In this document: positions 1-64,000 of the stretch, piece after piece
Layout of the letters: each line of letters opens with the position of its first letter
Position numbering within the stretch: position 1 is the first letter of the stretch
Assembly: GCF_000299035.1 (NCBI RefSeq)
Contig: NZ_JH921518.1
Span: 1 to 64,000, forward strand
DNA: 64,000 nt
Origin: Bacillus bingmayongensis
GTDB lineage: Bacteria; Bacillota; Bacilli; Bacillales; Bacillaceae_G
Direction of reading: 5' to 3'
Made by a program: the position numbers and the translations under genes
The notes under the pieces: generated by a model
Told to the model about the DNA's origin: nothing
Databases searched by the model: none
The model's input: only the letters and a program-made list of their open reading frames with translations

Positions 1-105
1 AGGGGGTATTTTGTTTTGTTAGCTTGATAGCGATGGGGTCTCGCCACAAATCCATCAACATTTAGGTGAATTTCTAAAAGCTATGTTAGGCACCAAGATT
101 AATAT

Positions 106-146
106 AAAAAAACAGGGTTCGTGGGGCGTTTTCCCTAGCGAACCCT
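106..146 (-). terminator. Rho-independent terminator downstream of the decarboxylase
   Basis: Arms GGGTTCG (115-121) and CGAACCC (139-145) can pair, with further inner G/C pairing. Read on the minus strand they are followed by seven T residues (complement of 106-112). It lies about 115 bases past the decarboxylase stop and probably ends the cluster transcript. The flanking bases 1-105 and 147-261 contain no gene I can support. Confidence 0.7.
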
Positions 147-261
147 TTTGCATTCATATGAAAAAACAAATCAAACAAGGATAAACAAACAATTTCCCCA
201 AATGATGCGTGACTCCTCAATCTTATGTTTCATCGTTAAAAACCACTTATTTCCCAGCATA

Positions 262-1716
262 TCAAAGTTGCGGAACTGAGATAAGATGTTTGTAAGATGT
301 GCTTACTTCCTCTGCCAATGCTTTGATTTTCATCATGATTTGAAGCATTTCTTCTGTTGTCGTCCTTGGGTTGATAGAACAAAGTCGAATAACCACTTTC
401 TCTTTCAATTCGGTCGTACTTAACATGGCAAATCCTCTGTGAGTAATTTCTTCCACCAGTTTTTTGTTTATTTCATTGATTGTATCTGTTGATGCTAATT
501 CACAAGGGATATAACGAAAAGTAACAATTCCTAACTGGGCAGGTGTTACCACCTCCCAATCTTTCGCTTTCCCTAAGAACGCTTCAACTTGTTCAGCCAA
601 CATGATGCCATGATCAATTGCTTGGCGAAAAGCTGCGACTCCAAACACTTTAAAAGACAGCCACACCTTTAACGCCCTAAATCTGCGCGAAAGTTCAATT
701 CCACATTCTCCAAAATTGATTTCTTCTTCTATATAGGTTTCCGTATCCTTGATATACTCTGGGATCATACGAAATGTTTTGCTTAAGTATTGGCTGTTTC
801 TAATGAGTACACAGCCTACATCATAAGGCTGAAAAAGCCATTTATGAGGGTCCAACGTCAAGGAATCGACACGATGAATTCCTTGAAGCAAAGCACTTCC
901 TTTTTCACTGAGAATTGCCGGGGCACCATAGGCTCCATCCGCATGTAGCCATACATCTTCGTCATTACAAAGATCAGCCAACTCATTGAGGGAATCAACC
1001 GCTCCGCAATTAGTTGTTCCAGCATTAGCAATGACACAGAATGGTTTTTTCCCTTTTGTTCGATCTTCTTTTATTTGCTTTTTCAAAGCACTGACTGAAA
1101 TTCGTAAATGTTCATCCGTTTCGATTCGGCAAATTTGATGGTGTTTGAAACCCAATACTTTTAGTGCCCGATCCACAGAAAAATGAGTCTGGTCGGAAAA
1201 ATAAACAACCGCATTATCTATGTCATTATTAAGCTTGACCTGTCTAGCTACATTAAGCGCGGTTAAATTAGCCATGGAACCTCCGCTTACAAATAGCCCT
1301 TCAGCCGAATCAGGGAATCCTAACATCGATTTTAACCAATTGATTGTCGTTAATTCGATTTGCTCAGCACCTGCGCCTACTATCCAAGCTGTCGGAAATA
1401 CATTAAATCCACTTGCTAAAAAATCTGCTACTACCCCAACATAATTATTGGGACCCGGCACAAAAGCCATAAAATGAGGATGATCCACATGGGTAATCTG
1501 ATTAAACACGTTCCTATTAAGAAAATGAAGGAGCTCTTTCGGATCGGATCCGTTTTCTGGGATTGATTCAGTCAGCTTGTTTCTGAGAATATCACTATCA
1601 ATCGTTTCAGATACTGGTTTGCTTTTCAAATGATTCATATGATCAATGATCATATCAACCGCTTGATATCCTAACTGACGCATCTCTTCGGCTGATAACT
1701 GCAGGTTTTCCGTCAC
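262..1716 (-). CDS. PLP-dependent aromatic-type L-amino acid decarboxylase
   Basis: Group II pyridoxal-phosphate decarboxylase of about 484 residues, the usual length for the aromatic amino acid / tyrosine decarboxylase family. Visible motifs are the N-terminal substrate segment HPHFMAFVPGPNNYVG, the cofactor-binding HADGAYG and the Schiff-base lysine in LTLDPHKW. It should turn an aromatic amino acid (Trp, Phe or Tyr; not decided by sequence) into its arylethylamine. A GTG start at 1716 is chosen because TAGGAG sits 8 bases upstream; the earlier GTG at 1725 abuts that Shine-Dalgarno and is unlikely. It is the last gene of the cluster, behind the synthetase and separated by a hairpin. By analogy with bacillamide biosynthesis the amine would be the nucleophile used by the terminal condensation domain; that link is inference. 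Confidence 0.9.
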   Translation of the reverse strand: MTENLQLSAEEMRQLGYQAVDMIIDHMNHLKSKPVSETIDSDILRNKLTESIPENGSDPKELLHFLNRNVFNQITHVDHPHFMAFVPGPNNYVGVVADFLASGFNVFPTAWIVGAGAEQIELTTINWLKSMLGFPDSAEGLFVSGGSMANLTALNVARQVKLNNDIDNAVVYFSDQTHFSVDRALKVLGFKHHQICRIETDEHLRISVSALKKQIKEDRTKGKKPFCVIANAGTTNCGAVDSLNELADLCNDEDVWLHADGAYGAPAILSEKGSALLQGIHRVDSLTLDPHKWLFQPYDVGCVLIRNSQYLSKTFRMIPEYIKDTETYIEEEINFGECGIELSRRFRALKVWLSFKVFGVAAFRQAIDHGIMLAEQVEAFLGKAKDWEVVTPAQLGIVTFRYIPCELASTDTINEINKKLVEEITHRGFAMLSTTELKEKVVIRLCSINPRTTTEEMLQIMMKIKALAEEVSTSYKHLISVPQL

Positions 1717-1739
1717 TTGTTTCACTCCTATTCTATTTT

Positions 1740-1765
1740 AAAAGGCGAGTTGTTGCTCGCCTTTT
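1740..1765 (-). terminator. Hairpin between synthetase and decarboxylase genes
   Basis: Perfect stem AAAGGCGAG (1741-1749) / CTCGCCTTT (1756-1764), followed on the minus strand by TTTTAAAAT. It fills most of the 55-base gap between the two genes and sits just before the decarboxylase ribosome binding site. It could partly terminate transcription so that less decarboxylase is made than synthetase, or protect the upstream mRNA 3' end. Confidence 0.65.
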
Positions 1766-1771
1766 CATTTT

Positions 1772-4700
1772 TTATAATTGGTAATCGCCGATCGTCTGTG
1801 TTGGATTATGAACAATCGTTTTAATTAACGTATGGAGGTGATTCAATATTTCCTGTACTTGCTCCGCTTCATAGATATTTTGATCATATCCAAACTTCAT
1901 TGTAAGTTTCTCTTCAGGGAAGCACATAATTCCGTACTTCACATGCGGCTCATCAACGACTTGGTAATCTGTGATGGCAAAATTTCTGTTCTCATTTGAA
2001 GAGAAAATGGATGGGTTAGTTGGATAGTTTTCAAACACCCAAAGATGGTCGGTCAACTGATCGTTCAACTCACTTTGTTTTTGAATCTCAACAAATGAAT
2101 AGTAAGCATACTCATTACATTTCAATGTTTCTTGTTGAACTTTTTGCAGGAGATCCACAAAAGATTGCGTTTCTTCCCAGGCTACTCGGATAGGCAAAAC
2201 ATTTGTGAACAGACCAAACATATTTTCAATCCCTTCCACTTTGGGAGGTCTGACCGATACCAGATTGGGTAATACTACTTCTTTCGTTCCATTGTATTTG
2301 CCAAGCAATATACCCCATACAGCTAGTAAAGCCGAATTCATGGTTACATGGTGTTTGGTTACAAATGTCTGTAACTGATTGGTCAGATCCTCATCTAACG
2401 TTAAATCCATAAATGTGAAGCTTAACCCTTTACTTTGAGTTGGTACTTTCTTTTTGGGAATGCTGATTTTCCGATTATACCCTGATAAATAATGGCGCCA
2501 AAAATGGCGTGCTTTCTCATGGTCTTGCGCTAAAGTCCAGTCAATGAATGCTTGAAAAGGCTTTGCTGGAGGTAATTCCACTGTAGTTCCCGCATTTTTC
2601 GCTTCATAAAGTTGGAATAATTCGTCTAACAAAATACTGACACTCCAACCATCACACAATAGATGATGGGCACTCCAAACTACCTTATACTCGGCATTGC
2701 CTAGTTGAAATACACAAAGACGGGTCATGAGTTCATCATTTTTGAATCCTCGATCTAAATTTTCACTCATCCACTGGTCCAAGCATTCCTGCTGCTCTTG
2801 TCTCGTCATCTCAATCAAGCTTTGTACCTCTGAAATCATTTGAACATCATGTAACACAGCTTGCCAAGGTTGTTCTTGTTCACCTTGCACAATGATCGTT
2901 CTTAGAGAATCATGACGATTAACTAATTGTTGAAAACACTGAGTAAAGAGATCTACATCCAGTTGCCCCTCAAGTGTCCAAATCGTTTGTTCAAAATAAG
3001 CATTGGTATCAGGTTCAGCTACAGCATGTTCATAAATAACTTGTTGGAAGGGTGCCAATGGATAGATTCGTTCTATTTTTATATCCGGCATTTTTTCTTG
3101 TATTTTGTTAAGCGTATGTTGATTAAGCTGTTTATCTCTAACATTCAGTGATGTAACTTTATTTTCTTTCTTTTTGTTTATATCGTCTGTTTGTGAGTGT
3201 AAAGGATGGTCTAGCCTCTTAACAAAATGAACCATGTCACCTAATATAGGGAAGGCAAATAGATTTTTTGGCTCTAACTGAAATCCTTGTCTATAAAGTC
3301 TTACAGAAACTTGAATGGCCTTAATCGAATCGCCACCCAAAGCAAAGAAATGATCATTTACTCCGATTTGGTCTACTTTGAGCACTTCTTGCCATACACT
3401 GGTCAATATTTTTTCCATTTCAGTTTTTGGAGCAATATACACATCATTTTTTTGTTTCTCCGGAGCAGGAAGCGCCTTTCGATCTAATTTTCCATTAGGG
3501 GTCAAGGGTAGTCGCTCCAAATAAACAAAATAAGAAGGGATCATGTACTCTGGCAAGTGGTCTCGCAAATGTTTTCGTAGTTCTTTTGTACTGATATCTT
3601 GCTCAGTTACCACATACGCGACTAAAAATTTTATCCCATTCTCATCTGTCTGGTCAATCACTACAGCTTGGTCTACTTGGTTGTAAGTGAGAAGGCAATG
3701 GGCGATCTCTTCTAACTCCACTCGATATCCTTGAATTTTGACTTGGTAATCTTGGCGTCCTAAAAATTCAATATATCCCTCGGGATGCATCCTGCCACAA
3801 TCCCCTGTCTTGTAAATAAGACCAAGGTCTGGATGTGACACAAACACTTCGTTCGTTTTCTGTTCATCATTCAAATATCCTTGAGCAAGACCCACTCCCC
3901 CAATATATAAATCACCGATCACACCAACTGGGCACATTTTCTTATCGTAGTTCAACACATAATACGTTTGGTTTGCCAAAGGCATCCCATATGGAATGCT
4001 GTTCCAGTGTGCTTCCACCTGTTTGACTGGATAATAAATCGACCAAATTGATGCTTCTGTTGCCCCTCCCAGTGAAATTACTTCCGCGATCGGGAAATGT
4101 CGTTTTATTTTTTCTGGTAAAGGGAGTGGAATCCAATCCCCACTATGTAAGACCAAACGCAAGGAAGAATTTTCAAAATGAGAACCTACCTGATCCAATG
4201 CCAAATCCATGATTGCAGGTACTGTATTCCAGATCGTAATTCCTCTGCGTTCGACCGTACGGATCAGCTCTTGCATGTCTCTCGGATCACGAATCATTAC
4301 CAACATTGCACCTGTACTTAACGCTCCAAAAATATCGTATACAGACAGGTCAAAACACATGGAGGAGATACCAATAATGCGATCGTCTTCATTCACCTGA
4401 TATTTTTGATTGATATCTTGAATGGTATTTGCAACCGCTTGGTGAGTAATGATCACTCCTTTTGGTTTTCCGGTACTTCCTGAAGTATAGATAATATAGG
4501 AAAGATCTTCCGGACCAGCAATGGTAGGCAGATCTTCGGTTGCATATAATGACAGATGTTTCTCTTCATAAAGACCAGGTTCCAACAAAAGTTTGCATGA
4601 GCTATTTTCTAAGATATATGTTTGTCGATCTGGTGGATGATCGGGATCGATAGGTACATAAGCAGCACCCGCTTTTAATATCCCCATCATATTAACAATC

Positions 4701-7700
4701 GTATCAACCCGTCTCTGTGCCAAAATACCAACTTTGTCACCTAGACCAATCCCTTGTTCTTGCAAATAGTGAGCAACTTGATTGGAGCGTTGATGAAGGT
4801 CCAAGTAAGTTAACCACTCTTGTTCAAAGACCACTGCCACTTGATCTGGTATACGTTGTACTTGGTCTGCAAACAATTGATACAGGGTAGTCGAAGGTAT
4901 TTTTTCTGTTGTCTGATTATACTGCTCAATTAAAGTCTGATCCGATTTTTTCACTTGCAAAGAGGTTACGTCTCTTTGTTTCACCAATTGTTCCAACAGA
5001 TCGACAAATTGAGAAAACATTGCTTCCATCACATCAACATCAAACAATTCTTCTACATAGTTCCAGCTAATCAATAACTCTCCATTTTTTTCAATTACCA
5101 CATTATCCAAATACACTTGTGGAGTCCGAGCGTGAATATGGTGGAGAGAGCCAAGCTGCTCCCAAGCAAAAGCACCCGCGCCTGCTAGCATCGAGGTGAA
5201 AACAATTGGCATGACTGCTTTTGGTCTCATTTGGTGATATCGAGTAAAATCTCGAATAAAGTTAACTCCATCATAATGACGATGTTCAAGTCCATCTAAT
5301 AAAGTCGATTGAGTTTGCTCCACTCTGGTAAAGAAAGATTCCTCTGGATTCACATTCACGTCCAACAAGATGAGTGAAGTGAAATCTCCCACAATCTGCT
5401 CTACTTCTTCATGAACAGGATAACGGTTAAATACAGTCAGATTCATTGCCAATCGATGTTGATTACTCCAATATGCCAACACTTCTCCATATATCGTACA
5501 AAGAAGTGCGGAAGGAGTTACTTCTTTCTCTTGTGCTAGCTTCCGTAACTTCGTCCATTTGTCTTTGTCCAAGATCTTAGTAAGTGATTGAAAGTTAGGG
5601 GTAGCAATCTCTGCTGGATCCTTTTTTAACAGCAGAGAAGGCGCAAATGGAAAGTCAGGCAGCTTACTTGTCCAATAATCTTTTGCTTTTTTATATTCTT
5701 TGCTTTGTTCCATTTCATCATAGATGAACATGTAATCTTGAAAATCAAAAGAAAGAGATTCCAATCTTTGATCTGGTTTGTGATAATAATGCAACAAATC
5801 ATGTCCAACGATGTTCATGCTTGCCCCGTCCATCAATAAAGCATCATATCGAAAACATAACAAATAAGTGTCTTCTTTTAAAAGAAAGGCTTTTAATTCA
5901 AACAAAGGCCATTGCCCCAAAGGAAATACATGGTTGGTCATTCGAGAACGTTCTTCTTGCAATCGAACATTTTGTTTCCCATCATCTAAACCAATGAGAT
6001 TTTCTATTTCAATCTGATAATCAGGAACGTCTTGTAAGATTTGCTGTTTTCCCTCTGGCAAGATCACAGCTCGTAACATAGGATGGCGCTGAATTACCTT
6101 TTGGAAACTTTGCGAAAGCCGATTGATATCCAATTTTGTTTCATATTCAAAATACGTTTGAGGTGAAATGCCGCTTAATTCAAACTGCGGATTACGCCCT
6201 AACATGTAAGCTGTCTGAACTTCTGTTAAGGAAAATGGCTTGGACAAATCTTTAACACGGGTTGGTGTTTTATCTAGGCTTTCTTCTTTCTGCTCCACTT
6301 CTACACAAGAACTAAGTTGAGCAATCGTGGGATGGTTAAAAATATCTCTTGTACTTACTTTCAGGTGGTCTTTTCCTAATAAATTGATAATCTGTAGTGT
6401 CTTAATCGACTCTCCTCCTAAGACAAAAAAGTTATCATGAATACCGATCCGCTCAATCTCCATCACTTTTTCCCATGCTTGCACCAATTTCTGTTCGATT
6501 TGATTTCGTGGGGCGACATATGGGGTGGATATTTGATCTGTTTGAGTTAAATCCAACAACCTTTTTCGATCCACTTTTCCATTTGGATTCAGTGGAATCT
6601 CTTTTACCTGAATCATTTTTTCGGGAATCATAAACTCAGGCAATTTATTGCTTAGATATTTTCTGAGCTTTTCAAAAGGGATCTTCTTATCCGATTGATA
6701 GTAAGCAGCTAACAATTTTCTATTTCCATCTACCTGATCAACAACAATAGCTCGGCTTATCTCTGGATGTCTCTTTAGCTGCGCCTCGATTTCCCCTATT
6801 TCAATCCGATATCCCCGTATTTTCACCTGATGATCCATTCGACCGAGATATTCAAGTTCTCCATTAGGTAACCATCGGACGAGATCACCAGTACGATACA
6901 TCATTTCTCCCGTCACAAAAGGATTCGGGACAAATTTTTCATCTGTCAATTTAGATTTGCCAAGATAACCTCGAGCTACCGCCACTCCGGCAATACCGAG
7001 CTCTCCCGGCATTCCCCAAGGTTTCATTTGACCATATTTATTTAATACATAAGAACGATAATTGGGATTAGGTTTCCCGATCGTCACTTCTTTGGCAGTA
7101 CTCAAATCTTTTACTGTTGCACAAATGGTTGTTTCTGTCGGACCATAGATATTTAAAATTTGCGCTTCGCTAATGCTTCGAATTTTTTCAATCAAATCAA
7201 TCGAAAATGCTTCTCCTGCTAACAAAATGGCCTTTAAATCTCTTAGAAACTCTGCCCCTTCTGGATCACTCAAAATCAATTCCATTCGCGATGGGGTCGA
7301 TTCCCATAAATCCACCTTATGTTCTTTGACCAAATGAGCCAATTCTTTTGTTGCAAACTGTCCCTCTGTAGCAATGACTACTTTCGAGCCTTGAGTTAAA
7401 GGGATACATATTTCTAACAGAGATATATCAAAAGAAACACTAGCAAGAAACAAGAACGACTGATTATCTTTTAGCTTTTCTCTCATAATGCTTAAGAAAT
7501 GGACGAGGGATCTCTGTTCCACCATTACGCCTTTTGGATTTCCTGTTGATCCTGATGTGTAAATAACATAAGCCAAATCATTAGGTTCACTTTCTCGATC
7601 TAGATTGCTTTCTTCACCTTGGAAGAGATGTTCCTCATCAAGATACAACACCTCACCGGAAAATTGCGGCAATTCTTTCTCTGTTCGCTTGCTCAGTAAC

Positions 7701-8815
7701 CATTTTGCTTGACTATCTTGTAACATATATTCAATTCGTTCACTGGGATAGTGAGGATCGATTGGTAGATAAGCCCCACCGGCTTTTAAAATCCCCATCA
7801 TGCCAATGATCATTTCCAATGATCGATCTACCATAACCCCAATAATACTTTCTTTGGATACACCCTTACTTTGAAGAACAGAAGCTAATTGATTTGCTTT
7901 CTTATTCAATTCTCTATATGTCAAAGATTGATCATTACAAATGACAGCAATTTGATCTGGGGTTTTCAACACTTGCTCCTCAAACAAATCCTGAAATGTT
8001 TGAGACAAGTCTATGCCCATCTGAACTTGACTAAATCCTTCTAGCAACTCTTTTTCTTCTTCCGAAATGATACTGATATCTTTCACAGCCAGATCAGGAT
8101 TTCTCAACACTTGCTCTAAAACATAAAGATAAGATTTGACAAACTGTTGCAAAGGAAAAAGAAAATGAGAATTGCAAGAAATTTGAAATTCAAATTCATT
8201 ATGTTTTTCATTCCATTTTCTTTGTATCCAGATGGCTAATTCATTCTCTGAGCATTCTTCTAGTGAACTCTTATTATGTAATCCTTCCATCCCCAAAACG
8301 ATTTGAAATGGATTTGAATAGAGCTTCGCTAATAATTCAGAGAGTGGATAACGCTGATTTTCATAACCAAGTAAAGTCGTTTGTTGGACCTGTTCCACTA
8401 CTTGCTTAAAGGAGTGATGGAGATGGATTTCAGTTCCTATAGGAAGCAAATCATTCAGATTCTCTCTTTGTTCGTGATCTTTTCCGATTACAGGAACCCC
8501 GATTGTGATCCTTTCTTGGTCTGTATAATGTACCAAGCAAACCCTTAAAGCAGCCTGTAACCAGCTAAATAAAAATACATCCTGTGACTTACTTACTTTT
8601 TGTAAACTTTGACTAAGCTCTGCATTCATTATGACTTGAACACGGTCGCATGGATTGTCTTTATTCATTTGATAACCGCTATTAAATAACGAAAAATCAG
8701 GTACATCGAAAGATAATTGCTCCTTCCAAAACGATTCTGCCACTTTATACTCATGAATCGAACTCCGATCTTTGATGTGCATTTTTATCTTTAGCCCCCT
8801 AACATTAATTTCCAT
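1772..8815 (-). CDS. Nonribosomal peptide synthetase, (half C)-A-PCP-Cy-A(Cys)-PCP-C
   Basis: A 2347-residue synthetase. Residues 1-265 resemble only the C-terminal half of a condensation domain and lack HHxxxDG. A1 spans about 275-765, with YTSGSTG and a specificity code read as D463-I-L-E-L-A-I-I (substrate unclear, perhaps a small residue). PCP1 has LGGES (Ser803). A heterocyclization domain (about 858-1290) has FSLTEVQTAYMLGR, RHPML, DALLMDG in place of HHxxxDG, VMPIVFTS and TPQVYLDN. A2 (about 1312-1785) has the code D1489-L-Y-N-L-S-L-I, the textbook cysteine code. PCP2 has LGGDS (Ser1830). The final condensation domain (about 1912-2347) keeps the intact motif HHLLCDG. There is no thioesterase or reductase. 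Expected chemistry: acyl/aminoacyl-Cys, cyclised to a thiazoline and released by attack of an amine. The oxidoreductase stop abuts this ATG (TAGATG), so translation is probably coupled; M12 (8782), preceded by AGGGGG, is an alternative start. Confidence 0.95.
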   Translation of the reverse strand: MEINVRGLKIKMHIKDRSSIHEYKVAESFWKEQLSFDVPDFSLFNSGYQMNKDNPCDRVQVIMNAELSQSLQKVSKSQDVFLFSWLQAALRVCLVHYTDQERITIGVPVIGKDHEQRENLNDLLPIGTEIHLHHSFKQVVEQVQQTTLLGYENQRYPLSELLAKLYSNPFQIVLGMEGLHNKSSLEECSENELAIWIQRKWNEKHNEFEFQISCNSHFLFPLQQFVKSYLYVLEQVLRNPDLAVKDISIISEEEKELLEGFSQVQMGIDLSQTFQDLFEEQVLKTPDQIAVICNDQSLTYRELNKKANQLASVLQSKGVSKESIIGVMVDRSLEMIIGMMGILKAGGAYLPIDPHYPSERIEYMLQDSQAKWLLSKRTEKELPQFSGEVLYLDEEHLFQGEESNLDRESEPNDLAYVIYTSGSTGNPKGVMVEQRSLVHFLSIMREKLKDNQSFLFLASVSFDISLLEICIPLTQGSKVVIATEGQFATKELAHLVKEHKVDLWESTPSRMELILSDPEGAEFLRDLKAILLAGEAFSIDLIEKIRSISEAQILNIYGPTETTICATVKDLSTAKEVTIGKPNPNYRSYVLNKYGQMKPWGMPGELGIAGVAVARGYLGKSKLTDEKFVPNPFVTGEMMYRTGDLVRWLPNGELEYLGRMDHQVKIRGYRIEIGEIEAQLKRHPEISRAIVVDQVDGNRKLLAAYYQSDKKIPFEKLRKYLSNKLPEFMIPEKMIQVKEIPLNPNGKVDRKRLLDLTQTDQISTPYVAPRNQIEQKLVQAWEKVMEIERIGIHDNFFVLGGESIKTLQIINLLGKDHLKVSTRDIFNHPTIAQLSSCVEVEQKEESLDKTPTRVKDLSKPFSLTEVQTAYMLGRNPQFELSGISPQTYFEYETKLDINRLSQSFQKVIQRHPMLRAVILPEGKQQILQDVPDYQIEIENLIGLDDGKQNVRLQEERSRMTNHVFPLGQWPLFELKAFLLKEDTYLLCFRYDALLMDGASMNIVGHDLLHYYHKPDQRLESLSFDFQDYMFIYDEMEQSKEYKKAKDYWTSKLPDFPFAPSLLLKKDPAEIATPNFQSLTKILDKDKWTKLRKLAQEKEVTPSALLCTIYGEVLAYWSNQHRLAMNLTVFNRYPVHEEVEQIVGDFTSLILLDVNVNPEESFFTRVEQTQSTLLDGLEHRHYDGVNFIRDFTRYHQMRPKAVMPIVFTSMLAGAGAFAWEQLGSLHHIHARTPQVYLDNVVIEKNGELLISWNYVEELFDVDVMEAMFSQFVDLLEQLVKQRDVTSLQVKKSDQTLIEQYNQTTEKIPSTTLYQLFADQVQRIPDQVAVVFEQEWLTYLDLHQRSNQVAHYLQEQGIGLGDKVGILAQRRVDTIVNMMGILKAGAAYVPIDPDHPPDRQTYILENSSCKLLLEPGLYEEKHLSLYATEDLPTIAGPEDLSYIIYTSGSTGKPKGVIITHQAVANTIQDINQKYQVNEDDRIIGISSMCFDLSVYDIFGALSTGAMLVMIRDPRDMQELIRTVERRGITIWNTVPAIMDLALDQVGSHFENSSLRLVLHSGDWIPLPLPEKIKRHFPIAEVISLGGATEASIWSIYYPVKQVEAHWNSIPYGMPLANQTYYVLNYDKKMCPVGVIGDLYIGGVGLAQGYLNDEQKTNEVFVSHPDLGLIYKTGDCGRMHPEGYIEFLGRQDYQVKIQGYRVELEEIAHCLLTYNQVDQAVVIDQTDENGIKFLVAYVVTEQDISTKELRKHLRDHLPEYMIPSYFVYLERLPLTPNGKLDRKALPAPEKQKNDVYIAPKTEMEKILTSVWQEVLKVDQIGVNDHFFALGGDSIKAIQVSVRLYRQGFQLEPKNLFAFPILGDMVHFVKRLDHPLHSQTDDINKKKENKVTSLNVRDKQLNQHTLNKIQEKMPDIKIERIYPLAPFQQVIYEHAVAEPDTNAYFEQTIWTLEGQLDVDLFTQCFQQLVNRHDSLRTIIVQGEQEQPWQAVLHDVQMISEVQSLIEMTRQEQQECLDQWMSENLDRGFKNDELMTRLCVFQLGNAEYKVVWSAHHLLCDGWSVSILLDELFQLYEAKNAGTTVELPPAKPFQAFIDWTLAQDHEKARHFWRHYLSGYNRKISIPKKKVPTQSKGLSFTFMDLTLDEDLTNQLQTFVTKHHVTMNSALLAVWGILLGKYNGTKEVVLPNLVSVRPPKVEGIENMFGLFTNVLPIRVAWEETQSFVDLLQKVQQETLKCNEYAYYSFVEIQKQSELNDQLTDHLWVFENYPTNPSIFSSNENRNFAITDYQVVDEPHVKYGIMCFPEEKLTMKFGYDQNIYEAEQVQEILNHLHTLIKTIVHNPTQTIGDYQL

Positions 8816-9793
8816 CTATTCGCTAATTTTTAACCCAACTTCAATCCCGTGGAGAAATACTTGATGGTTATCCAAACTTAAAAAGCGATGAATATCCTCA
8901 AATTTCATATGCCCAACGGAACAAACTCCCAAGTTTAATGTCTCAGCTACCATATTTAACGTAGCAGTGATGATGCCTGATTCAATGCAAGAAAATAAAT
9001 ATCCATCTGAACCATATTTAGGCATGGAAGCGCGCGCATTATAGACTAGATAAACCGAAAAGGCAGACTGGGTAAATAATTCCTGGTTAATCATCTCATG
9101 ATCACTCTTGATTACTTGGTCAATGTTGTTTACCAACAAAAGACTATTCTCTGATGGGCTATAATAATAAAAACCAGCTTTCATACCTTCTACACGTTTC
9201 GGTTTTATATAGACAAAAATATCAATGGGATAAACTCCACCCGCACTGGCGTAATGGTAGTAGATTTTTTCTTCTTTCCTCTGTTTTAAAGTAGAAAACA
9301 GTTGCCCGAATTCTGAAAAAGGTACAGGATTTTTCATATCAAATTGGCGGCAAGATCTACGCTCCCTGATCATGGCAGGAAGTTCATCTTTTGTTTCAAG
9401 TTGAATTCCGGTTGACCTCGCAGCGGGATGCATTCGATTTAATTGTTCACTGATATACTTATCTAGATCATCTTTAGAGAAGCGAATCTGATCGCTATAT
9501 GGATTCGGAAAAATTTTTTCTTGTGTGGAGAATACTTCTCTTGGATGTAATATGTTACTTACTAACACCCGATTCTTTATCATAAGTTCTACTATTTTTT
9601 GTGCCTCTTCTTCATTCCCTAACGAAAAGCGCTCTAATAGCTGACTGATCGTCACCCCCTTTTGGGCAAGAAAATAAAACTCAGGAAACCACTCAGACAT
9701 AACTCCTGTATATCTCGTTTCTCCTATCAAAACTTCATTATGCAACTTCTCCCAATGCTTAATAGGAGACCAATAATAAATTTGCTCGCTCAT
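8816..9793 (-). CDS. SagB-type FMN-dependent dehydrogenase (putative thiazoline oxidase)
   Basis: About 325 residues: an N-terminal segment of roughly 95 residues resembling the extra domain of peptide-modifying oxidases, then a nitroreductase-fold domain with RERRSCRQF (FMN phosphate binding), SAGGVYPIDIFVY and a C-terminal LNLGVCSVG segment, all typical of the SagB family. SagB enzymes oxidise azoline rings to azoles using FMN. Directly upstream of a synthetase with Cy and Cys-activating domains, thiazoline to thiazole oxidation is the natural assignment (inference). Start placed at 9793, where GGAGGGG lies just upstream; an in-frame ATG at 9805 overlaps that Shine-Dalgarno. The stop codon abuts the synthetase ATG. 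Confidence 0.88.
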   Translation of the reverse strand: MSEQIYYWSPIKHWEKLHNEVLIGETRYTGVMSEWFPEFYFLAQKGVTISQLLERFSLGNEEEAQKIVELMIKNRVLVSNILHPREVFSTQEKIFPNPYSDQIRFSKDDLDKYISEQLNRMHPAARSTGIQLETKDELPAMIRERRSCRQFDMKNPVPFSEFGQLFSTLKQRKEEKIYYHYASAGGVYPIDIFVYIKPKRVEGMKAGFYYYSPSENSLLLVNNIDQVIKSDHEMINQELFTQSAFSVYLVYNARASMPKYGSDGYLFSCIESGIITATLNMVAETLNLGVCSVGHMKFEDIHRFLSLDNHQVFLHGIEVGLKISE

Positions 9794-9857
9794 ATTCCCC
9801 TCCATAAAAGGTTAATTTTTTTAAAAATACAATCTTCCAATCCACAAAAAACGACCT

Positions 9858-10202
9858 TTATATAGGACATAATTGTTGAAATTCATACCATTTGTCATAA
9901 ATAAGTTTCCATCCTGTTACTATTTGGCCTTGTTCACTACCAGCTGTGGGTGTAAAATAATACCAAATCCCTTTAATGGATTGCCAATCTTTTTGCACAA
10001 GTCCATTCCTATAGTAATACCACTTTCCATTATCTTGATACCACCCATCTGTTGGAGCAGCTTAAACTGATTGCTTTACAAGTTTACTAAAATTTGTTGT
10101 AGTTTCAGCTACAGCTATTCCATTGATAGACGTCAACAAAATAGTTGACGTACATAATACAGATAAAGAACATCTCATACAATAAACCATTCCCCTTCTC
10201 AT
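9858..10202 (-). pseudogene. Broken small secreted cell-wall-binding-repeat protein
   Basis: A signal-peptide-like start (MRCSLSVLCTSTILLT, then AVAET) is followed by a TAA at 10062-10064. In the same frame after the stop come AAPTDGWYQDNGKWYYY, WQSIKGIWYYF and TGWKLIYDKWYEF, which are glucan/choline-binding type wall-anchoring repeats, ending at a second stop at 9858. The original product was therefore a short exported wall-binding protein now split by one nonsense codon. The precise start (10202, 10190 or 10178) is uncertain. It lies immediately upstream of the oxidoreductase gene and may mark the edge of the inserted cluster. Confidence 0.6.
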
Positions 10203-10445
10203 ATTTATTTTTCGAAAACTCGCAATAATAAGAATAATGTATAAATCCCCAAATGTCAGTGAGAAAAAGTGAGAATATGTTGAGAATAAAATGTCAGAAT
10301 ATTCGTTTGTAATTTCACATCCTCTATAAGAGGTCACCATACATCACTATCAACCTAAGATAAATTTATATCCATAATTCATAGAAAACACAAACTTAGC
10401 TTGATGGGCATGTGTGGTGAATCCCTATCAATAAAAAAAGATTGA

Positions 10446-10474
10446 TTGACAAGAAATTTTTAAAATATTAACAT
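10446..10474 (+). promoter_or_regulatory. Sigma-A type promoter before the monooxygenase locus
   Basis: TTGACA (10446-10451), a 17-base spacer and TAACAT (10469-10474) form a good sigma-A-like promoter pointing toward the flavin monooxygenase at 10731. Transcription would begin around 10481, inside the inverted repeat that follows. Confidence 0.5.
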
Positions 10475-10479
10475 TGATT

Positions 10480-10528
10480 TATCATTTAATGACCGTAGTC
10501 ATAAAATGAACAAAGTCATTAAATGATA
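10480..10528. promoter_or_regulatory. 14-bp perfect inverted repeat, candidate operator
   Basis: TATCATTTAATGAC (10480-10493) and GTCATTAAATGATA (10515-10528) are exact inverted copies separated by 21 bases, and an inner TCAT/ATGA pair lies in the spacer. It starts a few bases after the predicted -10 box, so it overlaps the likely transcription start and leader. Either a repressor (the TetR gene at 12396 is the obvious local candidate) binds here, or the leader RNA folds into a hairpin. Between here and 10730 I see only a possible 17-codon reading frame near 10542 and nothing else. Confidence 0.55.
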
Positions 10529-10730
10529 ATACATTAAGAGAATGATGCAAAAAGAATTGAAAAGGACATTCTTTTACAAGCAACACAGTGACTAAAAAAA
10601 TAAGTCTACGAGAAGATGTCCACTCAAGCAGTTTTGAAATTTTACGTTTTGATCCAAGTTCTTAATACTTTATTGCTTCTCTCTTTATGAATTACTTAAT
10701 CATTAAAAGAATTAATGGAGGGGAAAATGA

Positions 10731-11861
10731 ATGCATAACATTATCATTATTGGTGGTGGCATTGCTGGTCTTTCCGCAGCGATTGCCTTTCAAAAAATGG
10801 GTTTAGATGTAAAAGTATTTGATAAAAATAACGAGCCCACTGTTGCTGGCGCAGGTATTATTATTGCCCCCAATGCTATACAAGCACTGGAACCATACGG
10901 TATTTCTGATCAAATAAAGCGAGTTGGAAACGAAAGTGATGGCTTTCATTTATTATCTGAAAAAGGGAAAACTCTTAACAAATTAATGATTCCAACTTCT
11001 TATCCAAAAATGTATTCCATTCATAGAAAGGATTTACATCAATTGCTGTTATCCTCTCTGCATCCTGACACAGTTGAATGGGGAAAAGAATGTATACAGG
11101 TTGAACAAAATAATGAAGATACTGTACAAATACGTTTTCGTGATGGAAGTAAGATTAAAGGCAACATAGCGATTGCAGCAGACGGGATTCATTCTCTTAT
11201 TCGAAAGCAGCTATCGCATAGTGATTATCGTTTTTCCGGATATACGTGTTGGCGTGGCGTAATCTCCTCTAAAACTCTTTCCTTAGCGAACGATTTCATT
11301 GAAACTTGGGGTACAAAAGGACGGTTCGGTATTGTTCCACTGCCTAACAATCAAGTATATTGGTATGCTTTAATAAACTCACAAGCTAATGACGCAAGAT
11401 TTGCCGCATACACAATTGATGATTTGTATAACCACTTTAAAAATTATCATGATCCTATCCCAAACATTTTGAAACACGCTAAGCAACACAAAATGATTCA
11501 CCGCGATATCATGGATATTGTTCCCATGAAGCAGTTTTTTGACAAACGTGTTGTGCTTATAGGGGATGCAGCACATGCACTTACTCCTAATTTAGGACAG
11601 GGAGCTTGTCAAGCAATTGAAGATGCTAGAATTCTCACAGAATGTATTCAAAAAAATAGCGACTATCACCAAGCATTTATGGAGTATGACAAAAAAAGAA
11701 GAAACAGAGTTGAGAAGATTTCTAATCAGGCCTGGACAGTTGGTAAGCTAGCACAACTGGAAAGTAAAGCTTTAACTGTGCTAAGAGATCAAGTAATGAA
11801 ACATACACCTAGATGGATTTCTGAAAAACAAGCACATGATTTATATAAATTTGAAGTTTAA
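10731..11861 (+). CDS. FAD-dependent monooxygenase (salicylate hydroxylase-like)
   Basis: A 376-residue class A flavoprotein monooxygenase. The N-terminus has the dinucleotide-binding motif IIIGGGIAGLSAA, a central AADGIHS corresponds to the DG motif, and GDAAHALTPNLGQGACQA is the second FAD-ribityl motif. No signal peptide, so cytosolic. The family hydroxylates aromatic or polyketide-like small molecules using NAD(P)H and oxygen; the substrate cannot be read from the sequence. Start supported by GGAGGGG 9 bases upstream. It heads a plus-strand group with a lipoprotein and a TetR regulator, which suggests an inducible detoxification or resistance function. Confidence 0.88.
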   Translation: MHNIIIIGGGIAGLSAAIAFQKMGLDVKVFDKNNEPTVAGAGIIIAPNAIQALEPYGISDQIKRVGNESDGFHLLSEKGKTLNKLMIPTSYPKMYSIHRKDLHQLLLSSLHPDTVEWGKECIQVEQNNEDTVQIRFRDGSKIKGNIAIAADGIHSLIRKQLSHSDYRFSGYTCWRGVISSKTLSLANDFIETWGTKGRFGIVPLPNNQVYWYALINSQANDARFAAYTIDDLYNHFKNYHDPIPNILKHAKQHKMIHRDIMDIVPMKQFFDKRVVLIGDAAHALTPNLGQGACQAIEDARILTECIQKNSDYHQAFMEYDKKRRNRVEKISNQAWTVGKLAQLESKALTVLRDQVMKHTPRWISEKQAHDLYKFEV

Positions 11862-11883
11862 AAAATAAAATGTGGTGAAGAAA

Positions 11884-12330
11884 ATGAAAACATATACATA
11901 TTTACTTTTTTCAACTCTATTACTTTTCTGTATGATAGGGTGTTCTTCTTCAGCATCCACTAAAGAAAAAGGAAAAGTGCCATTAATTACGTTTAAAACT
12001 GAAGAAATAACTACCGTCAAACTGCTTGATGTAAAAGAGAATAATAAGCTAAAAACAGAAATCAATGATACCGTGTTTATCGGACAAATGATTAAGTCAA
12101 TTAAAAAGGGTACTTCTAAAGAAATATCTTTAAATAAACAAACTAGAGATTCTGTAAGTACTAAAATGGAACTTTTATCTAACAAATCAAAAGAAACTTT
12201 ATTAATATGGATAAATGATAATGATACAATTACAATAGCAAAAGATACAAATCAAAATACTACCCAAGGGATTCAAATACAACATGATTTTCAGACGCCA
12301 ATGATCGTGGTAAATTTTTCAAAACAATAA
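11884..12330 (+). CDS. Small lipoprotein of unknown function
   Basis: About 148 residues beginning MKTYTYLLFSTLLLF, then a lipobox-like MIGC followed by a Ser-rich linker, so it should be exported and lipid-anchored at the cysteine. The mature part is Lys/Thr/Asn-rich, mostly predicted beta strand, with no family I recognise. It starts 22 bases after the monooxygenase stop and is probably co-transcribed. The start at 11884 is preferred because the hydrophobic signal begins there and GGTGAAG precedes it. Confidence 0.7.
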   Translation: MKTYTYLLFSTLLLFCMIGCSSSASTKEKGKVPLITFKTEEITTVKLLDVKENNKLKTEINDTVFIGQMIKSIKKGTSKEISLNKQTRDSVSTKMELLSNKSKETLLIWINDNDTITIAKDTNQNTTQGIQIQHDFQTPMIVVNFSKQ

Positions 12331-12395
12331 GAACAAGATTTATTTTGAGGTTAATCAATAAACAGCTATAATTGTATTTGTTAGGAGTAGATTAT

Positions 12396-12986
12396 ATGCT
12401 AAGAGAAACTAGAAAAAAAGAATTAAAAGAACTCATTTTCCTACAAGCAATACAACTATTTAAAGAACATGGATATGAGAATGTAACGGTTCAAGATATC
12501 ACTGCTACATGTGGTATTGCAAAAGGAACTTTTTTTAACTACTTTGCGAAAAAAGAACATATTTTGTTATTTTTAGGGGATTCTCAAATTGAATTATGGA
12601 ATGAAAGCATACAAACTTATCAGAATGTCGAGCATCCAAAAGAACAAATTCAGCTTATGTTAGGTGATTTATTATCTAGATTTACTGAACATGGCGAGCT
12701 CATGAAGCATGCAGTATTTGAAATTATTAAATCAAATTATTTAGTTGAAAACGAGCTGAAAAGTATTCAAAAACTACAAGGAAGTTTGCATTCCATTATT
12801 GAGCATGCAAAACAGAAAGGCAAACTAAAAAGCACATGGGACACAAGTATCATTACTTCCACTATTATGAGTGTCTATTTTTATACACTATTGTCTCAAT
12901 CGTTATTACATTCCCATGAAACTAATATTAGAGATATGCTTAACCAGCAATTAGATGTCGTATGGGAGGGAATTAATAAAGAATAA
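12396..12986 (+). CDS. TetR/AcrR family transcriptional regulator
   Basis: About 196 residues. The N-terminal helix-turn-helix reads HGYENVTVQDITATCGIAKG followed by TFFNYFAKKEHIL, the hallmark of TetR regulators; the rest is an all-helical ligand and dimerisation domain. ATG at 12396 is used because TAGGAG lies 8 bases upstream; an upstream TTG at 12372 precedes the Shine-Dalgarno. It closes the monooxygenase/lipoprotein group and plausibly represses it through the inverted repeat at 10480-10528, which is inference from position only. Confidence 0.88.
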   Translation: MLRETRKKELKELIFLQAIQLFKEHGYENVTVQDITATCGIAKGTFFNYFAKKEHILLFLGDSQIELWNESIQTYQNVEHPKEQIQLMLGDLLSRFTEHGELMKHAVFEIIKSNYLVENELKSIQKLQGSLHSIIEHAKQKGKLKSTWDTSIITSTIMSVYFYTLLSQSLLHSHETNIRDMLNQQLDVVWEGINKE

Positions 12987-12994
12987 GGTGAAAA

Positions 12995-13040
12995 AAATAG
13001 CCCTTCACTTGACCCAAAAAGGCTAAGTGAAGGGCTATTT
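12995..13040. terminator. Bidirectional terminator
   Basis: A 16-bp perfect stem, AAATAGCCCTTCACTT (12995-13010) with its complement (13025-13040), is flanked by A and T runs. It ends the TetR transcript; the minus-strand ssbB message may also stop here. Confidence 0.85.
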
Positions 13041-13142
13041 TCTTTATTTCATATGGTTTTCACATATTAAAGATTCAACACTTTGAAAAAGAACTGTATT
13101 ATATATAATTTGCATACTTTCACTATTTTCTTACCGCTTGCT

Positions 13143-13481
13143 TTACCGTGAAGCCCCCTCTCTCTTCCGCTCCAAAAACGTAATCCTTTCAATCACAACT
13201 TCTGTTTTATACACCCTCTCTCCCTGCTCATTATCGTAATTACTCGTATGAATACGACCCGTAATCCCAACAAGCGATCCCTTCTGGCAATACTCTGACA
13301 CATTTTCAGCGGATTTTCTCCAGACGACGCAGTAAATGTAGTCAGCTTGCTGTTCCCCTAAGCTATTTCGAAATCCTCTATTTACCGCGACGCATATACG
13401 TGCATAGGCAATTCCTTGCTTTGTATAGTATAGTTCCGGATCTTTTGTCAACCTTCCGATTAATACAACTCGATTCATCAT
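13143..13481 (-). CDS. ssbB: Single-stranded DNA-binding protein, SsbB-like
   Basis: 112 residues: a complete OB-fold (NRVVLIGRLTKDPELYY, then YIYCVVWRKSAENV) ending right after the fold, without the acidic glycine-rich tail and DDDIPF-like tip of the replicative SSB. This length and form match Bacillus SsbB (113 residues in B. subtilis), which acts in natural transformation. GAGGTGG precedes the ATG at 13481; the second Met is an alternative start. The function in transformation is taken from the family. Confidence 0.85.
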   Translation of the reverse strand: MMNRVVLIGRLTKDPELYYTKQGIAYARICVAVNRGFRNSLGEQQADYIYCVVWRKSAENVSEYCQKGSLVGITGRIHTSNYDNEQGERVYKTEVVIERITFLERKREGASR

Positions 13482-13599
13482 ATTTATACCACCTCACATT
13501 TTTTCTTCATTGTAGAGAAAAATAAAAAATAGGTAAAAACCGTAAAATGGTATATTTCTAAAAAGAAATCATAGCTTTAAATCTAATAAAATAAAAAAA

Positions 13600-13632
13600 G
13601 AAATGCTGCATGATTGAATCATGCAGCATTTC
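13600..13632. terminator. Bidirectional terminator
   Basis: A perfect stem, GAAATGCTGCATGATT (13600-13615) with its complement (13617-13632), is flanked by an A run on the left and TT on the right. It lies just past the stop of the minus-strand gene at 13661. Confidence 0.8.
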
Positions 13633-13660
13633 TTAAAATGTTTACACTTCGCTACTTCAC

Positions 13661-13915
13661 TTATACCTCACTGCAAGATATATAATATCCTCCACGAGCC
13701 ATCCGTATATCCACTTGATACAATGTATTTTCTAGATAAAAAGTAATCGGCTTTACTTTACTTTCAAATTTAAGTTTTTCCTTAGAGTCAGTAGCATATG
13801 TCTCAATAGCAGCACAAATGGTTTCAACAGATGGATAAGTCAAAGCTTCATCTAATTCAATAAAAAAGCTTTTTCCTAATAGTTTTTTTAATAGCCCTTT
13901 CTTTTCTTTCATCAT
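13661..13915 (-). CDS. Small hypothetical protein (84 residues)
   Basis: A cytosolic protein starting MMKEKKGLLKKLLGK, with mixed charged and aromatic content and a C-terminal beta-rich stretch (FYLENTLYQVDI, GGYYISC). The start at 13915 is preferred because GGAGG lies 7 bases upstream; a longer frame from 13945 would overlap that Shine-Dalgarno. It stands alone between two terminators. I do not recognise the family. Confidence 0.6.
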   Translation of the reverse strand: MMKEKKGLLKKLLGKSFFIELDEALTYPSVETICAAIETYATDSKEKLKFESKVKPITFYLENTLYQVDIRMARGGYYISCSEV

Positions 13916-14035
13916 AAGCTCTCCTCCTTCACCACAAATTAACAATTATCACCACATTAACCATCCATATTATACCATAACCATAAACTCTTCTTGGTCT
14001 AAAAACATCAATTACCTTAAATCTAAAAAACACAA

Positions 14036-14070
14036 AGAAATCCTGCATGTTTCAAACATGCAGGATTTCT
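14036..14070. terminator. Bidirectional terminator
   Basis: AAATCCTGCATGTTT pairs with AAACATGCAGGATTT around a one-base centre and is flanked by A and T runs. It terminates the minus-strand membrane protein gene that ends at 14076. Confidence 0.8.
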
Positions 14071-14075
14071 TTCAA

Positions 14076-14807
14076 TTAGTCATTTTTCGTAAAGTAAGAA
14101 ACGAAACGAAGAATTTCTAAGTATAACCATACTAGAGTCAACATTAAACCCATTGCACCGTACCACTCCATGTATTTTGGAGCTCCGCTGCGTGCACCGC
14201 TTTCGATTAAATCGAAGTCTAGTAATAAATTTAATGCAGCAACAACAATAACAACTGCACTAATGATAATACCAATTGTTCCACCTTGATGAATATACGG
14301 CACAGTAACACCAAACATGTTTAATAGGAATACGATTAAGTACATAATCATAATTCCAAACGTTGCAGCCATTACACCTGTGCGGAATTTATCAGTTACT
14401 TTTACTACGCGAGTTGCATATAAAACTAACATTGCAAATAAAATTGAAACTGTTAGTAATACAGCATTTAAAACGATAGAATCACCAAAACGCATTGTAT
14501 AAAACGCTGAGATGCTTCCTAATACAACACCTTCTACTGCCGCATAAATCGGTGCAGTAATTGGCGAGATACGTGGAAAGAACATAGACGCAAACGCGAT
14601 GATTGCAGCGACAATTAAAGAGCCAATTAAAACAGGCATTTTCATTGTACCTTGCATCATCTGTATGTATGAATAGACAGACGTTGCAAGAAGCAAAATA
14701 AGCATAATGAATGTTTTGCCTACTGCTCCGCCAATTGTCATCGTAGATGCACTTGCTCCCTCTTTACGAAATGCCTCTTTGTTCAACATTGGATTAGATG
14801 TTCTCAT
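14076..14807 (-). CDS. Bax inhibitor-1/YccA family integral membrane protein
   Basis: 243 residues with a short soluble N-terminus and seven hydrophobic segments, ending in YLEILRFVSYFTKND. The hydrophobic pattern and the conserved C-terminal DFDLIESGARSGAPKYMEWY segment place it in the Bax inhibitor-1/YccA superfamily, whose characterised Bacillus member (YetJ) is a pH-sensitive calcium leak channel. The start is supported by AGGAGGG 6 bases upstream. It is monocistronic between a terminator and the ABC-F gene. Ion specificity is not shown by the sequence. Confidence 0.85.
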   Translation of the reverse strand: MRTSNPMLNKEAFRKEGASASTMTIGGAVGKTFIMLILLLATSVYSYIQMMQGTMKMPVLIGSLIVAAIIAFASMFFPRISPITAPIYAAVEGVVLGSISAFYTMRFGDSIVLNAVLLTVSILFAMLVLYATRVVKVTDKFRTGVMAATFGIMIMYLIVFLLNMFGVTVPYIHQGGTIGIIISAVVIVVAALNLLLDFDLIESGARSGAPKYMEWYGAMGLMLTLVWLYLEILRFVSYFTKND

Positions 14808-14882
14808 TTTTTCCCTCCTAAAATAGGTTCTACTAATAGTGTAAAGTTTTTCTCTTTACATTTCAATATATGCAGCTTGTTT

Positions 14883-16775
14883 TTATTTTAAACCTTCAAC
14901 GATGTCAGATAGTTCGCTCCAGCGTTCCATCGCTTTTTCTAGCTCTTCTTCCGTTTGCTGCTGTGCTTCCGAAAGTTCTTGAGCTTTTGTAAAATCAGAA
15001 CCGACATTTGCAAGTTCTTCCCCAATTGTTTCAAGCTTCTCTTCAAGCCCTGCAATCCTATCTTCAATCGTTTCCCATTCACGCTGTTCGTGATATGAAA
15101 GTTTACGTTTACGTTGTTGCTTTGGAGCTTCTTCAACTTTCTTTTCCTTCTGTACTTCTACTTTTTCTAGTAGTTCTTGCGCCTTTTGTATATCTAGGTA
15201 ATCACTATAGCTTCCTAAGAATTCACGAACTTCTCCGCCACCAGTAAAGATAAATAATTCATCTACTACTTTATCTAAGAAATAGCGATCATGCGATACC
15301 GTAAGCACGACGCCTGGGAAACCTTCTAAATAGTCTTCTAGTACTGTTAACGTTTGTGTATCTAAATCGTTGGTCGGCTCGTCTAATAAAAGTACATTTG
15401 GCTCTCCCATTAAAAGACGTAATAAATACAGACGTCTTCTTTCACCACCAGATAGTTTACCAAGTGGCGTTCCATGTGAATGCGGTGGGAATAAGAAACG
15501 CTCAAGCATTTGGGATACTCCAATGACTTTTCCATCTGTTGTATGAATTACTTCTGCAATTTCTTTAATGTATTCAATCATACGCTGATTTAAATTCATC
15601 TCTTCATTTTCCTGCGTATAATAAGCAATTTTCACAGTTTGCCCAATTTCAATTTCACCACTGTCAGGAAATAGTTTGCCTGCAAGCATATTTAATAGCG
15701 AAGATTTCCCGCTACCATTGGCCCCAATAATACCAATTCGATCGCCTGGTTTCACAATATGATTAAAATTATGTAATACCGTTTTTTCACCGAATTTCTT
15801 CGTTACATCTTTTAATTCAAGCACTTTCTTTCCTAAGCGACTTCCGCTAAGTGAAATATCAACAGATTGCTTCGCTTCTGGACCTTCTTGTTCTTTCAGC
15901 TCTTCAAAACGCTGAATACGTGCTTTTTGTTTCGTAGAACGAGCTTTCGCACCGCGGCGAATCCAAGCAAGTTCACGGCGATATAAGTTTTGGCGCTTTG
16001 ATTCTTGCGCTAATTCTTGTTCCTCACGAAGTGCCTTCGCTTCTAAAAATGCACTATAGTTTCCTTCATAGCTATACAGATTACCATTATCTAGTTCAAA
16101 AATACGATTTGTAACACGATCTAAGAAGTAACGATCGTGCGTTACGAGTAAAACAGCCCCTGTATAACGTGCTAAGTACTCCTCCAACCATTCTACTGTT
16201 TCATGGTCAAGGTGGTTCGTTGGCTCATCTAAAATTAATAAATCTGGCATTTCAATAAAGCATTGCGCCATTGCAATACGTTTCTTTTGTCCACCAGATA
16301 AGTTCCCAACAGTTGCTGTGAAATCTGTAATTCCGAGTTTCGTTAAGAGCGACTTCGCATTCGCATTTGCTTCCCATGCATTCATCGCATCCATACGTTG
16401 CTGCACAGCAAATAATTGTTCTTGTACTTTTTCATTACTTGGGTCTTTTTCTATGTTTAATAACGCTTGTTCGTATTCACGAAGAAGACGAATTAGCGGC
16501 GTATCACCGTGGAATACTTGCTCAAGCACTGTTAGATTTTCATTAAAATCCGGTTGCTGTGATAAATAGCTAATTGTATAGCCACGCGTATGTGTCATAT
16601 CACCTGTATCGGGAATCTCTACCCCGGCAATAATTTTTAATAATGTAGATTTCCCTGTACCGTTTACACCAATAATGCCTGCACGTTGTCCCTCTGCAAT
16701 ACTAAATGATAATCCATCAAATAACGGTTTATCCCCATATGATTTTGATACGTTTTCTACTGTTAGCATTTTCAT
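14883..16775 (-). CDS. ABC-F type ATPase (Uup/YfmR-like translation factor)
   Basis: 630 residues with two ABC domains in one chain and no membrane segments. Walker A motifs are GVNGTGKST and GANGSGKSS, signatures LSGGQKKR and LSGGERRR, Walker B LLILDEPTNHLDH and LLLDEPTNDLDT. A charged linker follows the first domain and the C-terminus is a coiled coil (about 545-630). This layout and length match Uup/YfmR, ribosome-associated ABC-F proteins that relieve stalled translation. The start is placed at 16775 because that ATG overlaps the TGA of the upstream HD gene (ATGA), a classical coupling; an in-frame ATG at 16790 is less likely. Confidence 0.9.
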   Translation of the reverse strand: MKMLTVENVSKSYGDKPLFDGLSFSIAEGQRAGIIGVNGTGKSTLLKIIAGVEIPDTGDMTHTRGYTISYLSQQPDFNENLTVLEQVFHGDTPLIRLLREYEQALLNIEKDPSNEKVQEQLFAVQQRMDAMNAWEANANAKSLLTKLGITDFTATVGNLSGGQKKRIAMAQCFIEMPDLLILDEPTNHLDHETVEWLEEYLARYTGAVLLVTHDRYFLDRVTNRIFELDNGNLYSYEGNYSAFLEAKALREEQELAQESKRQNLYRRELAWIRRGAKARSTKQKARIQRFEELKEQEGPEAKQSVDISLSGSRLGKKVLELKDVTKKFGEKTVLHNFNHIVKPGDRIGIIGANGSGKSSLLNMLAGKLFPDSGEIEIGQTVKIAYYTQENEEMNLNQRMIEYIKEIAEVIHTTDGKVIGVSQMLERFLFPPHSHGTPLGKLSGGERRRLYLLRLLMGEPNVLLLDEPTNDLDTQTLTVLEDYLEGFPGVVLTVSHDRYFLDKVVDELFIFTGGGEVREFLGSYSDYLDIQKAQELLEKVEVQKEKKVEEAPKQQRKRKLSYHEQREWETIEDRIAGLEEKLETIGEELANVGSDFTKAQELSEAQQQTEEELEKAMERWSELSDIVEGLK

Positions 16776-17419
16776 ATTTGTGCATTCCACTCTTTCATAA
16801 ATTGTTCTATAAACTCTTCCATATAGCGATGACGAACTTCAGCCTCTCGCTTCGCAGCATCTGTATTCATTAAATCTTTCAACTTTAAAAGTTTTTCATA
16901 AAAATGATTTAACGATGGGTCACTATTTTTTCGATACTCTTCTTTCGTCATTTCTTCACGCGGTGGAATATTCGGGTCATACATTAAACGCCCTTTTGCA
17001 CCGCCGTAAGCAAACGTGCGAGCAATACCAATGGCACCAAGTGCATCTAAACGATCTGCATCTTGAACAATTTTCCCTTCCAATGTTTCTACATTACCAC
17101 CATGTCCACCTTTATAAGACATATTTGCAATAATATGAAGGATATGTTCCTTTTCTTCTTCAGTAACATCTAATCCTTCTAACCAATCAGAAACTTTTTT
17201 CATACCAGCTTCTTCACTTTCATTTAACTTCTCATCCGCTACATCGTGAAGTAAAGCTGCCATCTCAATTACAAAACGATCCCCACCTTCTTTTTCAGAC
17301 AAAGAAATCGCTAATTTATGTACACGTTCAATGTGATACCAATCATGTCCACTGGCATCTTTTTCTAAAATATTTTTTACAAAGCCGACTGTTTTTTGTA
17401 TTTGTTCTTGTTTTTTCAT
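16772..17419 (-). CDS. HD-domain phosphohydrolase (YpgQ-like)
   Basis: 215 residues with the HD signature: HDWYHIERV supplies the first histidine and ALLHDVAD the HD dyad, followed later by VQDADRLDALG. This order matches the small single-domain HD enzymes such as B. subtilis YpgQ, a metal-dependent nucleotide pyrophosphohydrolase. It overlaps the ABC-F gene by four bases, so the two are translationally coupled. The substrate is inferred from the family. Confidence 0.85.
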   Translation of the reverse strand: MKKQEQIQKTVGFVKNILEKDASGHDWYHIERVHKLAISLSEKEGGDRFVIEMAALLHDVADEKLNESEEAGMKKVSDWLEGLDVTEEEKEHILHIIANMSYKGGHGGNVETLEGKIVQDADRLDALGAIGIARTFAYGGAKGRLMYDPNIPPREEMTKEEYRKNSDPSLNHFYEKLLKLKDLMNTDAAKREAEVRHRYMEEFIEQFMKEWNAQI

Positions 17420-17528
17420 TTATCTTCACCCAATTCCTTATTGTAACACGCTCTCATTTTTTCATCACATATTTTCTTGTCTGCCCATAGACTGTTTTGT
17501 ACGTACGATTATGAAGGAGGAAATAAAT

Positions 17529-18260
17529 ATGTTCTATAATAATCAACAGCCTTATCCAGCGCAACCATACTATCCTCAAAATGAAGAACAACGATATCAA
17601 GAGCCGCGGACTGAAGATCAAAAACAGGAACCACAGCAACAGAAATTGCAATATCAACAAAATTCATACTTATCACAACAAACTCACGAAACTCAATACC
17701 AGCAAAATCCATACGTAGCTCAACAATCCCATGAAACTCCGTACAGGCAAAGTCCATACGTAGCTCAACAATCCCATGAAATTCCGTACCAGCAAAATCC
17801 ATACGTAGCTCAGCAATCTCAAGAAACTCGCTATCAACAAAATCCATACTTAACAAAACAAACCCATGAAACTCCGTACCAACAGAATCAGTATTTAACT
17901 CAGCAATCTCAATATCAGCAACCACAAATGTTTCAACATCCGCGTGTTTCACCACCGGCGCCAACATTAGATCCAACCCAACCACAAATCTTACCACCAG
18001 CTCCTACCACAGTAATTCCAACTGAACCAACGCAAGAGCAAATTCAACAAGTTGTTGGCACACAATTTTTACCTTTAAAGAAACCTGTATTAGATTTCGT
18101 AAAACCATGGGTAGAGTACGGTATGAATGAAGCAAAACATACCTCTCACAAACATGCAATGACAGAGGTTGCTGCGATTATGTTTTTAGTTGGAAAAGGA
18201 TTTAATCCTACAATTGCTCATTATATTGTAGAGTCTTGGGAAAAGAATGAGCAATTCTAA
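17529..18260 (+). CDS. Tyr/Gln-rich tandem-repeat protein with conserved C-terminal domain
   Basis: 243 residues with no signal peptide. After a QPYPAQPYYP-rich start come six 15-residue repeats of the type YQQNPYVAQQSHETP (residues 41-130), a Pro-rich linker, and a C-terminal domain of about 65 residues (from QFLPLKKPVLDFVKPWVEYG to ESWEKNEQF) that looks folded and helical. Such Tyr/Gln/Pro repeats are common in Bacillus spore-coat and surface-layer proteins, but nothing here proves a spore role. The ATG at 17529 has AAGGAGG 8 bases upstream. Divergent from the HD/ABC-F operon. Confidence 0.7.
   Translation: MFYNNQQPYPAQPYYPQNEEQRYQEPRTEDQKQEPQQQKLQYQQNSYLSQQTHETQYQQNPYVAQQSHETPYRQSPYVAQQSHEIPYQQNPYVAQQSQETRYQQNPYLTKQTHETPYQQNQYLTQQSQYQQPQMFQHPRVSPPAPTLDPTQPQILPPAPTTVIPTEPTQEQIQQVVGTQFLPLKKPVLDFVKPWVEYGMNEAKHTSHKHAMTEVAAIMFLVGKGFNPTIAHYIVESWEKNEQF
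17649..17918 (+). repeat. Six 45-bp coding tandem repeats
   Basis: Imperfect 45-base units encode YQQNPYVAQQSHETP variants. The middle units share long identical stretches such as CCATACGTAGCTCAACAATC, so copy number is likely to vary between strains. Confidence 0.85.
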
Positions 18261-18267
18261 AACATAC

Positions 18268-18306
18268 AAAAGTGCCGCCTCTTATCAAATAAGAGATGGT
18301 ACTTTT
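18268..18306. terminator. Bidirectional terminator
   Basis: An imperfect stem, AAAAGTGCCGCCTCTTAT with ATAAGAGATGGTACTTTT, lies between the convergent repeat-protein and Nudix genes. Confidence 0.75.
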
Positions 18307-18328
18307 CATTTCCTTATATGTAATATCC

Positions 18329-18715
18329 CTATACTAATTTCTCTACAGTTGGTACATCTGCTGGTGCCCATGTAAGCTCTTTAATATTATTTACACTTAT
18401 CCACTTCAATTGTGCGTGTTCTAAAGCTCTAGGTGTTCCAGATACAATCGCTGCTTTATAGGTAATTAAATGAACTATTGCCTTCTCATATTCATGCTCG
18501 ACTTCTGCTACTTTCTCTCCTACTGTAATACTACAATCCAATTCTTCTTTAATCTCACGAATTAATGCTTCTTGTAGATTTTCTCCGTCATTTACCTTCC
18601 CGCCTGGAAACTCCCAATAATTTGGTAATGACATTATAGGGGAGCGTAATGCACATAAGATTTGATTATTCTCATTGAAAATAACCGCGCCAACAACCGA
18701 TATTTTTTTCTTCAT
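18329..18715 (-). CDS. MutT-like Nudix hydrolase
   Basis: 128 residues. The Nudix box begins at GGKVNDGENLQEALI and continues REIKEELD, fitting GX5EX7REUXEE. The short single-domain form with NYWEFPGGK and a C-terminal LKWISVNNIKEL is typical of MutT/NudG-type (deoxy)nucleoside triphosphate pyrophosphohydrolases that cleanse damaged nucleotides. AGGAGATGATGAAAG precedes the ATG. It follows the GNAT-CbrC gene on the same strand with a 26-base gap, so the two are probably co-transcribed. Confidence 0.88.
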   Translation of the reverse strand: MKKKISVVGAVIFNENNQILCALRSPIMSLPNYWEFPGGKVNDGENLQEALIREIKEELDCSITVGEKVAEVEHEYEKAIVHLITYKAAIVSGTPRALEHAQLKWISVNNIKELTWAPADVPTVEKLV

Positions 18716-18741
18716 CTTTCATCATCTCCTAATTCAATTGG

Positions 18742-19755
18742 TTATGACATATCAACATATAATCGGTGTTTACTACAATGAACACATTGAAATAAATATC
18801 CCGTAAAATGCCCCTTTTTATATAACATTCCTTTAAAATCTTCTCTCGTTATCTTTTTTTTATTTATGATTTTCTCAATATCATCGTTTAATTCATGTTC
18901 TAAATGTGCGATTTCCTTCCAACCTACCTCATCAATAATTGCACAGTAATCATTGCAATGGCTTAACCAATACTCCCCTTGCCATGAAAAATAACTAGGC
19001 GTCCTATAAAAAAGTTCATCTGTATACTCCTTATTTTGAACATCCATATGTTCCCCACTATAATTAAACTCTCCATCAAATTTTTGAGCAGCAAAGCCAT
19101 TAGCTATACACCATGGACATATATTTTCTGTTTCTTCCTCATCAAAAGTTGTGTAAAAAGGACCATCGTACACATAGCCTGTTTTCCTACGACATACTGG
19201 ACACATTCCATCCGCTTCTCTTATGACTAATAACCCTAAAGGGTTTTTATTGTATTTAAAACTAGGAAGCGACTCTTCTACTTCGCTCCACTCATACAAG
19301 GAAAATCCATTCACAAAGCTGCTAAATGATAACCCTAGCTTTTGATAAAACTCTTGCAAGAAATCATTACTAGAAACGCAGTCTAGTCTTAATTTCTTTC
19401 CTGACTCTCTTGCTCTATTCTTTGCCCATTGTATGAACTGACTACCTATGTTTAATCCCTTACCTTCTTTCGAGACTACAATTCTATGTATATAATACGC
19501 GTCTATTTCATCATTCCATAAGCTTGCATCCCACTCTTCCTTATCACAGAGAGAAATTGATGCGATGATTTGATTTTGATCATTCTCAAAAACAAATAGA
19601 TAGCCTTTTTCAAAATCAAACTCTATTATCTTTGTATTTTCATAACGTAAAAATTGCCCCCACTGCTGAATACCTTTTTGCTTAAGAGAAATTGCTGTTT
19701 CCTGTAACCAGCCTCTTACTATTACAATTTCTTCTTGTTTTGCTTGGCGGATCAA
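18742..19755 (-). CDS. GNAT acetyltransferase fused to a CbrC-family domain
   Basis: 337 residues from a TTG start with GGAGGGGG 5 bases upstream. Residues 1-150 are a GNAT domain (YIHRIVVSKEGKGLNIGSQF is the acetyl-CoA pyrophosphate loop). Residues about 160-337 match the CbrC/UPF0167 family, with SFKYNKNPL, a CPVCRRKTGY knuckle, a second CPWCIANGFAA pair, SWQGEYWLSHCNDYCAI and a final CVHCSKH. The three CxxC-type pairs suggest zinc binding. CbrC proteins are poorly understood; the E. coli member affects colicin E2 tolerance. The fusion may mean the acetyltransferase acts on a partner recognised by the CbrC module, which is speculation. Confidence 0.82.
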   Translation of the reverse strand: MIRQAKQEEIVIVRGWLQETAISLKQKGIQQWGQFLRYENTKIIEFDFEKGYLFVFENDQNQIIASISLCDKEEWDASLWNDEIDAYYIHRIVVSKEGKGLNIGSQFIQWAKNRARESGKKLRLDCVSSNDFLQEFYQKLGLSFSSFVNGFSLYEWSEVEESLPSFKYNKNPLGLLVIREADGMCPVCRRKTGYVYDGPFYTTFDEEETENICPWCIANGFAAQKFDGEFNYSGEHMDVQNKEYTDELFYRTPSYFSWQGEYWLSHCNDYCAIIDEVGWKEIAHLEHELNDDIEKIINKKKITREDFKGMLYKKGHFTGYLFQCVHCSKHRLYVDMS

Positions 19756-19872
19756 ATATTCCCCCTCCTTAGATAGTAAAATTTATCTGTTAAAAATATT
19801 TCAATTGTTTAAACCTGTTTATTTAGTAGATAGGTGAGAAGTTATTTCACCTATCTACCATCCTACATTACA

Positions 19873-20025
19873 CTACTCGCATCTTGGAACACCTAATGCT
19901 AAAAATAAAGCTGCTAAATTTGCTGCGATTGGTATTTTTAATGTGATAACATCATCTACTTTTGTGACTAAAAAGAAAGCTCCGTTCTCTTCTAAAATAC
20001 ACGTCACCAACAATTGTAAGTCCAT
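19873..20025 (-). CDS. Small 50-residue hypothetical protein
   Basis: A 51-codon frame with AGGAGGG 6 bases before ATG. The product is MDLQLLVTCILEENGAFFLV followed by an amphipathic valine/alanine-rich sequence and ends GVPRCE. It has no transmembrane-length run clear enough to call. The excellent ribosome binding site supports translation. It stands alone between the GNAT-CbrC gene and the coiled-coil protein gene. I do not recognise it. Confidence 0.55.
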   Translation of the reverse strand: MDLQLLVTCILEENGAFFLVTKVDDVITLKIPIAANLAALFLALGVPRCE

Positions 20026-20239
20026 TAGAACCCTCCTTTCAGACGAGTTATTAGTAATCTATGAATTTATTGAAAAAAAGTAATAGGAATTATATTCATT
20101 TTTCTTTATATAAAGAAAAATGGTTTTTTCGGTCTATCAATTTAAGAAATAGAATTTTCTTATTTTAACCAGATCTATGTAATTTCTAATATATTCCTAT
20201 ATAATCAATAGAGAAAATCTTACAAATGAAGGTATTAAA

Positions 20240-21283
20240 ATGTCATTTTGGAGTAATATTAGTGCAATTTTATTTTTAGCAGCTCTTATTCTACTAATTT
20301 TATGTATCATTTCATTCTTTAAGAAAAATGGTAAAGCAATGAGATATAGTAGACCTGCGGTTATTTGTTTTATTATTTCATTTTTAACATCAGCAACTAG
20401 CACAGCGGAAACAAATCATCCTATTATTAACTTTTTCGCTAATGTATGTTTAATCATGTGCATTTTCTTTCTTATTCTAGCAATCTTATCCATTATTAAA
20501 AAAACTGGTATGGCGAAGAAACAATTTTTAATTACTGCTGTTTTATTTGTAGTTTTTGGAGTATTAGTAAGTATCGCAACTCCTTCTACTGAAAAAGCAA
20601 CAGCAAAAGATAAAAAAATTGCAGTTGAAAAAACAGATAAAAAAGATGCAGAAAAGAAAGAAGCAGACGAAAAAACTCATAAACTAGAAGAAGAACAGGC
20701 TCATAAGCAACAAGAAGAACAACAGCTTCAGTCTGAAGAACAAGCTCGTAAACAACAGGAAGAGGAAGAGGAAAAGCAACAGCGTCAAGCTGAGGAACAA
20801 ACTCGTAAACAACAAGAAGAACAACAACGTCAAGCTGAAGAACAAGCTCGTAAACAACAGGAAGAGCAACAACGACAGGCTGAAGAACAAGCTCGTAAGC
20901 AAGAGGAAGAGCAACAACGTCAAGCTGAGGAACAAGCTCGTATACAGCAGGAAGAGCAACAGCGTCAAGCTGAAGAACAAGCTCGTAAACAACAAGAAGA
21001 ACAACAACGTCAAGCTGCTGAGCAAGCTTCCCAAAAGAGAAGTACTGTAGCATCCTCATCTAATAGCAATCGTGGGGGCTCTAATGCTCAACCTTTCCAG
21101 AATGACCCTAGTGATGATAAAGAAACAAACACTTCCTGTAAAGGCCAAATTAAAGGAAATGCTAATTCTAAAAAATACCATGTTCCTGGCGGTCAATATT
21201 ATGTTTCTACAAAAGATAATATAGTTTGGTTCTGTTCAGAAGCTGATGCTCAAGCAGCTGGTTATATGAAATCTAAAAGGTAG
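20240..21283 (+). CDS. Membrane-anchored coiled-coil protein with C-terminal sunset/Ada-like domain
   Basis: 347 residues. Three transmembrane helices in the first 120 residues are followed by a Lys-rich segment, then a long Gln/Glu/Arg coiled coil (about 150-265) built from QQRQAEEQARKQQEE units, a Ser/Asn linker, and a C-terminal domain of about 48 residues with CKGQIKGNANSKKYHVPGG and IVWFCSEADAQAAGY. That domain is the small Ada-like or sunset module often attached to bacterial surface proteins and nucleases. The coiled coil may act as a spacer. No family function is known to me. The start has GAAGG 7 bases upstream. Confidence 0.75.
   Translation: MSFWSNISAILFLAALILLILCIISFFKKNGKAMRYSRPAVICFIISFLTSATSTAETNHPIINFFANVCLIMCIFFLILAILSIIKKTGMAKKQFLITAVLFVVFGVLVSIATPSTEKATAKDKKIAVEKTDKKDAEKKEADEKTHKLEEEQAHKQQEEQQLQSEEQARKQQEEEEEKQQRQAEEQTRKQQEEQQRQAEEQARKQQEEQQRQAEEQARKQEEEQQRQAEEQARIQQEEQQRQAEEQARKQQEEQQRQAAEQASQKRSTVASSSNSNRGGSNAQPFQNDPSDDKETNTSCKGQIKGNANSKKYHVPGGQYYVSTKDNIVWFCSEADAQAAGYMKSKR
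20683..21030 (+). repeat. Coding 45-bp repeats of the coiled coil
   Basis: About five good and several degenerate 45-base units encode QQRQAEEQARKQQEE. The near-identical DNA (for example CAACGTCAAGCTGA recurring) makes slippage and length variation likely. Confidence 0.85.
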
Positions 21284-21445
21284 ACTATATATTATTGAAT
21301 CTTAAATTTTGTAAGCCCTATTTCCAAGATTTGAGACATATATTTTAAGGTTTACATCAATTTCTTTAAAACCGTTCAATAATTCTTTAGATGCGAGCAT
21401 TTGACTAATCGATAAAAAAACCAAGAAACAAAGACTGAACTGTAC

Positions 21446-21489
21446 CCCGAATTGTGAACACTTAAAAAAGTCCACGATTCGGGTTTTTT
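21446..21489 (+). terminator. Terminator-like hairpin (or IS end)
   Basis: CCCGAATTGTG pairs with CACGATTCGGG around an additional CACTT/AAGT stem, and TTTTTT follows on the plus strand. It lies about 160 bases after the coiled-coil gene and just before the IS3-type remnant, so it could be either a gene terminator or part of an insertion sequence end. Confidence 0.55.
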
Positions 21490-21550
21490 GCGTATTTTTG
21501 CACCCATTCCTCTTTATAATGGAAACAATGATAAAAGTGCGGTGCGGAAA

Positions 21551-21655
21551 ATGAGTAAAATTATCTTTAGTGAAATTCAAATGAAACAACTAGAAAAGAA
21601 TGGAAATGTCGTAAAGCCTAGCGTATTATCTCATAATTTAGACCCAAAGTTTTAA
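21551..21655 (+). pseudogene. Remnant of an IS3-type transposase orfA
   Basis: The frame starts MSKIIFSEIQMKQLEKNGNV and stops after 34 codons. The opening MSKI.F...Q...L..N.NV resembles the beginning of orfA proteins of IS3-family elements in the B. cereus group; the helix-turn-helix and orfB parts are absent. Identification rests on this short similarity. The sequence beyond, to 21800, is noncoding and decayed. Confidence 0.45.
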
Positions 21656-21849
21656 ATTTTGCGCGGATTTTTCAGACGCCTGGTAAACCAAAATTCCAAA
21701 AACCTCCCCCGCCCCTAAGTAAAAAAGCCAGTATTATTTTACCGACCCTTCATATTCTTTTACAAGTTTATAAAACGTTGTCTTACCTACAAATTAGGGT
21801 TTAGAGTATTAACATCATTTCCCTTGCCGTAAAATAAGGAGCAATTAGA

Positions 21850-21984
21850 ATGATTGATGAAAAACAATGAAGCACATTAAGATATTTTCTCGAATGTTAC
21901 TTTAATGTAAGTGCTGATTATTCAGAATTAGATACGCTTATTAAGGAATATAAGGAAATTGAAAATGATGAATATGTTAAGTAA
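21850..21984 (+). pseudogene. Fragment of a CdiI-like immunity protein gene
   Basis: AAGGAG lies 9 bases before ATG, but codon 7 is TGA. The same frame continues STLRYFLECYFNVSADY, ELDTLIKEYKEIENDEYVK and then stops. The LRYFLECYFN...DY.ELD pattern resembles small immunity proteins annotated in contact-dependent growth inhibition and polymorphic toxin loci. Both the nonsense codon and the missing C-terminal half mark it as dead. No toxin gene remains nearby. Bases 21985-22331 hold an 8-bp inverted repeat (TTATTCAA / TTGAATAA near 22017) and no supported gene. Confidence 0.4.
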
Positions 21985-22331
21985 CAATAAAGTTGTTTAA
22001 AAAACTCCAGTCATGTTATTCAACAATCGGGCCATTTAATTGAATAAAACTTGGATATTTATTTTAATAAATAAGATTGTGAAGAAATGTACTTAAGCAA
22101 CGGGGCAGGTTAGCACAATAAACCAATGCGTAATAGTGGATAATTTTCACATTAATATTGAGTTGTAAGGCAAAATTTAATTATATAGATAAGAATTATT
22201 ATATTAGTTAGGAGATAAAAATGATAGCATCAGCAATTCTGGAAGTATCTTGAAAACAAATTGATACATGTTTGAAAGGTAAAAACACTCACAAATGTGT
22301 ACTATTTGTGAGTGTTTCTTTTGTAAAGAGA

Positions 22332-23288
22332 TTAAGCCTCTACCTTAGCTACTCTTTCGAAACCAGTCTTTACTGCTTGGATAATTTCATTCACAGCGTG
22401 AATAGATACGTCGGCATTTGGATTTAATCCTTCAAACCAGTGATAGGCCCCAGGATATAAATGAAATTCGACATCAACACCAGCTTGCGCAAGTTTGGTT
22501 ACATAGGTTAATGTTTCACTGCGGAATGGATCTAATTGACCAACAAATGTGTAGGTGTATGGCAAATTACTATAATCCTCTGCTCGAGCAGGGGCTGCAT
22601 AGGCAGGAATATTATCTGTTCCATATATTTCTCCTAAATACATTTTCCAGCCAGCTTCATTTGTCTTTTGATTCCAAACAAATCCTTCTTTAATTTCATT
22701 CGTAGAAGGTGTATTATTTCGGTCATCAATCATTGGATAGAGTGGCATTTGGAAACAAATAGAAGGATATTGTCGATCTCGGGCTAATAATGTCAATGCT
22801 GCTGTTAGTCCACCGCCAGCGCTCGCTCCTGCAACACCAATTCGATTCGAATCAATGTTTAATGGCTCTGCATTATCAGCGATCCATTTTAATGCTGCAT
22901 AACAATCCTCAATTGGTGCTGGATAAGGATGTTCAGGAGCTAAACGGTAGTCTACAGAAACGACCACACAGTTGGCTTCTTTTGCAAACCTCATACAAGG
23001 ATCATCATTATCATCTATAGACCCTAAGATATAACCGCCACCATGAATCCATAACAGGACAGGTAAGGATTCATTATTTGATTTTGGACGATAAATTCTT
23101 AATGGTAATGGATTAGCATCAGGTCCTACAATGACTTCATCTGTTAATGAAAGGGATTCATCAACAACGGTAGGTGGTCTCATTTGCGATATTCCTTCTC
23201 TGATTGCTTGCAAGTTCTCTGGGCGTAAATCAAGGTCTTGAAACATTTCTAATCCTGGTAATAACTCTGGATTTACTCGGTTCTTCAT
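22332..23288 (-). CDS. HSL-family alpha/beta hydrolase (esterase/lipase)
   Basis: About 318 residues. The oxyanion-hole motif is LWIHGGGYILGS, the nucleophile elbow is GASAGG, the aspartate lies in VGQLDPFR and the histidine in YPGAYHWF, the full triad of hormone-sensitive-lipase type bacterial esterases. No signal peptide, so intracellular, likely acting on short-chain esters. The Met at 23288 is preferred (AGGGGTG upstream) over the longer frame from 23318. Monocistronic. Confidence 0.9.
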   Translation of the reverse strand: MKNRVNPELLPGLEMFQDLDLRPENLQAIREGISQMRPPTVVDESLSLTDEVIVGPDANPLPLRIYRPKSNNESLPVLLWIHGGGYILGSIDDNDDPCMRFAKEANCVVVSVDYRLAPEHPYPAPIEDCYAALKWIADNAEPLNIDSNRIGVAGASAGGGLTAALTLLARDRQYPSICFQMPLYPMIDDRNNTPSTNEIKEGFVWNQKTNEAGWKMYLGEIYGTDNIPAYAAPARAEDYSNLPYTYTFVGQLDPFRSETLTYVTKLAQAGVDVEFHLYPGAYHWFEGLNPNADVSIHAVNEIIQAVKTGFERVAKVEA

Positions 23289-23318
23289 TTTAACACCCCT
23301 ATTTGTAATTGTTTTCAA

Positions 23319-24123
23319 ATAAGTGAAGTGTATTCTAAGTAGTTTAATTGCGATAAAATCATCACAATTAAATTGTAAAGTGGATATGTCATAATAGTCA
23401 ACAGAATATTCAAAAAAATAAACCTTCTTTAGTTTTATAAAAAAATATGGAATGAGAAATATGAAAAATGACGATAAAATTATATGGTTTTTGAATCATA
23501 TAAGAAACAATATTTAGAAGCATACAGCCAATAAAATTCGTAATAAGTTTTAAATCTGACTTGTTCTTAAATGGGGGTACATAACCTATTTCACAAAGTA
23601 TAATAGCAGCCAATACTCGATATTGAAATAGAGGTATATACATTGAAACTTATGCTATTGAAGATACCGCAATATAGATTTACGTATATATTACAAAGAT
23701 GGACAAAACTAGCTTTAATGATTGTAATTGGTGAAACTTTATGAACCGTTTCTTTTATAAATTTCCCTATCATGTTTTTCAGATTTATTGTCGATGTTCC
23801 TTACTGAGATAAAACACATAGACACTGTGTAACTTAGGTATCTTTAAAGGAATATATAAAAATATTAGCATAGCCGCTCCCTTTGTATTGGAGCGGCTAT
23901 TTTTAGACTACTATAATAGTCTGTGAATCCAGTAAAATATTTTTTCTTCCCTATAACTCTCGTAATACCAACTTAAACCTTGGAAAAATACTTCCGAATT
24001 ATCCATCTTTGCGAAAATAAAATGATTCTTATTTCGGACACAAATTTTCATTAGTATTCAGAAAGGTGCTAAAAGTTGAACGAGCTATTTAGCGGAAGAC
24101 ACCAAAATAGTGATTCATGATTA
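23319..24123. other. Gene-poor region with an orphan terminator hairpin
   Basis: Apart from a strong hairpin at 23870-23900 (ATAGCCGCTCC / GGAGCGGCTAT followed by TTTT), I see no convincing gene. A minus-strand frame at 23591-23773 begins MIGKFIKETVHKVSPITII and could be the start of a decayed membrane protein, but it lacks further support. The hairpin suggests a gene once ended here on the plus strand. Confidence 0.4.
23870..23908 (+). terminator. Orphan rho-independent terminator
   Basis: An 11-bp perfect stem (23870-23880 / 23890-23900) followed by a T run on the plus strand. No intact plus-strand gene precedes it. Confidence 0.7.
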
Positions 24124-24603
24124 TTAACTGAGAACCCTTTCAATCTCCTTCTCCAACTCTTCTGGCTTCGTCTGCGGCGCAAAACGATCTATCACTTTCC
24201 CATCACGCCCTATTAAAAATTTCGTAAAGTTCCACTTAACCGCCTTCATGCCAAGTATGCCCGGTGCTTGATCTGTCATATATTTATATAACGGATGTGC
24301 ACCATCACCTTTTACATCAATTTTAGCGAACATCGGAAAAGATACACCATAGTTTAATTCACAAAAACTTGTAATATCTTCTTCTGTCCCAGGTTCTTGT
24401 CCGCCAAATTGGTTGCATGGGAAACCGATTATTTCAAATCCTTGCTCTTTATACTTTTCATAAATAGACTGCAATCCTTTATATTGCGGTGTAAATCCAC
24501 ATTTACTTGCGACATTTACAATAAGAAGAACTTTGCCCTCATACTCTCGCAATGATTTTTCTTCCCCTGTAATTGTTTTTGCAGAAAAGTCATACACTAT
24601 CAT
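24124..24603 (-). CDS. bsaA: Glutathione peroxidase family thiol peroxidase
   Basis: 159 residues of the glutathione-peroxidase fold. The peroxidatic cysteine lies in VASKCGFTPQY, where mammalian enzymes carry selenocysteine; GFPCNQFGGQEPG supplies the Gln and resolving-type Cys region, and KWNFTKFLI the catalytic Trp and Asn. Bacterial members reduce hydroperoxides with thioredoxin or bacillithiol-type thiols. AGAGGAG precedes the ATG. The name follows B. subtilis BsaA. Confidence 0.92.
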   Translation of the reverse strand: MIVYDFSAKTITGEEKSLREYEGKVLLIVNVASKCGFTPQYKGLQSIYEKYKEQGFEIIGFPCNQFGGQEPGTEEDITSFCELNYGVSFPMFAKIDVKGDGAHPLYKYMTDQAPGILGMKAVKWNFTKFLIGRDGKVIDRFAPQTKPEELEKEIERVLS

Positions 24604-24827
24604 ATATATCTACTCCTCTCTATCATTTCATACTTATTCTCATCATATATGTATTTATCTCCCCCGTCTAATGACAACGCTTTATTTTTGTTCAAAAATT
24701 CGACACAAACTACTAGACATTTCTCTTGGAAAGTTTTACAATTAAATTGTGAACAAAATGTGACAGTTTGCTTTCTAAATTGTGACATTTTCAATTCCAT
24801 TATAATGAAAAAAGGATGGTGTTGATA

Positions 24828-25037
24828 ATGAAAACTGCACAACGTGAAATGATTTCAAATCGCGAGTTTTATTTCGTACTATACATGATGTTATTATTTG
24901 TTGCTGGATGGTTTATGGATGTAAATGGGCTATTTTTAAGCAAGTACTTTACACTTGCAGGAATGATTTCTCTTCCACTAGTTGGTGGTCTTGTCGGATT
25001 CTTTATTATGTCAATTAGTAAAGAGCAAAGTAAATAA
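24828..25037 (+). CDS. Small two-helix membrane protein
   Basis: 69 residues from ATG at 24828 (AAAGGATGGTG upstream), with two transmembrane helices (around 14-33 and 42-63) and a charged C-terminus. The leader 24733-24795 carries repeated TGTGA half-sites (TTGTGAAC, TGTGACAG, TTGTGACA), and TATAAT lies at 24801. No family I recognise. A strong terminator follows. Confidence 0.6.
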   Translation: MKTAQREMISNREFYFVLYMMLLFVAGWFMDVNGLFLSKYFTLAGMISLPLVGGLVGFFIMSISKEQSK

Positions 25038-25049
25038 CAACATTACATA

Positions 25050-25086
25050 AAGGCAGAAAACGATTTTTCGTTTTCTGCCTTTTATT
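25050..25086 (+). terminator. Rho-independent terminator
   Basis: AGGCAGAAAACGA pairs with TCGTTTTCTGCCT and is followed by TTTATTTT. Confidence 0.85.
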
Positions 25087-25126
25087 TTATAATAAAAGAA
25101 TATAAAGACTATAAGGAGTGACTCAT

Positions 25127-26098
25127 ATGAAAAAGGTAGAACAATTATCCTCTCAGTTATATATCATCGATGATTACGATTTACAACATAATGAGCGTAC
25201 AGGTACATACGTTTTACTAGGTGATGATATTACTTTAATCGAAACGTGTGCAGCTCCTTCTCTTCCGCACATTCTAAACGGCTTACAACAATTACGTATT
25301 GACTTAGCAGATGTTAAAAATATCATTGTTACACATGTTCATCTTGATCATGCGGGTAGCGCCGGTTTAATGATAGAAAAGTGCCCAAATGCTACTCTAT
25401 TCGTCCATTCACGTGGCGCTCGTCATATGATTGATCCTACAAAATTAATCCAAGGTGCCAAAGCTGTATATGGTGATGCTTTTGATGAACTCTTCAATCC
25501 AATCCTTCCTATTCCAGAAAAACGCGTCCATATTGTACAAGATGGTGACATACTGCAAATTTCAGAAAATCGAACACTCACATTTTACGATACACCAGGG
25601 CATGCAAAACACCATATTAGCATCCATGACTCTTTAACAAATGGCATTTTCACAGGTGACACAATTGGTATTTATTATCGAGAACTAGCTGAACTTGGCG
25701 TTGAACTATATTTACCAACCACATCTCCATCACAGTTTCAACCAGATGCGATGATTGCGGCAAAAGACCGTATTCGAAATATGAATGTTGATTCCATCTA
25801 CTTTGGGCATTATGGTGCATCTTCCCATGTTTCTGAAGTATATAAACAGCTTGAATATTGGCTCCCTATCTTTGTTGAGGCAGGAAAACAAGTATTTGAA
25901 AGAAATCAGGATTTTGAAACAGCAAGTCATGAACTGTGTGCTTTATTACTTGAAAAAGTATCTTCTCATCTTTCACAGCAAGACGTACCATTAATTCATT
26001 CTATTTACGATGTGATAAAACTGGATATGGAAATAAGTGCGATGGGAATTATTGATTATCTTATAAAACAAGAAAAGGCTAAAACGACTACTAACTAA
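25127..26098 (+). CDS. MBL-fold metallohydrolase
   Basis: About 323 residues. The metal-binding HVHLDHAGSAG (HxHxDH), the later histidine in TPGHAKHHISI and the aspartate in FTGDTIG are all present, so two-metal hydrolysis is likely. A C-terminal helical region of about 80 residues is added to the core, as in the glyoxalase II-like Bacillus subgroup. ATG at 25127 has AAGGAGTG 6 bases upstream; an in-frame GTG at 25118 is inside that Shine-Dalgarno. Substrate unknown; single gene between terminators. Confidence 0.88.
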   Translation: MKKVEQLSSQLYIIDDYDLQHNERTGTYVLLGDDITLIETCAAPSLPHILNGLQQLRIDLADVKNIIVTHVHLDHAGSAGLMIEKCPNATLFVHSRGARHMIDPTKLIQGAKAVYGDAFDELFNPILPIPEKRVHIVQDGDILQISENRTLTFYDTPGHAKHHISIHDSLTNGIFTGDTIGIYYRELAELGVELYLPTTSPSQFQPDAMIAAKDRIRNMNVDSIYFGHYGASSHVSEVYKQLEYWLPIFVEAGKQVFERNQDFETASHELCALLLEKVSSHLSQQDVPLIHSIYDVIKLDMEISAMGIIDYLIKQEKAKTTTN

Positions 26099-26112
26099 AT
26101 AGAAAGACATAC

Positions 26113-26153
26113 GAGGATACTATGCTACATTTCAAGCATATATCCTCTTTTTT
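26113..26153 (+). terminator. Rho-independent terminator
   Basis: GAGGATA (26113-26119) pairs with TATCCTC (26141-26147), with inner ATGCT/AGCAT pairing and six T residues after it. Confidence 0.75.
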
Positions 26154-26199
26154 CGAATATGTTTTTTTATAATAAGTAGACAAAAAAAGAGGTGACATA

Positions 26200-26613
26200 A
26201 TGAGGAAAGTTATTCAATATTTATGTTTCACTTTATTTATTGTAATATTGCTATTTACAGGAGGGAAGATTCAATTTCATCTAGATCAACAAGCTGAACT
26301 ATCCTTTCATATGTACCCTCGAATATTTTTCTTTATGCTTTTCCCCTTTTTCGTCGGTGGCGTATTGCGTTTCTTTCAACTTATCAGTAACAACAAAAAA
26401 CAACATGTATGGAAATTTCAACTAGATAAATTTCTAGGTGTTGCGTTACCTTCAACATTGATTGGCTTTTCACCTATTCTATTATTCTCACCTATCGGAC
26501 AATTCTTTCCCTATTTAACTATCCTCACTCTTTTAAATACAACATTTCCCGTAATAATAAATATAATAGCTGGTTACACATTATTAGATAGTTTCATACG
26601 ACAAGAAAATTAA
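26200..26613 (+). CDS. Four-helix membrane protein of unknown function
   Basis: 137 residues with four hydrophobic segments (about 8-25, 38-58, 82-100 and 108-130) and the short loop SNNKKQHVWKFQLDKF between the second and third. AGAGGTGA precedes the ATG. No catalytic motif. It looks like one of the many small Bacillus integral membrane proteins. Confidence 0.65.
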   Translation: MRKVIQYLCFTLFIVILLFTGGKIQFHLDQQAELSFHMYPRIFFFMLFPFFVGGVLRFFQLISNNKKQHVWKFQLDKFLGVALPSTLIGFSPILLFSPIGQFFPYLTILTLLNTTFPVIINIIAGYTLLDSFIRQEN

Positions 26614-26616
26614 CAT

Positions 26617-26725
26617 GGGCCCGCATAAAGTGAAACTTTAATCAGAGGGGATTTTCTTCATCACCCACTGATTATTAGTTGAACCAATCGGGCTTTTACG
26701 GGCAGTTTATCCCCCACCTATCTCC
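26617..26725 (+). repeat. bcr-like intergenic repeat, copy 1
   Basis: Begins near GGGCCCGCATAAAGTGAAAC, contains an ATCAG...CTGAT hairpin and continues through CAATCGGGCTTTTACGGGCA to the CCCCCACC segment. It resembles the short dispersed repeats of the B. cereus group. A diverged copy occurs at 57034-57112 and a shortened hairpin at 63206-63247. Bases 26726-26960 contain no supported gene. Confidence 0.5.
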
Positions 26726-26963
26726 CTCGTTTCCACGCGTAAGAATTATGATTTTCCTGCATAATACAGTTATCCAATGATTTACAGAGGAATGATGTAA
26801 TGTTTTTTCAATTTTTTCTACTAGCAGTCAATTACTCATTCAAAGTACATATAATTATTAAGCATAGTTAGCTACGTTGGTTTATTTATTAGTGCGATTC
26901 TCCTCGTAAGAGTGGCAATTCATGCGGTAAGAAAGTTCAAATGATTATTTTCTTATACTAGAA

Positions 26964-26996
26964 AAAAGAGCCCTTTTGTAAACAAGGGCTCTTCTT
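26964..26996 (-). terminator. Terminator of the sigma/anti-sigma operon
   Basis: AAGAGCCCTTTTG pairs with CAAGGGCTCTT, with a T run on the minus strand. Confidence 0.85.
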
Positions 26997-27005
26997 TTCA
27001 TAGGC

Positions 27006-27695
27006 TTAATTGATCTGTTGTACCTTTTCACTTACATAATTCATAAACTGATCCGCTTTTACAAATTCCGCTTTATACGCTTCAGGAACTTCATTTACTG
27101 TTACAGCTCCGCTAGATTTAATTTTCACTTGTATTTTTTCATATGTCATTAGAGCATCTATATACTGTTTATATTCTTCAGAAGTTAATATTTCTTTACT
27201 GGACTTTTCTCCGTTTAATTTATCAAAATATGGCTGAATCTCCATCAATCCTTTTTGCAATTCTTCTTTTTTTACTACTGATAATTGATCATAGTCAATA
27301 TTACCATTTGAATCTCCGTATTCCAGTTTCGCATCTGTAATGACAGTTAAAAGTTTTGTAAACTTTTTATATTCCTTTTCTCCCATTTCTCCTTTTGCTT
27401 GCGACAGCTTAGCATCTAACCGCATATATCCTTTTAATGTTGCGTTAGCTACATGTTTTTTCACATTATCAAATGATCCATAAACCCCATCAGCCATAAT
27501 AGATTGATATGCAAACCCAGTCGTTGGAATTAACAGTGCTGCTGCAAGTACCCCTGTTATAAGACGCTTTTTCATCGTTTTCCCTCCGCGCTTCATTTTT
27601 ATTTGCATCATTACTTTTTCTTTCAGTTCAAGTGGTGGTACAATCTCTTTCGCTTCTTCTTGTATAGACTCTTTTACTCGATAATCCAAACTCAC
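27006..27695 (-). CDS. Putative anti-sigma factor (DUF3600-like)
   Basis: 229 residues from a GTG start that overlaps the sigma factor stop (GTGA). A cytoplasmic N-terminus of about 40 residues (with EIVPPLELKEKVMMQIKMK, similar in style to anti-sigma docking segments) is followed by one transmembrane helix (ITGVLAAALLIPTTGFAY) and an extracytoplasmic Lys/Glu-rich helical domain. The topology and position next to an ECF sigma gene strongly suggest a membrane-bound anti-sigma factor that releases its sigma upon an outside signal. The DUF3600 assignment is from memory of B. cereus proteins. Confidence 0.75.
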   Translation of the reverse strand: MSLDYRVKESIQEEAKEIVPPLELKEKVMMQIKMKRGGKTMKKRLITGVLAAALLIPTTGFAYQSIMADGVYGSFDNVKKHVANATLKGYMRLDAKLSQAKGEMGEKEYKKFTKLLTVITDAKLEYGDSNGNIDYDQLSVVKKEELQKGLMEIQPYFDKLNGEKSSKEILTSEEYKQYIDALMTYEKIQVKIKSSGAVTVNEVPEAYKAEFVKADQFMNYVSEKVQQIN

Positions 27696-28270
27696 TTTGC
27701 ATCCCCTACCTCTCCTAAAAAGATTTCTTCAATTTGCTCTTTTTGACGTAATTTCTTTAATGCCGCATGAATCCTCGATTTAACCGTTCCAACCGGAATA
27801 TGTAAAATATTCGCTACTTCTTCTTGAGAATAATCATGTAAATAACGTAGTATAATAACTTGCTTCAATTTGTAAGGTAATTTATAAATGAGAGCAATAA
27901 GATTTTGATTCGAAAGCTTATTCACAACATCACCAGAAAAATCGAATTCAATGAGCTTCCTCTGTTCTTCCGCTTTCTTTACTATACGTAGATGCATCCA
28001 CCTTTTTCTCCTGTATGAATGAATTTGCCTTATAACAAGTCCCATTAACCAAGGCCGAAAAGGTCGATCCCTATCATACTTGCCAAGTGATTGATACAGC
28101 TGTATATATATTTCCTGAACTACATCATCTACATCTGTTTTTTCTTCTATCAAAAAGTGGGCTGTCTTATAAACATCTTGAATCGTTTTATCATACAGTT
28201 CACTGTATGCCGCTTGATTTCCTGATAAAGTCCGCCCGATGAGATGGTGATAGTCTGTTTCCTCGTCCAT
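27692..28270 (-). CDS. ECF-type RNA polymerase sigma factor
   Basis: 192 residues. Region 2 reads DVDDVVQEIYIQLYQSLGKY and region 4 has LHDYSQEEVANILHIPVGT followed by VKSRIHAALKKLR, the standard ECF helix-turn-helix. AAAGGAGGG precedes the ATG. It is followed with a four-base overlap by the membrane anti-sigma gene, the usual order for such pairs. ECF sigma genes normally drive their own promoter; I could not identify a clear ECF-type promoter upstream. Confidence 0.9.
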   Translation of the reverse strand: MDEETDYHHLIGRTLSGNQAAYSELYDKTIQDVYKTAHFLIEEKTDVDDVVQEIYIQLYQSLGKYDRDRPFRPWLMGLVIRQIHSYRRKRWMHLRIVKKAEEQRKLIEFDFSGDVVNKLSNQNLIALIYKLPYKLKQVIILRYLHDYSQEEVANILHIPVGTVKSRIHAALKKLRQKEQIEEIFLGEVGDAK

Positions 28271-28473
28271 TTATCTTCCCTCCTTTGTCTTACACTATAT
28301 ATTGGCAAGTAAAAAACATTTCGTTCGATTTTTTAACATATTTTTTATATAAATTGATGTAAACTCAATTACTTCATAACGTTAGCTTATAATCCACCAT
28401 AACAATTATATAATTTTCCATTTTATGATGGGTGTTTAAAATAATAAGTAGAATCTATTGTATGAGGAGCGAT

Positions 28474-29055
28474 ATGAAAGCTATTGTTGTAACTGCATTC
28501 GGTGGACCTGAAACAATGAAGTATACAGAAGTAGATATGCCGACTTTTAATGAAAAGCAGGTGTTAATTCGCGTTATCGCGACAAGTGTCAATTTTGCCG
28601 ATATTAAATCTCGCTATGGTAAAAAGGGAAATCGAAAACTACCATTTATTCCTGGTATAGATGCCGCAGGAATTGTGGAACAAGTAGGTTCTGATGTAAA
28701 AAGCATCCACGTAGGACAGCGTGTAATCGCCTTTCCTCTTAATGGATCTTATGCTGAATATGTTGTCGCTAATGAAAACCTTACGTTTGTGTTACCTGAT
28801 GAAGTTGACTTCACAATCGCAGCTGCTTGTCCTGTTGTATCTTTTGCGAGTTACAACCTGCTTGCAAATGTAGCAAGATTACAGCAAGGTGAAACCGTTC
28901 TTATTCATGCAGCAGCTGGTAGAATTGGAACAACAGCTATTCAATTAGCAAAAATATTAGGCGCTGGTAAAATTATTGGAACAGTCGGAAGTGAAGCGAA
29001 AAAGAAAGTTGCTTTAGATGCTGGTGCTAATCATGTTATTTGTTATCAAGATAAT
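28474..29055 (+). pseudogene. Truncated zinc-type quinone oxidoreductase
   Basis: Starts MKAIVVTAFGGPETMKY behind GAGGAG. It keeps the catalytic-domain core and the start of the nucleotide-binding fold (AAAGRIGTTAIQLAKILGAG), then ends abruptly after NHVICYQD, where the family normally continues for about 110 more residues. At about 29050-29055 the sequence switches to the 3' end of a TnpB fragment on the other strand, giving a chance stop at 29073. The enzyme is almost certainly inactive because half of the NADPH domain and the C-terminal part of the catalytic domain are gone. Confidence 0.82.
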
Positions 29056-29677
29056 GTTTGCCCTTTTTCTTAGATTTGTATTGTAACATCGTGCGAAACA
29101 TACCAAATCCATTGTCATGTAGTTTTTTTCCTAACCGTAAACATTGCGCTAGGTTATTTAAGTTCAAATCTTCTACAACAATAGCGTGGTAATCATTGGT
29201 TATCTGATTACTTTTCTTGTGTAGAAAATCTTTTCTTTGGTTTTTTGCTTTTGTTGTTACTTTTTGATATTCTTTTACTTGTTTTTCATAATTCTGACTA
29301 TATATGATATGCCCTGTTTCATCTGTTTTCGCACGGTTCTTCTTACGCGCCAAAGATTTGTTCATTCTTCGTTGTCGTTTTTCGATGATTTTGTTGTATC
29401 GGCTATACTGCGCTGTTCGTCCTTCGCTATCTACATACAATTCACTTTGACTGTAATCTAATCCAATTACTTCTTCAGAAGTAATTGATTCTACCTGTTT
29501 TTCATTTGGACAAAACGAATCAACAGAAAGAGAAACAATGTAGTTTGTACCTTCTCGCTTAATGGTTGCTTTTTTGATGATCCCTTCAATCGGTAATTTT
29601 CGATGTAGATGAATCGAAATACCTTCTTGGAACTTTGGAATACATAACAAATAAGAACCCTTCACTTGCGTATCCAT
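29050..29677 (-). pseudogene. TnpB fragment (IS200/IS605 family)
   Basis: Encodes the middle of a TnpB RNA-guided nuclease: a wedge-like N-terminal part (KLPIEGIIKKATIKREG), RuvC-I GLDYSQSELYVDS with its Asp, a Lys/Arg-rich region, and RuvC-II VVEDLNLNNLA with its Glu. The N-terminal third, the zinc-finger segment and RuvC-III are missing; the frame ends at the junction with the oxidoreductase gene after KSKKKGKHY. No tnpA and no intact IS ends are seen. It may be called as an intact 213-residue protein, but it lacks catalytic residues. Confidence 0.82.
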
Positions 29678-29719
29678 ACTACATCAACTCTCTTTCGATA
29701 TGTTTAATGACTCCTTTAC

Positions 29720-29749
29720 ATTATAGAACAAATGTTCTTTCTATTCGAA
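29720..29749 (-). promoter_or_regulatory. LexA/SOS-like box overlapping a sigma-A promoter
   Basis: GAACAAATGTTC (29726-29737) matches the Bacillus LexA consensus GAACN4GTTC exactly. On the minus strand TATAAT (complement of 29720-29725) follows directly and TTCGAA sits 18 bases upstream of it, and AAAGGAG comes shortly after. This is a complete repressible promoter layout, but only the TnpB fragment lies downstream. Confidence 0.6.
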
Positions 29750-29789
29750 TAACAATTAGTTATTTTACGTAATCTATACAAAACAATAA

Positions 29790-29826
29790 AAAGACGTGAC
29801 CGCTTTATACATGCAGACACGTCTTC
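29790..29826 (-). terminator. Helicase terminator
   Basis: AAAGACGTG pairs with CACGTCTT around a 16-base loop, with T residues on the minus strand. Confidence 0.6.
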
Positions 29827-29860
29827 TCACTTTTATGCCACTATTAATGGAAACCTCACA

Positions 29861-31030
29861 TTATCTAGGTTTTCTTTTCCCAGTAAATGCTGGTTTCTTT
29901 TTCTTTGGTGCTTTCGGTTTTGATTCTACAAGTGTTCCTTTAAACATCTCTTGTTTCTTAAACTGAATGCCTAATTTTTTCGCAAATTGAAGTAGTTTAC
30001 GCTCTTCTTGCGGAGTAACAAGGGAAACAACTGTCCCCTCTTTCCCCATACGTCCTGTACGGCCTGAACGGTGGATATATTGGTCTAATGTATCAGGTAA
30101 TTCTAAATGAATTACCTGTGTTAAATCATCAATATCTAAGCCGCGCGCAGCAATATCAGTTGCAAGTAGAATTTCTAATTTTCCTTGACGGAATGCTCGC
30201 ATCGTTGCTTCACGTTCTTGTTTGGTTGCTTCCGCATGAAGTGCTGCTGCTTTCATTTTGCGATACTTTAGCTTTTCAGCAATTTCATCTAAACGATATG
30301 GATCATTTAAGAATGCAACTGCTTTTACATTACCAATATGCATAATTCTTCTAACGTAATCATTTTTTTCACGACGCTCACAAACGATATACATATGTTC
30401 AACTAAACTTTTTGTTTCCGCACGTTTAATGCGAACTAACTGTGGCTGGACCGCAAAATCGCGTGCTACTTCTTCTGCGTCTTTTGTCATTGTTGCAGAG
30501 AAGAATACTAATTGACGATCACGCATTGTTGATTTGATTACATCAAACACCGATTCCATCATCTTTTGTTTTACAATTTGATCAAACTCATCAAATACAA
30601 TTGTCTTTACTTCATGCATTTTTAACTTTTTCATGCGAATTAATTCTAAAATACGTCCTGGTGAACCGACAATTACCTTCGGATGTTTCTTCAACTTTTC
30701 CACTTGGCGCTTAATATCCGCACCACCAATTAAAGATGCACCTGAAATATCAGTTCCTGCTGTAAACTTTTGAACTTCTTCATGAATTTGCATAACAAGT
30801 TCACGTGTTGGAGCTAAAATTACAACTTGTGGTTGTTTCACTTCAGGATTAATTTTATGTAAAAGTGGTAATAAGTACGCTAATGTTTTCCCTGTTCCAG
30901 TTGGAGATTCAGCTATAACGTCTTGTCCTTCTAAAATAGTTGGAATTGCTTGTTTTTGAATTTCAGTAAACTCTTTAAAACCAGCCTTCTCCCAAGCTTG
31001 TTGCAAAAATGGTTGCATATCTTTTATCAT
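29861..31030 (-). CDS. DEAD-box (DEFD variant) ATP-dependent RNA helicase
   Basis: 389 residues. The motifs in order are the Q motif (FKEFTEIQKQAIP), motif I SPTGTGKT, Ia PTRELVMQ, II DEFD in place of DEAD, III SAT, V TDIAARGLDI and VI HRSGRTGRMG, followed by a short basic tail (PKAPKKKKPAFTGKRKPR). Length and the DEFD variant resemble B. subtilis YfmL, a helicase linked to ribosome assembly and cold growth. It follows the 31577 gene on the same strand with a 19-base gap, so both may be one transcript. Confidence 0.9.
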   Translation of the reverse strand: MIKDMQPFLQQAWEKAGFKEFTEIQKQAIPTILEGQDVIAESPTGTGKTLAYLLPLLHKINPEVKQPQVVILAPTRELVMQIHEEVQKFTAGTDISGASLIGGADIKRQVEKLKKHPKVIVGSPGRILELIRMKKLKMHEVKTIVFDEFDQIVKQKMMESVFDVIKSTMRDRQLVFFSATMTKDAEEVARDFAVQPQLVRIKRAETKSLVEHMYIVCERREKNDYVRRIMHIGNVKAVAFLNDPYRLDEIAEKLKYRKMKAAALHAEATKQEREATMRAFRQGKLEILLATDIAARGLDIDDLTQVIHLELPDTLDQYIHRSGRTGRMGKEGTVVSLVTPQEERKLLQFAKKLGIQFKKQEMFKGTLVESKPKAPKKKKPAFTGKRKPR

Positions 31031-31049
31031 TTGTTTTTCTCCTTTATCT

Positions 31050-31577
31050 CTATTTTTGAAGAAAATGTTGTATTGCTCGCACCGTTTCTATCATGTGAGA
31101 AATAACAGCTATTAAATCATCAACATGGTCTTCTGTAATCGCTTTTTGAAATAGAACTTCTACCTTATTATGATATGAAATCGCTTGCTTATTATATTCG
31201 TATGAAATTTGTTGCATAATCATTCGCTCTTTTCCCCAGATAGATTGTAACAAATTTTCAATTTCTTGACAGTCTGTTTCTGGGTGCTGCAGTGGAAATG
31301 TAAACCCTAGTTTCATTTCACACCCTGGTATAAACTGGGGTACTTCCAATATTTCACCTGATAAATTCTTCGCATCTACAGATAATGAAAATGTCGCTTC
31401 TACTAGCGTTTCAAACGGTTCATTTAATTGAAATGAAATATTGTATATACGACTTAGCGATGCAAGGTCCATCATATCTTTTCGATCCGTTACAAGAATA
31501 TCGCCATGTAAATCAAAATCATAGATAGCCCCTTCAGCGATTACTTTTAAGTTGTCAAAAGCAGTTGGATCAAACAT
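31050..31577 (-). CDS. Hypothetical cytosolic protein (175 residues)
   Basis: Begins MFDPTAFDNLKVIAEGAIYD behind GGAGGAAATT. Mixed alpha/beta N-terminal part with two roughly antiparallel strand clusters (DFDLHGDILVTDRKD, ISFQLNEPFETLVEATFSL) and a helical C-terminal half. No motif I can tie to a function. Located directly upstream of the helicase gene and separated from formate-tetrahydrofolate ligase by a strong hairpin. Confidence 0.65.
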   Translation of the reverse strand: MFDPTAFDNLKVIAEGAIYDFDLHGDILVTDRKDMMDLASLSRIYNISFQLNEPFETLVEATFSLSVDAKNLSGEILEVPQFIPGCEMKLGFTFPLQHPETDCQEIENLLQSIWGKERMIMQQISYEYNKQAISYHNKVEVLFQKAITEDHVDDLIAVISHMIETVRAIQHFLQK

Positions 31578-31596
31578 AATTTCCTCCAAAAAACAG

Positions 31597-31622
31597 GCGC
31601 CTTTCGATGGAAAGGCGCCACT
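31597..31622 (-). terminator. Strong hairpin upstream of the 31577 gene
   Basis: GGCGCCTTTC pairs exactly with GAAAGGCGCC, with TTTTTT on the minus strand. It ends the upstream formate-tetrahydrofolate ligase message (or attenuates read-through) just before the next ribosome binding site. Confidence 0.75.
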
Positions 31623-31667
31623 TGATGTATATATAGTTTACAGATAAACGAGATGAATTACAACCTT

Positions 31668-33356
31668 TTAGAATAAACCTACTGCTTTTCCATCTTCATT
31701 TACGTCCATTTGAAGTGCAGCTGGTTGTTTTGGAAGACCTGGCATTGTTAACATTGTTCCCGTTAACGCTACAATAAATCCTGCACCGATAGATGGTTTC
31801 AGTTCACGGATTGTAACAATAAAGTCAGATGGTCGACCTAATTTTGTTGCATCATCAGAAAGAGAGTATTGTGTTTTTGCCATACATACTGGGAGGTTAC
31901 TCCAACCCTCTCCTGCAAATTGAGTCAATTGCTTACGTGCTTTCGGAGCAAATTCAATATCTTTTGCACCGTATACCTTTTGAGCAATTGTACGGATTTT
32001 TTCTTCTAATGGCAATTCTAAATCATAAAGTGGTGCGTATTTGTTGTCACCTTTTTCAATTACCTTTAATACTTTCTCAGCAAGGTCCACACCGCCTTGA
32101 CCACCTTTTTCCCAAACTTCTGTTAAGGATACTTCGTAGCCACGCTTGTTGCACCATTCTTGTAAGTATGCAACTTCTGCATCTGTATCTGTAATAAATT
32201 TGTTAATTGCGATTACAAATGGAACACCGAACGCTTGAATTGTTTCAACGTGTTTTTGTAAGTTTTCCATTCCTTTTGCTAACGCATCTGCATTTTCTTC
32301 TTTTAACTGATCTTTCGCTACGCCGCCGTGCATTTTAAGCGCACGAATTGTCGCAACGATAACGACTGCTTCTGGTTTAATACCAGCTGCACGCGCTTTA
32401 ATATCTAAAAATTTCTCAGCACCTAAGTCCGCACCGAAACCAGCTTCCGTAATAACATAATCACCTAATTTTGCTGCCATTGTTGTAGCAATAACACTGT
32501 TACAACCGTGAGCGATATTAGCGAATGGTCCGCCATGAATGATTGCTGGTGTATTTTCTAATGTTTGTACTAAGTTTGGTTTTAACGCATCTTTTAATAG
32601 AAGTGTTAACGCTCCTTCTACACCTAAATCTTTAACTGTTACAGGCTCATTGTCCATATTATAAGCAACGACAATGCGAGATAAACGTGCTTTTAAATCT
32701 TGAATATCTGTCGCAAGGCAGAATACAGCCATAATTTCAGATGCTACTGTAATATCAAAACCGTCTTCACGTGGTACACCTTGAACTGGTCCACCAAGAC
32801 CAATTACTACATTACGCAGTGCACGGTCATTTAAATCGACACAACGCTTCCAAACAATTTTACGTGTATCAATTTTAAGTGTATTTCCTTGTTGGATATG
32901 ATTATCAATAAACGCTGCTAATGCGTTATTTGCAGTTGTAATGGCATGAATATCACCAGTAAAGTGAAGGTTGATGTCTTCCATTGGCACAACTTGTGAA
33001 TAACCTCCACCTGCTGCACCGCCCTTTAGTCCCATTGTTGGTCCAAGTGATGGCTCACGAAGTGCAATTACTGCTTTTTTACCAATTTTATTAAAAGCTT
33101 GACCTAAACCAACTGTTACCGTTGATTTACCTTCTCCTGCTGGAGTCGGGTTAATCGCTGTTACTAAAACAACTTTTCCGTCCTTCTTTGTTTGTAAGCG
33201 CTTAAAAATATCAAGAGATAATTTCCCTTTATAATGACCATATGGCTCTAATTCTTCTTCTAAAAGGTTCAACTCAGCTGCAATCTCTTGAATTTTCTTC
33301 ATACTTGCTTCTTGTGCAATTTCAATATCGGATTTAACTGTTGTAGTAGTTGTCAT
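31668..33356 (-). CDS. fhs: Formate-tetrahydrofolate ligase
   Basis: 562 residues, the normal length. Joins formate and tetrahydrofolate using ATP to give 10-formyl-THF for purine and formyl-Met synthesis. Diagnostic stretches include [16 protein letters not shown] (phosphate loop), [33 protein letters not shown] and the C-terminal [15 protein letters not shown]. The start at 33356 ([15 protein letters not shown]) has AAAGGGGGA upstream; the longer frame from 33419 would add 21 residues absent from the family. Monocistronic. Confidence 0.95.
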
Positions 33357-33456
33357 ATACCCTAGTCCCCCTTTAATTGGTTCTGCCCATATTGTATCAG
33401 TTTTTTGTATTTTCTGCACTTATTTACCCCCTAAATTTTGCGCATTTCTTCAGGTA

Positions 33457-34134
33457 TTATTTTTTTAACATAAATACCCATAAAAATGTTAGTGCTTGTT
33501 GCAGTTCTACCGATAATTGTCCAAGCATTTTTTCATTTACTCCTCGTTTATATACGCCTATACCATCCACGATTTGAAACCCTTGCTCCCCTGCAAGCTT
33601 TTCAAATTCCCAAGGCATCATCGTATTACAAACGACATCTTTTCCATATAAACGAGGATAGCTATTTTCACGTGGTTTTGCTGTTGGCCCTAAAATAGCA
33701 ATACACGCATATCCATCAGGCCTCAAAACACGTTTTATCTCATGTAACGCCTGTAGTGGCTGTTCTGTCCATTCTAACGAGTTCACTGCTAATATTGCTG
33801 GAAATTGCTCATTTTCAAAAGGCAATGAAGAAAGATCTCCCTTTACAAAGGACAAATTAGGCCCTTCTCCGCGTTCTTTTCCCTTTTGAATCATTTGCTC
33901 GGATAAATCTACACCGCACGCCTTATATCCTTCTAGACTTAATTTATATGTACCATATCCATCGCCGCAGCCGACATCTAAAACTGCCACACCATTTTCT
34001 ACATATTTTTCAAAAAATGGGATGATTGTACTACGACTTCCATGATCCCACATTTCCCCGCTATTTTGATTCCAAGATTCTGCATTGTTGTCCCATTTTT
34101 TTTCTGCGGATTTATGCCAATTAAACTTTGTCAT
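33457..34134 (-). CDS. Class I SAM-dependent methyltransferase
   Basis: About 225 residues. The SAM-binding motif is VAVLDVGCGDGYGTYKLS (motif I), the acidic residue after strand two is ACGVDLSEQM, and motif post-I continues FVKGDLSSLPFENEQF, as in UbiE/COQ5-like small molecule methyltransferases. GGGGGAAAC precedes the Met at 34134. Substrate not evident. Single gene. Confidence 0.88.
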   Translation of the reverse strand: MTKFNWHKSAEKKWDNNAESWNQNSGEMWDHGSRSTIIPFFEKYVENGVAVLDVGCGDGYGTYKLSLEGYKACGVDLSEQMIQKGKERGEGPNLSFVKGDLSSLPFENEQFPAILAVNSLEWTEQPLQALHEIKRVLRPDGYACIAILGPTAKPRENSYPRLYGKDVVCNTMMPWEFEKLAGEQGFQIVDGIGVYKRGVNEKMLGQLSVELQQALTFLWVFMLKK

Positions 34135-34339
34135 GTTTCCCCCTACTTTCACTTGTTTTCATTCATTCCATTCTACATCATTTTCCTATATTCCTGTTTA
34201 TTCTCATGGAGAGATGGATAAGATAGCAACAGACTCATGCATTCTCCAAATTTTGCTTCACTTGGATATAACTCATACTCATGTTCTTTTCTTTATGAAA
34301 AATAATAAAGATACACCCAATTGAAAGAGAGGGATGTAC

Positions 34340-34678
34340 ATGCCGAAAAAGCGAACACATCATTTTAAAAGTGGTGAAAAAAACGAAGAATATGCAGCTG
34401 AAATCACGCCAGGGCATCTTCCGATTAGACATAGACGTAAAGAAATTGCACATGAAATAGAAGGCACAAACACTGGTACACTTATCGGTTATGTAGCACT
34501 ATTTCTTTCTTTATTCTCGATTGCCTTTTATCCAGTTACCCTTGGCTCCCTTTCCATTTTAATTGGCTTATTGGCTGTTAATTTTGGAGCAAAAACACTT
34601 GGATATACAGCCATTGGATTTGGTAGTTTTTCTGTTTTATTTACATTATTGTATCCACTTGCTTTATCAGCATTATAA
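34340..34678 (+). CDS. Small membrane protein with two hydrophobic hairpins
   Basis: 112 residues: a basic hydrophilic N-terminus (MPKKRTHHFKSGEKNEEY, later LPIRHRRKEIAHEI) and a hydrophobic C-terminal half with three or four short membrane segments from about residue 47. GAGAGGGATGTAC precedes the ATG at 34340. It resembles small DUF4190-like Bacillus membrane proteins but I cannot name it firmly. Confidence 0.6.
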   Translation: MPKKRTHHFKSGEKNEEYAAEITPGHLPIRHRRKEIAHEIEGTNTGTLIGYVALFLSLFSIAFYPVTLGSLSILIGLLAVNFGAKTLGYTAIGFGSFSVLFTLLYPLALSAL

Positions 34679-34706
34679 AAACACACCAAGTATTACTTGG
34701 TGTGTT
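34679..34706. terminator. Bidirectional terminator
   Basis: ACACACCAAGTA pairs with TACTTGGTGTGT (approximate arms) between two convergent small genes. Confidence 0.8.
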
Positions 34707-34918
34707 CACTCATGATACAACATAATATGTCCGCATCCGCAGCAATGCTTTGCTATAATTTCTTGAAACACTGGATAATTTTCTTCATCCCGGTGTTCAA
34801 TAAATACCTTTTCAAAACGATACATGTTTGGGGCATATGCCCAGTCTTGTTTCGTACGTGCATATAATGTCGATAAAAAGAATTCTTCTCCACCACAAAC
34901 TACACATATTTTTTTCAT
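34706..34918 (-). CDS. Small zinc-ribbon-like protein
   Basis: About 70 residues with an N-terminal CVVCGG and a C-terminal CCGCGH, two CxxC pairs that should bind one zinc ion; the middle is aromatic and charged (KQDWAYAPNMYRFEKVF). Met at 34918 has AGGAGG 7 bases upstream. No more specific family recognised. Confidence 0.65.
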   Translation of the reverse strand: MKKICVVCGGEEFFLSTLYARTKQDWAYAPNMYRFEKVFIEHRDEENYPVFQEIIAKHCCGCGHIMLYHE

Positions 34919-34972
34919 TCTCATCCCTCCTATGCTTGTCTTACTTCATCTATATGAACATATGCATAAAAA

Positions 34973-35000
34973 AAAGACCTTCTATAATTAGAAAGTCTTT
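34973..35000. terminator. Bidirectional terminator
   Basis: AAAGACCTTCTA pairs with TAGAAAGTCTTT (one mismatch) at the 3' end of the 34988 gene, and T runs occur on both strands. Confidence 0.7.
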
Positions 35001-35308
35001 TCTGTAACAAAAAGAAATGTACCAAATATGCCTATTCCGCTATACTCTTTCTTTTTACCAGTTTCTGTTTCAAAAGTTTGTTTCACTGTGATAAAAAATA
35101 CACCGTTTCGTGTATCCGTGCTTACAAACTTCATCTTTTGTTCTTTCTTATCTACATTTTGTGTACATTCAAAGCTATCTTGATTACAAATCAATGCATA
35201 CTTGTTCTCTAAATAAGATCTGAAATCAGATTCTTTCGGACAAGTTAAAAGTAGTACTGCAACAAGGATAATGCTGACAATACCTACTGCTGTATAATAT
35301 TTCTTCAT
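34988..35308 (-). CDS. Small exported protein, possible lipoprotein
   Basis: 106 residues from Met at 35308 (AAAGGAG upstream). A hydrophobic segment (YTAVGIVSIILVAVLLL) ends in LLTC, which could be a lipobox though Thr before Cys is not the most usual choice. The mature part has a beta-rich Lys/Phe/Thr-rich sequence. Unknown function. Confidence 0.6.
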   Translation of the reverse strand: MKKYYTAVGIVSIILVAVLLLTCPKESDFRSYLENKYALICNQDSFECTQNVDKKEQKMKFVSTDTRNGVFFITVKQTFETETGKKKEYSGIGIFGTFLFVTEKTF

Positions 35309-35329
35309 TTTTTCTCCTTTCAAAAAACA

Positions 35330-35357
35330 AGAAAACTTGACCTAATCCGTCAAGTTC
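35330..35357 (-). terminator. Hairpin between two minus-strand genes
   Basis: AACTTGAC pairs with GTCAAGTT, and T residues follow on the minus strand. It ends the transcript of the 282-residue protein gene. Confidence 0.65.
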
Positions 35358-35359
35358 TC

Positions 35360-36208
35360 TTAGTCCACAACCCATTGCCACTCTTGTTCTTTCTTATCAA
35401 AAATAAGCCAGCCGGTTTCGGTTGCATCTTCTTTTAATTCCTCTATGTTATCTAATACTTCATCCGTACTTTCATACGAACCAACTACATATACAGGAAT
35501 CTCTAAACCTCTTCTTGACTCAATTTTCCCCGCTAAATCAATATACATTCCATCTTCCATTAATGGAACAAGCCCAAGAATAACTTCTTTTGAAATTGCT
35601 GGGAATATTTTTGATTTTTGAAAGAAAGAAAATCGTTTTTTTCCAAATGAACCGAGTTTGTACGGAATTACTTTGCTCAGCATTCCTACGAAATCAGCGA
35701 TTCTACGGTAATACACTTTGTTGTACCAACCGTCATCATGCGAAAAATAGACAAATCTATTTTTCAATAGTGGGAAAAACGCTCTCCCAAGTGGTTCTTT
35801 TTTGTGAGCCAAATATAACAATTCTGCAATTTCTTTTGGCTCCAATTCATCTAAATCGCTTGCATCATCAAAGTCCACCCAACAAAACTCATCAAATTCA
35901 TCAATCTCTGCTTTAATTAATCTATGTATGTTTTCTTCTTCAACATATTCGAATAATGTATGATAGTGAAAATCAGTCCACTCAAAATTATGTTTTAAAA
36001 GCAACACTTGATGAAGCGGTGAAGGGATATTACTTGCAAACTCTTCAAATGTAATTCCAGATGTAATAAAACAATGACCCCGACGATTACCATTAATATA
36101 TATCATATTCTTTACTTGGTCAGATCCTCCAGACAAAGCACCTAGCCACCTTCGTTTTATATGTTTCAATTCTATAGCATATTTTAACATGAAAAATTTT
36201 AGAAACAT
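35360..36208 (-). CDS. Hypothetical cytosolic protein (up to 282 residues)
   Basis: A soluble, acidic, aromatic-rich protein (DEFCWVDFDDASDLDELEPKE; FYFSHDD-like region; C-terminal VVGSYESTDEVLDNIEEL and GWLIFDKKEQEWQWVVD). No transmembrane segment and no motif that I recognise. No Met has an ideal ribosome binding site: 36208 and 36190 have none, and 36106 (MIYINGNRRGHC) has GGAGGA 19 bases upstream, so the start is unsettled. Start region aside, the long open frame with Bacillus-like codon use supports a real gene. Confidence 0.55.
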   Translation of the reverse strand: MFLKFFMLKYAIELKHIKRRWLGALSGGSDQVKNMIYINGNRRGHCFITSGITFEEFASNIPSPLHQVLLLKHNFEWTDFHYHTLFEYVEEENIHRLIKAEIDEFDEFCWVDFDDASDLDELEPKEIAELLYLAHKKEPLGRAFFPLLKNRFVYFSHDDGWYNKVYYRRIADFVGMLSKVIPYKLGSFGKKRFSFFQKSKIFPAISKEVILGLVPLMEDGMYIDLAGKIESRRGLEIPVYVVGSYESTDEVLDNIEELKEDATETGWLIFDKKEQEWQWVVD

Positions 36209-36270
36209 AGAAAAAACTTCAAAAACTATTTACAATTTCATGAGTTTTATTACATACTGATTACAAGAAA

Positions 36271-36298
36271 AAAAGCCTGTTGAAAAACAGGCTTTTTT
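36271..36298. terminator. Bidirectional terminator
   Basis: AAAGCCTGTT pairs with AACAGGCTTT and is flanked by A and T runs; it overlaps the stop of the GerW gene. Confidence 0.85.
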
Positions 36299-36722
36299 AC
36301 GCGATTTCGTCCGGATTTTGCGGATGATGATTTTCAGTATGCTTTTCATTTTTTTGAAAAATGGATTGAATCTTATCAATTGTTTGTGGCGCTAACTCAA
36401 TCATTTTTTCAGCTAGGTGTGTAGCATTTTGTAAGTGAAGAATATTCACACCATCTTTATTCACTACAAGAAAGGCTACTGGAGTAATTGAAACACCACC
36501 CGCACTCCCTCCGCCAAATGCCGGATTACCTTGTGCTTTCGTTCCACCATTTGTCTGAAAATCCGATCCCCCTGCTCCAAATCCAAACGCTACTCTGGAA
36601 ACAGTTAACACTACACCGCCGTCAGCCGTCTGAACAGGCTCTCCAACAATCGTATTAACATCGACCATTTCCTTTAAATTTTCCATTGCCGCTTTCATTA
36701 ATCCTTGAATTGGATGATCCAC
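36297..36722 (-). CDS. gerW: GerW family sporulation protein (YtfJ)
   Basis: 141 residues. Family hallmarks are HPIQGLMKAAMENLKEMVD, TIVGEPV, the glycine-rich FGFGAGGSDF and GGGSAGGVSITPVAFLVV. GerW/YtfJ is made in the spore-forming sporangium and is needed for L-alanine germination in B. subtilis. The C-terminus is a short His/Glu/Asn-rich tail. GGAGG precedes the start. Monocistronic. Confidence 0.92.
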   Translation of the reverse strand: MDHPIQGLMKAAMENLKEMVDVNTIVGEPVQTADGGVVLTVSRVAFGFGAGGSDFQTNGGTKAQGNPAFGGGSAGGVSITPVAFLVVNKDGVNILHLQNATHLAEKMIELAPQTIDKIQSIFQKNEKHTENHHPQNPDEIA

Positions 36723-36851
36723 CGTTCATAACCTCCTTTGTTATATCTTTCCTAGTTTTTCCGAAACCTTGTGAACTAAACATAAAATTTCACATTGATT
36801 TTAAAAACAATAAGTAATAATATTTAGAAAAAACAAAATAAAGAGGGGATT

Positions 36852-37640
36852 ATGATGATAAGAAAATTAACAAAGGGTGATCATAAACAAGTACTGGCCT
36901 TTTTAAAAAAGGAGGCAGCCATTAACCTATTCATAATTGGAGACATCGAAGCATTCGGTTATGAGGCAGATTTTTAAGAATTATGGGGTGTATTTACAGA
37001 AAACGGAGCGTTACAATCCGTATTACTGCGCTTTCATGATTCGTTTATCCCATATGGAAAAGATGATTTTTCCGCTACTGACTATGAAGAAATTCTTGCT
37101 ACTTATAAACCATTAAAAATCTCCGGTAAAGCAGAAGTTGTCGAAAAATTTGAAGATATACCTAATATACAACTCGGCATAAAAAATAAAACATATTTTT
37201 GTGAGTGTAAAGATGGTACTGCCCTACCAGAAACAATGCTTCATACTACAATTAAGCTAGCAACTATAGAGGATGTTGAACGAATTATAAATCTCCGAAA
37301 CAGCATTGAAGAATTTCCACAGTCGGAGCAATCAGAAAAGATTTTACAACAATCACTCGAAATGAACACAGGACGTACATATTACATTGAAGAAGATGGT
37401 GAAATCGTTGCTTCTGCTTCCACATCAGCTGAAAACTCCTTATCTGCAATGGTTGTAGGAGTATGTACGCATCTAAATTATCGTGGTAAAGGCTACGCTT
37501 CACTCATATTACAAAAAATGATTCAGGATTTTACTCAAGAAGGAAAAACACTTTGCTTGTTTTATAACAATCCAGCTGCTGGACGAATTTATAAGCGTTT
37601 ATGTTTTCAGGATATTGGTATGTGGACGATGTATCGGTAA
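36852..37640 (+). pseudogene. GNAT acetyltransferase with a nonsense codon
   Basis: Reads MMIRKLTKGDHKQVLAFL in frame, then TAA at 36975-36977 exactly where homologues have Gln (DF-stop-ELWGVF; CAA to TAA is a single change), then continues in the same frame for about 220 residues to RIYKRLCFQDIGMWTMYR. The C-terminal half (from 37236) has the acetyl-CoA loop (CTHLNYRGKGYASLIL) and might still be translated from an internal Met at 37236. Ribosome binding site GAGGGGATT at the original start. Confidence 0.8.
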
Positions 37641-37971
37641 TTTTGGACATCTACTAATACACATAGAAAAGTTTACTCTTCGTTCAAACGTTAACAATGA
37701 AAAAAACTTAAAGAACGCACGTAATAATTTAATTGTTGTAGTTTTACAACAATGAGTACTAGATGTATAAATAGATACATTTGAATGATTGATCAAAAAA
37801 CATTCGTCAAATGGCAACATTGAGGATTACAACAAAATTCTAAAAATACATCAGATCGAAATGGAATTTCCAACTTTCGACAGCTCAAGATATATGAAAA
37901 ATGTACATAAAAACTGATACAAAAGAAAATCATATAGGAGTACAAAAAATGCAATACAGGAGGAAATAAAA
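37641..37971. other. Intergenic region with a 6-codon leader frame
   Basis: AT-rich and without a clear gene. At 37949-37969 a tiny frame, MQYRRK then stop, has its own AGGAG and contains within it the AGGAGG of the next gene; it ends two bases before that gene's ATG. It could couple or tune translation of the 37972 gene. Confidence 0.4.
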
Positions 37972-38190
37972 ATGCCACAACAAATTGATACTAACCAATT
38001 AAAAAAAGCACAAGCAGCAGTATCCCTTTCTAAGGGACTTATTACACAAGCAATAGAACAATCTGCTGCAGATCAACTAATATGTGAAGAAGCTTTAAAA
38101 CAAGCTTCAACTGAGATAGCTCAAGCTCAAACTCTAGTAAGTCAAGTACAATCATCCCTTCAAACACAATCAGCTCAACAATCACAGTAA
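37972..38190 (+). CDS. Small helical Gln/Ala-rich protein
   Basis: 72 residues, MPQQIDTNQLKKAQAAVSLS and onward, entirely helical, Gln/Ala/Ser-rich, with two cysteine-free heptad-like stretches apart from a single Cys (LICEEAL). AGGAGGAAATAAAA precedes the ATG. Its style resembles the DUF1657 protein at 43927 and small sporulation-associated proteins, but I cannot assign it to a family. A clear terminator follows. Confidence 0.6.
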   Translation: MPQQIDTNQLKKAQAAVSLSKGLITQAIEQSAADQLICEEALKQASTEIAQAQTLVSQVQSSLQTQSAQQSQ

Positions 38191-38230
38191 AAACAAACTC
38201 ATATGAAAAGAAAATATTGATGATAAGTGC

Positions 38231-38257
38231 GAAAAGACGACTTAAAGTCGTCTTTTC
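38231..38257 (+). terminator. Rho-independent terminator
   Basis: GAAAAGACGACTT pairs with AAGTCGTCTTTTC; T residues follow. Confidence 0.85.
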
Positions 38258-38434
38258 TTCACATATCCTCGATTATTAATAGCAAGTAAAAAGTATCATT
38301 TCCTATATAACAAAGATTGAGCTTTTTTGCGTGAATCCTTAATGCAGGAATATATACATCTTTGTTGTATCAATAAGAATTTCTCATAAATGATTTTATT
38401 TCCTGTATATAAATGTTGAATCAAAATAATGTAA

Positions 38435-39130
38435 CTACTTCTGTAACCCATTAATAATTGTATCTGTATTCCATTTCATCATTTTTAAGTAAGTGTCTCC
38501 ATCTTCACCTGATTTACCAAGTGAATCTGTAAAGATTGTACCAGCAATCGGCACATTTGTTTCTTTTGAAACAGTTTCCATGCTACGTCGATCTACACTT
38601 GTCTCTACAAATAAAGCTGGAACTTTATTTGTTTGAATTAAACTTACAACATCTCGAATTTGATCTGGAGTACCTTGATTCTCTGAGTTAATTTCCCAAA
38701 TATATCCTGTCTTAATTCCATATGCTTTACCAAAGTATTTAAATGCACCTTCACTAGAAATTAGAAAACGCTTTTCTTCAGGAAGCTGATGGATTCTACT
38801 CACTGTTTCATCATGTAATTTCTGAAGTTCTGCTATATATGTTTTCGCATTTTCAGTGTAAAACTCTTTATTTTTAGGGTCTTCTTTAATTAATGCTTTC
38901 TTTACATTTTCAGCATATAGAATACCATTTTTTATATTCATCCATGCATGTGGGTCTGGTTCTTTTTCTAATCCCTTTGTTTCTAAATAGATCGGCTCTA
39001 CACCCTTACTTACCTTATAAACAGGTGCATCTTTCCCTGATTTGTCTACAGTTTTTAATAATTTTTTAAACCAAGAATTCCCTTCTTCTAAATTTAAACC
39101 ATTATAAAACACTACATCTGCATCAATACT
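38435..39130 (-). pseudogene. C-terminal part of a Mn/Zn-binding lipoprotein (PsaA/MntA type)
   Basis: About 230 residues of a cluster A-I solute-binding protein: SIDADVVFYNGLNLEEG, DPHAWMNIKNG (metal His), LISSEGAFKYFGKAYG (where usual family has His) and ETSVDRRSMETVSKE. The signal peptide, lipobox and first metal histidine (about 85 residues) are missing, and the frame opens directly out of the ATPase gene. Without export it cannot serve a transporter. The Ser-Glu in place of the usual Ser-His metal ligand matches family variation reported for manganese-type proteins. Confidence 0.82.
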
Positions 39131-39795
39131 TGTTGAACTTTTCCATAATGGATTAAGCTTTTATTCAATAAAAGTAATTCATCAAAGTAAGATTCGGCTT
39201 TACTTAGATCGTGATGTACAACAATAATTGTTTTCCCTTCCTTACGAAATTCTCTAAGAATTTCGATAATTACCTCTTCACTTGTTACATCTATTCCAAC
39301 AAATGGTTCATCTAAAAAGAAAATCTCCGCCTTCTGTGTTAAAGCTCTTGCTAAAAATACCCGTTGTTGTTGCCCTCCTGAAAGCTCACCAATTTGACGA
39401 TTTTTAAACTCCTCCATTCCCACTTTCTTTAGACATTCGAATGCCCAATCTCGATGTTCTTTTCTTGGTCTTTTGATTATCCCTAAAGATGGATAAGTAC
39501 CAATTAACACCACATCTAAAACCGTAATAGGAAAATCCCAATCTATATCACTTCTTTGTGGTACATACGCAACATGCTTTCTAGCGCTCCGAATATTCTC
39601 TCCAAGAATGCGAACATATCCCTTATCATTTGGAATTAAATCTAAAACAGCTTTCATCAAAGTAGATTTTCCTGCTCCATTTAGGCCAATAATTGCAACA
39701 AGCTTTCCTTTTTCAATATCAAAGGAAACATTCTGGACCACTTGATTCCCTTGATATGATACAAACAAATCCTTTACAACTACAGCCTCATTCAT
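39112..39795 (-). pseudogene. ABC ATPase of the Mn/Zn transporter, 3' end replaced
   Basis: 227 residues. Walker A GLNGAGKST, signature LSGGQQQRV, Walker B IFFLDEPFVGID and the H-loop VVHHDLS are intact. The normal C-terminus is lost after LNKSLIHYGKV and replaced by a short out-of-frame tail (QQVLMQM) that is really binding-protein sequence. An internal deletion (junction about 39125-39135) removed the end of this gene, the whole permease gene expected between them and the start of the binding protein. The ATPase may fold but has no permease partner here. Confidence 0.78.
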
Positions 39796-39900
39796 TTTTT
39801 ATGCATTCTCCCTTCTTTTTTTCATTCGGATAAGTATTTTGGACGAAGGAAACTTTTAGACAAAAAAATATAAGATAAATTATATTATAAATATAATTTA

Positions 39901-39918
39901 TGTTTCCCTCGGGCAACT
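39901..39918 (-). promoter_or_regulatory. MntR-box-like operator before the metal transporter
   Basis: On the minus strand AGTTGCCCGAGGGAAACA matches the TTTGCC...GGnAAAC shape of the Bacillus MntR box. It lies about 105 bases upstream of the ATPase gene, followed by AT-rich promoter-like sequence. It supports a manganese-responsive operon. The rest of 39919-40230 holds a terminator and no gene. Confidence 0.5.
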
Positions 39919-40056
39919 TTTTTTGTGTAAATCGAATTATATAAGCTCGATACAATTTTGTAAACTGATTTTTACTAGTTTATGAATATACTGTGAAAAC
40001 TTGCCCGAAATATTGTATAGAGATAATAAAGTTGTTTAATTTTCTCTTTATAAAAC

Positions 40057-40094
40057 AATGCCCTTCCTACAATATATTTGTTGGAAGGGTTTTA
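40057..40094. terminator. Terminator hairpin
   Basis: CCCTTCC (40061-40067) and GGAAGGG (40083-40089) pair with additional ACAA/TTGT bases and TTTT after. It lies downstream of the glycosyltransferase gene on the minus strand. Confidence 0.65.
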
Positions 40095-40231
40095 AAGTTG
40101 TTTAATTCGAGAGATAAATCTTTCATGTATGTAATGACCTAAAAGATCTAAAATCATTCCTAACTGCTCTCTAAAGAAAAAGTAACTTTCAAAAAATGCT
40201 GCATAATAGAATCGATTCGAGTACTTAAGCG

Positions 40232-41374
40232 TTATACTTTCGTTATTAGTTCCTTTATAATTTGTGATGGTTCTTTCGTGATAAGCTGTCGATGATATTC
40301 TGTTATACGGTTTTGATACTGTTGAAGCAGATTTTTGTTTTGAAAAAATGAGTGCAGTTGCTCCCCAATTGTGTTTTTTTCATCTTTCCATTTATTCAAA
40401 TGGAAAATCACACCCAATTTCTTTAGTTGCTGTAAATTAATTTCCTCTTGCCCTGGAAGTACATGATAAATAAAAATAGGTTTTCTTTTAAATAAACTTT
40501 CACTTATTGTTACTCCTCCAGGTTTTGTAATGATTGCATCTACTTGATCATAAAGTTTGTTCATTTTTTCCCTGCATGTAATATATGTTAAAGGTGTGAT
40601 GTTATCTCGCTGTAATTGGTGAAGTTTTTGATATAAATTGTCATTTTTTCCACATAGCACATAAAAGTGAATTTTTGTTTCCGTTCCTATTTTGTGAATT
40701 AAATCTTCCATTGCACCAACTCCTAAACTTCCACCAGTAATTAAAACTGACCATGAAGAAGAAGCGGCGGTGTTCATTATATTTTCTTTTTGTTTTTTTA
40801 TTTTTTTATGAATAGGAATTCCTGTGATAAAGATCTGCTCATCGTTTACGTTCTTCTTTTTTAAAAAATCCCTCATATAATGAGACGGTACAAAATGAAA
40901 ATCAATATGTTCAACGCCCCAACAACTATGAATAAAATAATCTGTATATACATTTATAACCGGTGTCTTTAGTTCACCTTTTTCTTTCAAATAATTTAAT
41001 ATGTATGAAGGTAAAGCATGAGTGCAAATGATTAGATCAGGTTGTTTTTCTCTTATTAATCTTCTCATAAATGTTATAAACAGAAGTTCATATAATCGAT
41101 AACGTTTGTTCTTTTCGACATTTTTGTAGACAGCGGTTTTATATATCCAATTATAGAAATCAGGGAATGCTTTGATCCATTTTAGATAGATATTTGAAAC
41201 TAGTACCTCTATTCTCCCATAACTATAAGAAAGAATTTCTACTTGATCACATTTTGTATTCAATTGATCCTTTTGTATCTCTTCCATTAATGCATTTGCA
41301 ACTTGATGGTGGCCTGATGGAATTTGTAAAAATGGCAAAAACAAGATGGTCTTTTTTGTTGGATTTTGTTTCAT
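40232..41374 (-). CDS. UgtP/MGDG-synthase-like glycosyltransferase
   Basis: 380 residues. The N-terminal domain has FLQIPSGHHQVANALMEEI, the diacylglycerol-glycosyltransferase signature, and the C-terminal GT-B domain has ITGGSLGVGAMEDL and the nucleotide-sugar site KPGGVTISESLFKRKPIFIY. Related enzymes add glucose or galactose to diacylglycerol on the inner membrane face. Here the acceptor could be a lipid or another hydrophobic molecule. Start has AGAGGTGAT upstream. It is divergent from the metallophosphoesterase gene at 41555. Confidence 0.85.
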   Translation of the reverse strand: MKQNPTKKTILFLPFLQIPSGHHQVANALMEEIQKDQLNTKCDQVEILSYSYGRIEVLVSNIYLKWIKAFPDFYNWIYKTAVYKNVEKNKRYRLYELLFITFMRRLIREKQPDLIICTHALPSYILNYLKEKGELKTPVINVYTDYFIHSCWGVEHIDFHFVPSHYMRDFLKKKNVNDEQIFITGIPIHKKIKKQKENIMNTAASSSWSVLITGGSLGVGAMEDLIHKIGTETKIHFYVLCGKNDNLYQKLHQLQRDNITPLTYITCREKMNKLYDQVDAIITKPGGVTISESLFKRKPIFIYHVLPGQEEINLQQLKKLGVIFHLNKWKDEKNTIGEQLHSFFQNKNLLQQYQNRITEYHRQLITKEPSQIIKELITKV

Positions 41375-41554
41375 AAATCACCTCTTGACGTACACTTGAC
41401 GATTTGTTTTTTCATTCGTTTTTTTATTATGTGATACTTCTTTTTTTCTATTCTGGCAACTATTTAGAATAAATTACAATGGATTTTGTTCCATAAATTA
41501 CATACAAAATGAAAAGATTTTTCATGTATAATTTTTATAGAAGGAGTGATGTGA

Positions 41555-42406
41555 TTGAAAATTTTATTACTATTCGTTTTATTTATTATTCTCTTCTATA
41601 TATTCAAAAAAGCTCACAAAAACACGACCGATGTCGTGATGAATAAAGTTCAAATAAATCAAAAGCAAAATCACGGACATAATCCGATACTAAATATTCT
41701 TCACCTTTCCGACTTACATCTCGAAAACATCTCCATTTCCCCAGATCAGCTTTATGAAAAATTAAAAGATGAATCAATTGATTTGATTGCACTTACTGGA
41801 GATTTCCTTGACCGTAAACGTACGATTTTTAAACTTGCTCCATATTTAGAGGTATTAAATCAATTACATGCAAAGCATGGTATATATGCTGTTTTCGGTA
41901 ACCATGACTATGTGTTACGTGAAACGGACTTACAAAAATTAAAAGAAACACTTGAACAATACGACTGTAAAGTAATGCAAAATGAAAATCATGTCATTTA
42001 TGTTCAAGGTAAATGCGTAAATATTATTGGTATTGATGATTTTAGTACGAAACGCAGTGATTTAACAGCTTCTTATAAAGGAATTAAGCAAGGTACGAAT
42101 TTAATATTAACTCATGATCCAAACATCGTGCTTCATATGAAGAAATATCATTTTGACTATTTACTTGCAGGTCATTTCCATGGTGGCCAAATTTGTTATC
42201 CAAAAGCCTATCACCTTGTGAAAATGGGTAAACTTGCAAGAATGAACATTATAAAAGGACTTCATATGCAAGATGGAAAACCTTTTTATATTAGTGAAGG
42301 ACTAGGTCAAACAGGAGTAAATATTCGAGTTGGAAGTCGACCAGAAATTACATTGCATCAACTATCAATATCAACAGTTAAGAGTAGGGAACTACCTGCA
42401 ATATAA
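41555..42406 (+). CDS. Membrane-anchored metallophosphoesterase (YkuE/YaeI-like)
   Basis: 283 residues from a TTG start with GAAGGAGTG 6 bases upstream. One N-terminal transmembrane helix (ILLLFVLFIILFYIF) is followed by a calcineurin-like domain: HLSDLHLE, LTGDFLDRK, VFGNHDY, TLTHDPN-like ILTHDPN and AGHFHGGQ provide the metal ligands in the usual order. YkuE-like enzymes are membrane-associated and may act on lipid head groups such as UDP-diacylglucosamine, which would fit the neighbouring lipid glycosyltransferase. Confidence 0.9.
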   Translation: MKILLLFVLFIILFYIFKKAHKNTTDVVMNKVQINQKQNHGHNPILNILHLSDLHLENISISPDQLYEKLKDESIDLIALTGDFLDRKRTIFKLAPYLEVLNQLHAKHGIYAVFGNHDYVLRETDLQKLKETLEQYDCKVMQNENHVIYVQGKCVNIIGIDDFSTKRSDLTASYKGIKQGTNLILTHDPNIVLHMKKYHFDYLLAGHFHGGQICYPKAYHLVKMGKLARMNIIKGLHMQDGKPFYISEGLGQTGVNIRVGSRPEITLHQLSISTVKSRELPAI

Positions 42407-42410
42407 GATG

Positions 42411-42445
42411 TAAAGGCTGTTAACGAACCTAGTTAACAGCCTTTA
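42411..42445 (+). terminator. Bidirectional terminator
   Basis: A perfect 14-bp stem, TAAAGGCTGTTAAC with its complement, followed by CATTTT. Confidence 0.85.
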
Positions 42446-42515
42446 CATTTTACTGTCAAATCATTTTGAATGCAGTATATAAAATCCCATTGACTTTTTA
42501 ACAAAAGAAAAGCGA

Positions 42516-43115
42516 TTAACATTTTCTTTTTGCAATTTCATCTCGAGATTCACCATTATATATTTGTAATAAATTTTCCTTTGACATAAATAAATATTTT
42601 GGTGTGGAAGATATATTGTTCTTTATCATTTTGAAAATCGAATCATTATTAGATAATAAACATATTGGTAAAAATGCTAACCATTTAAACCATTTATAAA
42701 AAGGATTAGAAATAGCAACAAATTCAAAACCTAATCGGTCAGCTCCTCTGTTTAACATTGAAATCCCAATTATCCCTTTAATCTCATCTGCCCTAGAATG
42801 ATTTTGAATATATGACCCAAGACTAGGCAAGGATTTTTTAACATGTTGATAAATAAATCGCCCTTTTGTAATGTCATTTTTAACGGACTTCATTTCATTG
42901 ATTAAACGAACATTATGTAAATGAATTTTAACCAAGATATCATTCTTATTGATCTGTGTACCATCAGAAAGAGTAACATGTTTCCCCTTGTAACGAGTGA
43001 GTCTTACACGTAAAATATTTTCCTTGTGAATTTCGTTATGAATATAAGTTAAGCGAGTGAATTTATAATATATAGGATCAATAAAATTCCAAACCAATAA
43101 TACATAACTTTTCAT
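42516..43115 (-). CDS. YkoP-domain protein
   Basis: 199 residues with the pattern of B. subtilis YkoP: HNVRLINEMKSVKNDITKGR, IGISMLNRGADRLGFEFVAI and a hydrophobic segment (WLAFLPICLLS) near residue 150. YkoP lies in a sporulation-associated glycosyltransferase operon in B. subtilis; here a lipid-type glycosyltransferase is close by. Function is unknown. Family assignment is from memory of the sequence pattern. Confidence 0.6.
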   Translation of the reverse strand: MKSYVLLVWNFIDPIYYKFTRLTYIHNEIHKENILRVRLTRYKGKHVTLSDGTQINKNDILVKIHLHNVRLINEMKSVKNDITKGRFIYQHVKKSLPSLGSYIQNHSRADEIKGIIGISMLNRGADRLGFEFVAISNPFYKWFKWLAFLPICLLSNNDSIFKMIKNNISSTPKYLFMSKENLLQIYNGESRDEIAKRKC

Positions 43116-43329
43116 TTTGTTTTCATTTCCCTTTTTGAAGTTTTGATAAAACTATTTTGCATATTTCCATAAAAAATATTTAGGAAATCTTAAGAATTTT
43201 AGTAAGAAAAATCAAGAAGTATTAGTATAAGTTGGCATCATAAATTCCTATAAAATATTGCAACATAAATGATGTGAAATCGAAATTAGTGTTTCTTTTT
43301 CCTAATTATTTTTTACAGGGGGGCAAAAA

Positions 43330-43638
43330 ATGAATATTCTTAACTTCTTGATGTCATTATTCAATTCTGGAAGAAGAACTCAGCAAATGTTTAAATTGTT
43401 TAGGAATAACCGAAATAATAGAGGATGGATTTGGATTTCTTTACTAGGATTAGGAACAGTTTTTGGTGTAGCAGCAACCCGTAATTCAAATATGATGAGA
43501 CCGATTCAACGTTTGTTCCAAGGTGTTCAAAATACGACAAGACCATTTATTCCATCCAAAGTAAACCTGGCAAATATGGAATTTGCCAATGAAATTATGC
43601 CTAACGGTCAAAAGAAACAAGGAAATCAAAACCAATAA
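43330..43638 (+). CDS. Small protein with one membrane helix (DUF3918-like)
   Basis: 102 residues. An Arg/Asn-rich N-terminus (GRRTQQMFKLFRNNRNNRGW) precedes one hydrophobic helix (IWISLLGLGTVFGVAAT), and the rest is polar with a Gln/Asn-rich end. It resembles small Bacillus proteins annotated DUF3918. A strong AGGGGGGCAAAAA precedes the ATG. A clear terminator follows, so it is monocistronic. Confidence 0.6.
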   Translation: MNILNFLMSLFNSGRRTQQMFKLFRNNRNNRGWIWISLLGLGTVFGVAATRNSNMMRPIQRLFQGVQNTTRPFIPSKVNLANMEFANEIMPNGQKKQGNQNQ

Positions 43639-43646
43639 CTATCGCG

Positions 43647-43689
43647 AATAATAAAAAACTCGTCTTTTAGTCACGAGTTTTTTATTATT
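43647..43689 (+). terminator. Bidirectional terminator
   Basis: A 17-bp perfect stem, AATAATAAAAAACTCGT with its complement. Confidence 0.85.
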
Positions 43690-43926
43690 CTTAATGACTC
43701 TATAGCTGCTTCAAATAGGATTTCCCTTCTTTTGGTTATAACTTCAACTTCGCTTTGTTGTTAAAAACCAAATAACACAGCTTATTCTGCCCGATTCGTC
43801 ATTAGTATTTTTAAACTCTTAGTCAATGTATTCACTCTATAGACATCCAAAATTTAGAAATCATACTTTTGGTAGCAAATAGCTATTCTAAATAGTGAAT
43901 CCATGATTATAAGGAGGAATTTAATT

Positions 43927-44130
43927 ATGACAGTAATTACCAAACTTAAACAAACTATTTCTGGATTAAAAAGTGCTCAAGCATGTTTAGAAGGATTTGT
44001 TCTTGATACTGACAATCAGCAAGCAAAACAACTGTATCAAAATGCAGCTCAGCAAACACAGACAATTATCGATTCTTTAAATCCACATATTCAGGAGGTT
44101 CAGCAAGAAGAACCCCAATATAATCAATAA
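43927..44130 (+). CDS. DUF1657 family protein
   Basis: 67 residues, MTVITKLKQTISGLKSAQAC, then LYQNAAQQTQTIIDSLNPHI and an acidic end. This is the characteristic single-domain DUF1657 helical hairpin, usual length about 68 residues, found in Bacillus often beside sporulation genes. ATG at 43927 has AAGGAGG 9 bases upstream. The biochemical role is unknown. Confidence 0.85.
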   Translation: MTVITKLKQTISGLKSAQACLEGFVLDTDNQQAKQLYQNAAQQTQTIIDSLNPHIQEVQQEEPQYNQ

Positions 44131-45123
44131 AATGCGGTGATTACTAGACTTTTGGCATAAGCCACATCATGGTTAGATTTATATATCTAGAAAGTATTTA
44201 TACTTTTTAGGCTAACTGAAAAGGAATGATTCAATGTCATCCTTTTTCTTTAGGTGATAAACTAAAAATAATAAATTTTTCGTATCTTATATAACAGTAA
44301 GCAAACTCCAATTTCTTTTGTTAGCAATTATTAACATTAAAAATACCAACTTTTTTCATATTTAAATGAGCCAGATATCTTATCATATAGAATGTTTTTA
44401 CTTATAGCGCTTGCTTTCCACAGAGCACTTTTATATAGTGCTCTTGCTGTTTGTAGCATAGATATTTTTCTTTACATACTTTTATAAATATCTACACATA
44501 CTATCCTTAATCCGCTTGGGCTGCGGTTGTAGTCTATTCAAACTGGCAATCTTCGCTTTAAACGCTTTACTCGGCAGACAGCGTAAAACGTTGTCTGCCA
44601 AACCATTAATGTTTTTGTGTAATTATGCACGATACCAATAGATTGAATCGAATCCTATTATAACGTGATTATACAGATATCTTTGGATTAACGACCAGAA
44701 AGAGCAACCCAGATTTATATTATTTCCAACTTTATAGAAGTTCTTTGGTTGAGTTTATCACATTCATAAAGAACTTCTTATTATTAAGGACGATATACTT
44801 TGATAAAAGAATAACCTTCAGATGAGTTACTTCTTTATCAAAATATTGAAGTCTATTTTTGCCACAAGTATATCTATGTTATTACGGAAAAATTATGCTT
44901 CAAATCACAGATCACTCCTTTTGGTTGTATATGCATACAACCAATATGTACCTCTCCCTGATGTTTTACTATTGACATATTGAACTACCCCCATCTTCAC
45001 TTCGTTTAGAGGATGGGGTCTTCTCGGTTAAAATGATAAAATTAGAATGAAAAACTGATATGTGATTCCCTACCTTTTCACTGAAATTGAATATTTTCAT
45101 CTCTTCTCCTCCTGTAACATTTA
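44131..45123. other. Long gene-free region with several hairpins
   Basis: No supported gene. It holds AGAGCACT/AGTGCTCT (44422-44444), GGCAGACA...TGTCTGCC (44573-44599) and, at 44989-45018, CCCCATC/GATGGGG with the preceding ACTACCCCCATCTTC and following TCTTCTCGG that look like the right end of an IS605-type element. The rest may be decayed mobile DNA. Confidence 0.5.
44989..45018 (+). mobile_element. Possible IS605-type right-end hairpin
   Basis: CCCCATC (44989-44995) and GATGGGG (45012-45018) form a subterminal hairpin of the type found at IS200/IS605 ends in Bacillus. No tnpA or tnpB frame accompanies it. Confidence 0.35.
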
Positions 45124-45609
45124 CTAAATATGTAACACCATTCTTATCGTTTGCATCATGTGTCCCTCAAAGTCTTCTTCAAATCGTTCCAAAGTTGCAA
45201 AGCCTTTTGCCTCATAAAAACGCTTCCCTTTTTCATTCGCGGCTTCTACATGAATATAAATCTTTCGAACACCTTCTAAAAGGGTAATGCCTCTTTGCAA
45301 TAAAGCCGTCCCAATTCCTTTTCCTTGATGCTCCGGTAATAAATAAATAGCCCCTAATTCTGCTTCATTTTGATATTTGATAGGTGAAAAATTAGCAAAC
45401 CCTACAATTTGGTCATCTGCTTCTGCTACAAATAGGTGTGAATGCTCTAGTCTTCGTTTCATCATTTCATCCGAATACGCTTGTTTCAAAAACTTGGTTT
45501 GTACTTCTTCTGGGATAATCCCTTTATATGTATCATGCCAAGCCACTTTCGCCACTTCTTGTACAGCAGCAATATCCTGTGCATTCATTTCTCTAACTAC
45601 ATACGTCAT
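45124..45609 (-). CDS. GNAT family N-acetyltransferase
   Basis: 161 residues. The acetyl-CoA pyrophosphate loop is LPEHQGKGIGTALLQ after beta strand ELGAIYLLP, and the C-terminal FYEAKGFATLERFEED is the usual last strand pair. GGAGTTATCAAT precedes the ATG, which overlaps the stop of the RNA-ligase-like gene by four bases (ATGA). Last gene of a three-gene minus-strand operon. Confidence 0.9.
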   Translation of the reverse strand: MTYVVREMNAQDIAAVQEVAKVAWHDTYKGIIPEEVQTKFLKQAYSDEMMKRRLEHSHLFVAEADDQIVGFANFSPIKYQNEAELGAIYLLPEHQGKGIGTALLQRGITLLEGVRKIYIHVEAANEKGKRFYEAKGFATLERFEEDFEGHMMQTIRMVLHI

Positions 45610-46154
45610 ATTGATAACTCCATTCTTTTCAAATTGTATTCTGCTACTACGTTACAAGAAGCCAGATTACCATTTTCATAGTTCACTTTAATTAACTTTA
45701 AACTTTCTACAACTGCCGTTTGTATATTGAAACCTTTATATACAAACTCCATTACACGAATAAATTCCTCTCGCTTTAAACGATTAGCAATCGTACAATG
45801 TGGCACCCACTTCTCAGGTACGTAATATGACTGCGGATGATCATGAAAACCTGCAAAATGATTATGAAATGATTGATGCAGTTTTAGCAGTCTTCTTGTT
45901 ATTGTTGGTGCTAAAAAAATTGTTCCATTCGTAGGGAAAGTTCCAATAGAAGAAAATTCTATTGGAAAGCACTCTATATTCTTTGTATACTTTTCTAATT
46001 TCTCTCCATACGTTTTCAAATCCAAAGTATGATAATCAGCTAGTGTAATATGAGGATCTAAGTCTTCGATATGTGCAACATCTGTTAGTTCTACTCCAAT
46101 CCCTTTCACATACTTCGAAAAATCCTCGTCAAATGTAGCAATAACGGCGTACAT
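45606..46154 (-). CDS. 2'-5' RNA ligase superfamily protein
   Basis: 182 residues with two HxT/S-type motifs, DPHITLADY and VPHCTIANR, that make the active site of the 2H phosphoesterase / RNA ligase superfamily. Bacterial members act on 2'-5' linkages or cyclic phosphates, and often physiological substrate is unknown. GAAGGAGTGAAATGAG precedes the ATG. It lies between two acetyltransferase genes, with six bases upstream and a four-base overlap downstream. Confidence 0.85.
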   Translation of the reverse strand: MYAVIATFDEDFSKYVKGIGVELTDVAHIEDLDPHITLADYHTLDLKTYGEKLEKYTKNIECFPIEFSSIGTFPTNGTIFLAPTITRRLLKLHQSFHNHFAGFHDHPQSYYVPEKWVPHCTIANRLKREEFIRVMEFVYKGFNIQTAVVESLKLIKVNYENGNLASCNVVAEYNLKRMELSI

Positions 46155-46160
46155 CTCATT

Positions 46161-46727
46161 TCACTCCTTCACTTCTCTTAACTCTTCCCATTCTTCACGA
46201 ATCATTCCCATTCGAATAGAATCATAATATATCCCATTATAGTACCGACATTTTCGCATTTTACCTTCTAACTTCATCCCAATTTTTTCAGCAACTTTCA
46301 TCATGCGTTCATTTCCAGACCAGGTCGTTAATCCTACCCTACCTATCTCCATATTTTCAAATAACAAATCCCTATATAATTGCAAGGCTTCTGTACCATA
46401 ACCACCATTCCAATATGCTGGGTTATAAATCGTAATTCCTATTTCTAACCAACGTGACTCCTTATATTCCCAATAGAAGCCAACTGTCCCTACTATTTCA
46501 TTATCTGTTTCAATAATAAGTTGCGACAAAGGTTCTTCTTTAAGCTTAGATTGCAAACTTCCCTTATACACAGGATACTCCTGAATCGAAAACGGGAAGT
46601 ATGGTGCATCCCACTTTTTCCACTCAGGGTTTTCTTCCTTATATATTTGTGAATATAAAGAATGTATATCTTTCTCTTCTATTTTTCTTACTATCACTTT
46701 TTTACCTCGTAAATATATATATTCCAT
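46161..46727 (-). CDS. GNAT acetyltransferase, RimJ/RimL type
   Basis: 188 residues. GIEIGITIYNP-like strand LEIGITIYNPAYWNGGYGTE contains the acetyl-CoA loop in the form used by RimJ/RimL and spermidine-type acetyltransferases, and WSGNERMMKVAEKIGMKLEG is the typical C-terminal helix of the group. GGGAGGC precedes the ATG. First gene of the acetyltransferase / RNA-ligase-like operon. Confidence 0.88.
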   Translation of the reverse strand: MEYIYLRGKKVIVRKIEEKDIHSLYSQIYKEENPEWKKWDAPYFPFSIQEYPVYKGSLQSKLKEEPLSQLIIETDNEIVGTVGFYWEYKESRWLEIGITIYNPAYWNGGYGTEALQLYRDLLFENMEIGRVGLTTWSGNERMMKVAEKIGMKLEGKMRKCRYYNGIYYDSIRMGMIREEWEELREVKE

Positions 46728-46860
46728 ACTTGCCTCCCATACTATTAAATCAAATATTAGAATTTAACATACTACTAATAGTATATTTATTTTTTAGAAA
46801 AATCAAACAACAGCACAGGCTTTATTGTATAATATTGTAAAAAGACGCCGGAGGGATTTA

Positions 46861-47763
46861 ATGTTAAATAAAATATCTCAATTCACAATAAAACTTTCAT
46901 CGATTGTTTTATCACTCTTACTATTATTAAATTTACCTTATTTATTTATCACTCAAGGGGGATTCACCTTTCAGCCGATACAATTTTTAAAACAGATCTT
47001 TACTATGTTAAAAGAGGTTTTCTCTCCCGAGTCTCTTATAGTTCTATCATCAGACGCGAAGTTTGGTAATTTCAAAAAAAACCCATTATTCCCAACTGTT
47101 TTAGAACCTTACGCATATTCATTTACTGTTTTATTTGTAGCTTTTTTTCTTGCGCTCTTTTTTTCATCCGGCATGGCATTTTTTTATTTCTTAGCAAAAG
47201 ATTCTATCAAAAAGTGGATAAACCGATTTGTTTTTATATTAGAAGCTGTCCCTGATATGATGATGATGATTTGTTTGCAAATGTTTTTCATATGGTTACT
47301 TCAGAAATTCGGGGAATCTCCTGTCACAATTATTTCTTTTAATGAAAATCGAGCTTATTTACTCCCTATTTTATCTTTAGCGGTCTTACCTACATTACAA
47401 ATGTTTCGGATGATGGTGTTATACATAAAAGAAGAACATAGAAAACAATATGTAGAGGTTGCATATGGAAAGGGCCTTTCATCAAGTTATATACTGTGCA
47501 TTCACTTATTCAAAAATATATCTATTCACTTCTTCCACCATTTAAAAACAATTTTTGTTTTCTTACTTTCTAACTTGTTCATTTTAGAATTTGTTTTTAA
47601 TATGCAAGGCATTATTCAATTTTTATTTAGGAAGGCGTTTATTTCACCTCCTGCTGCATTTATCATACTCATCATGATTATTTTACCGTTTTATACTATT
47701 TTTCAAATCACCTCTTTTATGATGAATAGGTGGCAAAAACAAATGAAAGGAGAAGTTCTATGA
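46861..47763 (+). CDS. ABC permease, dipeptide/oligopeptide type (DppB-like)
   Basis: 301 residues with about six membrane segments. The conserved cytosolic loop between later helices reads YVEVAYGKGLSSSYILCIHLFKN, corresponding to the EAA motif that contacts the ATPase. GGAGGGATTTA precedes the ATG at 46861. It overlaps the next permease gene by four bases (ATGA). No binding protein or ATPase gene is adjacent. Confidence 0.82.
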   Translation: MLNKISQFTIKLSSIVLSLLLLLNLPYLFITQGGFTFQPIQFLKQIFTMLKEVFSPESLIVLSSDAKFGNFKKNPLFPTVLEPYAYSFTVLFVAFFLALFFSSGMAFFYFLAKDSIKKWINRFVFILEAVPDMMMMICLQMFFIWLLQKFGESPVTIISFNENRAYLLPILSLAVLPTLQMFRMMVLYIKEEHRKQYVEVAYGKGLSSSYILCIHLFKNISIHFFHHLKTIFVFLLSNLFILEFVFNMQGIIQFLFRKAFISPPAAFIILIMIILPFYTIFQITSFMMNRWQKQMKGEVL

Positions 47764-48800
47764 AATCTATTTGGAAATCAAAACGCTTTTTAGTCGGATT
47801 CATTTATCTTTTTTTACTAGTTACAGCTAGCTTTATTTATAGTTTGTTCTTTAAAGATAGCATACCAGAAGCACCTCTGTTGCTTTACAATGACAATAAT
47901 GAATTAATTGGAAAGGCACCCTTTTCACCATCTTTAATGCCACCTTTTGGCTCTGATCGTTTTGGAGAATCTATTTTCTTACAAATTGTAGAAGGAGCAA
48001 AATTCACCATTTTATTTGCCGTGGCAATTAGCTTTCTCCGAATTTTATGCGGAACATGTATAGGGATCCTTTTAAGTTTATATGCTCCAAAATTCAAGAG
48101 ATTTTTCCAGGCATGCTCAGAAGTTTTTTATTATATCCCAACTCTATTTATCGCATTCATACTCATCACGCCAGTTAATATTGTAATCACATCAAATGCT
48201 GACAGATTAAATCCAAATATTTCATTTGCACTTTATCAAGCACTCATACTTATTTTTGTCGCTCTGCCTACAATTTCTTTATACATCTCCTCAGAAGTTG
48301 ATGAATTTATGAAGCGAGATTACATATTAAGTTCACAATTAATGGGGGCAAGCCGTTTTCATATTATAAAAAAACACTTACGAGTCTTATTGCTTGACCG
48401 CGTATTTGTGTTATTTATGGAACATATTGTCCAAAAACTCATACTCATTATCCATTTAGCGTTACTTGACATTGTGATCGGTGGGATACAAATGCGGGAA
48501 ATGAATCAAGGTGAATACAAAGCCGTTTCACTTTCTAATGATTGGGCAGGCCTTATTGGACTAAATCGTTATGAAATGAATCTTTCATTGTGGATTATTT
48601 TTTATACTCTCGTTGCATTCTTTATTACTATTCTTTTTATTAAGCTCATGACAATTGGGATTCAAGATGCAATCAAGGCAAGAAATTCGCAAACTGTAGC
48701 AGTTCAATCTGTTCAAGATCAAAAAACATTTGTTAAAAATAAAGATTCTTTTTCATTTGCTTCTCTGGAAAAGAAAAATCATTCTTCGCTGCATTTATAA
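47760..48800 (+). CDS. ABC permease, dipeptide/oligopeptide type (DppC-like)
   Basis: 346 residues. One N-terminal membrane helix, then an extracytoplasmic GSDRFGES-type motif (PPFGSDRFGESIFLQ) characteristic of OppC/DppC proteins, then further helices and an EAA-like loop (YILSSQLMGASRFHIIKKHL). AAAGGAGAAG precedes the ATG. Partner of the upstream permease. Confidence 0.84.
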   Translation: MKSIWKSKRFLVGFIYLFLLVTASFIYSLFFKDSIPEAPLLLYNDNNELIGKAPFSPSLMPPFGSDRFGESIFLQIVEGAKFTILFAVAISFLRILCGTCIGILLSLYAPKFKRFFQACSEVFYYIPTLFIAFILITPVNIVITSNADRLNPNISFALYQALILIFVALPTISLYISSEVDEFMKRDYILSSQLMGASRFHIIKKHLRVLLLDRVFVLFMEHIVQKLILIIHLALLDIVIGGIQMREMNQGEYKAVSLSNDWAGLIGLNRYEMNLSLWIIFYTLVAFFITILFIKLMTIGIQDAIKARNSQTVAVQSVQDQKTFVKNKDSFSFASLEKKNHSSLHL

Positions 48801-48866
48801 AAAATTAAATTTCTTATAATGATCTTCAAAACTTTAATTCTTTATATGCTTTGGGAGACAATAATT

Positions 48867-49228
48867 GTGGAACGAGTTCAAGAATTATATCAACAATTTC
48901 AAGAAGAAATGGGCTGGAATCATAATGATAGACGCAATGAATTTCAGCACAGTAAAAAATCCCTCTTATATATCCATATGTTACTGACAACAGAGGTCAC
49001 TGAAGTCGCCGAGGAATTTCGGACACTCTTTTACAAGACAGCGCAATTAAAAAGGAAGGTGTTCCTGAACATGAAGCATATGCTCAGGCGAAAGAAGAAA
49101 TCCGTGAAAATCTCGGTAAAGAGCTTGTGGATTCTCTAGCTTATTTATGTAAATTAGATAATTGTTTTGAGTTTAACTTAGAAGATGAAATACGAATTCA
49201 CTCTCAAAGTCTACAAAATAAAAAATAG
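48867..49228 (+). pseudogene. Frameshifted MazG-like nucleotide pyrophosphohydrolase
   Basis: From GTG at 48867 (GGGAG upstream) the frame gives VERVQELYQQFQEEMGW and TTEVTEVAEEFRTLF; the acidic EVTEVAEE is the MazG metal site. Near 49033-49045 the frame slips: the next frame gives DSAIKKEGVPEHEAYAQAK, then ENLGKELVDSLAYLC (second metal motif) to a stop at 49226. One missing base, such as an A in a short A run (AAA read as AA), restores a single 120-residue MazG domain. Confidence 0.78.
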
Positions 49229-49253
49229 GAGGATATTTCCCCTCCTATTTTTT
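49223..49253. terminator. Bidirectional terminator
   Basis: AAATAGGAGG pairs with CCTCCTATTT, flanked by A and T runs, between the convergent MazG and phosphatase genes. Confidence 0.8.
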
Positions 49254-50379
49254 ATCTATATGCTTTTAATTCCTTCTCTTTCACTTTAAGAAGAAGCCCC
49301 TTCTCTATCCAGCCTTCCACACCGTCTTTTTTTATTAAATCATATCCTGTACAGCTATCATCAATAAGTGAAACAATGTCACCTTCCCTTACACTTATTT
49401 GCGCACAAGAAATATCGGTTTTAACAGTATAATCGTCTGTTTCATTTTGTTTTATATATTCATTTTTAACGTATAGTTGTTTATTTGTTTCTATTTGTTT
49501 GCATATTGTAAAATCGTCATTTTCTTCAACTGGTACAATATAATAATACGGATATGTGACTCCGCCTTGCATCATTGGTTCTGCATCAAAATCTGCTAAT
49601 ATTTCATATTGTGGAAAATGATCTACATATGTATATGAAAACACATCTTTAGAAATTAATCTATGAATGATAAATGCATTTAATTGTCCCGCTTCTTTAA
49701 TAGTATTCCCTCCATCAATCGCAATTATTTTCTTGTTTTCATCGATAACTGGATTATTAGATGGTACCTCTTCAGAATAATTGACAACAGGCCAATGCCC
49801 AACTATTGCATACTTATTTGCGCGATGTGATTTAGTAAAAAACTCTGGCATTGCAAGCGCATTTTTCCGTTCGGTCTTCTTCCAATCTTCTATATCTTCA
49901 AGTCCTGCGTGTACAAAAATATAGTCATCTGTTTCAATAACAGTCGGCAACTCTGTAAGCCACTTTATTTCTATTGAAAAGGGACTCGTTAATATATCTT
50001 TTACCTCACGAATATCCGTCTCTTCGTTAATATAAAAGCCCAATTGATTAAGCCATTCATTAAATATAGAATTCTTTCTCGTATATAAATAGTTTATTAA
50101 CCCTGGATTTTCATTTAAGAGAGCATCAACTAAGGCTTCACAATTCCCTTCAATAACATGTACGTTTGGATTATGAGCTTCAAGTTCCCTAACATAGTTT
50201 ACAACACCTATACTATTGCTTCCTTTTTCACAAAGATCACCATTAATGATTAAATAATCCTCTAGACTAAAATTAACTTTGCTTAATAATTTTTTTAAAA
50301 GCTCTAATTCTCCATGAATATCAGAAATAACAATAACTCTTCCCTCATTTGGAATTGATAATTTTCTTATTTTATCCAA
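49252..50379 (-). CDS. Calcineurin-like metallophosphatase with SH3-type C-terminal domain
   Basis: 375 residues from a TTG start with AAAAGGAGCG upstream. Metallophosphatase motifs in order: VISDIHGE, INGDLCEKG, VIEGNCEAL (where most have GNHE/D), FVHAGLED and VGHWPVV, as in PrpE/ApaH-type Ser/Thr phosphatases and bis-nucleosyl tetraphosphatases. Residues about 318-370 (ISVREGDIVSLIDD, GWIEKGLLLK) form an SH3-like domain. No export signal is seen, so it is probably cytosolic, where the SH3-like part may bind a partner. Confidence 0.85.
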   Translation of the reverse strand: MDKIRKLSIPNEGRVIVISDIHGELELLKKLLSKVNFSLEDYLIINGDLCEKGSNSIGVVNYVRELEAHNPNVHVIEGNCEALVDALLNENPGLINYLYTRKNSIFNEWLNQLGFYINEETDIREVKDILTSPFSIEIKWLTELPTVIETDDYIFVHAGLEDIEDWKKTERKNALAMPEFFTKSHRANKYAIVGHWPVVNYSEEVPSNNPVIDENKKIIAIDGGNTIKEAGQLNAFIIHRLISKDVFSYTYVDHFPQYEILADFDAEPMMQGGVTYPYYYIVPVEENDDFTICKQIETNKQLYVKNEYIKQNETDDYTVKTDISCAQISVREGDIVSLIDDSCTGYDLIKKDGVEGWIEKGLLLKVKEKELKAYR

Positions 50380-50503
50380 TATAGACGCTCCTTTTTTTCA
50401 TTTACAACTTTCTACATATTTAAATATTCCTTTATCATTTCATAAAAACGATTCGACAAAATATCTTATTATACCTTTTCTAACCTATTTTTGTTATAAC
50501 AAA

Positions 50504-50549
50504 AAAATAGTAGATTCTATATCTTATTACATTTAGAATCTACTATTTT
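50504..50549. terminator. Bidirectional terminator
   Basis: A perfect 16-bp stem, AAAATAGTAGATTCTA (50504-50519) with its complement (50534-50549). It ends the GNAT transcript on the minus strand. Confidence 0.85.
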
Positions 50550-50557
50550 CTTCTCTA

Positions 50558-50980
50558 TTATAATTCTTTATGAAAAGAATAGCTTACCTTATCATAGCCT
50601 TCTCTTTCATAAAAACGGTGAGCGTCTATACGCGGAAAAGCTGATGTCAGGGCAATACAAGTACACCCCTGTTCTTTTCCCCACCTTTCTATATATGATA
50701 GCAATACCTCACCATACCCTTTCGACCGATGTGCCTCTGCTGTTACAAGATCATATACAAAAACATGCTTCTTATTATAAAAATTCGTACATGCCGCTAC
50801 CCCAGCAAGGCTAACTGCTTCTCCTTCTTTATTAAATAAAGAAAACAATTGATAATTCTCTTCCTTCATTTGACGAAATAAAACTCGGGCTTCCTCTTTT
50901 GTAAGTGCAGTTCGTAATTGTTGTAAAACCGGTAATACCTCATATAATTGCTCTTCTGTTTTAATTTCCTTAACATTCAT
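50558..50980 (-). CDS. GNAT family N-acetyltransferase
   Basis: About 140 residues. YDLVTAEAHRSKGYGEVLL holds the acetyl-CoA loop, and HRFYEREGYDKVSYSF is the typical end. AGGGGAGATTTG precedes two adjacent Met codons (50983 and 50980). It is divergent from the MocR regulator gene with a 127-base gap, an arrangement common for MocR targets, so the regulator may control it. Confidence 0.88.
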   Translation of the reverse strand: MNVKEIKTEEQLYEVLPVLQQLRTALTKEEARVLFRQMKEENYQLFSLFNKEGEAVSLAGVAACTNFYNKKHVFVYDLVTAEAHRSKGYGEVLLSYIERWGKEQGCTCIALTSAFPRIDAHRFYEREGYDKVSYSFHKEL

Positions 50981-51110
50981 CACAAATCTCCCCTGACTAT
51001 TTATAAAATTTTCTAAATGTTATATCATTAGTATAAATAAAGACTGCTCTTTTCTTAAGTGGCAGTTCATTTCTTTTTTATAAGGCCAGTTTTAAAGGAG
51101 AGCGCATCCA

Positions 51111-52532
51111 ATGGATTTAATCATTCCACTACAATTAGAAAGTCAAACACCTATCTATATACAAATTTATAATTACATGAAACAAGAAATCTTAAAGGGA
51201 ACGCTCCCTGCCGGAACACGTCTTCCTTCTCACCGAAATTTGGCATTACAACTTGGTGTTAGTCGAATTACAGTCGAGTCAGCTTATCAGCAGTTGTCTG
51301 CAGAAGGCTATGTGGAGAGTAAACCAAAGCGCGGTATATTTGTTATCGAAGTAGATATGGATGTTATTTCAAATAATCTACAAGCTCCATCTTATCACGC
51401 TGAAAAAACAAGAAAAAACGCGCTCTATTTTGATTGTAGCCAAGGAAATGTCGATCAAACAGCTTTTCCACTCTCAAATTGGAAAAGAGCACTGCAAGAA
51501 TGTTTACTCCAATATGAAAACGACTTATTTACAAAAGAAGACCCACAAGGAGAACAAATACTTCGCACTTACATTGCAAAGTATTTGTACCATGCTCGCG
51601 GAGTTCACTGCACTCCTGATCAAATTATTATCGGCGCTGGTACACAGCCCCTTCTTTGGTTACTGATTCAATTACTTGGAAAGCAAAAGTCATATGCAAT
51701 TGAAAACCCTGGATTCCATCGCGTAAAAGCCATTATTCAAAGCTGTGGTCTTCCTATTCATCCTGTCTCATTGGATAAGAAAGGAATGAACATTTCATCT
51801 CTCAATAATTGCAATGCGAACGTTGCTTATGTTACCCCTTCTCATCAATTTCCATATGGCATGATTATGCCTTTATCAAGGCGACTTGAGTTATTAAAAT
51901 GGGCCAATGATTGCTCTGGCCATATTATCGAAGACGATTACGACGGAGAGTTTCGCTACGTTGGAAAACCAATCCCCTCCTTGCAAGGGCTTGATACAAA
52001 TGAACGTGTGATTTACATGGGAACTTTTTCAAAATCATTTTTACCTTCCTTAAGAATGGGCTATATCGTTCTCCCTAATCATCTTTTGGAAGTCTATAAA
52101 CACTTCGGGGGCATTTTTAAACAAACTGTTTCTAAAATACAACAGCTTGCTCTTGCTAACTTCATTCAAAAAGGAGATTGGGAACGACACTTAAACCGCG
52201 TTCGTACATTATATAAGAAAAAACATCATCAACTAATCAAATCACTTGTAAGCCAAATGGGCACTGATGTTGATATACTTGGAGATCAATCTGGACTTCA
52301 TATCGTACTCCATGTTCATAACGGCATGAATGAACATGAACTCATTCAATCAGCTGCTGAAAAACATGTAAAAGTTTATCCTCTATCCATATACGATTCA
52401 GTAAATAATTTACAAAAAGAATCTTACGTATTACTAGGTTTCGGTGGGATACCAATCGATGCAATTGAAAACGTTGTAGCGTTATTAAAAAAAGCTTGGT
52501 TTGCTAAAAAAAGCTGCTCCTCGCAAAAGTAA
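51111..52532 (+). CDS. MocR/PdxR family regulator (GntR-aminotransferase fusion)
   Basis: 473 residues. Residues 1-75 are a GntR winged helix (TRLPSHRNLALQLGVSRITV, then YQQLSAEGYVESKPKRG), and residues about 110-465 are a fold-type I aminotransferase with the PLP lysine in GTFSKSFLPSLRMGY and an EDDYDGEFRY aspartate motif. Such proteins sense amino acids or vitamin B6 and control neighbouring genes; the divergent GNAT gene is the candidate target. AAAGGAGAGCGCATCC precedes the ATG. Confidence 0.92.
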   Translation: MDLIIPLQLESQTPIYIQIYNYMKQEILKGTLPAGTRLPSHRNLALQLGVSRITVESAYQQLSAEGYVESKPKRGIFVIEVDMDVISNNLQAPSYHAEKTRKNALYFDCSQGNVDQTAFPLSNWKRALQECLLQYENDLFTKEDPQGEQILRTYIAKYLYHARGVHCTPDQIIIGAGTQPLLWLLIQLLGKQKSYAIENPGFHRVKAIIQSCGLPIHPVSLDKKGMNISSLNNCNANVAYVTPSHQFPYGMIMPLSRRLELLKWANDCSGHIIEDDYDGEFRYVGKPIPSLQGLDTNERVIYMGTFSKSFLPSLRMGYIVLPNHLLEVYKHFGGIFKQTVSKIQQLALANFIQKGDWERHLNRVRTLYKKKHHQLIKSLVSQMGTDVDILGDQSGLHIVLHVHNGMNEHELIQSAAEKHVKVYPLSIYDSVNNLQKESYVLLGFGGIPIDAIENVVALLKKAWFAKKSCSSQK

Positions 52533-52553
52533 TTGCAAGAAGCAGCTTTTTTA
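52506..52553. terminator. Bidirectional terminator
   Basis: AAAAAAGCTGCT pairs with AGCAGCTTTTTT, with an inner GCAA/TTGC stem, overlapping the MocR stop and facing the YitT gene end. Confidence 0.75.
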
Positions 52554-52556
52554 TGT

Positions 52557-53418
52557 CTAATCATTTGATGTTTGCCCTGAACGTGATGACATCCCTGGAC
52601 GTTTCACACCAGTTGTTTCTGTTGAATAAGAAGCTTCAATGATGGCACTTGAATCTACAGAGAGAACGAGATCTTTCATCTTTGGATAAATAAAACGGTT
52701 TGTAATACAATAGATAATTCTCTGATGTTCTCCTAAAAAACCACCTTCTCCATGTAGATACGTAACAGAAAGTTGTAACTCTTTCATAAGAAGTTCACCA
52801 ATTTCTTTATTTTTACTCGAAATAATCATGACACTCTTGCCTTGATTAATGCCATCTAATATGAAATCAATCATCTTCGTAACAATATAGAAAATTGCAA
52901 GTGAGAACATTGCTTGCTCGATTGAAAATAAAATAGCCACAAATACAAAAATAACAGCATTTACAGCCAGTAAAAATGTACTAATTGGCACTTTAAAATG
53001 TTTGTTCATCCAGACTGCTAACATTTCTGACCCGTCAATTGCACCGCCCATTTTCACAACAATTCCAACACCAATTCCAAATAACACCCTGCCATACAAG
53101 ACAATTAGTAATTCAGATGTTGTTATAGCTGGAAATGGCTTTAAGTAGATTAAACCAAGAGTTGTTACAATATTTGCATAGGACGTACGAATAAAGAACT
53201 TTTTCCCCATTACTTTTGCAGTAAATAATAAAATAGGAATGTTAAGTCCTAAAAACACACCGTACAGCGGCAATCCAGCAACTTTATTTGCCATAATAGA
53301 AAAATGGCTGTTACCCCACCATCTACTAATCCGTTTGGCGCTAAAATAAGCTCCATTGAACCCGCTACAATAATCGATCCAATTGTTAATAACACATATT
53401 CAAATATTTTTCATTCAT
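52557..53418 (-). pseudogene. YitT-family membrane protein with two frameshifts
   Basis: The C-terminal 245 residues (from MANKVAGLPLYGVFLGLNIP) have four membrane helices and a DUF2179 end domain, as in YitT proteins. The missing first 45 residues are present in other frames: ATG at 53418 gives MNEK, then a frame change at an A5 run to IFEYVLLTIGSIIVAGSMEL and LVDGGVTAIF, then another change at a T5 run into MANKVAG. One added base at each homopolymer restores a normal YitT of about 285 residues. GGGGGTA precedes the ATG. Confidence 0.8.
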
Positions 53419-53551
53419 TACCCCCAAAACAGATATATTTTCTTAGTATTACCATACTGAAATTTTTCTAGAAATACAAAGAAATTACTTTATATACACA
53501 AAATCTTCACTTTTTTGGTAATTTTTATAAATTCCATCTGCGTTTCAAGCC

Positions 53552-53583
53552 AAAATACACACTTTTGCAGAAGTGTGTATTTT
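53552..53583. terminator. Terminator after the second glycosyltransferase gene
   Basis: AAAATACACACTT pairs exactly with AAGTGTGTATTTT. Confidence 0.8.
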
Positions 53584-53595
53584 AGAATTTCCTAT

Positions 53596-54810
53596 TTATT
53601 TTTGAAGGGAACTAGATATAGTCTCTTTTTTTAATTTAAATATTTCATCTACTGCCTTTTTATAACCTCCCGCTTTCCGTAGACTTAACCCTACTGTTCT
53701 ACTTCCCTCTTTATAAACTTGATTATTAAGGAGATGGTTTACCGTTTCTCGCAATGCATCCGATGTGACATTTTTATAATCTAAAACAATACCAGCATTT
53801 AATTCTTCGACTCGTCTTGCCACAAAAGGTTGATCATTTGTAATTGGTAACACAATAAGTGGTGTATCATAATAAAGTCCTTCGCTCACGCTGTTCATAC
53901 CGCCGTGGGTAATAAATACATTCGTATATTTTAAGACTTCTAGTTGTGGAACGTAAGGACGAACAATAAAATTAGATGGAATATTTGTGAGTTTCGTTAC
54001 ATCCGTTTCCTTACCAACAGACATTACAACAACTCCATCAAATTCTTCTAAAGCATGAAAACATGTGTTATATAGTTCTAGTTGTTGATTCAGCTCTGTT
54101 CCCATTGAAAGGTAAATTACCTCTTTTCCTACTAGCTTATCAAATGGAAAATCGATTCTCTCCTCACGTGCATTGATAGAAGGACCTACAAACTTAACAT
54201 TACTTTGAAATTGCTCTGCTTGTGGTTGAAAATATTCAGAAGTAAAAACTAATGTCATATCACTTTCATAATAAAAAAGCTGTTCAAGAGAACCAATTTG
54301 TAGTTCATAACGATTACTTATTCTATCTAAAATCTCTTGACATTCCTTATATAAAGGTGAATTCGTATCCACTTTACTTTTTTGCACAGATAATTTCTCA
54401 AAAACCTCCTTATTCATTGCAAATGTTGTGCAAGAAGCAATCGATGGTAATTGTAAGATTTCAGCTAAAAATCTTCCTAACAAAAAATGTTGATCATAAA
54501 TGATATAATCAAACTTTTCACAGTTAATTTCTTTTAAAAGAAAAGGAAGTGCATTTTCAGTTGCATTTAAGAATCTATATATCATTTGTACCGGATTAAA
54601 CATATCCTTCATTCTGTCATTTAAACGAATTTCTTTCAAATGGTCCTTAAAATTTCGAAATGCAACACCGGTATTTTGCAACCTAGAACGATATTCTTCC
54701 TCACAATAGTAAATAACTTCTTCCCCTCTATTAACAAGTTCTTTCACAAGGCCTATTGTAGGATTGATATGACCTTCTGCTGGAAAATTAATTACAAGTA
54801 CTTTTGACAT
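53596..54810 (-). CDS. MGT-family (macrolide/UGT-type) glycosyltransferase B
   Basis: About 404 residues of GT1 family. The N-terminus MSKVLVINFPAEGHINPTIG contains the acceptor-domain signature, and the donor site reads THGGMNSVSEGLYYDTPLIV followed by NDQPFVARRVEELNAGI. Bacillus MGT/YjiC-type enzymes use UDP-glucose to modify flavonoids, macrolides and other hydrophobic compounds. ATGGAGTGAT precedes the ATG at 54810. It lies 78 bases after the paralogue upstream, so they are likely an operon. Confidence 0.9.
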   Translation of the reverse strand: MSKVLVINFPAEGHINPTIGLVKELVNRGEEVIYYCEEEYRSRLQNTGVAFRNFKDHLKEIRLNDRMKDMFNPVQMIYRFLNATENALPFLLKEINCEKFDYIIYDQHFLLGRFLAEILQLPSIASCTTFAMNKEVFEKLSVQKSKVDTNSPLYKECQEILDRISNRYELQIGSLEQLFYYESDMTLVFTSEYFQPQAEQFQSNVKFVGPSINAREERIDFPFDKLVGKEVIYLSMGTELNQQLELYNTCFHALEEFDGVVVMSVGKETDVTKLTNIPSNFIVRPYVPQLEVLKYTNVFITHGGMNSVSEGLYYDTPLIVLPITNDQPFVARRVEELNAGIVLDYKNVTSDALRETVNHLLNNQVYKEGSRTVGLSLRKAGGYKKAVDEIFKLKKETISSSLQK

Positions 54811-54888
54811 AAAAATCACTCCATTTTCTATACATTTTCATTAGAGTAGATTTCTAGTTGTCACTTATTATTTTCTAATTGAATGTAA

Positions 54889-56094
54889 TTATTTATGCAC
54901 AATAGTTGATGTGAATGTTACAATTTCATCTACAGCTTTTTTATATCCACCCGCCGCTTGTAAGGACTCCCCAATTTCACAACTTTTTTCTCTAAAACTT
55001 TTATTATCTAGTACCTTTTCTACTGCTTCACGTAAGATTTCAGCGGTTAAATTTGTGCGATCCAACTGAATCCCTGCTCCTAATTCTTCGACACGTTTTG
55101 CTACAAAAGGTTGATCTCCTATAACCGGAATTACAACTAATGGAACCCCATAATATAAACCCTCACTAGAACTATTCATTCCTCCGTGTGTAATAAATAC
55201 ATTTGTATGTTGTAGTACTTCTAACTGTGGTACGTAGTTATATATCTTAAAATTCGCTGGAATTTCTTCAAATTGCCTTATATTTATTTTGTTACCAACT
55301 ACTAACACGACAACTGCATCTATATCTTGAAATGCTTCAAAGCATTTTTCGTATAGTTCTGGTTGTTCATTAAAGATCGTCCCCATCGAAATGAAAATTA
55401 CTGGCTTCTTTTTTAAATCCTCCACTTGAAAGCTTTCTACATCCTTACGTGGCGCAATTGAAGAGCCAACAAATTTAAAAGATTCATCAAATGTATGAGA
55501 ATAAGGTTGGTATTGTTCTGACGTATATACAATGGTAATATCTCCTGGGTGATTCATAATATCAAATAAGTCATTACATTTTATTCCATATTTCTCTTCC
55601 CATCTTTTCATCCCAAATACACAAGACTGGTACAATGGGGAACTTTCATCTATTTTTTTTCTAAGCTCATTAGTATCATGAAATGAGATATTGTTATTAA
55701 AAGCAAAAGTTGTACACGAAGAAATTTTGGGTAACTGCAAGACAGTTGCAAGAATGTATCCTACCGCAAAATGATTATCATAAATTATATACTCATACTG
55801 TTCTTCTTTTATTTCCTCTAGAATATCACCTACAATACGATCAGTAGCTTCAATCATTTTTGACAACATCTCCAAAGAACTATTCCCTTGTTGAATCCGA
55901 TTCATTATATTGATTTGAGGAAGAAAATTCTCATATGATCGAAATTCAGCACCTGTTGCTTCAATTTTATTTCTATAATCCTCAATACAATACGAAACAA
56001 CTTTTTCTCCTCTTTTTATTAATTCACTTACAACTGCTAACGTTGGATTGATATGCCCTTCTCCAGGAAAATTAATCACAAGAACTTTCGCCAT
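54889..56094 (-). CDS. MGT-family (macrolide/UGT-type) glycosyltransferase A
   Basis: About 401 residues of GT1 family and a clear paralogue of the gene at 53596 (both start with KVLVINFP.EGHINPT and share THGGMNS.SEGLYY). Donor site: THGGMNSSSEGLYYGVPLVV and GDQPFVAKRVEELGAGI. The acceptor halves differ more, pointing to different acceptors. Start at 56094 (MAKVLVIN) with AAGGGGAGAG upstream; the longer frame from 56124 would add a stretch unlike the paralogue. Confidence 0.9.
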   Translation of the reverse strand: MAKVLVINFPGEGHINPTLAVVSELIKRGEKVVSYCIEDYRNKIEATGAEFRSYENFLPQINIMNRIQQGNSSLEMLSKMIEATDRIVGDILEEIKEEQYEYIIYDNHFAVGYILATVLQLPKISSCTTFAFNNNISFHDTNELRKKIDESSPLYQSCVFGMKRWEEKYGIKCNDLFDIMNHPGDITIVYTSEQYQPYSHTFDESFKFVGSSIAPRKDVESFQVEDLKKKPVIFISMGTIFNEQPELYEKCFEAFQDIDAVVVLVVGNKINIRQFEEIPANFKIYNYVPQLEVLQHTNVFITHGGMNSSSEGLYYGVPLVVIPVIGDQPFVAKRVEELGAGIQLDRTNLTAEILREAVEKVLDNKSFREKSCEIGESLQAAGGYKKAVDEIVTFTSTIVHK

Positions 56095-56124
56095 AATACT
56101 CTCCCCTTTCCTAACCATTAACAA

Positions 56125-56539
56125 AGTTAACTTAATAATTAATTTTATTAATGATTTGCGATTTATTATATATGATAGTCTATTAACTTTTCATATATTT
56201 AACCGGATTTTATTATTGAGAAATATTTTCATAGCAGCTTCCCCTTACACATTACATTCTTAATTCAGCCAGAATCCTCGACCTAATCACAATTCACATT
56301 TCAAAAAACACATCTATAATCTCTTGTTAAATCCTTAATCATCCACTAATAGCTCAAAAAAAGTTGAAAAATATTATTTTGATAATTCCTATAAAAATAG
56401 AGAAATTCATATTTTATAGGAACTTCCTCCCCCGTATCTCGCTACTTTTCAAAGTTAATAATCCTCCTTATTTATTATTTTTATATAATTCATCACTTAT
56501 CTTCAATTCTATTATATAATCAATTTATCGAATTTACAG
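56125..56539. other. Upstream region of the glycosyltransferase pair
   Basis: AT-rich, no gene seen. It must hold the promoter of the pair; no clear operator was identified. Confidence 0.4.
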
Positions 56540-57041
56540 AAAAATAGGCTCATGCATTTCGAAAAGGCTACGAAACCATCATGCCAATTCCCGATTTACA
56601 ACAATGCCGTGCACCTTACCGTTATTTATATCAGTTATTATCCGTTCAAGGAAGTGTGGATTTAGAGGAATAGTTACAACATCCTATCTACTTTTAAAAT
56701 GCTTTTAGAGGTTCTACAGCAGATACATCTGCATGGTTACAAAAAATAATGTCATCACCTGCTCACCAAGTATATATCGCTCTAATTGATAAATAACCGA
56801 TAGGAACCATTACAGTAAACAAACAGAAAGAAGGTACTTTCATATCGGGATTCGCTGTACATCCTTCTTATCAAGGAAAAGGATATAGAAAAAGCATTTT
56901 GCAGTACATCAGCTATTGACCGAGGAAAAAACGAAGATTGAATTAGAGGTTGAAACTAAAAACAATTATGCTCTTAACCTTTATAAACAATATGGTTTCG
57001 AGAGTACAACGCAGTATGATTATTATAATTTGCTACCATAA
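56540..57041 (+). pseudogene. Heavily decayed GNAT acetyltransferase gene
   Basis: Reads ETIMPIPDLQQCRAPYRYLY, then stops after VDLEE and again before NAFRGSTADT, continues VYIALIDK-stop-PIGTITV, FAVHPSYQGKGY (acetyl-CoA loop) and, after a frameshift, IELEVETKNNYALNLYKQYG to FESTTQYDYYNLLP at 57041. At least three nonsense codons and one frameshift. No start with ribosome binding site is left. Confidence 0.78.
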
Positions 57042-57112
57042 AATGAAACTTTAATCAGTGTTTTTCATCCCTAATGAATATTAACCCTTACGAATCAGGC
57101 TCTATATTGATT
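57034..57112 (+). repeat. bcr-like intergenic repeat, diverged copy 2
   Basis: ACCATAAAATGAAACTTTAA then TCAGTGTTTTTCATCC and GAATATTA, matching the first half of the 26617 copy with substitutions (CATAAAGTGAAACTTTAATC there). It begins right at the stop of the decayed GNAT gene. Confidence 0.5.
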
Positions 57113-57122
57113 CAATAGTAAC

Positions 57123-57160
57123 AAAAGGGCTGAACCATAATATGATGATTCAGCCCTTTT
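57123..57160 (-). terminator. Bidirectional terminator after alanine racemase
   Basis: AAAAGGGCTGAA (57123-57134) pairs with TTCAGCCCTTTT (57149-57160). Confidence 0.85.
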
Positions 57161-57165
57161 TCCAT

Positions 57166-58341
57166 TTATTTTTTTCTTAATATATTCACAACAGCCGTCG
57201 TTTCGCCGTTTTCTTTATATACACGCGGGATTCTTCGATCTAACATACAAGTCACTTCATAATTAATGGTACCAAGCATATCAGCTATTTCTTCTACAGG
57301 AATTTCTTCTTCACCTTGTTTACCGTAGAAAACTACTTCATCCCCTACGTGTACAGGCATTGCTTTCGTAACATCTAACATTAATTGATCCATACAAACG
57401 CGACCAAGAACTGGTACACGAATTCCATTAATTAGCGCCTGTCCCTTATTTGACAACAGACGGTTATACCCATCTGCATAGCCAATTGGAACAGTTGCAA
57501 TCCACTCTTCGCCTGTTGTCACATACGTATTCCCATAACTTACACCACGATCTTTTTTCGCATGTTTAATATGAGCAACTTTCGACTTTAATGATAATGC
57601 CGGCTCTAAGGAAACAACTGTATGATCTACTTCTCTTGAAGGATACATACCGTATACGCCAATTCCAACGCGGACCATATTTTGAAATGTATTGCTAACT
57701 TCCATTGATCCAGCACTATTTGAACTGTGGATATACGGAAGATGAATTCCCATTTCTTTCGCTGTATTTACAGCTTTCTCAAATAAACTCGTTTGCATAT
57801 TTGTATATGTTTTATCGATTTCATCAGCTGTAGAGTAATGTGTAAACATACCTTCTATTTCTACATACTTCATGTTTTTTAATTCTTCTAGAAATGGTAT
57901 GACTTCCTCTTCTTGTAAACCAATACGACTCATGCCTGTATCAATTTTCACTTGAATACGGGCTTTCTTTTCAAGCTGCTTAGCAATTTCATTAATACCT
58001 TTTAAATCTTCTATTCTATATACCGTCATCATGATATCGTATTCAATCGCATCTTTAGCAGCTTCCACTGGTGTATAACCTAAAACTAAAATTGGCACAG
58101 TAACTCCTGCTTCGCGTAGTTCGATTCCTTCATCTACAAATGCAACAGCAAGTTGATTCACTCCTGCCTCAATTGCCGCTTTTGCAACTTCAACCGCCCC
58201 GTGTCCATAACCATTCGCCTTTACAGCTGCCATCATTGCAATATTTTTATCGTTTACACGTTTTTTAAATTCTCTCACATTATGTTTTACAGCATCTAAA
58301 TTAATTTCAACAACTGTATCTCTTCCATATCTCGAACTCAT
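57166..58341 (-). CDS. alr: Alanine racemase
   Basis: 391 residues, PLP-dependent. The PLP lysine is in AAVKANGYGHGAVEV, the catalytic tyrosine side is in KKDRGVSYGNTYVT, and VGIGVYGMYPS and GRVCMDQLMLDV are standard. It interconverts L- and D-alanine for peptidoglycan, and B. cereus spores carry alanine racemase that removes the L-alanine germinant. B. cereus group genomes have two copies; which this is cannot be told. AGGAGTTTAGACC precedes the ATG. Confidence 0.95.
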   Translation of the reverse strand: MSSRYGRDTVVEINLDAVKHNVREFKKRVNDKNIAMMAAVKANGYGHGAVEVAKAAIEAGVNQLAVAFVDEGIELREAGVTVPILVLGYTPVEAAKDAIEYDIMMTVYRIEDLKGINEIAKQLEKKARIQVKIDTGMSRIGLQEEEVIPFLEELKNMKYVEIEGMFTHYSTADEIDKTYTNMQTSLFEKAVNTAKEMGIHLPYIHSSNSAGSMEVSNTFQNMVRVGIGVYGMYPSREVDHTVVSLEPALSLKSKVAHIKHAKKDRGVSYGNTYVTTGEEWIATVPIGYADGYNRLLSNKGQALINGIRVPVLGRVCMDQLMLDVTKAMPVHVGDEVVFYGKQGEEEIPVEEIADMLGTINYEVTCMLDRRIPRVYKENGETTAVVNILRKK

Positions 58342-58513
58342 TGGTCTAAACTCCTAACTCAATAATTGCTTTCCATTCTATTTCTCGTTCATTATGACCT
58401 TTTACAATATAATACTTTTCATTTCCCTAGTCAAACTACTAGAATTTTCGGAATTTTGAATATGATATAACACCCTCAAGACATTATTATATACGGAGAC
58501 GAGGAGAATTACA

Positions 58514-58549
58514 ATGTTTGTTCAAGCTGCATTGCATCACCTTAAATGA
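58514..58549 (+). other. Eleven-codon reading frame with a strong ribosome binding site
   Basis: GAGGAGAATTACA precedes MFVQAALHHLK and a stop; it overlaps the end of the HAD gene on the other strand. Probably the 5' remnant of a lost gene rather than a peptide gene. Confidence 0.3.
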
Positions 58550-59318
58550 CACCAAACTCCTTTAATGCATAGGCTATCCCACCTTCACTTGCCTTTTTTG
58601 TAACGAAGTCTGCCTTTTGCTTTAGCCTTTCCCCGCCATTTCCCATGGCAATTCCTAAACCTACATACTCTAACATATCACCATCATTTCCACCGTCTCC
58701 AAAAGCAATTGCTTCCGATTCACAAATATTTAGATAATCCAATACCTTTTTAATAGCAGTTAGCTTAGAAACTTCAGTATCCTCAAGTACATTCATAACA
58801 TATCCATGAAAACGATCAAATTTAAGTGCTGGAAATCTTTCTAGAAATTTTTGAGCTTCTGTTTCATCCGCATACAAACACACGCAATAAACCTCATCTG
58901 AAAGGGATTTCATTTTTTCAGGATATTGTTGTAGGTTTAAAGTCTCTTTTAATGCTTTCATTACCCTTTCATCATTAGAAGCCATGCCATTCATTGCGAA
59001 TTCCTCTGTAAAATAAGAAACACCATGACCATTTAACTCGGCAAAAGTTGTGATATCATGAACTGTTTCTCTCGAAAGCACTGATTTATGTATAACTGTA
59101 TCATTACATTTTATATGTGCACCATTCGCGGAAATAAACGTATCTATGCCTATCTCTTTAAATTCTGCACATAAATTGTAAGGCCTCCCTGTTGTAACTA
59201 CTACTATAATTCCTTTTCCAATCAACTTCCCAATCGCTTCTTTCGTACTCGCAAGGATACTCCTGTCAATTTCACTCAATAAAGTACCATCAACATCAAA
59301 AAATACAATTTTATACAT
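58542..59318 (-). CDS. Cof-type HAD phosphatase
   Basis: 258 residues of the haloacid dehalogenase superfamily, Cof subfamily. Motif I FFDVDGTLL carries the nucleophile Asp, motif II VVTTGRP, Lys in the LTAIKKVL region and motif IV AFGDGGNDGDML, and the C2 cap lies between. These dephosphorylate sugar phosphates, FMN, PLP or similar. AGAGAGGGTAAT precedes the ATG. Monocistronic, downstream (in reading direction) of the meta-pathway terminator. Confidence 0.9.
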   Translation of the reverse strand: MYKIVFFDVDGTLLSEIDRSILASTKEAIGKLIGKGIIVVVTTGRPYNLCAEFKEIGIDTFISANGAHIKCNDTVIHKSVLSRETVHDITTFAELNGHGVSYFTEEFAMNGMASNDERVMKALKETLNLQQYPEKMKSLSDEVYCVCLYADETEAQKFLERFPALKFDRFHGYVMNVLEDTEVSKLTAIKKVLDYLNICESEAIAFGDGGNDGDMLEYVGLGIAMGNGGERLKQKADFVTKKASEGGIAYALKEFGVI

Positions 59319-59394
59319 ATTACCCTCTCTTTCTCTTATCCTCTTTAAACAAAGAAAGATATTAACACATTATTTCTGATTCTTCAAACAAATA

Positions 59395-59425
59395 AGCGAT
59401 TCTTATTAGGATTAAGAATCGCTTC
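59395..59425 (-). terminator. Terminator of the meta-cleavage operon
   Basis: AAGCGATTCTT pairs with AAGAATCGCTT with a T-rich flank on the minus strand, 13 bases after the tautomerase stop. Confidence 0.8.
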
Positions 59426-59437
59426 TACTCGAAATTA

Positions 59438-59632
59438 TTATTTTTCTTCCACACTACCTTTTACCTTTCCTCCAACACCCCAATGTGAACCTGGAATCTC
59501 ATTTACTAGGACGCGTACTCGTTCAGCATCCACCTCCAAACTTTTGGCAACCGCATCTGTAACATTCGAAATGAGACTTTGAATCTGCTCCTGTTTTCTA
59601 CCTTCAATAATTTGAATTTGTACAATTGGCAT
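59438..59632 (-). CDS. 4-oxalocrotonate tautomerase
   Basis: About 64 residues; after Met removal the N-terminal proline (MPIVQIQIIEGRKQEQIQ) is the general base of the tautomerase family. It isomerises the 2-hydroxymuconate / 4-oxalocrotonate type dienol to the keto form in the meta-cleavage pathway. The start is placed at 59632 so that Pro is residue 2; the ATG at 59638 would place Ser-Met before it. Sixteen or so bases after the decarboxylase stop. Confidence 0.92.
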   Translation of the reverse strand: MPIVQIQIIEGRKQEQIQSLISNVTDAVAKSLEVDAERVRVLVNEIPGSHWGVGGKVKGSVEEK

Positions 59633-59653
59633 ACTCATCTCTCACTTTACTCT

Positions 59654-60442
59654 TTATTCACAAAACATTGATACACTACCCAAACCTTCAAACTGTGCAA
59701 TAATAGCGTCACCAGCTTTAAAAGCAATTGCTTCAGATAATGCCCCGCTTAGTACAATATCACCTTTTTTCAACCCCTCATTTTGTAATCCAAGCTTATT
59801 TACCGCCCAAGCAATTGCCGTTGCAGGATGTCCAAGTACCGCTGCTCCCGCTCCTGTTGTGGCCATTTTACCATTTTTCGACATCACCATTCCGATATTA
59901 GCTAAATCTATTTCCTTAGCATTAACCCATTTACTCCCTAATAGAAATTTTGAGGATGAGCAATTATCCGCAATTACATCAGGTAATGTAAATTTAAAAT
60001 TCAAATAACGACTATCAATAATTTCCAAAGCTGGCGCAACATATTTTGTTGCCTTTAATACATCATCCGCTGTAACGTTAGTACCTTGTAAATCCTCCCC
60101 CATTAAAAAGGCAATCTCTGGTTCTACTTTTGGATGAATTAGCGTTTCATACTGCACAGGTTCCCATTCAAACGCTAACATATCATGTAATAAATAGCCG
60201 TAAATCGCTTCATCAATCCCCATCATTTGTTGTTTCGCTTTACTTGTTAATCCAAGCTTTACTCCAACTCTTTTCGATCCTTCTTTCATCTTCTGTTCAA
60301 CTAACCGATTCTGCAATATGTAAGCATCTTCTACTGTTAAATCAGGATGCTGATCCGTTACCTTTACTACTTCTTTTCGTTTCCTCTCGGCCTGAAGTAA
60401 ATATTCAACAATCTCCAAATCCGCCCCTTTAACTAAAGCCAT
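59654..60442 (-). CDS. 2-oxo-3-hexenedioate (4-oxalocrotonate) decarboxylase
   Basis: 262 residues of the 2-hydroxypentadienoate hydratase/decarboxylase superfamily: GVKLGLTSKAKQQMMG, VEPEIAFLMGEDL (metal Glu) and the C-terminal GDIVLSGALSEAIAFKAGD. It decarboxylates 4-oxalocrotonate to 2-oxopent-4-enoate, the substrate for the hydratase at 62390, which is a paralogue. Assignment between hydratase and decarboxylase rests on order and family detail, so it could be swapped. GGGGGTG precedes the ATG, three bases after the aldolase stop. Confidence 0.8.
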   Translation of the reverse strand: MALVKGADLEIVEYLLQAERKRKEVVKVTDQHPDLTVEDAYILQNRLVEQKMKEGSKRVGVKLGLTSKAKQQMMGIDEAIYGYLLHDMLAFEWEPVQYETLIHPKVEPEIAFLMGEDLQGTNVTADDVLKATKYVAPALEIIDSRYLNFKFTLPDVIADNCSSSKFLLGSKWVNAKEIDLANIGMVMSKNGKMATTGAGAAVLGHPATAIAWAVNKLGLQNEGLKKGDIVLSGALSEAIAFKAGDAIIAQFEGLGSVSMFCE

Positions 60443-60445
60443 ATT

Positions 60446-61471
60446 TTACACCCCCGCTTTTATCTTCGCTAATTCAGCTGCTACATCTAAAATCATATCC
60501 TCTTGACCACCAACTACTTTCCTCTTACCAAGTTCTATTAAAATATCACGAGCATCTACATTAAATCTATGAGCCGCTCTCTCAGCATGTAATAAAAAGC
60601 TTGAATATACACCGGCATACCCCATTACAAGACTACCTTTTTGAATTTCTTGTGGTCCCGGTAAGAGCGGTGCAACAATATCTTCTGCTAAATCCATCAT
60701 TTTATATAAATCTATATCTAACTTATACCCCATGCGATCCAGTACAGCTAATAACACCTCTGTTTGCGCATTCCCAGCTCCGGCTCCAAGACAGCGGACA
60801 CTTCCATCAATACGAGTTGCTCCTTCTTCAATTGCAGTAATCGTATTTGCTACTGCAACAGAAAGATTATTATGACCATGGAAGCCAATTTCAATATTTA
60901 AAGATTGCCGTAATGCCTGAATACGTTCGCGTACTTCATGTGACAATAAAGCGCCAGCTGAATCTGTTACATAGACAGCTTGTGCTCCATAGTTCTCCAT
61001 AAGCTTTGCTTGTTCTACTAATTTCTCAATAGGTGCCGAATGTGCCATCATTAAAAATCCACACACTTCCATACCTAACTCTCGCGCAAAGTGAATATGC
61101 TGCGCCGAAACATCCGCCTCCGTTACATGAGTTGCTACGCGAACAAGTTTCGCTCCAATGCTCTTTGCTTGTTTTAATTCATGGATCGTACCAATGCCAG
61201 GAATAAGTAAAACCGCTACCTTAGCATGTTTACACTCTTCTACTGCCGCTTCAATAAGTTTCATTTCATCTACTAACGACTTTCCATATTGCAGTGTAGA
61301 ACCACCTAACCCATCCCCATGACTGACTTCAATATAATGCATACCAGCCTCATCCAACGACCTAGTTACAGAACGAACTTGTTCCTCTGTAAATTGATGC
61401 CTCATTACATGACTTCCATCACGTAAACAAACTTCAGTTATTTTGATTGGCATATCACTATTTCGTTTCAT
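60446..61471 (-). CDS. dmpG: 4-hydroxy-2-oxovalerate aldolase
   Basis: 341 residues. [16 protein letters not shown] (metal and substrate Arg/Asp), [26 protein letters not shown] and the C-terminal [11 protein letters not shown] are the DmpG/MhpE signatures. It splits 4-hydroxy-2-oxovalerate into pyruvate and acetaldehyde; the latter is channelled to the acetaldehyde dehydrogenase encoded next to it. Its start overlaps the dehydrogenase gene end by 14 bases. Met at 61471 with AGGTGTGATGA upstream is used; Met7 (61453) is an alternative. Confidence 0.95.
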
Positions 61472-62357
61472 TCATCACACCTCGTTCCTGCCTTTCAATT
61501 ATTCGGCATGCAAACCCTTCTCCAACTTTTAATGCCGCCGCTGTCATAATATCTAAATTACCAGCGTAAGGAGGAAAGTAATCTCCAGCTCCTTCTACCT
61601 CCAAAAATACAGTCACACAGTTCCCATCAAACATTGGTTCTTGTTTTAAAGAATACCCTGGAACATATGACTTAACTATTTCAACCATCTTACAAATCGC
61701 CTGCTGAAGTGAGAATTCATCCATATGCTTAACTTCACAATATACTGTATCTCTCATTAATATAGGAGGATCTGCAGGGTTTAATATAATAAGTGCTTTT
61801 CCACAATCTGCTCCGCCGACTTCTTCAATCCCACGCTTTGTTGTAATCGTAAATTCATCAATATTTGCCCGTGTACCTGGCCCTGCACTTAAACTCGAAA
61901 TCGTAGCAACTATTTCCGCATACGTAACGTCCGCTACTTCATTAATAGCATGGACAATCGGAATTGTTGCTTGCCCGCCACATGTAATCATATTGACGTT
62001 TCGTACTTCTATATGATTTTCACCTTGCACTGCTGGACAAACAAATGGACCACATGCTGCTGGTGTCAAATCAATTACTAGTTTTCCTAGCCCTCTTAAA
62101 ACTTCCGCATGCCGAATATGAGCTTTGGCTGACGTTGCATCAAATATAATATCCGCTATACTAGGATTCTCAATGATTGCTTGTATACCATTATCAAAAA
62201 CCGCATACCCTTCTTTCTCCGCTCGCTTTAATCCGTCTGATTCAGAATCTATCCCAATCATAGCAGTCATTTCGATACCTTCACTTTTTCTTAATTTGTA
62301 CATTAAATCCGTACCGATATTTCCAGAACCTATAATAGCCGCCTTCACTTTCCTCAC
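61458..62357 (-). CDS. dmpF: Acetaldehyde dehydrogenase (acylating)
   Basis: About 299 residues. [14 protein letters not shown] is the NAD+ site, [12 protein letters not shown] holds the catalytic cysteine, and [13 protein letters not shown] and [12 protein letters not shown] are family motifs. It oxidises acetaldehyde to acetyl-CoA in complex with the aldolase. The GTG at 62357 is chosen because GGAGGGG lies 6 bases upstream; the longer frame from 62381 precedes that site. Confidence 0.95.
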
Positions 62358-62389
62358 ATATATCCCCTCCTTTTCACACAATCATAAAA

Positions 62390-63169
62390 TTATACAAATT
62401 TAATAGAAACCGAACCAAGAGACCCGAAATCAGCTTGAATTACATCATTACATTGAACTGAAACAGCGCTTGATAATGCACCTGGCAAAATTAATTCCCC
62501 TGCCTTCAATGAAATATGAAATTCACTAAGTTTATTCGCTAGCCAAGCAACAGCTTGCGCAGGATGTCCTAATGCCGCTGCCCCTGCTCCAGTAGCAATT
62601 AAACTATTATTTTTATAAAACGCCATTCCAGCTGTACGTAAATCTACTTCAGATACATCAGAAAACTTATCACCAACGACTACTTTCGCAGATGAACCAT
62701 TATCCGCTACTGTATCAGCAAGCTTAATCTTCCAATCTGCAATACGACTATCAATAATTTCAAGTGTAGGTACAATATATTTCGTTGCCATTAAAACGTC
62801 TATATATGTAATATTAGGTCCACTCAAATCCTCTGCTAAAACAAATCCAATTTCTGCTTCTACTTTCGGAGATACAAATGAATCTACAGAGATTATACTT
62901 CCACTTTCTACTTTCATATCATCTAGTAAATGTCCGTAATCTGGTTCATTTACTCCAAGCATTTGTTGCATGGCATGACTCGTAAGTCCGACTTTTTTCC
63001 CAATCACTTTACGTCCTTGTTTTAGTTTTCGTCCCACTACTTCGAGCTGAATGCTATACGAATCTGAAACTGATAAATTTGGATACCTTTCTGTAAAAGA
63101 AGAAATTGGTCTACACGTTTGTTCTGCCTGCAACAGTTCATCTGCTAATTCCTTTATTAACACTTGCAT
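62390..63169 (-). CDS. dmpE: 2-oxopent-4-enoate hydratase
   Basis: 259 residues, hydratase superfamily: GKKVGLTSHAMQQMLGVNEP, VEAEIGFVLAEDL and LILPGALSSAVSV. It adds water to 2-hydroxypenta-2,4-dienoate to give 4-hydroxy-2-oxovalerate for the aldolase. A paralogue of the decarboxylase at 59654; both are similar in length and motifs, so exact roles rest on family resemblance. ATGAGGTGAGATAA precedes the ATG. Follows the semialdehyde dehydrogenase across a 75-base gap that holds a hairpin. Confidence 0.82.
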   Translation of the reverse strand: MQVLIKELADELLQAEQTCRPISSFTERYPNLSVSDSYSIQLEVVGRKLKQGRKVIGKKVGLTSHAMQQMLGVNEPDYGHLLDDMKVESGSIISVDSFVSPKVEAEIGFVLAEDLSGPNITYIDVLMATKYIVPTLEIIDSRIADWKIKLADTVADNGSSAKVVVGDKFSDVSEVDLRTAGMAFYKNNSLIATGAGAAALGHPAQAVAWLANKLSEFHISLKAGELILPGALSSAVSVQCNDVIQADFGSLGSVSIKFV

Positions 63170-63205
63170 TTATCTCACCTCATTATTAGAATCTATATTT
63201 ATAAC

Positions 63206-63247
63206 ACATCAGTGGAAATACCATTCCACTGATGGAGTTTCACTTTA
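63206..63247 (-). repeat. Hairpin within the operon, related to the bcr-like repeat
   Basis: ATCAGTGGAA and TTCCACTGAT pair exactly around a six-base loop (63208-63234 or so), preceded on the minus strand by AAAGTGAAACT starting at the dehydrogenase stop. The same AAAGTGAAACT...ATCAG opening occurs at 26630 and 57045. No T run, so more likely an mRNA processing or stabilising element than a terminator. Confidence 0.5.
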
Positions 63248-64000
63248 TAATTTCATCGTGACTGTCTTCGCTTCCGTATAAAATTCAAAGCTATGGCGTC
63301 CACCTTCTCGGCCAATACCACTTGCCTTAGAACCACCAAATGGGGTACGTAAATCTCGAACATACCAACAATTAATCCATAACAAGCCCGAATCAATTTG
63401 CGAAACAACTCGCTGTGCTCTTCGAAGATCATTTGTCCAAACAACCCCTGCTAAGCCATAAATAGAATCATTTGCGATACGAATTGCATCTTTTTCTGTT
63501 TTAAATGGAATAACAACTAAAACTGGACCAAAAATTTCCTCTTGGGCTACACGCATACGGTTATCAACATCATATAATACAGTTGGTTCATAAAAATTCC
63601 CTTGCGCTAGACCCTCGATCCTTTTTCCGCCATGGGCTAATTTTGCTCCTTCTGAAAGACCAATTTCTACGTAACGATCAACTGTTTCTAAATGTGATTT
63701 TGAAACAAGTGCTCCCATATCTGTATCTTCACCAAGGGGATCTCCCACTTTTATCTTTTTTACGGCTGCTACAAATTTCTCTAAAAACTGTTCATATACA
63801 CTTTCTTGTACAAGTAACCTTGAGCCAGCTAAACAAATTTCTCCTTGATTCCGATAAATCGCTTCAATTGATCCTTGTATCGCTTCATCTAAATCAGCAT
63901 CTTCAAATACAATATTCGCTGATTTCCCGCCTAATTCTAACGAAACTGGTATTAAGTTTTCTGAGGCATTCCGCATAATTGTTTTTCCTGTATTACTTTC
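63245..64000 (-). CDS. 2-hydroxymuconic / 2-aminomuconic semialdehyde dehydrogenase, partial
   Basis: The last about 250 residues of an aldehyde dehydrogenase; the reading frame stays open through position 64000 (GKTIM before the visible Met at 63976). LELGGKSANIVFEDAD holds the catalytic Glu, GEICLAGSRLLVQ the nucleophile Cys (where most have GQxC), EEIFGPVL and the C-terminal GIGREGGRHSFEFYTEAKTV. It oxidises the ring-cleavage semialdehyde to the diacid that the tautomerase and decarboxylase process. Oxidation of the aldehyde with NAD+. Whether the upper pathway is catechol or 3-hydroxyanthranilate lies outside the window. Confidence 0.9.
   Translation of the reverse strand, partial: ESNTGKTIMRNASENLIPVSLELGGKSANIVFEDADLDEAIQGSIEAIYRNQGEICLAGSRLLVQESVYEQFLEKFVAAVKKIKVGDPLGEDTDMGALVSKSHLETVDRYVEIGLSEGAKLAHGGKRIEGLAQGNFYEPTVLYDVDNRMRVAQEEIFGPVLVVIPFKTEKDAIRIANDSIYGLAGVVWTNDLRRAQRVVSQIDSGLLWINCWYVRDLRTPFGGSKASGIGREGGRHSFEFYTEAKTVTMKL

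What the first reader, a model, noticed from the sequence alone, without database searches (positions are those of the whole stretch)
262..9805. Compact bacillamide-like thiazole-amide biosynthetic cluster
Seen: a SagB-type oxidoreductase, an NRPS (half C)-A-PCP-Cy-A-PCP-C with a cysteine code DLYNLSLI and Cy motif DxxxxD, and an aromatic-type PLP decarboxylase, in one minus-strand cluster of under 10 kb. Known: bacillamides are aminoacyl-thiazole amides of tryptamine made by this enzyme set in other Bacillales. Inference: this B. cereus group locus makes an X-thiazole-arylethylamide, X set by A1 (code DILELAII, not one I can assign).
Basis: partly seen in the sequence, partly recalled or inferred. 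Interest (0 to 1): 0.85.

Follow-up and report, generated by a model that had tools for sequence, protein, structure and literature searches.

The report
Known bacillamide D gene cluster
This is the already described three-gene assembly line for bacillamide D, a small thiazole compound built from alanine, cysteine and tryptophan; the only fresh detail is that the block has moved between bacterial genera and carries the stub of a lost neighbouring gene.

Summary
9805-8816 (-) encodes the BmdC-type thiazoline oxidase, 8815-1772 (-) the BmdB synthetase (half C)-A-PCP-Cy-A-PCP-C, and 1725-262 (-) the BmdA decarboxylase. All three are orthologues of the bacillamide set: 69-73% aa to a Laceyella cluster nearly identical to the solved BmdB/BmdC, and 93-96% to Bacillus atrophaeus and Priestia endophytica. 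Catalytic and contact residues are conserved. So this is known and ordinary.

Added here: the block (53-9872) shares 94-96% DNA identity with those two genera in unrelated flanks, so it moved horizontally. In Priestia and Laceyella an antiporter/flavoprotein pair sits beside bmdA; the window keeps the flavoprotein's last 18 codons. In 4 of 4 genomes inspected the pair lies beside NRPS genes, so it may be a lost accessory. Its function is untested, and the host species could not be confirmed.

The parts
8816..9805 (-). bmdC: FMN-dependent thiazoline oxidase (SagB/nitroreductase domain; N-terminal region aligned to the RRE-like part of BmdC)
   Evidence: phmmer to solved BmdC 7ly7/7ly6 E 8.5e-156 over residues 3-327; SagB model; FMN and catalytic residues R149, R150, S151, R153, N240, Y264, G298 (BmdC R145, R146, S147, R149, N236, Y260, G294) conserved in 4 of 4 sequences
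1772..8815 (-). bmdB: NRPS (half C)-A1-PCP1-Cy2-A2-PCP2-C3
   Evidence: Pfam; BmdB module 2 structure 1860 bits; 70% aa to Laceyella, 93% to P. endophytica and 95% to B. atrophaeus
8036..8815 (-). N-terminal half condensation domain (C-terminal lobe only), the least conserved part (48% to Laceyella; dN/dS about 0.5 against the two close relatives)
   Evidence: Pfam profile 189-455 of 456
6536..8035 (-). A1, code DILELAIICK, predicted alanine
   Evidence: same code in L002 and L003; L001 differs at one position, DILELAILCK
6266..6508 (-). PCP1 (GGESI)
4922..6250 (-). Cy2 heterocyclisation domain, DALLMD
   Evidence: 5t3e bacillamide Cy domain 816 bits
3446..4921 (-). A2, code DLYNLSLIWK, cysteine; carries the oxidase-docking arginines R1523/R1524
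3206..3433 (-). PCP2 (GGDSI)
1775..3103 (-). C3 terminal condensation domain (HHLLCDG), predicted to release the product onto tryptamine
1740..1765 (.). hairpin between bmdB and bmdA, terminator- or attenuator-like
   Evidence: -14.7 kcal/mol, z -6.4, 0 of 200 shuffles; L002 -14.7, L003 -19.2 (0 of 200 each), L001 weaker, -11.3 (4 of 200)
262..1725 (-). bmdA: PLP-dependent aromatic amino acid (tryptophan) decarboxylase, predicted PLP lysine Lys295
   Evidence: Pyridoxal_deC 2.5e-72; 96% to B. atrophaeus, 73% to Laceyella; DPHKWL
115..145 (-). terminator-like hairpin downstream of bmdA
   Evidence: sequence and fold, -20.3 kcal/mol, 1 of 200 shuffles as good; also present in P. endophytica
53..106 (+). 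last 18 codons of a convergent flavoprotein gene that is full length in P. endophytica
   Evidence: 121 of 129 aligned columns identical over 53-178, which includes this stretch
53..9872 (.). horizontally shared block: P. endophytica 95.1% over 173-9872 and 93.8% over 53-178; B. atrophaeus 96.2% over 296-9872; unrelated flanks; GC 38.5% against 34.2% for 9873-64000

Best explanation
It is the bacillamide (bmdA-bmdB-bmdC, 'bac') cluster and makes bacillamide D (Ala-thiazole-tryptamide). A1 loads alanine on PCP1 and A2 loads cysteine on PCP2. Cy2 joins them and closes the thiazoline; BmdC, docked on A2, oxidises the PCP2-bound thiazoline to thiazole with FMN. BmdA turns tryptophan into tryptamine, and C3 uses tryptamine to release the product. 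This pathway is shown experimentally for orthologues (T. vulgaris in vitro; B. cereus DSM 28590 genes in E. coli) and inferred here by orthology, order and conserved residues. The cluster has moved horizontally between genera (shown by comparison), and its form here probably descends from one that also carried an antiporter/flavoprotein pair (inferred from an 18-codon stub).
For: Orthology of all three genes; Laceyella oxidase and NRPS module 2 nearly identical to solved BmdC and BmdB; A1 and A2 codes identical to that proxy; BmdB R1512/R1513 and BmdC D225/D231 contacts and the FMN residues checked are conserved; gene sizes and order equal the published 9.5-kb DH-NRPS-DC cluster, including a 55-base gap with a terminator if bmdA is read from its second GTG; product and frequency in the group reported in PMC11133360 and reconstitution in PMC8795117; purifying selection, dN/dS 0.19-0.25 against the two close relatives.
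Against: No product was measured for this strain. A domains of the B. atrophaeus enzyme are reported to accept several amino acids including proline (passage in PMC9774924), so minor congeners are possible. The DSM 28590 sequence itself could not be compared, and module 1 of the T. vulgaris BmdB was not compared directly: the A1 argument goes through Laceyella.
Confidence: 0.95

Rival explanations
1. Same machinery, different acyl residue: A1 has drifted to another amino acid, giving a non-alanine bacillamide such as a proline congener.
For: Relaxed A-domain selectivity and bacillamide F are reported for B. atrophaeus C89; A1 is 74% identical to the Laceyella proxy.
Against: All ten code positions of A1 are identical to that proxy and to P. 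endophytica; the cluster from B. cereus DSM 28590 gave two new substances in E. coli, tryptamine and bacillamide D.
Confidence: 0.04
2. A ribosomal (TOMM-type) or aureusimine-like pathway, the SagB-like oxidase belonging to something else.
For: SagB-family model hit; AusA is the second-listed NCBIfam hit of the synthetase.
Against: AusA score 1098 against a cut-off of 2500; no YcaO or other azole-peptide gene among the Pfam hits of the 12 proteins scanned in 262-17419; the oxidase is a BmdC orthologue with the A2-docking aspartates.
Confidence: 0.01

Closest known systems
bac cluster of Bacillus cereus DSM 28590 (Hohmann et al. 2024, PMC11133360)
   Same: Gene order DH-NRPS-DC, 9.5 kb, sizes 1/7/1.5 kb, predicted terminator between NRPS and DC; product bacillamide D
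bmdABC of Thermoactinomyces vulgaris F-5595 (Fortinez et al. 2022, PMC8795117; PDB 7ly4-7ly7)
   Same: Domain order, A2-BmdC contacts, FMN site; both A codes through the Laceyella proxy
   Different: About 30% of residues (by the Laceyella proxy); in Laceyella an antiporter and a flavoprotein follow bmdA, of which the window keeps only a stub of the flavoprotein
bmd clusters of Bacillus atrophaeus (L001) and Priestia endophytica (L002)
   Same: 93-96% aa, 94-96% DNA over the shared block
   Different: Different flanks; P. endophytica keeps the antiporter/flavoprotein pair and has a phosphopantetheinyl transferase gene nearby; B. atrophaeus homology ends within the last codons of bmdA

Membership tests
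Bacillamide (bmd/bac) cluster | oxidase, NRPS and decarboxylase genes adjacent in that order | tested here: met
   same order in L001-L003
Bacillamide (bmd/bac) cluster | NRPS A1-PCP1-Cy2-A2-PCP2-C3 with catalytic motifs | tested here: met
Bacillamide (bmd/bac) cluster | A2 specific for cysteine | tested here: met
   code DLYNLSLIWK equal to L003, whose module 2 is nearly identical to solved BmdB; activity itself not assayed
Bacillamide (bmd/bac) cluster | A1 specific for alanine | tested here: met
   code DILELAIICK equal to L003, proxy of the reconstituted BmdB; activity itself not assayed
Bacillamide (bmd/bac) cluster | BmdC FMN site, Tyr260 and A2-docking residues | tested here: met
Bacillamide (bmd/bac) cluster | BmdA decarboxylates tryptophan | tested here: inconclusive
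   PLP decarboxylase orthologue, 96% to B. atrophaeus; substrate not derivable from sequence
Bacillamide (bmd/bac) cluster | product bacillamide D ([M+H]+ 315.14) | not testable with these tools
   needs LC-MS
Aureusimine AusA | full-length AusA model score above its cut-off | tested here: not met
   1098 bits, cut-off 2500

The most novel reading that the evidence does not exclude
The three-gene bacillamide cluster is a trimmed form of a larger travelling unit. A CPA2 cation antiporter and a Pyr_redox_3/FMO-like flavoprotein, convergent to bmdA in Priestia endophytica and Laceyella (81-82% aa between the two, against 67-71% for the bmd genes of the same pair), would be lost accessory parts of the pathway. 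The flavoprotein might oxidise the free amine of bacillamide D towards the keto and hydroxy forms (bacillamides A and B, isolated from B. endophyticus), or the pair might protect the producer. The window would be a derived cluster that kept only an 18-codon stub and so makes bacillamide D alone.
Probability: 0.2. Interest if true: 0.5.

Novelty: already known. Interest (0 to 1): 0.15.

Why it matters
As a cluster it adds little: structure, mechanism, product and frequency in the B. cereus group are in print. The useful additions are the resolved A1 code, clear evidence of transfer between genera, and a testable lead on which genes may make bacillamides A and B; in the passages and sections I read no enzyme for their keto or hydroxy group was named.

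Tried and rejected
Tried without yield: naming the host by solved structures of window proteins (only distant relatives), by plasmid and phage records and by 397 genomes of B. atrophaeus's order. Rfam at gathering score on 1-13000: nothing. BmdC in IMG/VR: nothing; in plasmids only distant SagB-like genes, 7 records, each under 60% identity. Promoter-like sites in 1-10800 (22) were fewer than in shuffles (33.1, sd 5.1) and terminator-like sites (8) about equal to them (7.0, sd 2.8), so no promoter is claimed; the bmdB-bmdA hairpin rests on its fold and on its presence in relatives. My first A1 code listing used a wrong index for one position (G for A); one search corrects it. The genome scan returned only 3 loci and none from the B. 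cereus group, against a report of about two thirds of that group carrying the cluster, so that collection seems to lack the group and I draw no conclusion on distribution from it.

Rejected: ribosomal or aureusimine-type pathway; carriage of the cluster by a phage or plasmid (no close relative found in those collections). A flavoprotein role in bacillamide A/B is only a hypothesis. Against it: Laceyella has the pair too, while bacillamide D was first found in a Thermoactinomyces strain; the pair also lies in NRPS loci other than bmd; and B. atrophaeus has the cluster without the pair beside it. A 34% match of the flavoprotein in Nonomuraea gerenzanensis (two places) was not inspected and is not in my 4 of 4. 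Literature searches beyond those cited: listings only apart from the papers named; one search was too broad to tell anything.

Full report
What is there. The minus strand of 9805-262 holds three adjacent genes: a 329-aa SagB/nitroreductase-type oxidase, a 2347-aa NRPS and a 487-aa PLP decarboxylase. The NRPS reads half C, A, PCP, Cy, A, PCP, C: the first condensation stretch covers only profile positions 189-455 of 456 and has no HHxxxDG, the second carries DALLMD, the third HHLLCDG.

What it is. Against the Protein Data Bank the oxidase hits BmdC (E 8.5e-156) and the NRPS hits BmdB module 2 (1860 bits) and the bacillamide Cy domain 5t3e (816 bits). A genome scan with the oxidase returned three loci: Bacillus atrophaeus (L001), Priestia endophytica (L002) and Laceyella sacchari (L003). 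All three genes are present in each, in the same order, at 93-96% (L001, L002) and 69-73% (L003) identity. The L003 oxidase aligns to solved BmdC over 323 residues with, by my count in the printed alignment, two differences, and the L003 NRPS module 2 aligns to solved BmdB over 1008 residues at 2317 bits with only a few differences in the part printed. L003 is therefore used as proxy for the T. vulgaris pathway that was rebuilt in vitro (PMC8795117: abstract, introduction, discussion and two of three parts of the results read; further passages). Module 1 of T. vulgaris BmdB itself was not compared.

Specificity and mechanism. The A1 code is DILELAIICK in the window, L002 and L003, and DILELAILCK in L001; the A2 code is DLYNLSLIWK in all four. 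Code positions were placed by motif and by comparison of A1 with A2; the positions themselves and the reading of the A2 code as cysteine are recalled and rest on no call. BmdC residues for FMN (R145, R146, S147, R149, N236, G294), the catalytic Y260 and the docking D225 and D231 are conserved in 4 of 4 sequences, as are BmdB R1512 and R1513. The chemistry is therefore most likely that of bacillamide D: Ala on PCP1, Cys on PCP2, cyclisation by Cy2, oxidation on PCP2 by BmdC, release by C3 with tryptamine from BmdA. The relaxed A-domain selectivity reported for B. atrophaeus C89 (passages of PMC9774924) leaves room for minor congeners.

What is known. PMC11133360 (abstract and sections 6, 7, 10-12 and 38 read, further passages by term) describes a 9.5-kb DH-NRPS-DC cluster from B. 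cereus DSM 28590 that yields bacillamide D and tryptamine in E. coli, and states that it is in about two thirds of sequenced B. cereus-group genomes. The 55-base NRPS-DC gap with a predicted terminator described there equals the distance here if bmdA starts at its second GTG (46 bases to the first). A hairpin of -14.7 kcal/mol lies in it (0 of 200 shuffles as good); the L002 and L003 gaps fold as well or better (0 of 200 each) and that of L001 less well (4 of 200). PMC5686519 (passages) reports bacillamide clusters in 45.7% of public and 42.8% of AgBiome strains and detected the mass in 58% of the strains tested that were predicted to make it. The finding is thus known.

Movement. DNA identity between window and L001 runs from 9872 to 296 (96.2%), and between window and L002 from 9872 to 53 in two pieces (95.1% and 93.8%); a blastn of window 1-14000 found no other match in either locus apart from one 47-base internal match in L001. 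dS for the three genes is 0.08-0.15 against both species, with dN/dS of 0.19-0.25; for one host gene (ABC-F, 14883-16790) dS is 2.8 or saturated and identity 64% and 57-58%. Between the two named genera themselves, the bmd proteins are 91-95% identical and the ABC-F protein 53%. Other window proteins searched in G001-G003: DEAD-box helicase 53% and 51% in two, none at the limit in the third; alanine racemase 44-52%, perhaps not orthologous; formate-THF ligase and Bax-inhibitor-like protein without a match. GC is 38.5% in 53-9872 and 34.2% in 9873-64000. So the block moved between genera; direction and vehicle are unknown. [quoted passage not shown] A search for 'bacillamide' with 'horizontal gene transfer' listed five papers, of which I saw only the listing apart from passages of PMC5686519.

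A stub of a lost neighbour. In L002 and L003 a convergent pair follows bmdA: a CPA2 antiporter and a 515- to 525-aa Pyr_redox_3/FMO-like flavoprotein (families run on the P. endophytica copies), 82% and 81% identical between the two genera, against 67-71% for the three bmd proteins of the same two loci. The window keeps 53-106, the last 18 codons of the flavoprotein, and the frame before it meets a stop at 20-22; what lies beyond base 1 cannot be seen. The flavoprotein was found at E <= 1e-60 in 2 of 397 genomes of P. endophytica's order (P. endophytica and unnamed G370 at 58%) and in 2 of 23 genomes of Laceyella's family (Laceyella and unnamed G467 at 63%). In G370 and G467 the antiporter is adjacent too, near NRPS and ketosynthase-like genes other than bmd (those genes named by eye from the translations), so in 4 of 4 carriers inspected the pair lies in an NRPS neighbourhood. 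A plasmid-collection search gave one further record, Nonomuraea gerenzanensis at 34%, not inspected. The pair is therefore not specific to bacillamide. Bacillamides A, B and C are reported from B. endophyticus (PMC2996175 passage); that this is the former name of P. endophytica is from memory. No paper in the library holds both 'bacillamide' and 'antiporter'. A role of the pair in making or surviving bacillamides is a hypothesis only.

The half C domain. It is the least conserved part (48% to L003 against 66-80% for other domains) and has the highest dN/dS of the five domains computed (about 0.5 against L001 and L002, 0.21 against L003), which suits a remnant under weak constraint; PMC8795117 lists the domains of BmdB without it.

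Limits. The host was not identified; no product was measured; the genome collections used seem to lack the B. cereus group.

Noticed in passing
MW302330.1 (L017-L019), similar to window 10482-17600 and 24100-29050: The record named Stenotrophomonas phage TS-12 looks largely like a Bacillus-type chromosome piece (monooxygenase, ABC-F, HD, sporulation gene, glutathione peroxidase), with phage structural genes from about 52 kb on; it is 75-86% identical in DNA to the window over the longer shared stretches, and blastn found nothing in it for window 1-10481, so it has no bmd block.
   Followed up: partly
window 9870-10340 (-): Small secretion-signal-like ORF closed by a stop at 10062; the stretch up to the bmd block edge at 9872 looks like repeats of a cell-wall-binding protein by eye, as if the block had landed in or next to it.
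   Followed up: no
window 22002-23421: Alpha/beta hydrolase region 90.5% identical in DNA to a Priestia megaterium plasmid, NZ_CP058267.1, possibly a second exchange with Priestia.
   Followed up: no
L020:10860-13721, L021:10846-13919, L025:8368-11187, L031:7545-10560: Antiporter/flavoprotein pair near NRPS genes in 4 of 4 genomes inspected that carry the flavoprotein; a possible general accessory of NRPS clusters.
   Followed up: partly
L020:9401-10096: 4'-phosphopantetheinyl transferase superfamily gene near the P. endophytica cluster; none was looked for in the window.
   Followed up: no
window 59654-64000: Genes that look, by eye only, like a meta-cleavage (catechol) operon: semialdehyde dehydrogenase, hydratase/decarboxylase pair, acetaldehyde dehydrogenase and aldolase.
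   Followed up: no
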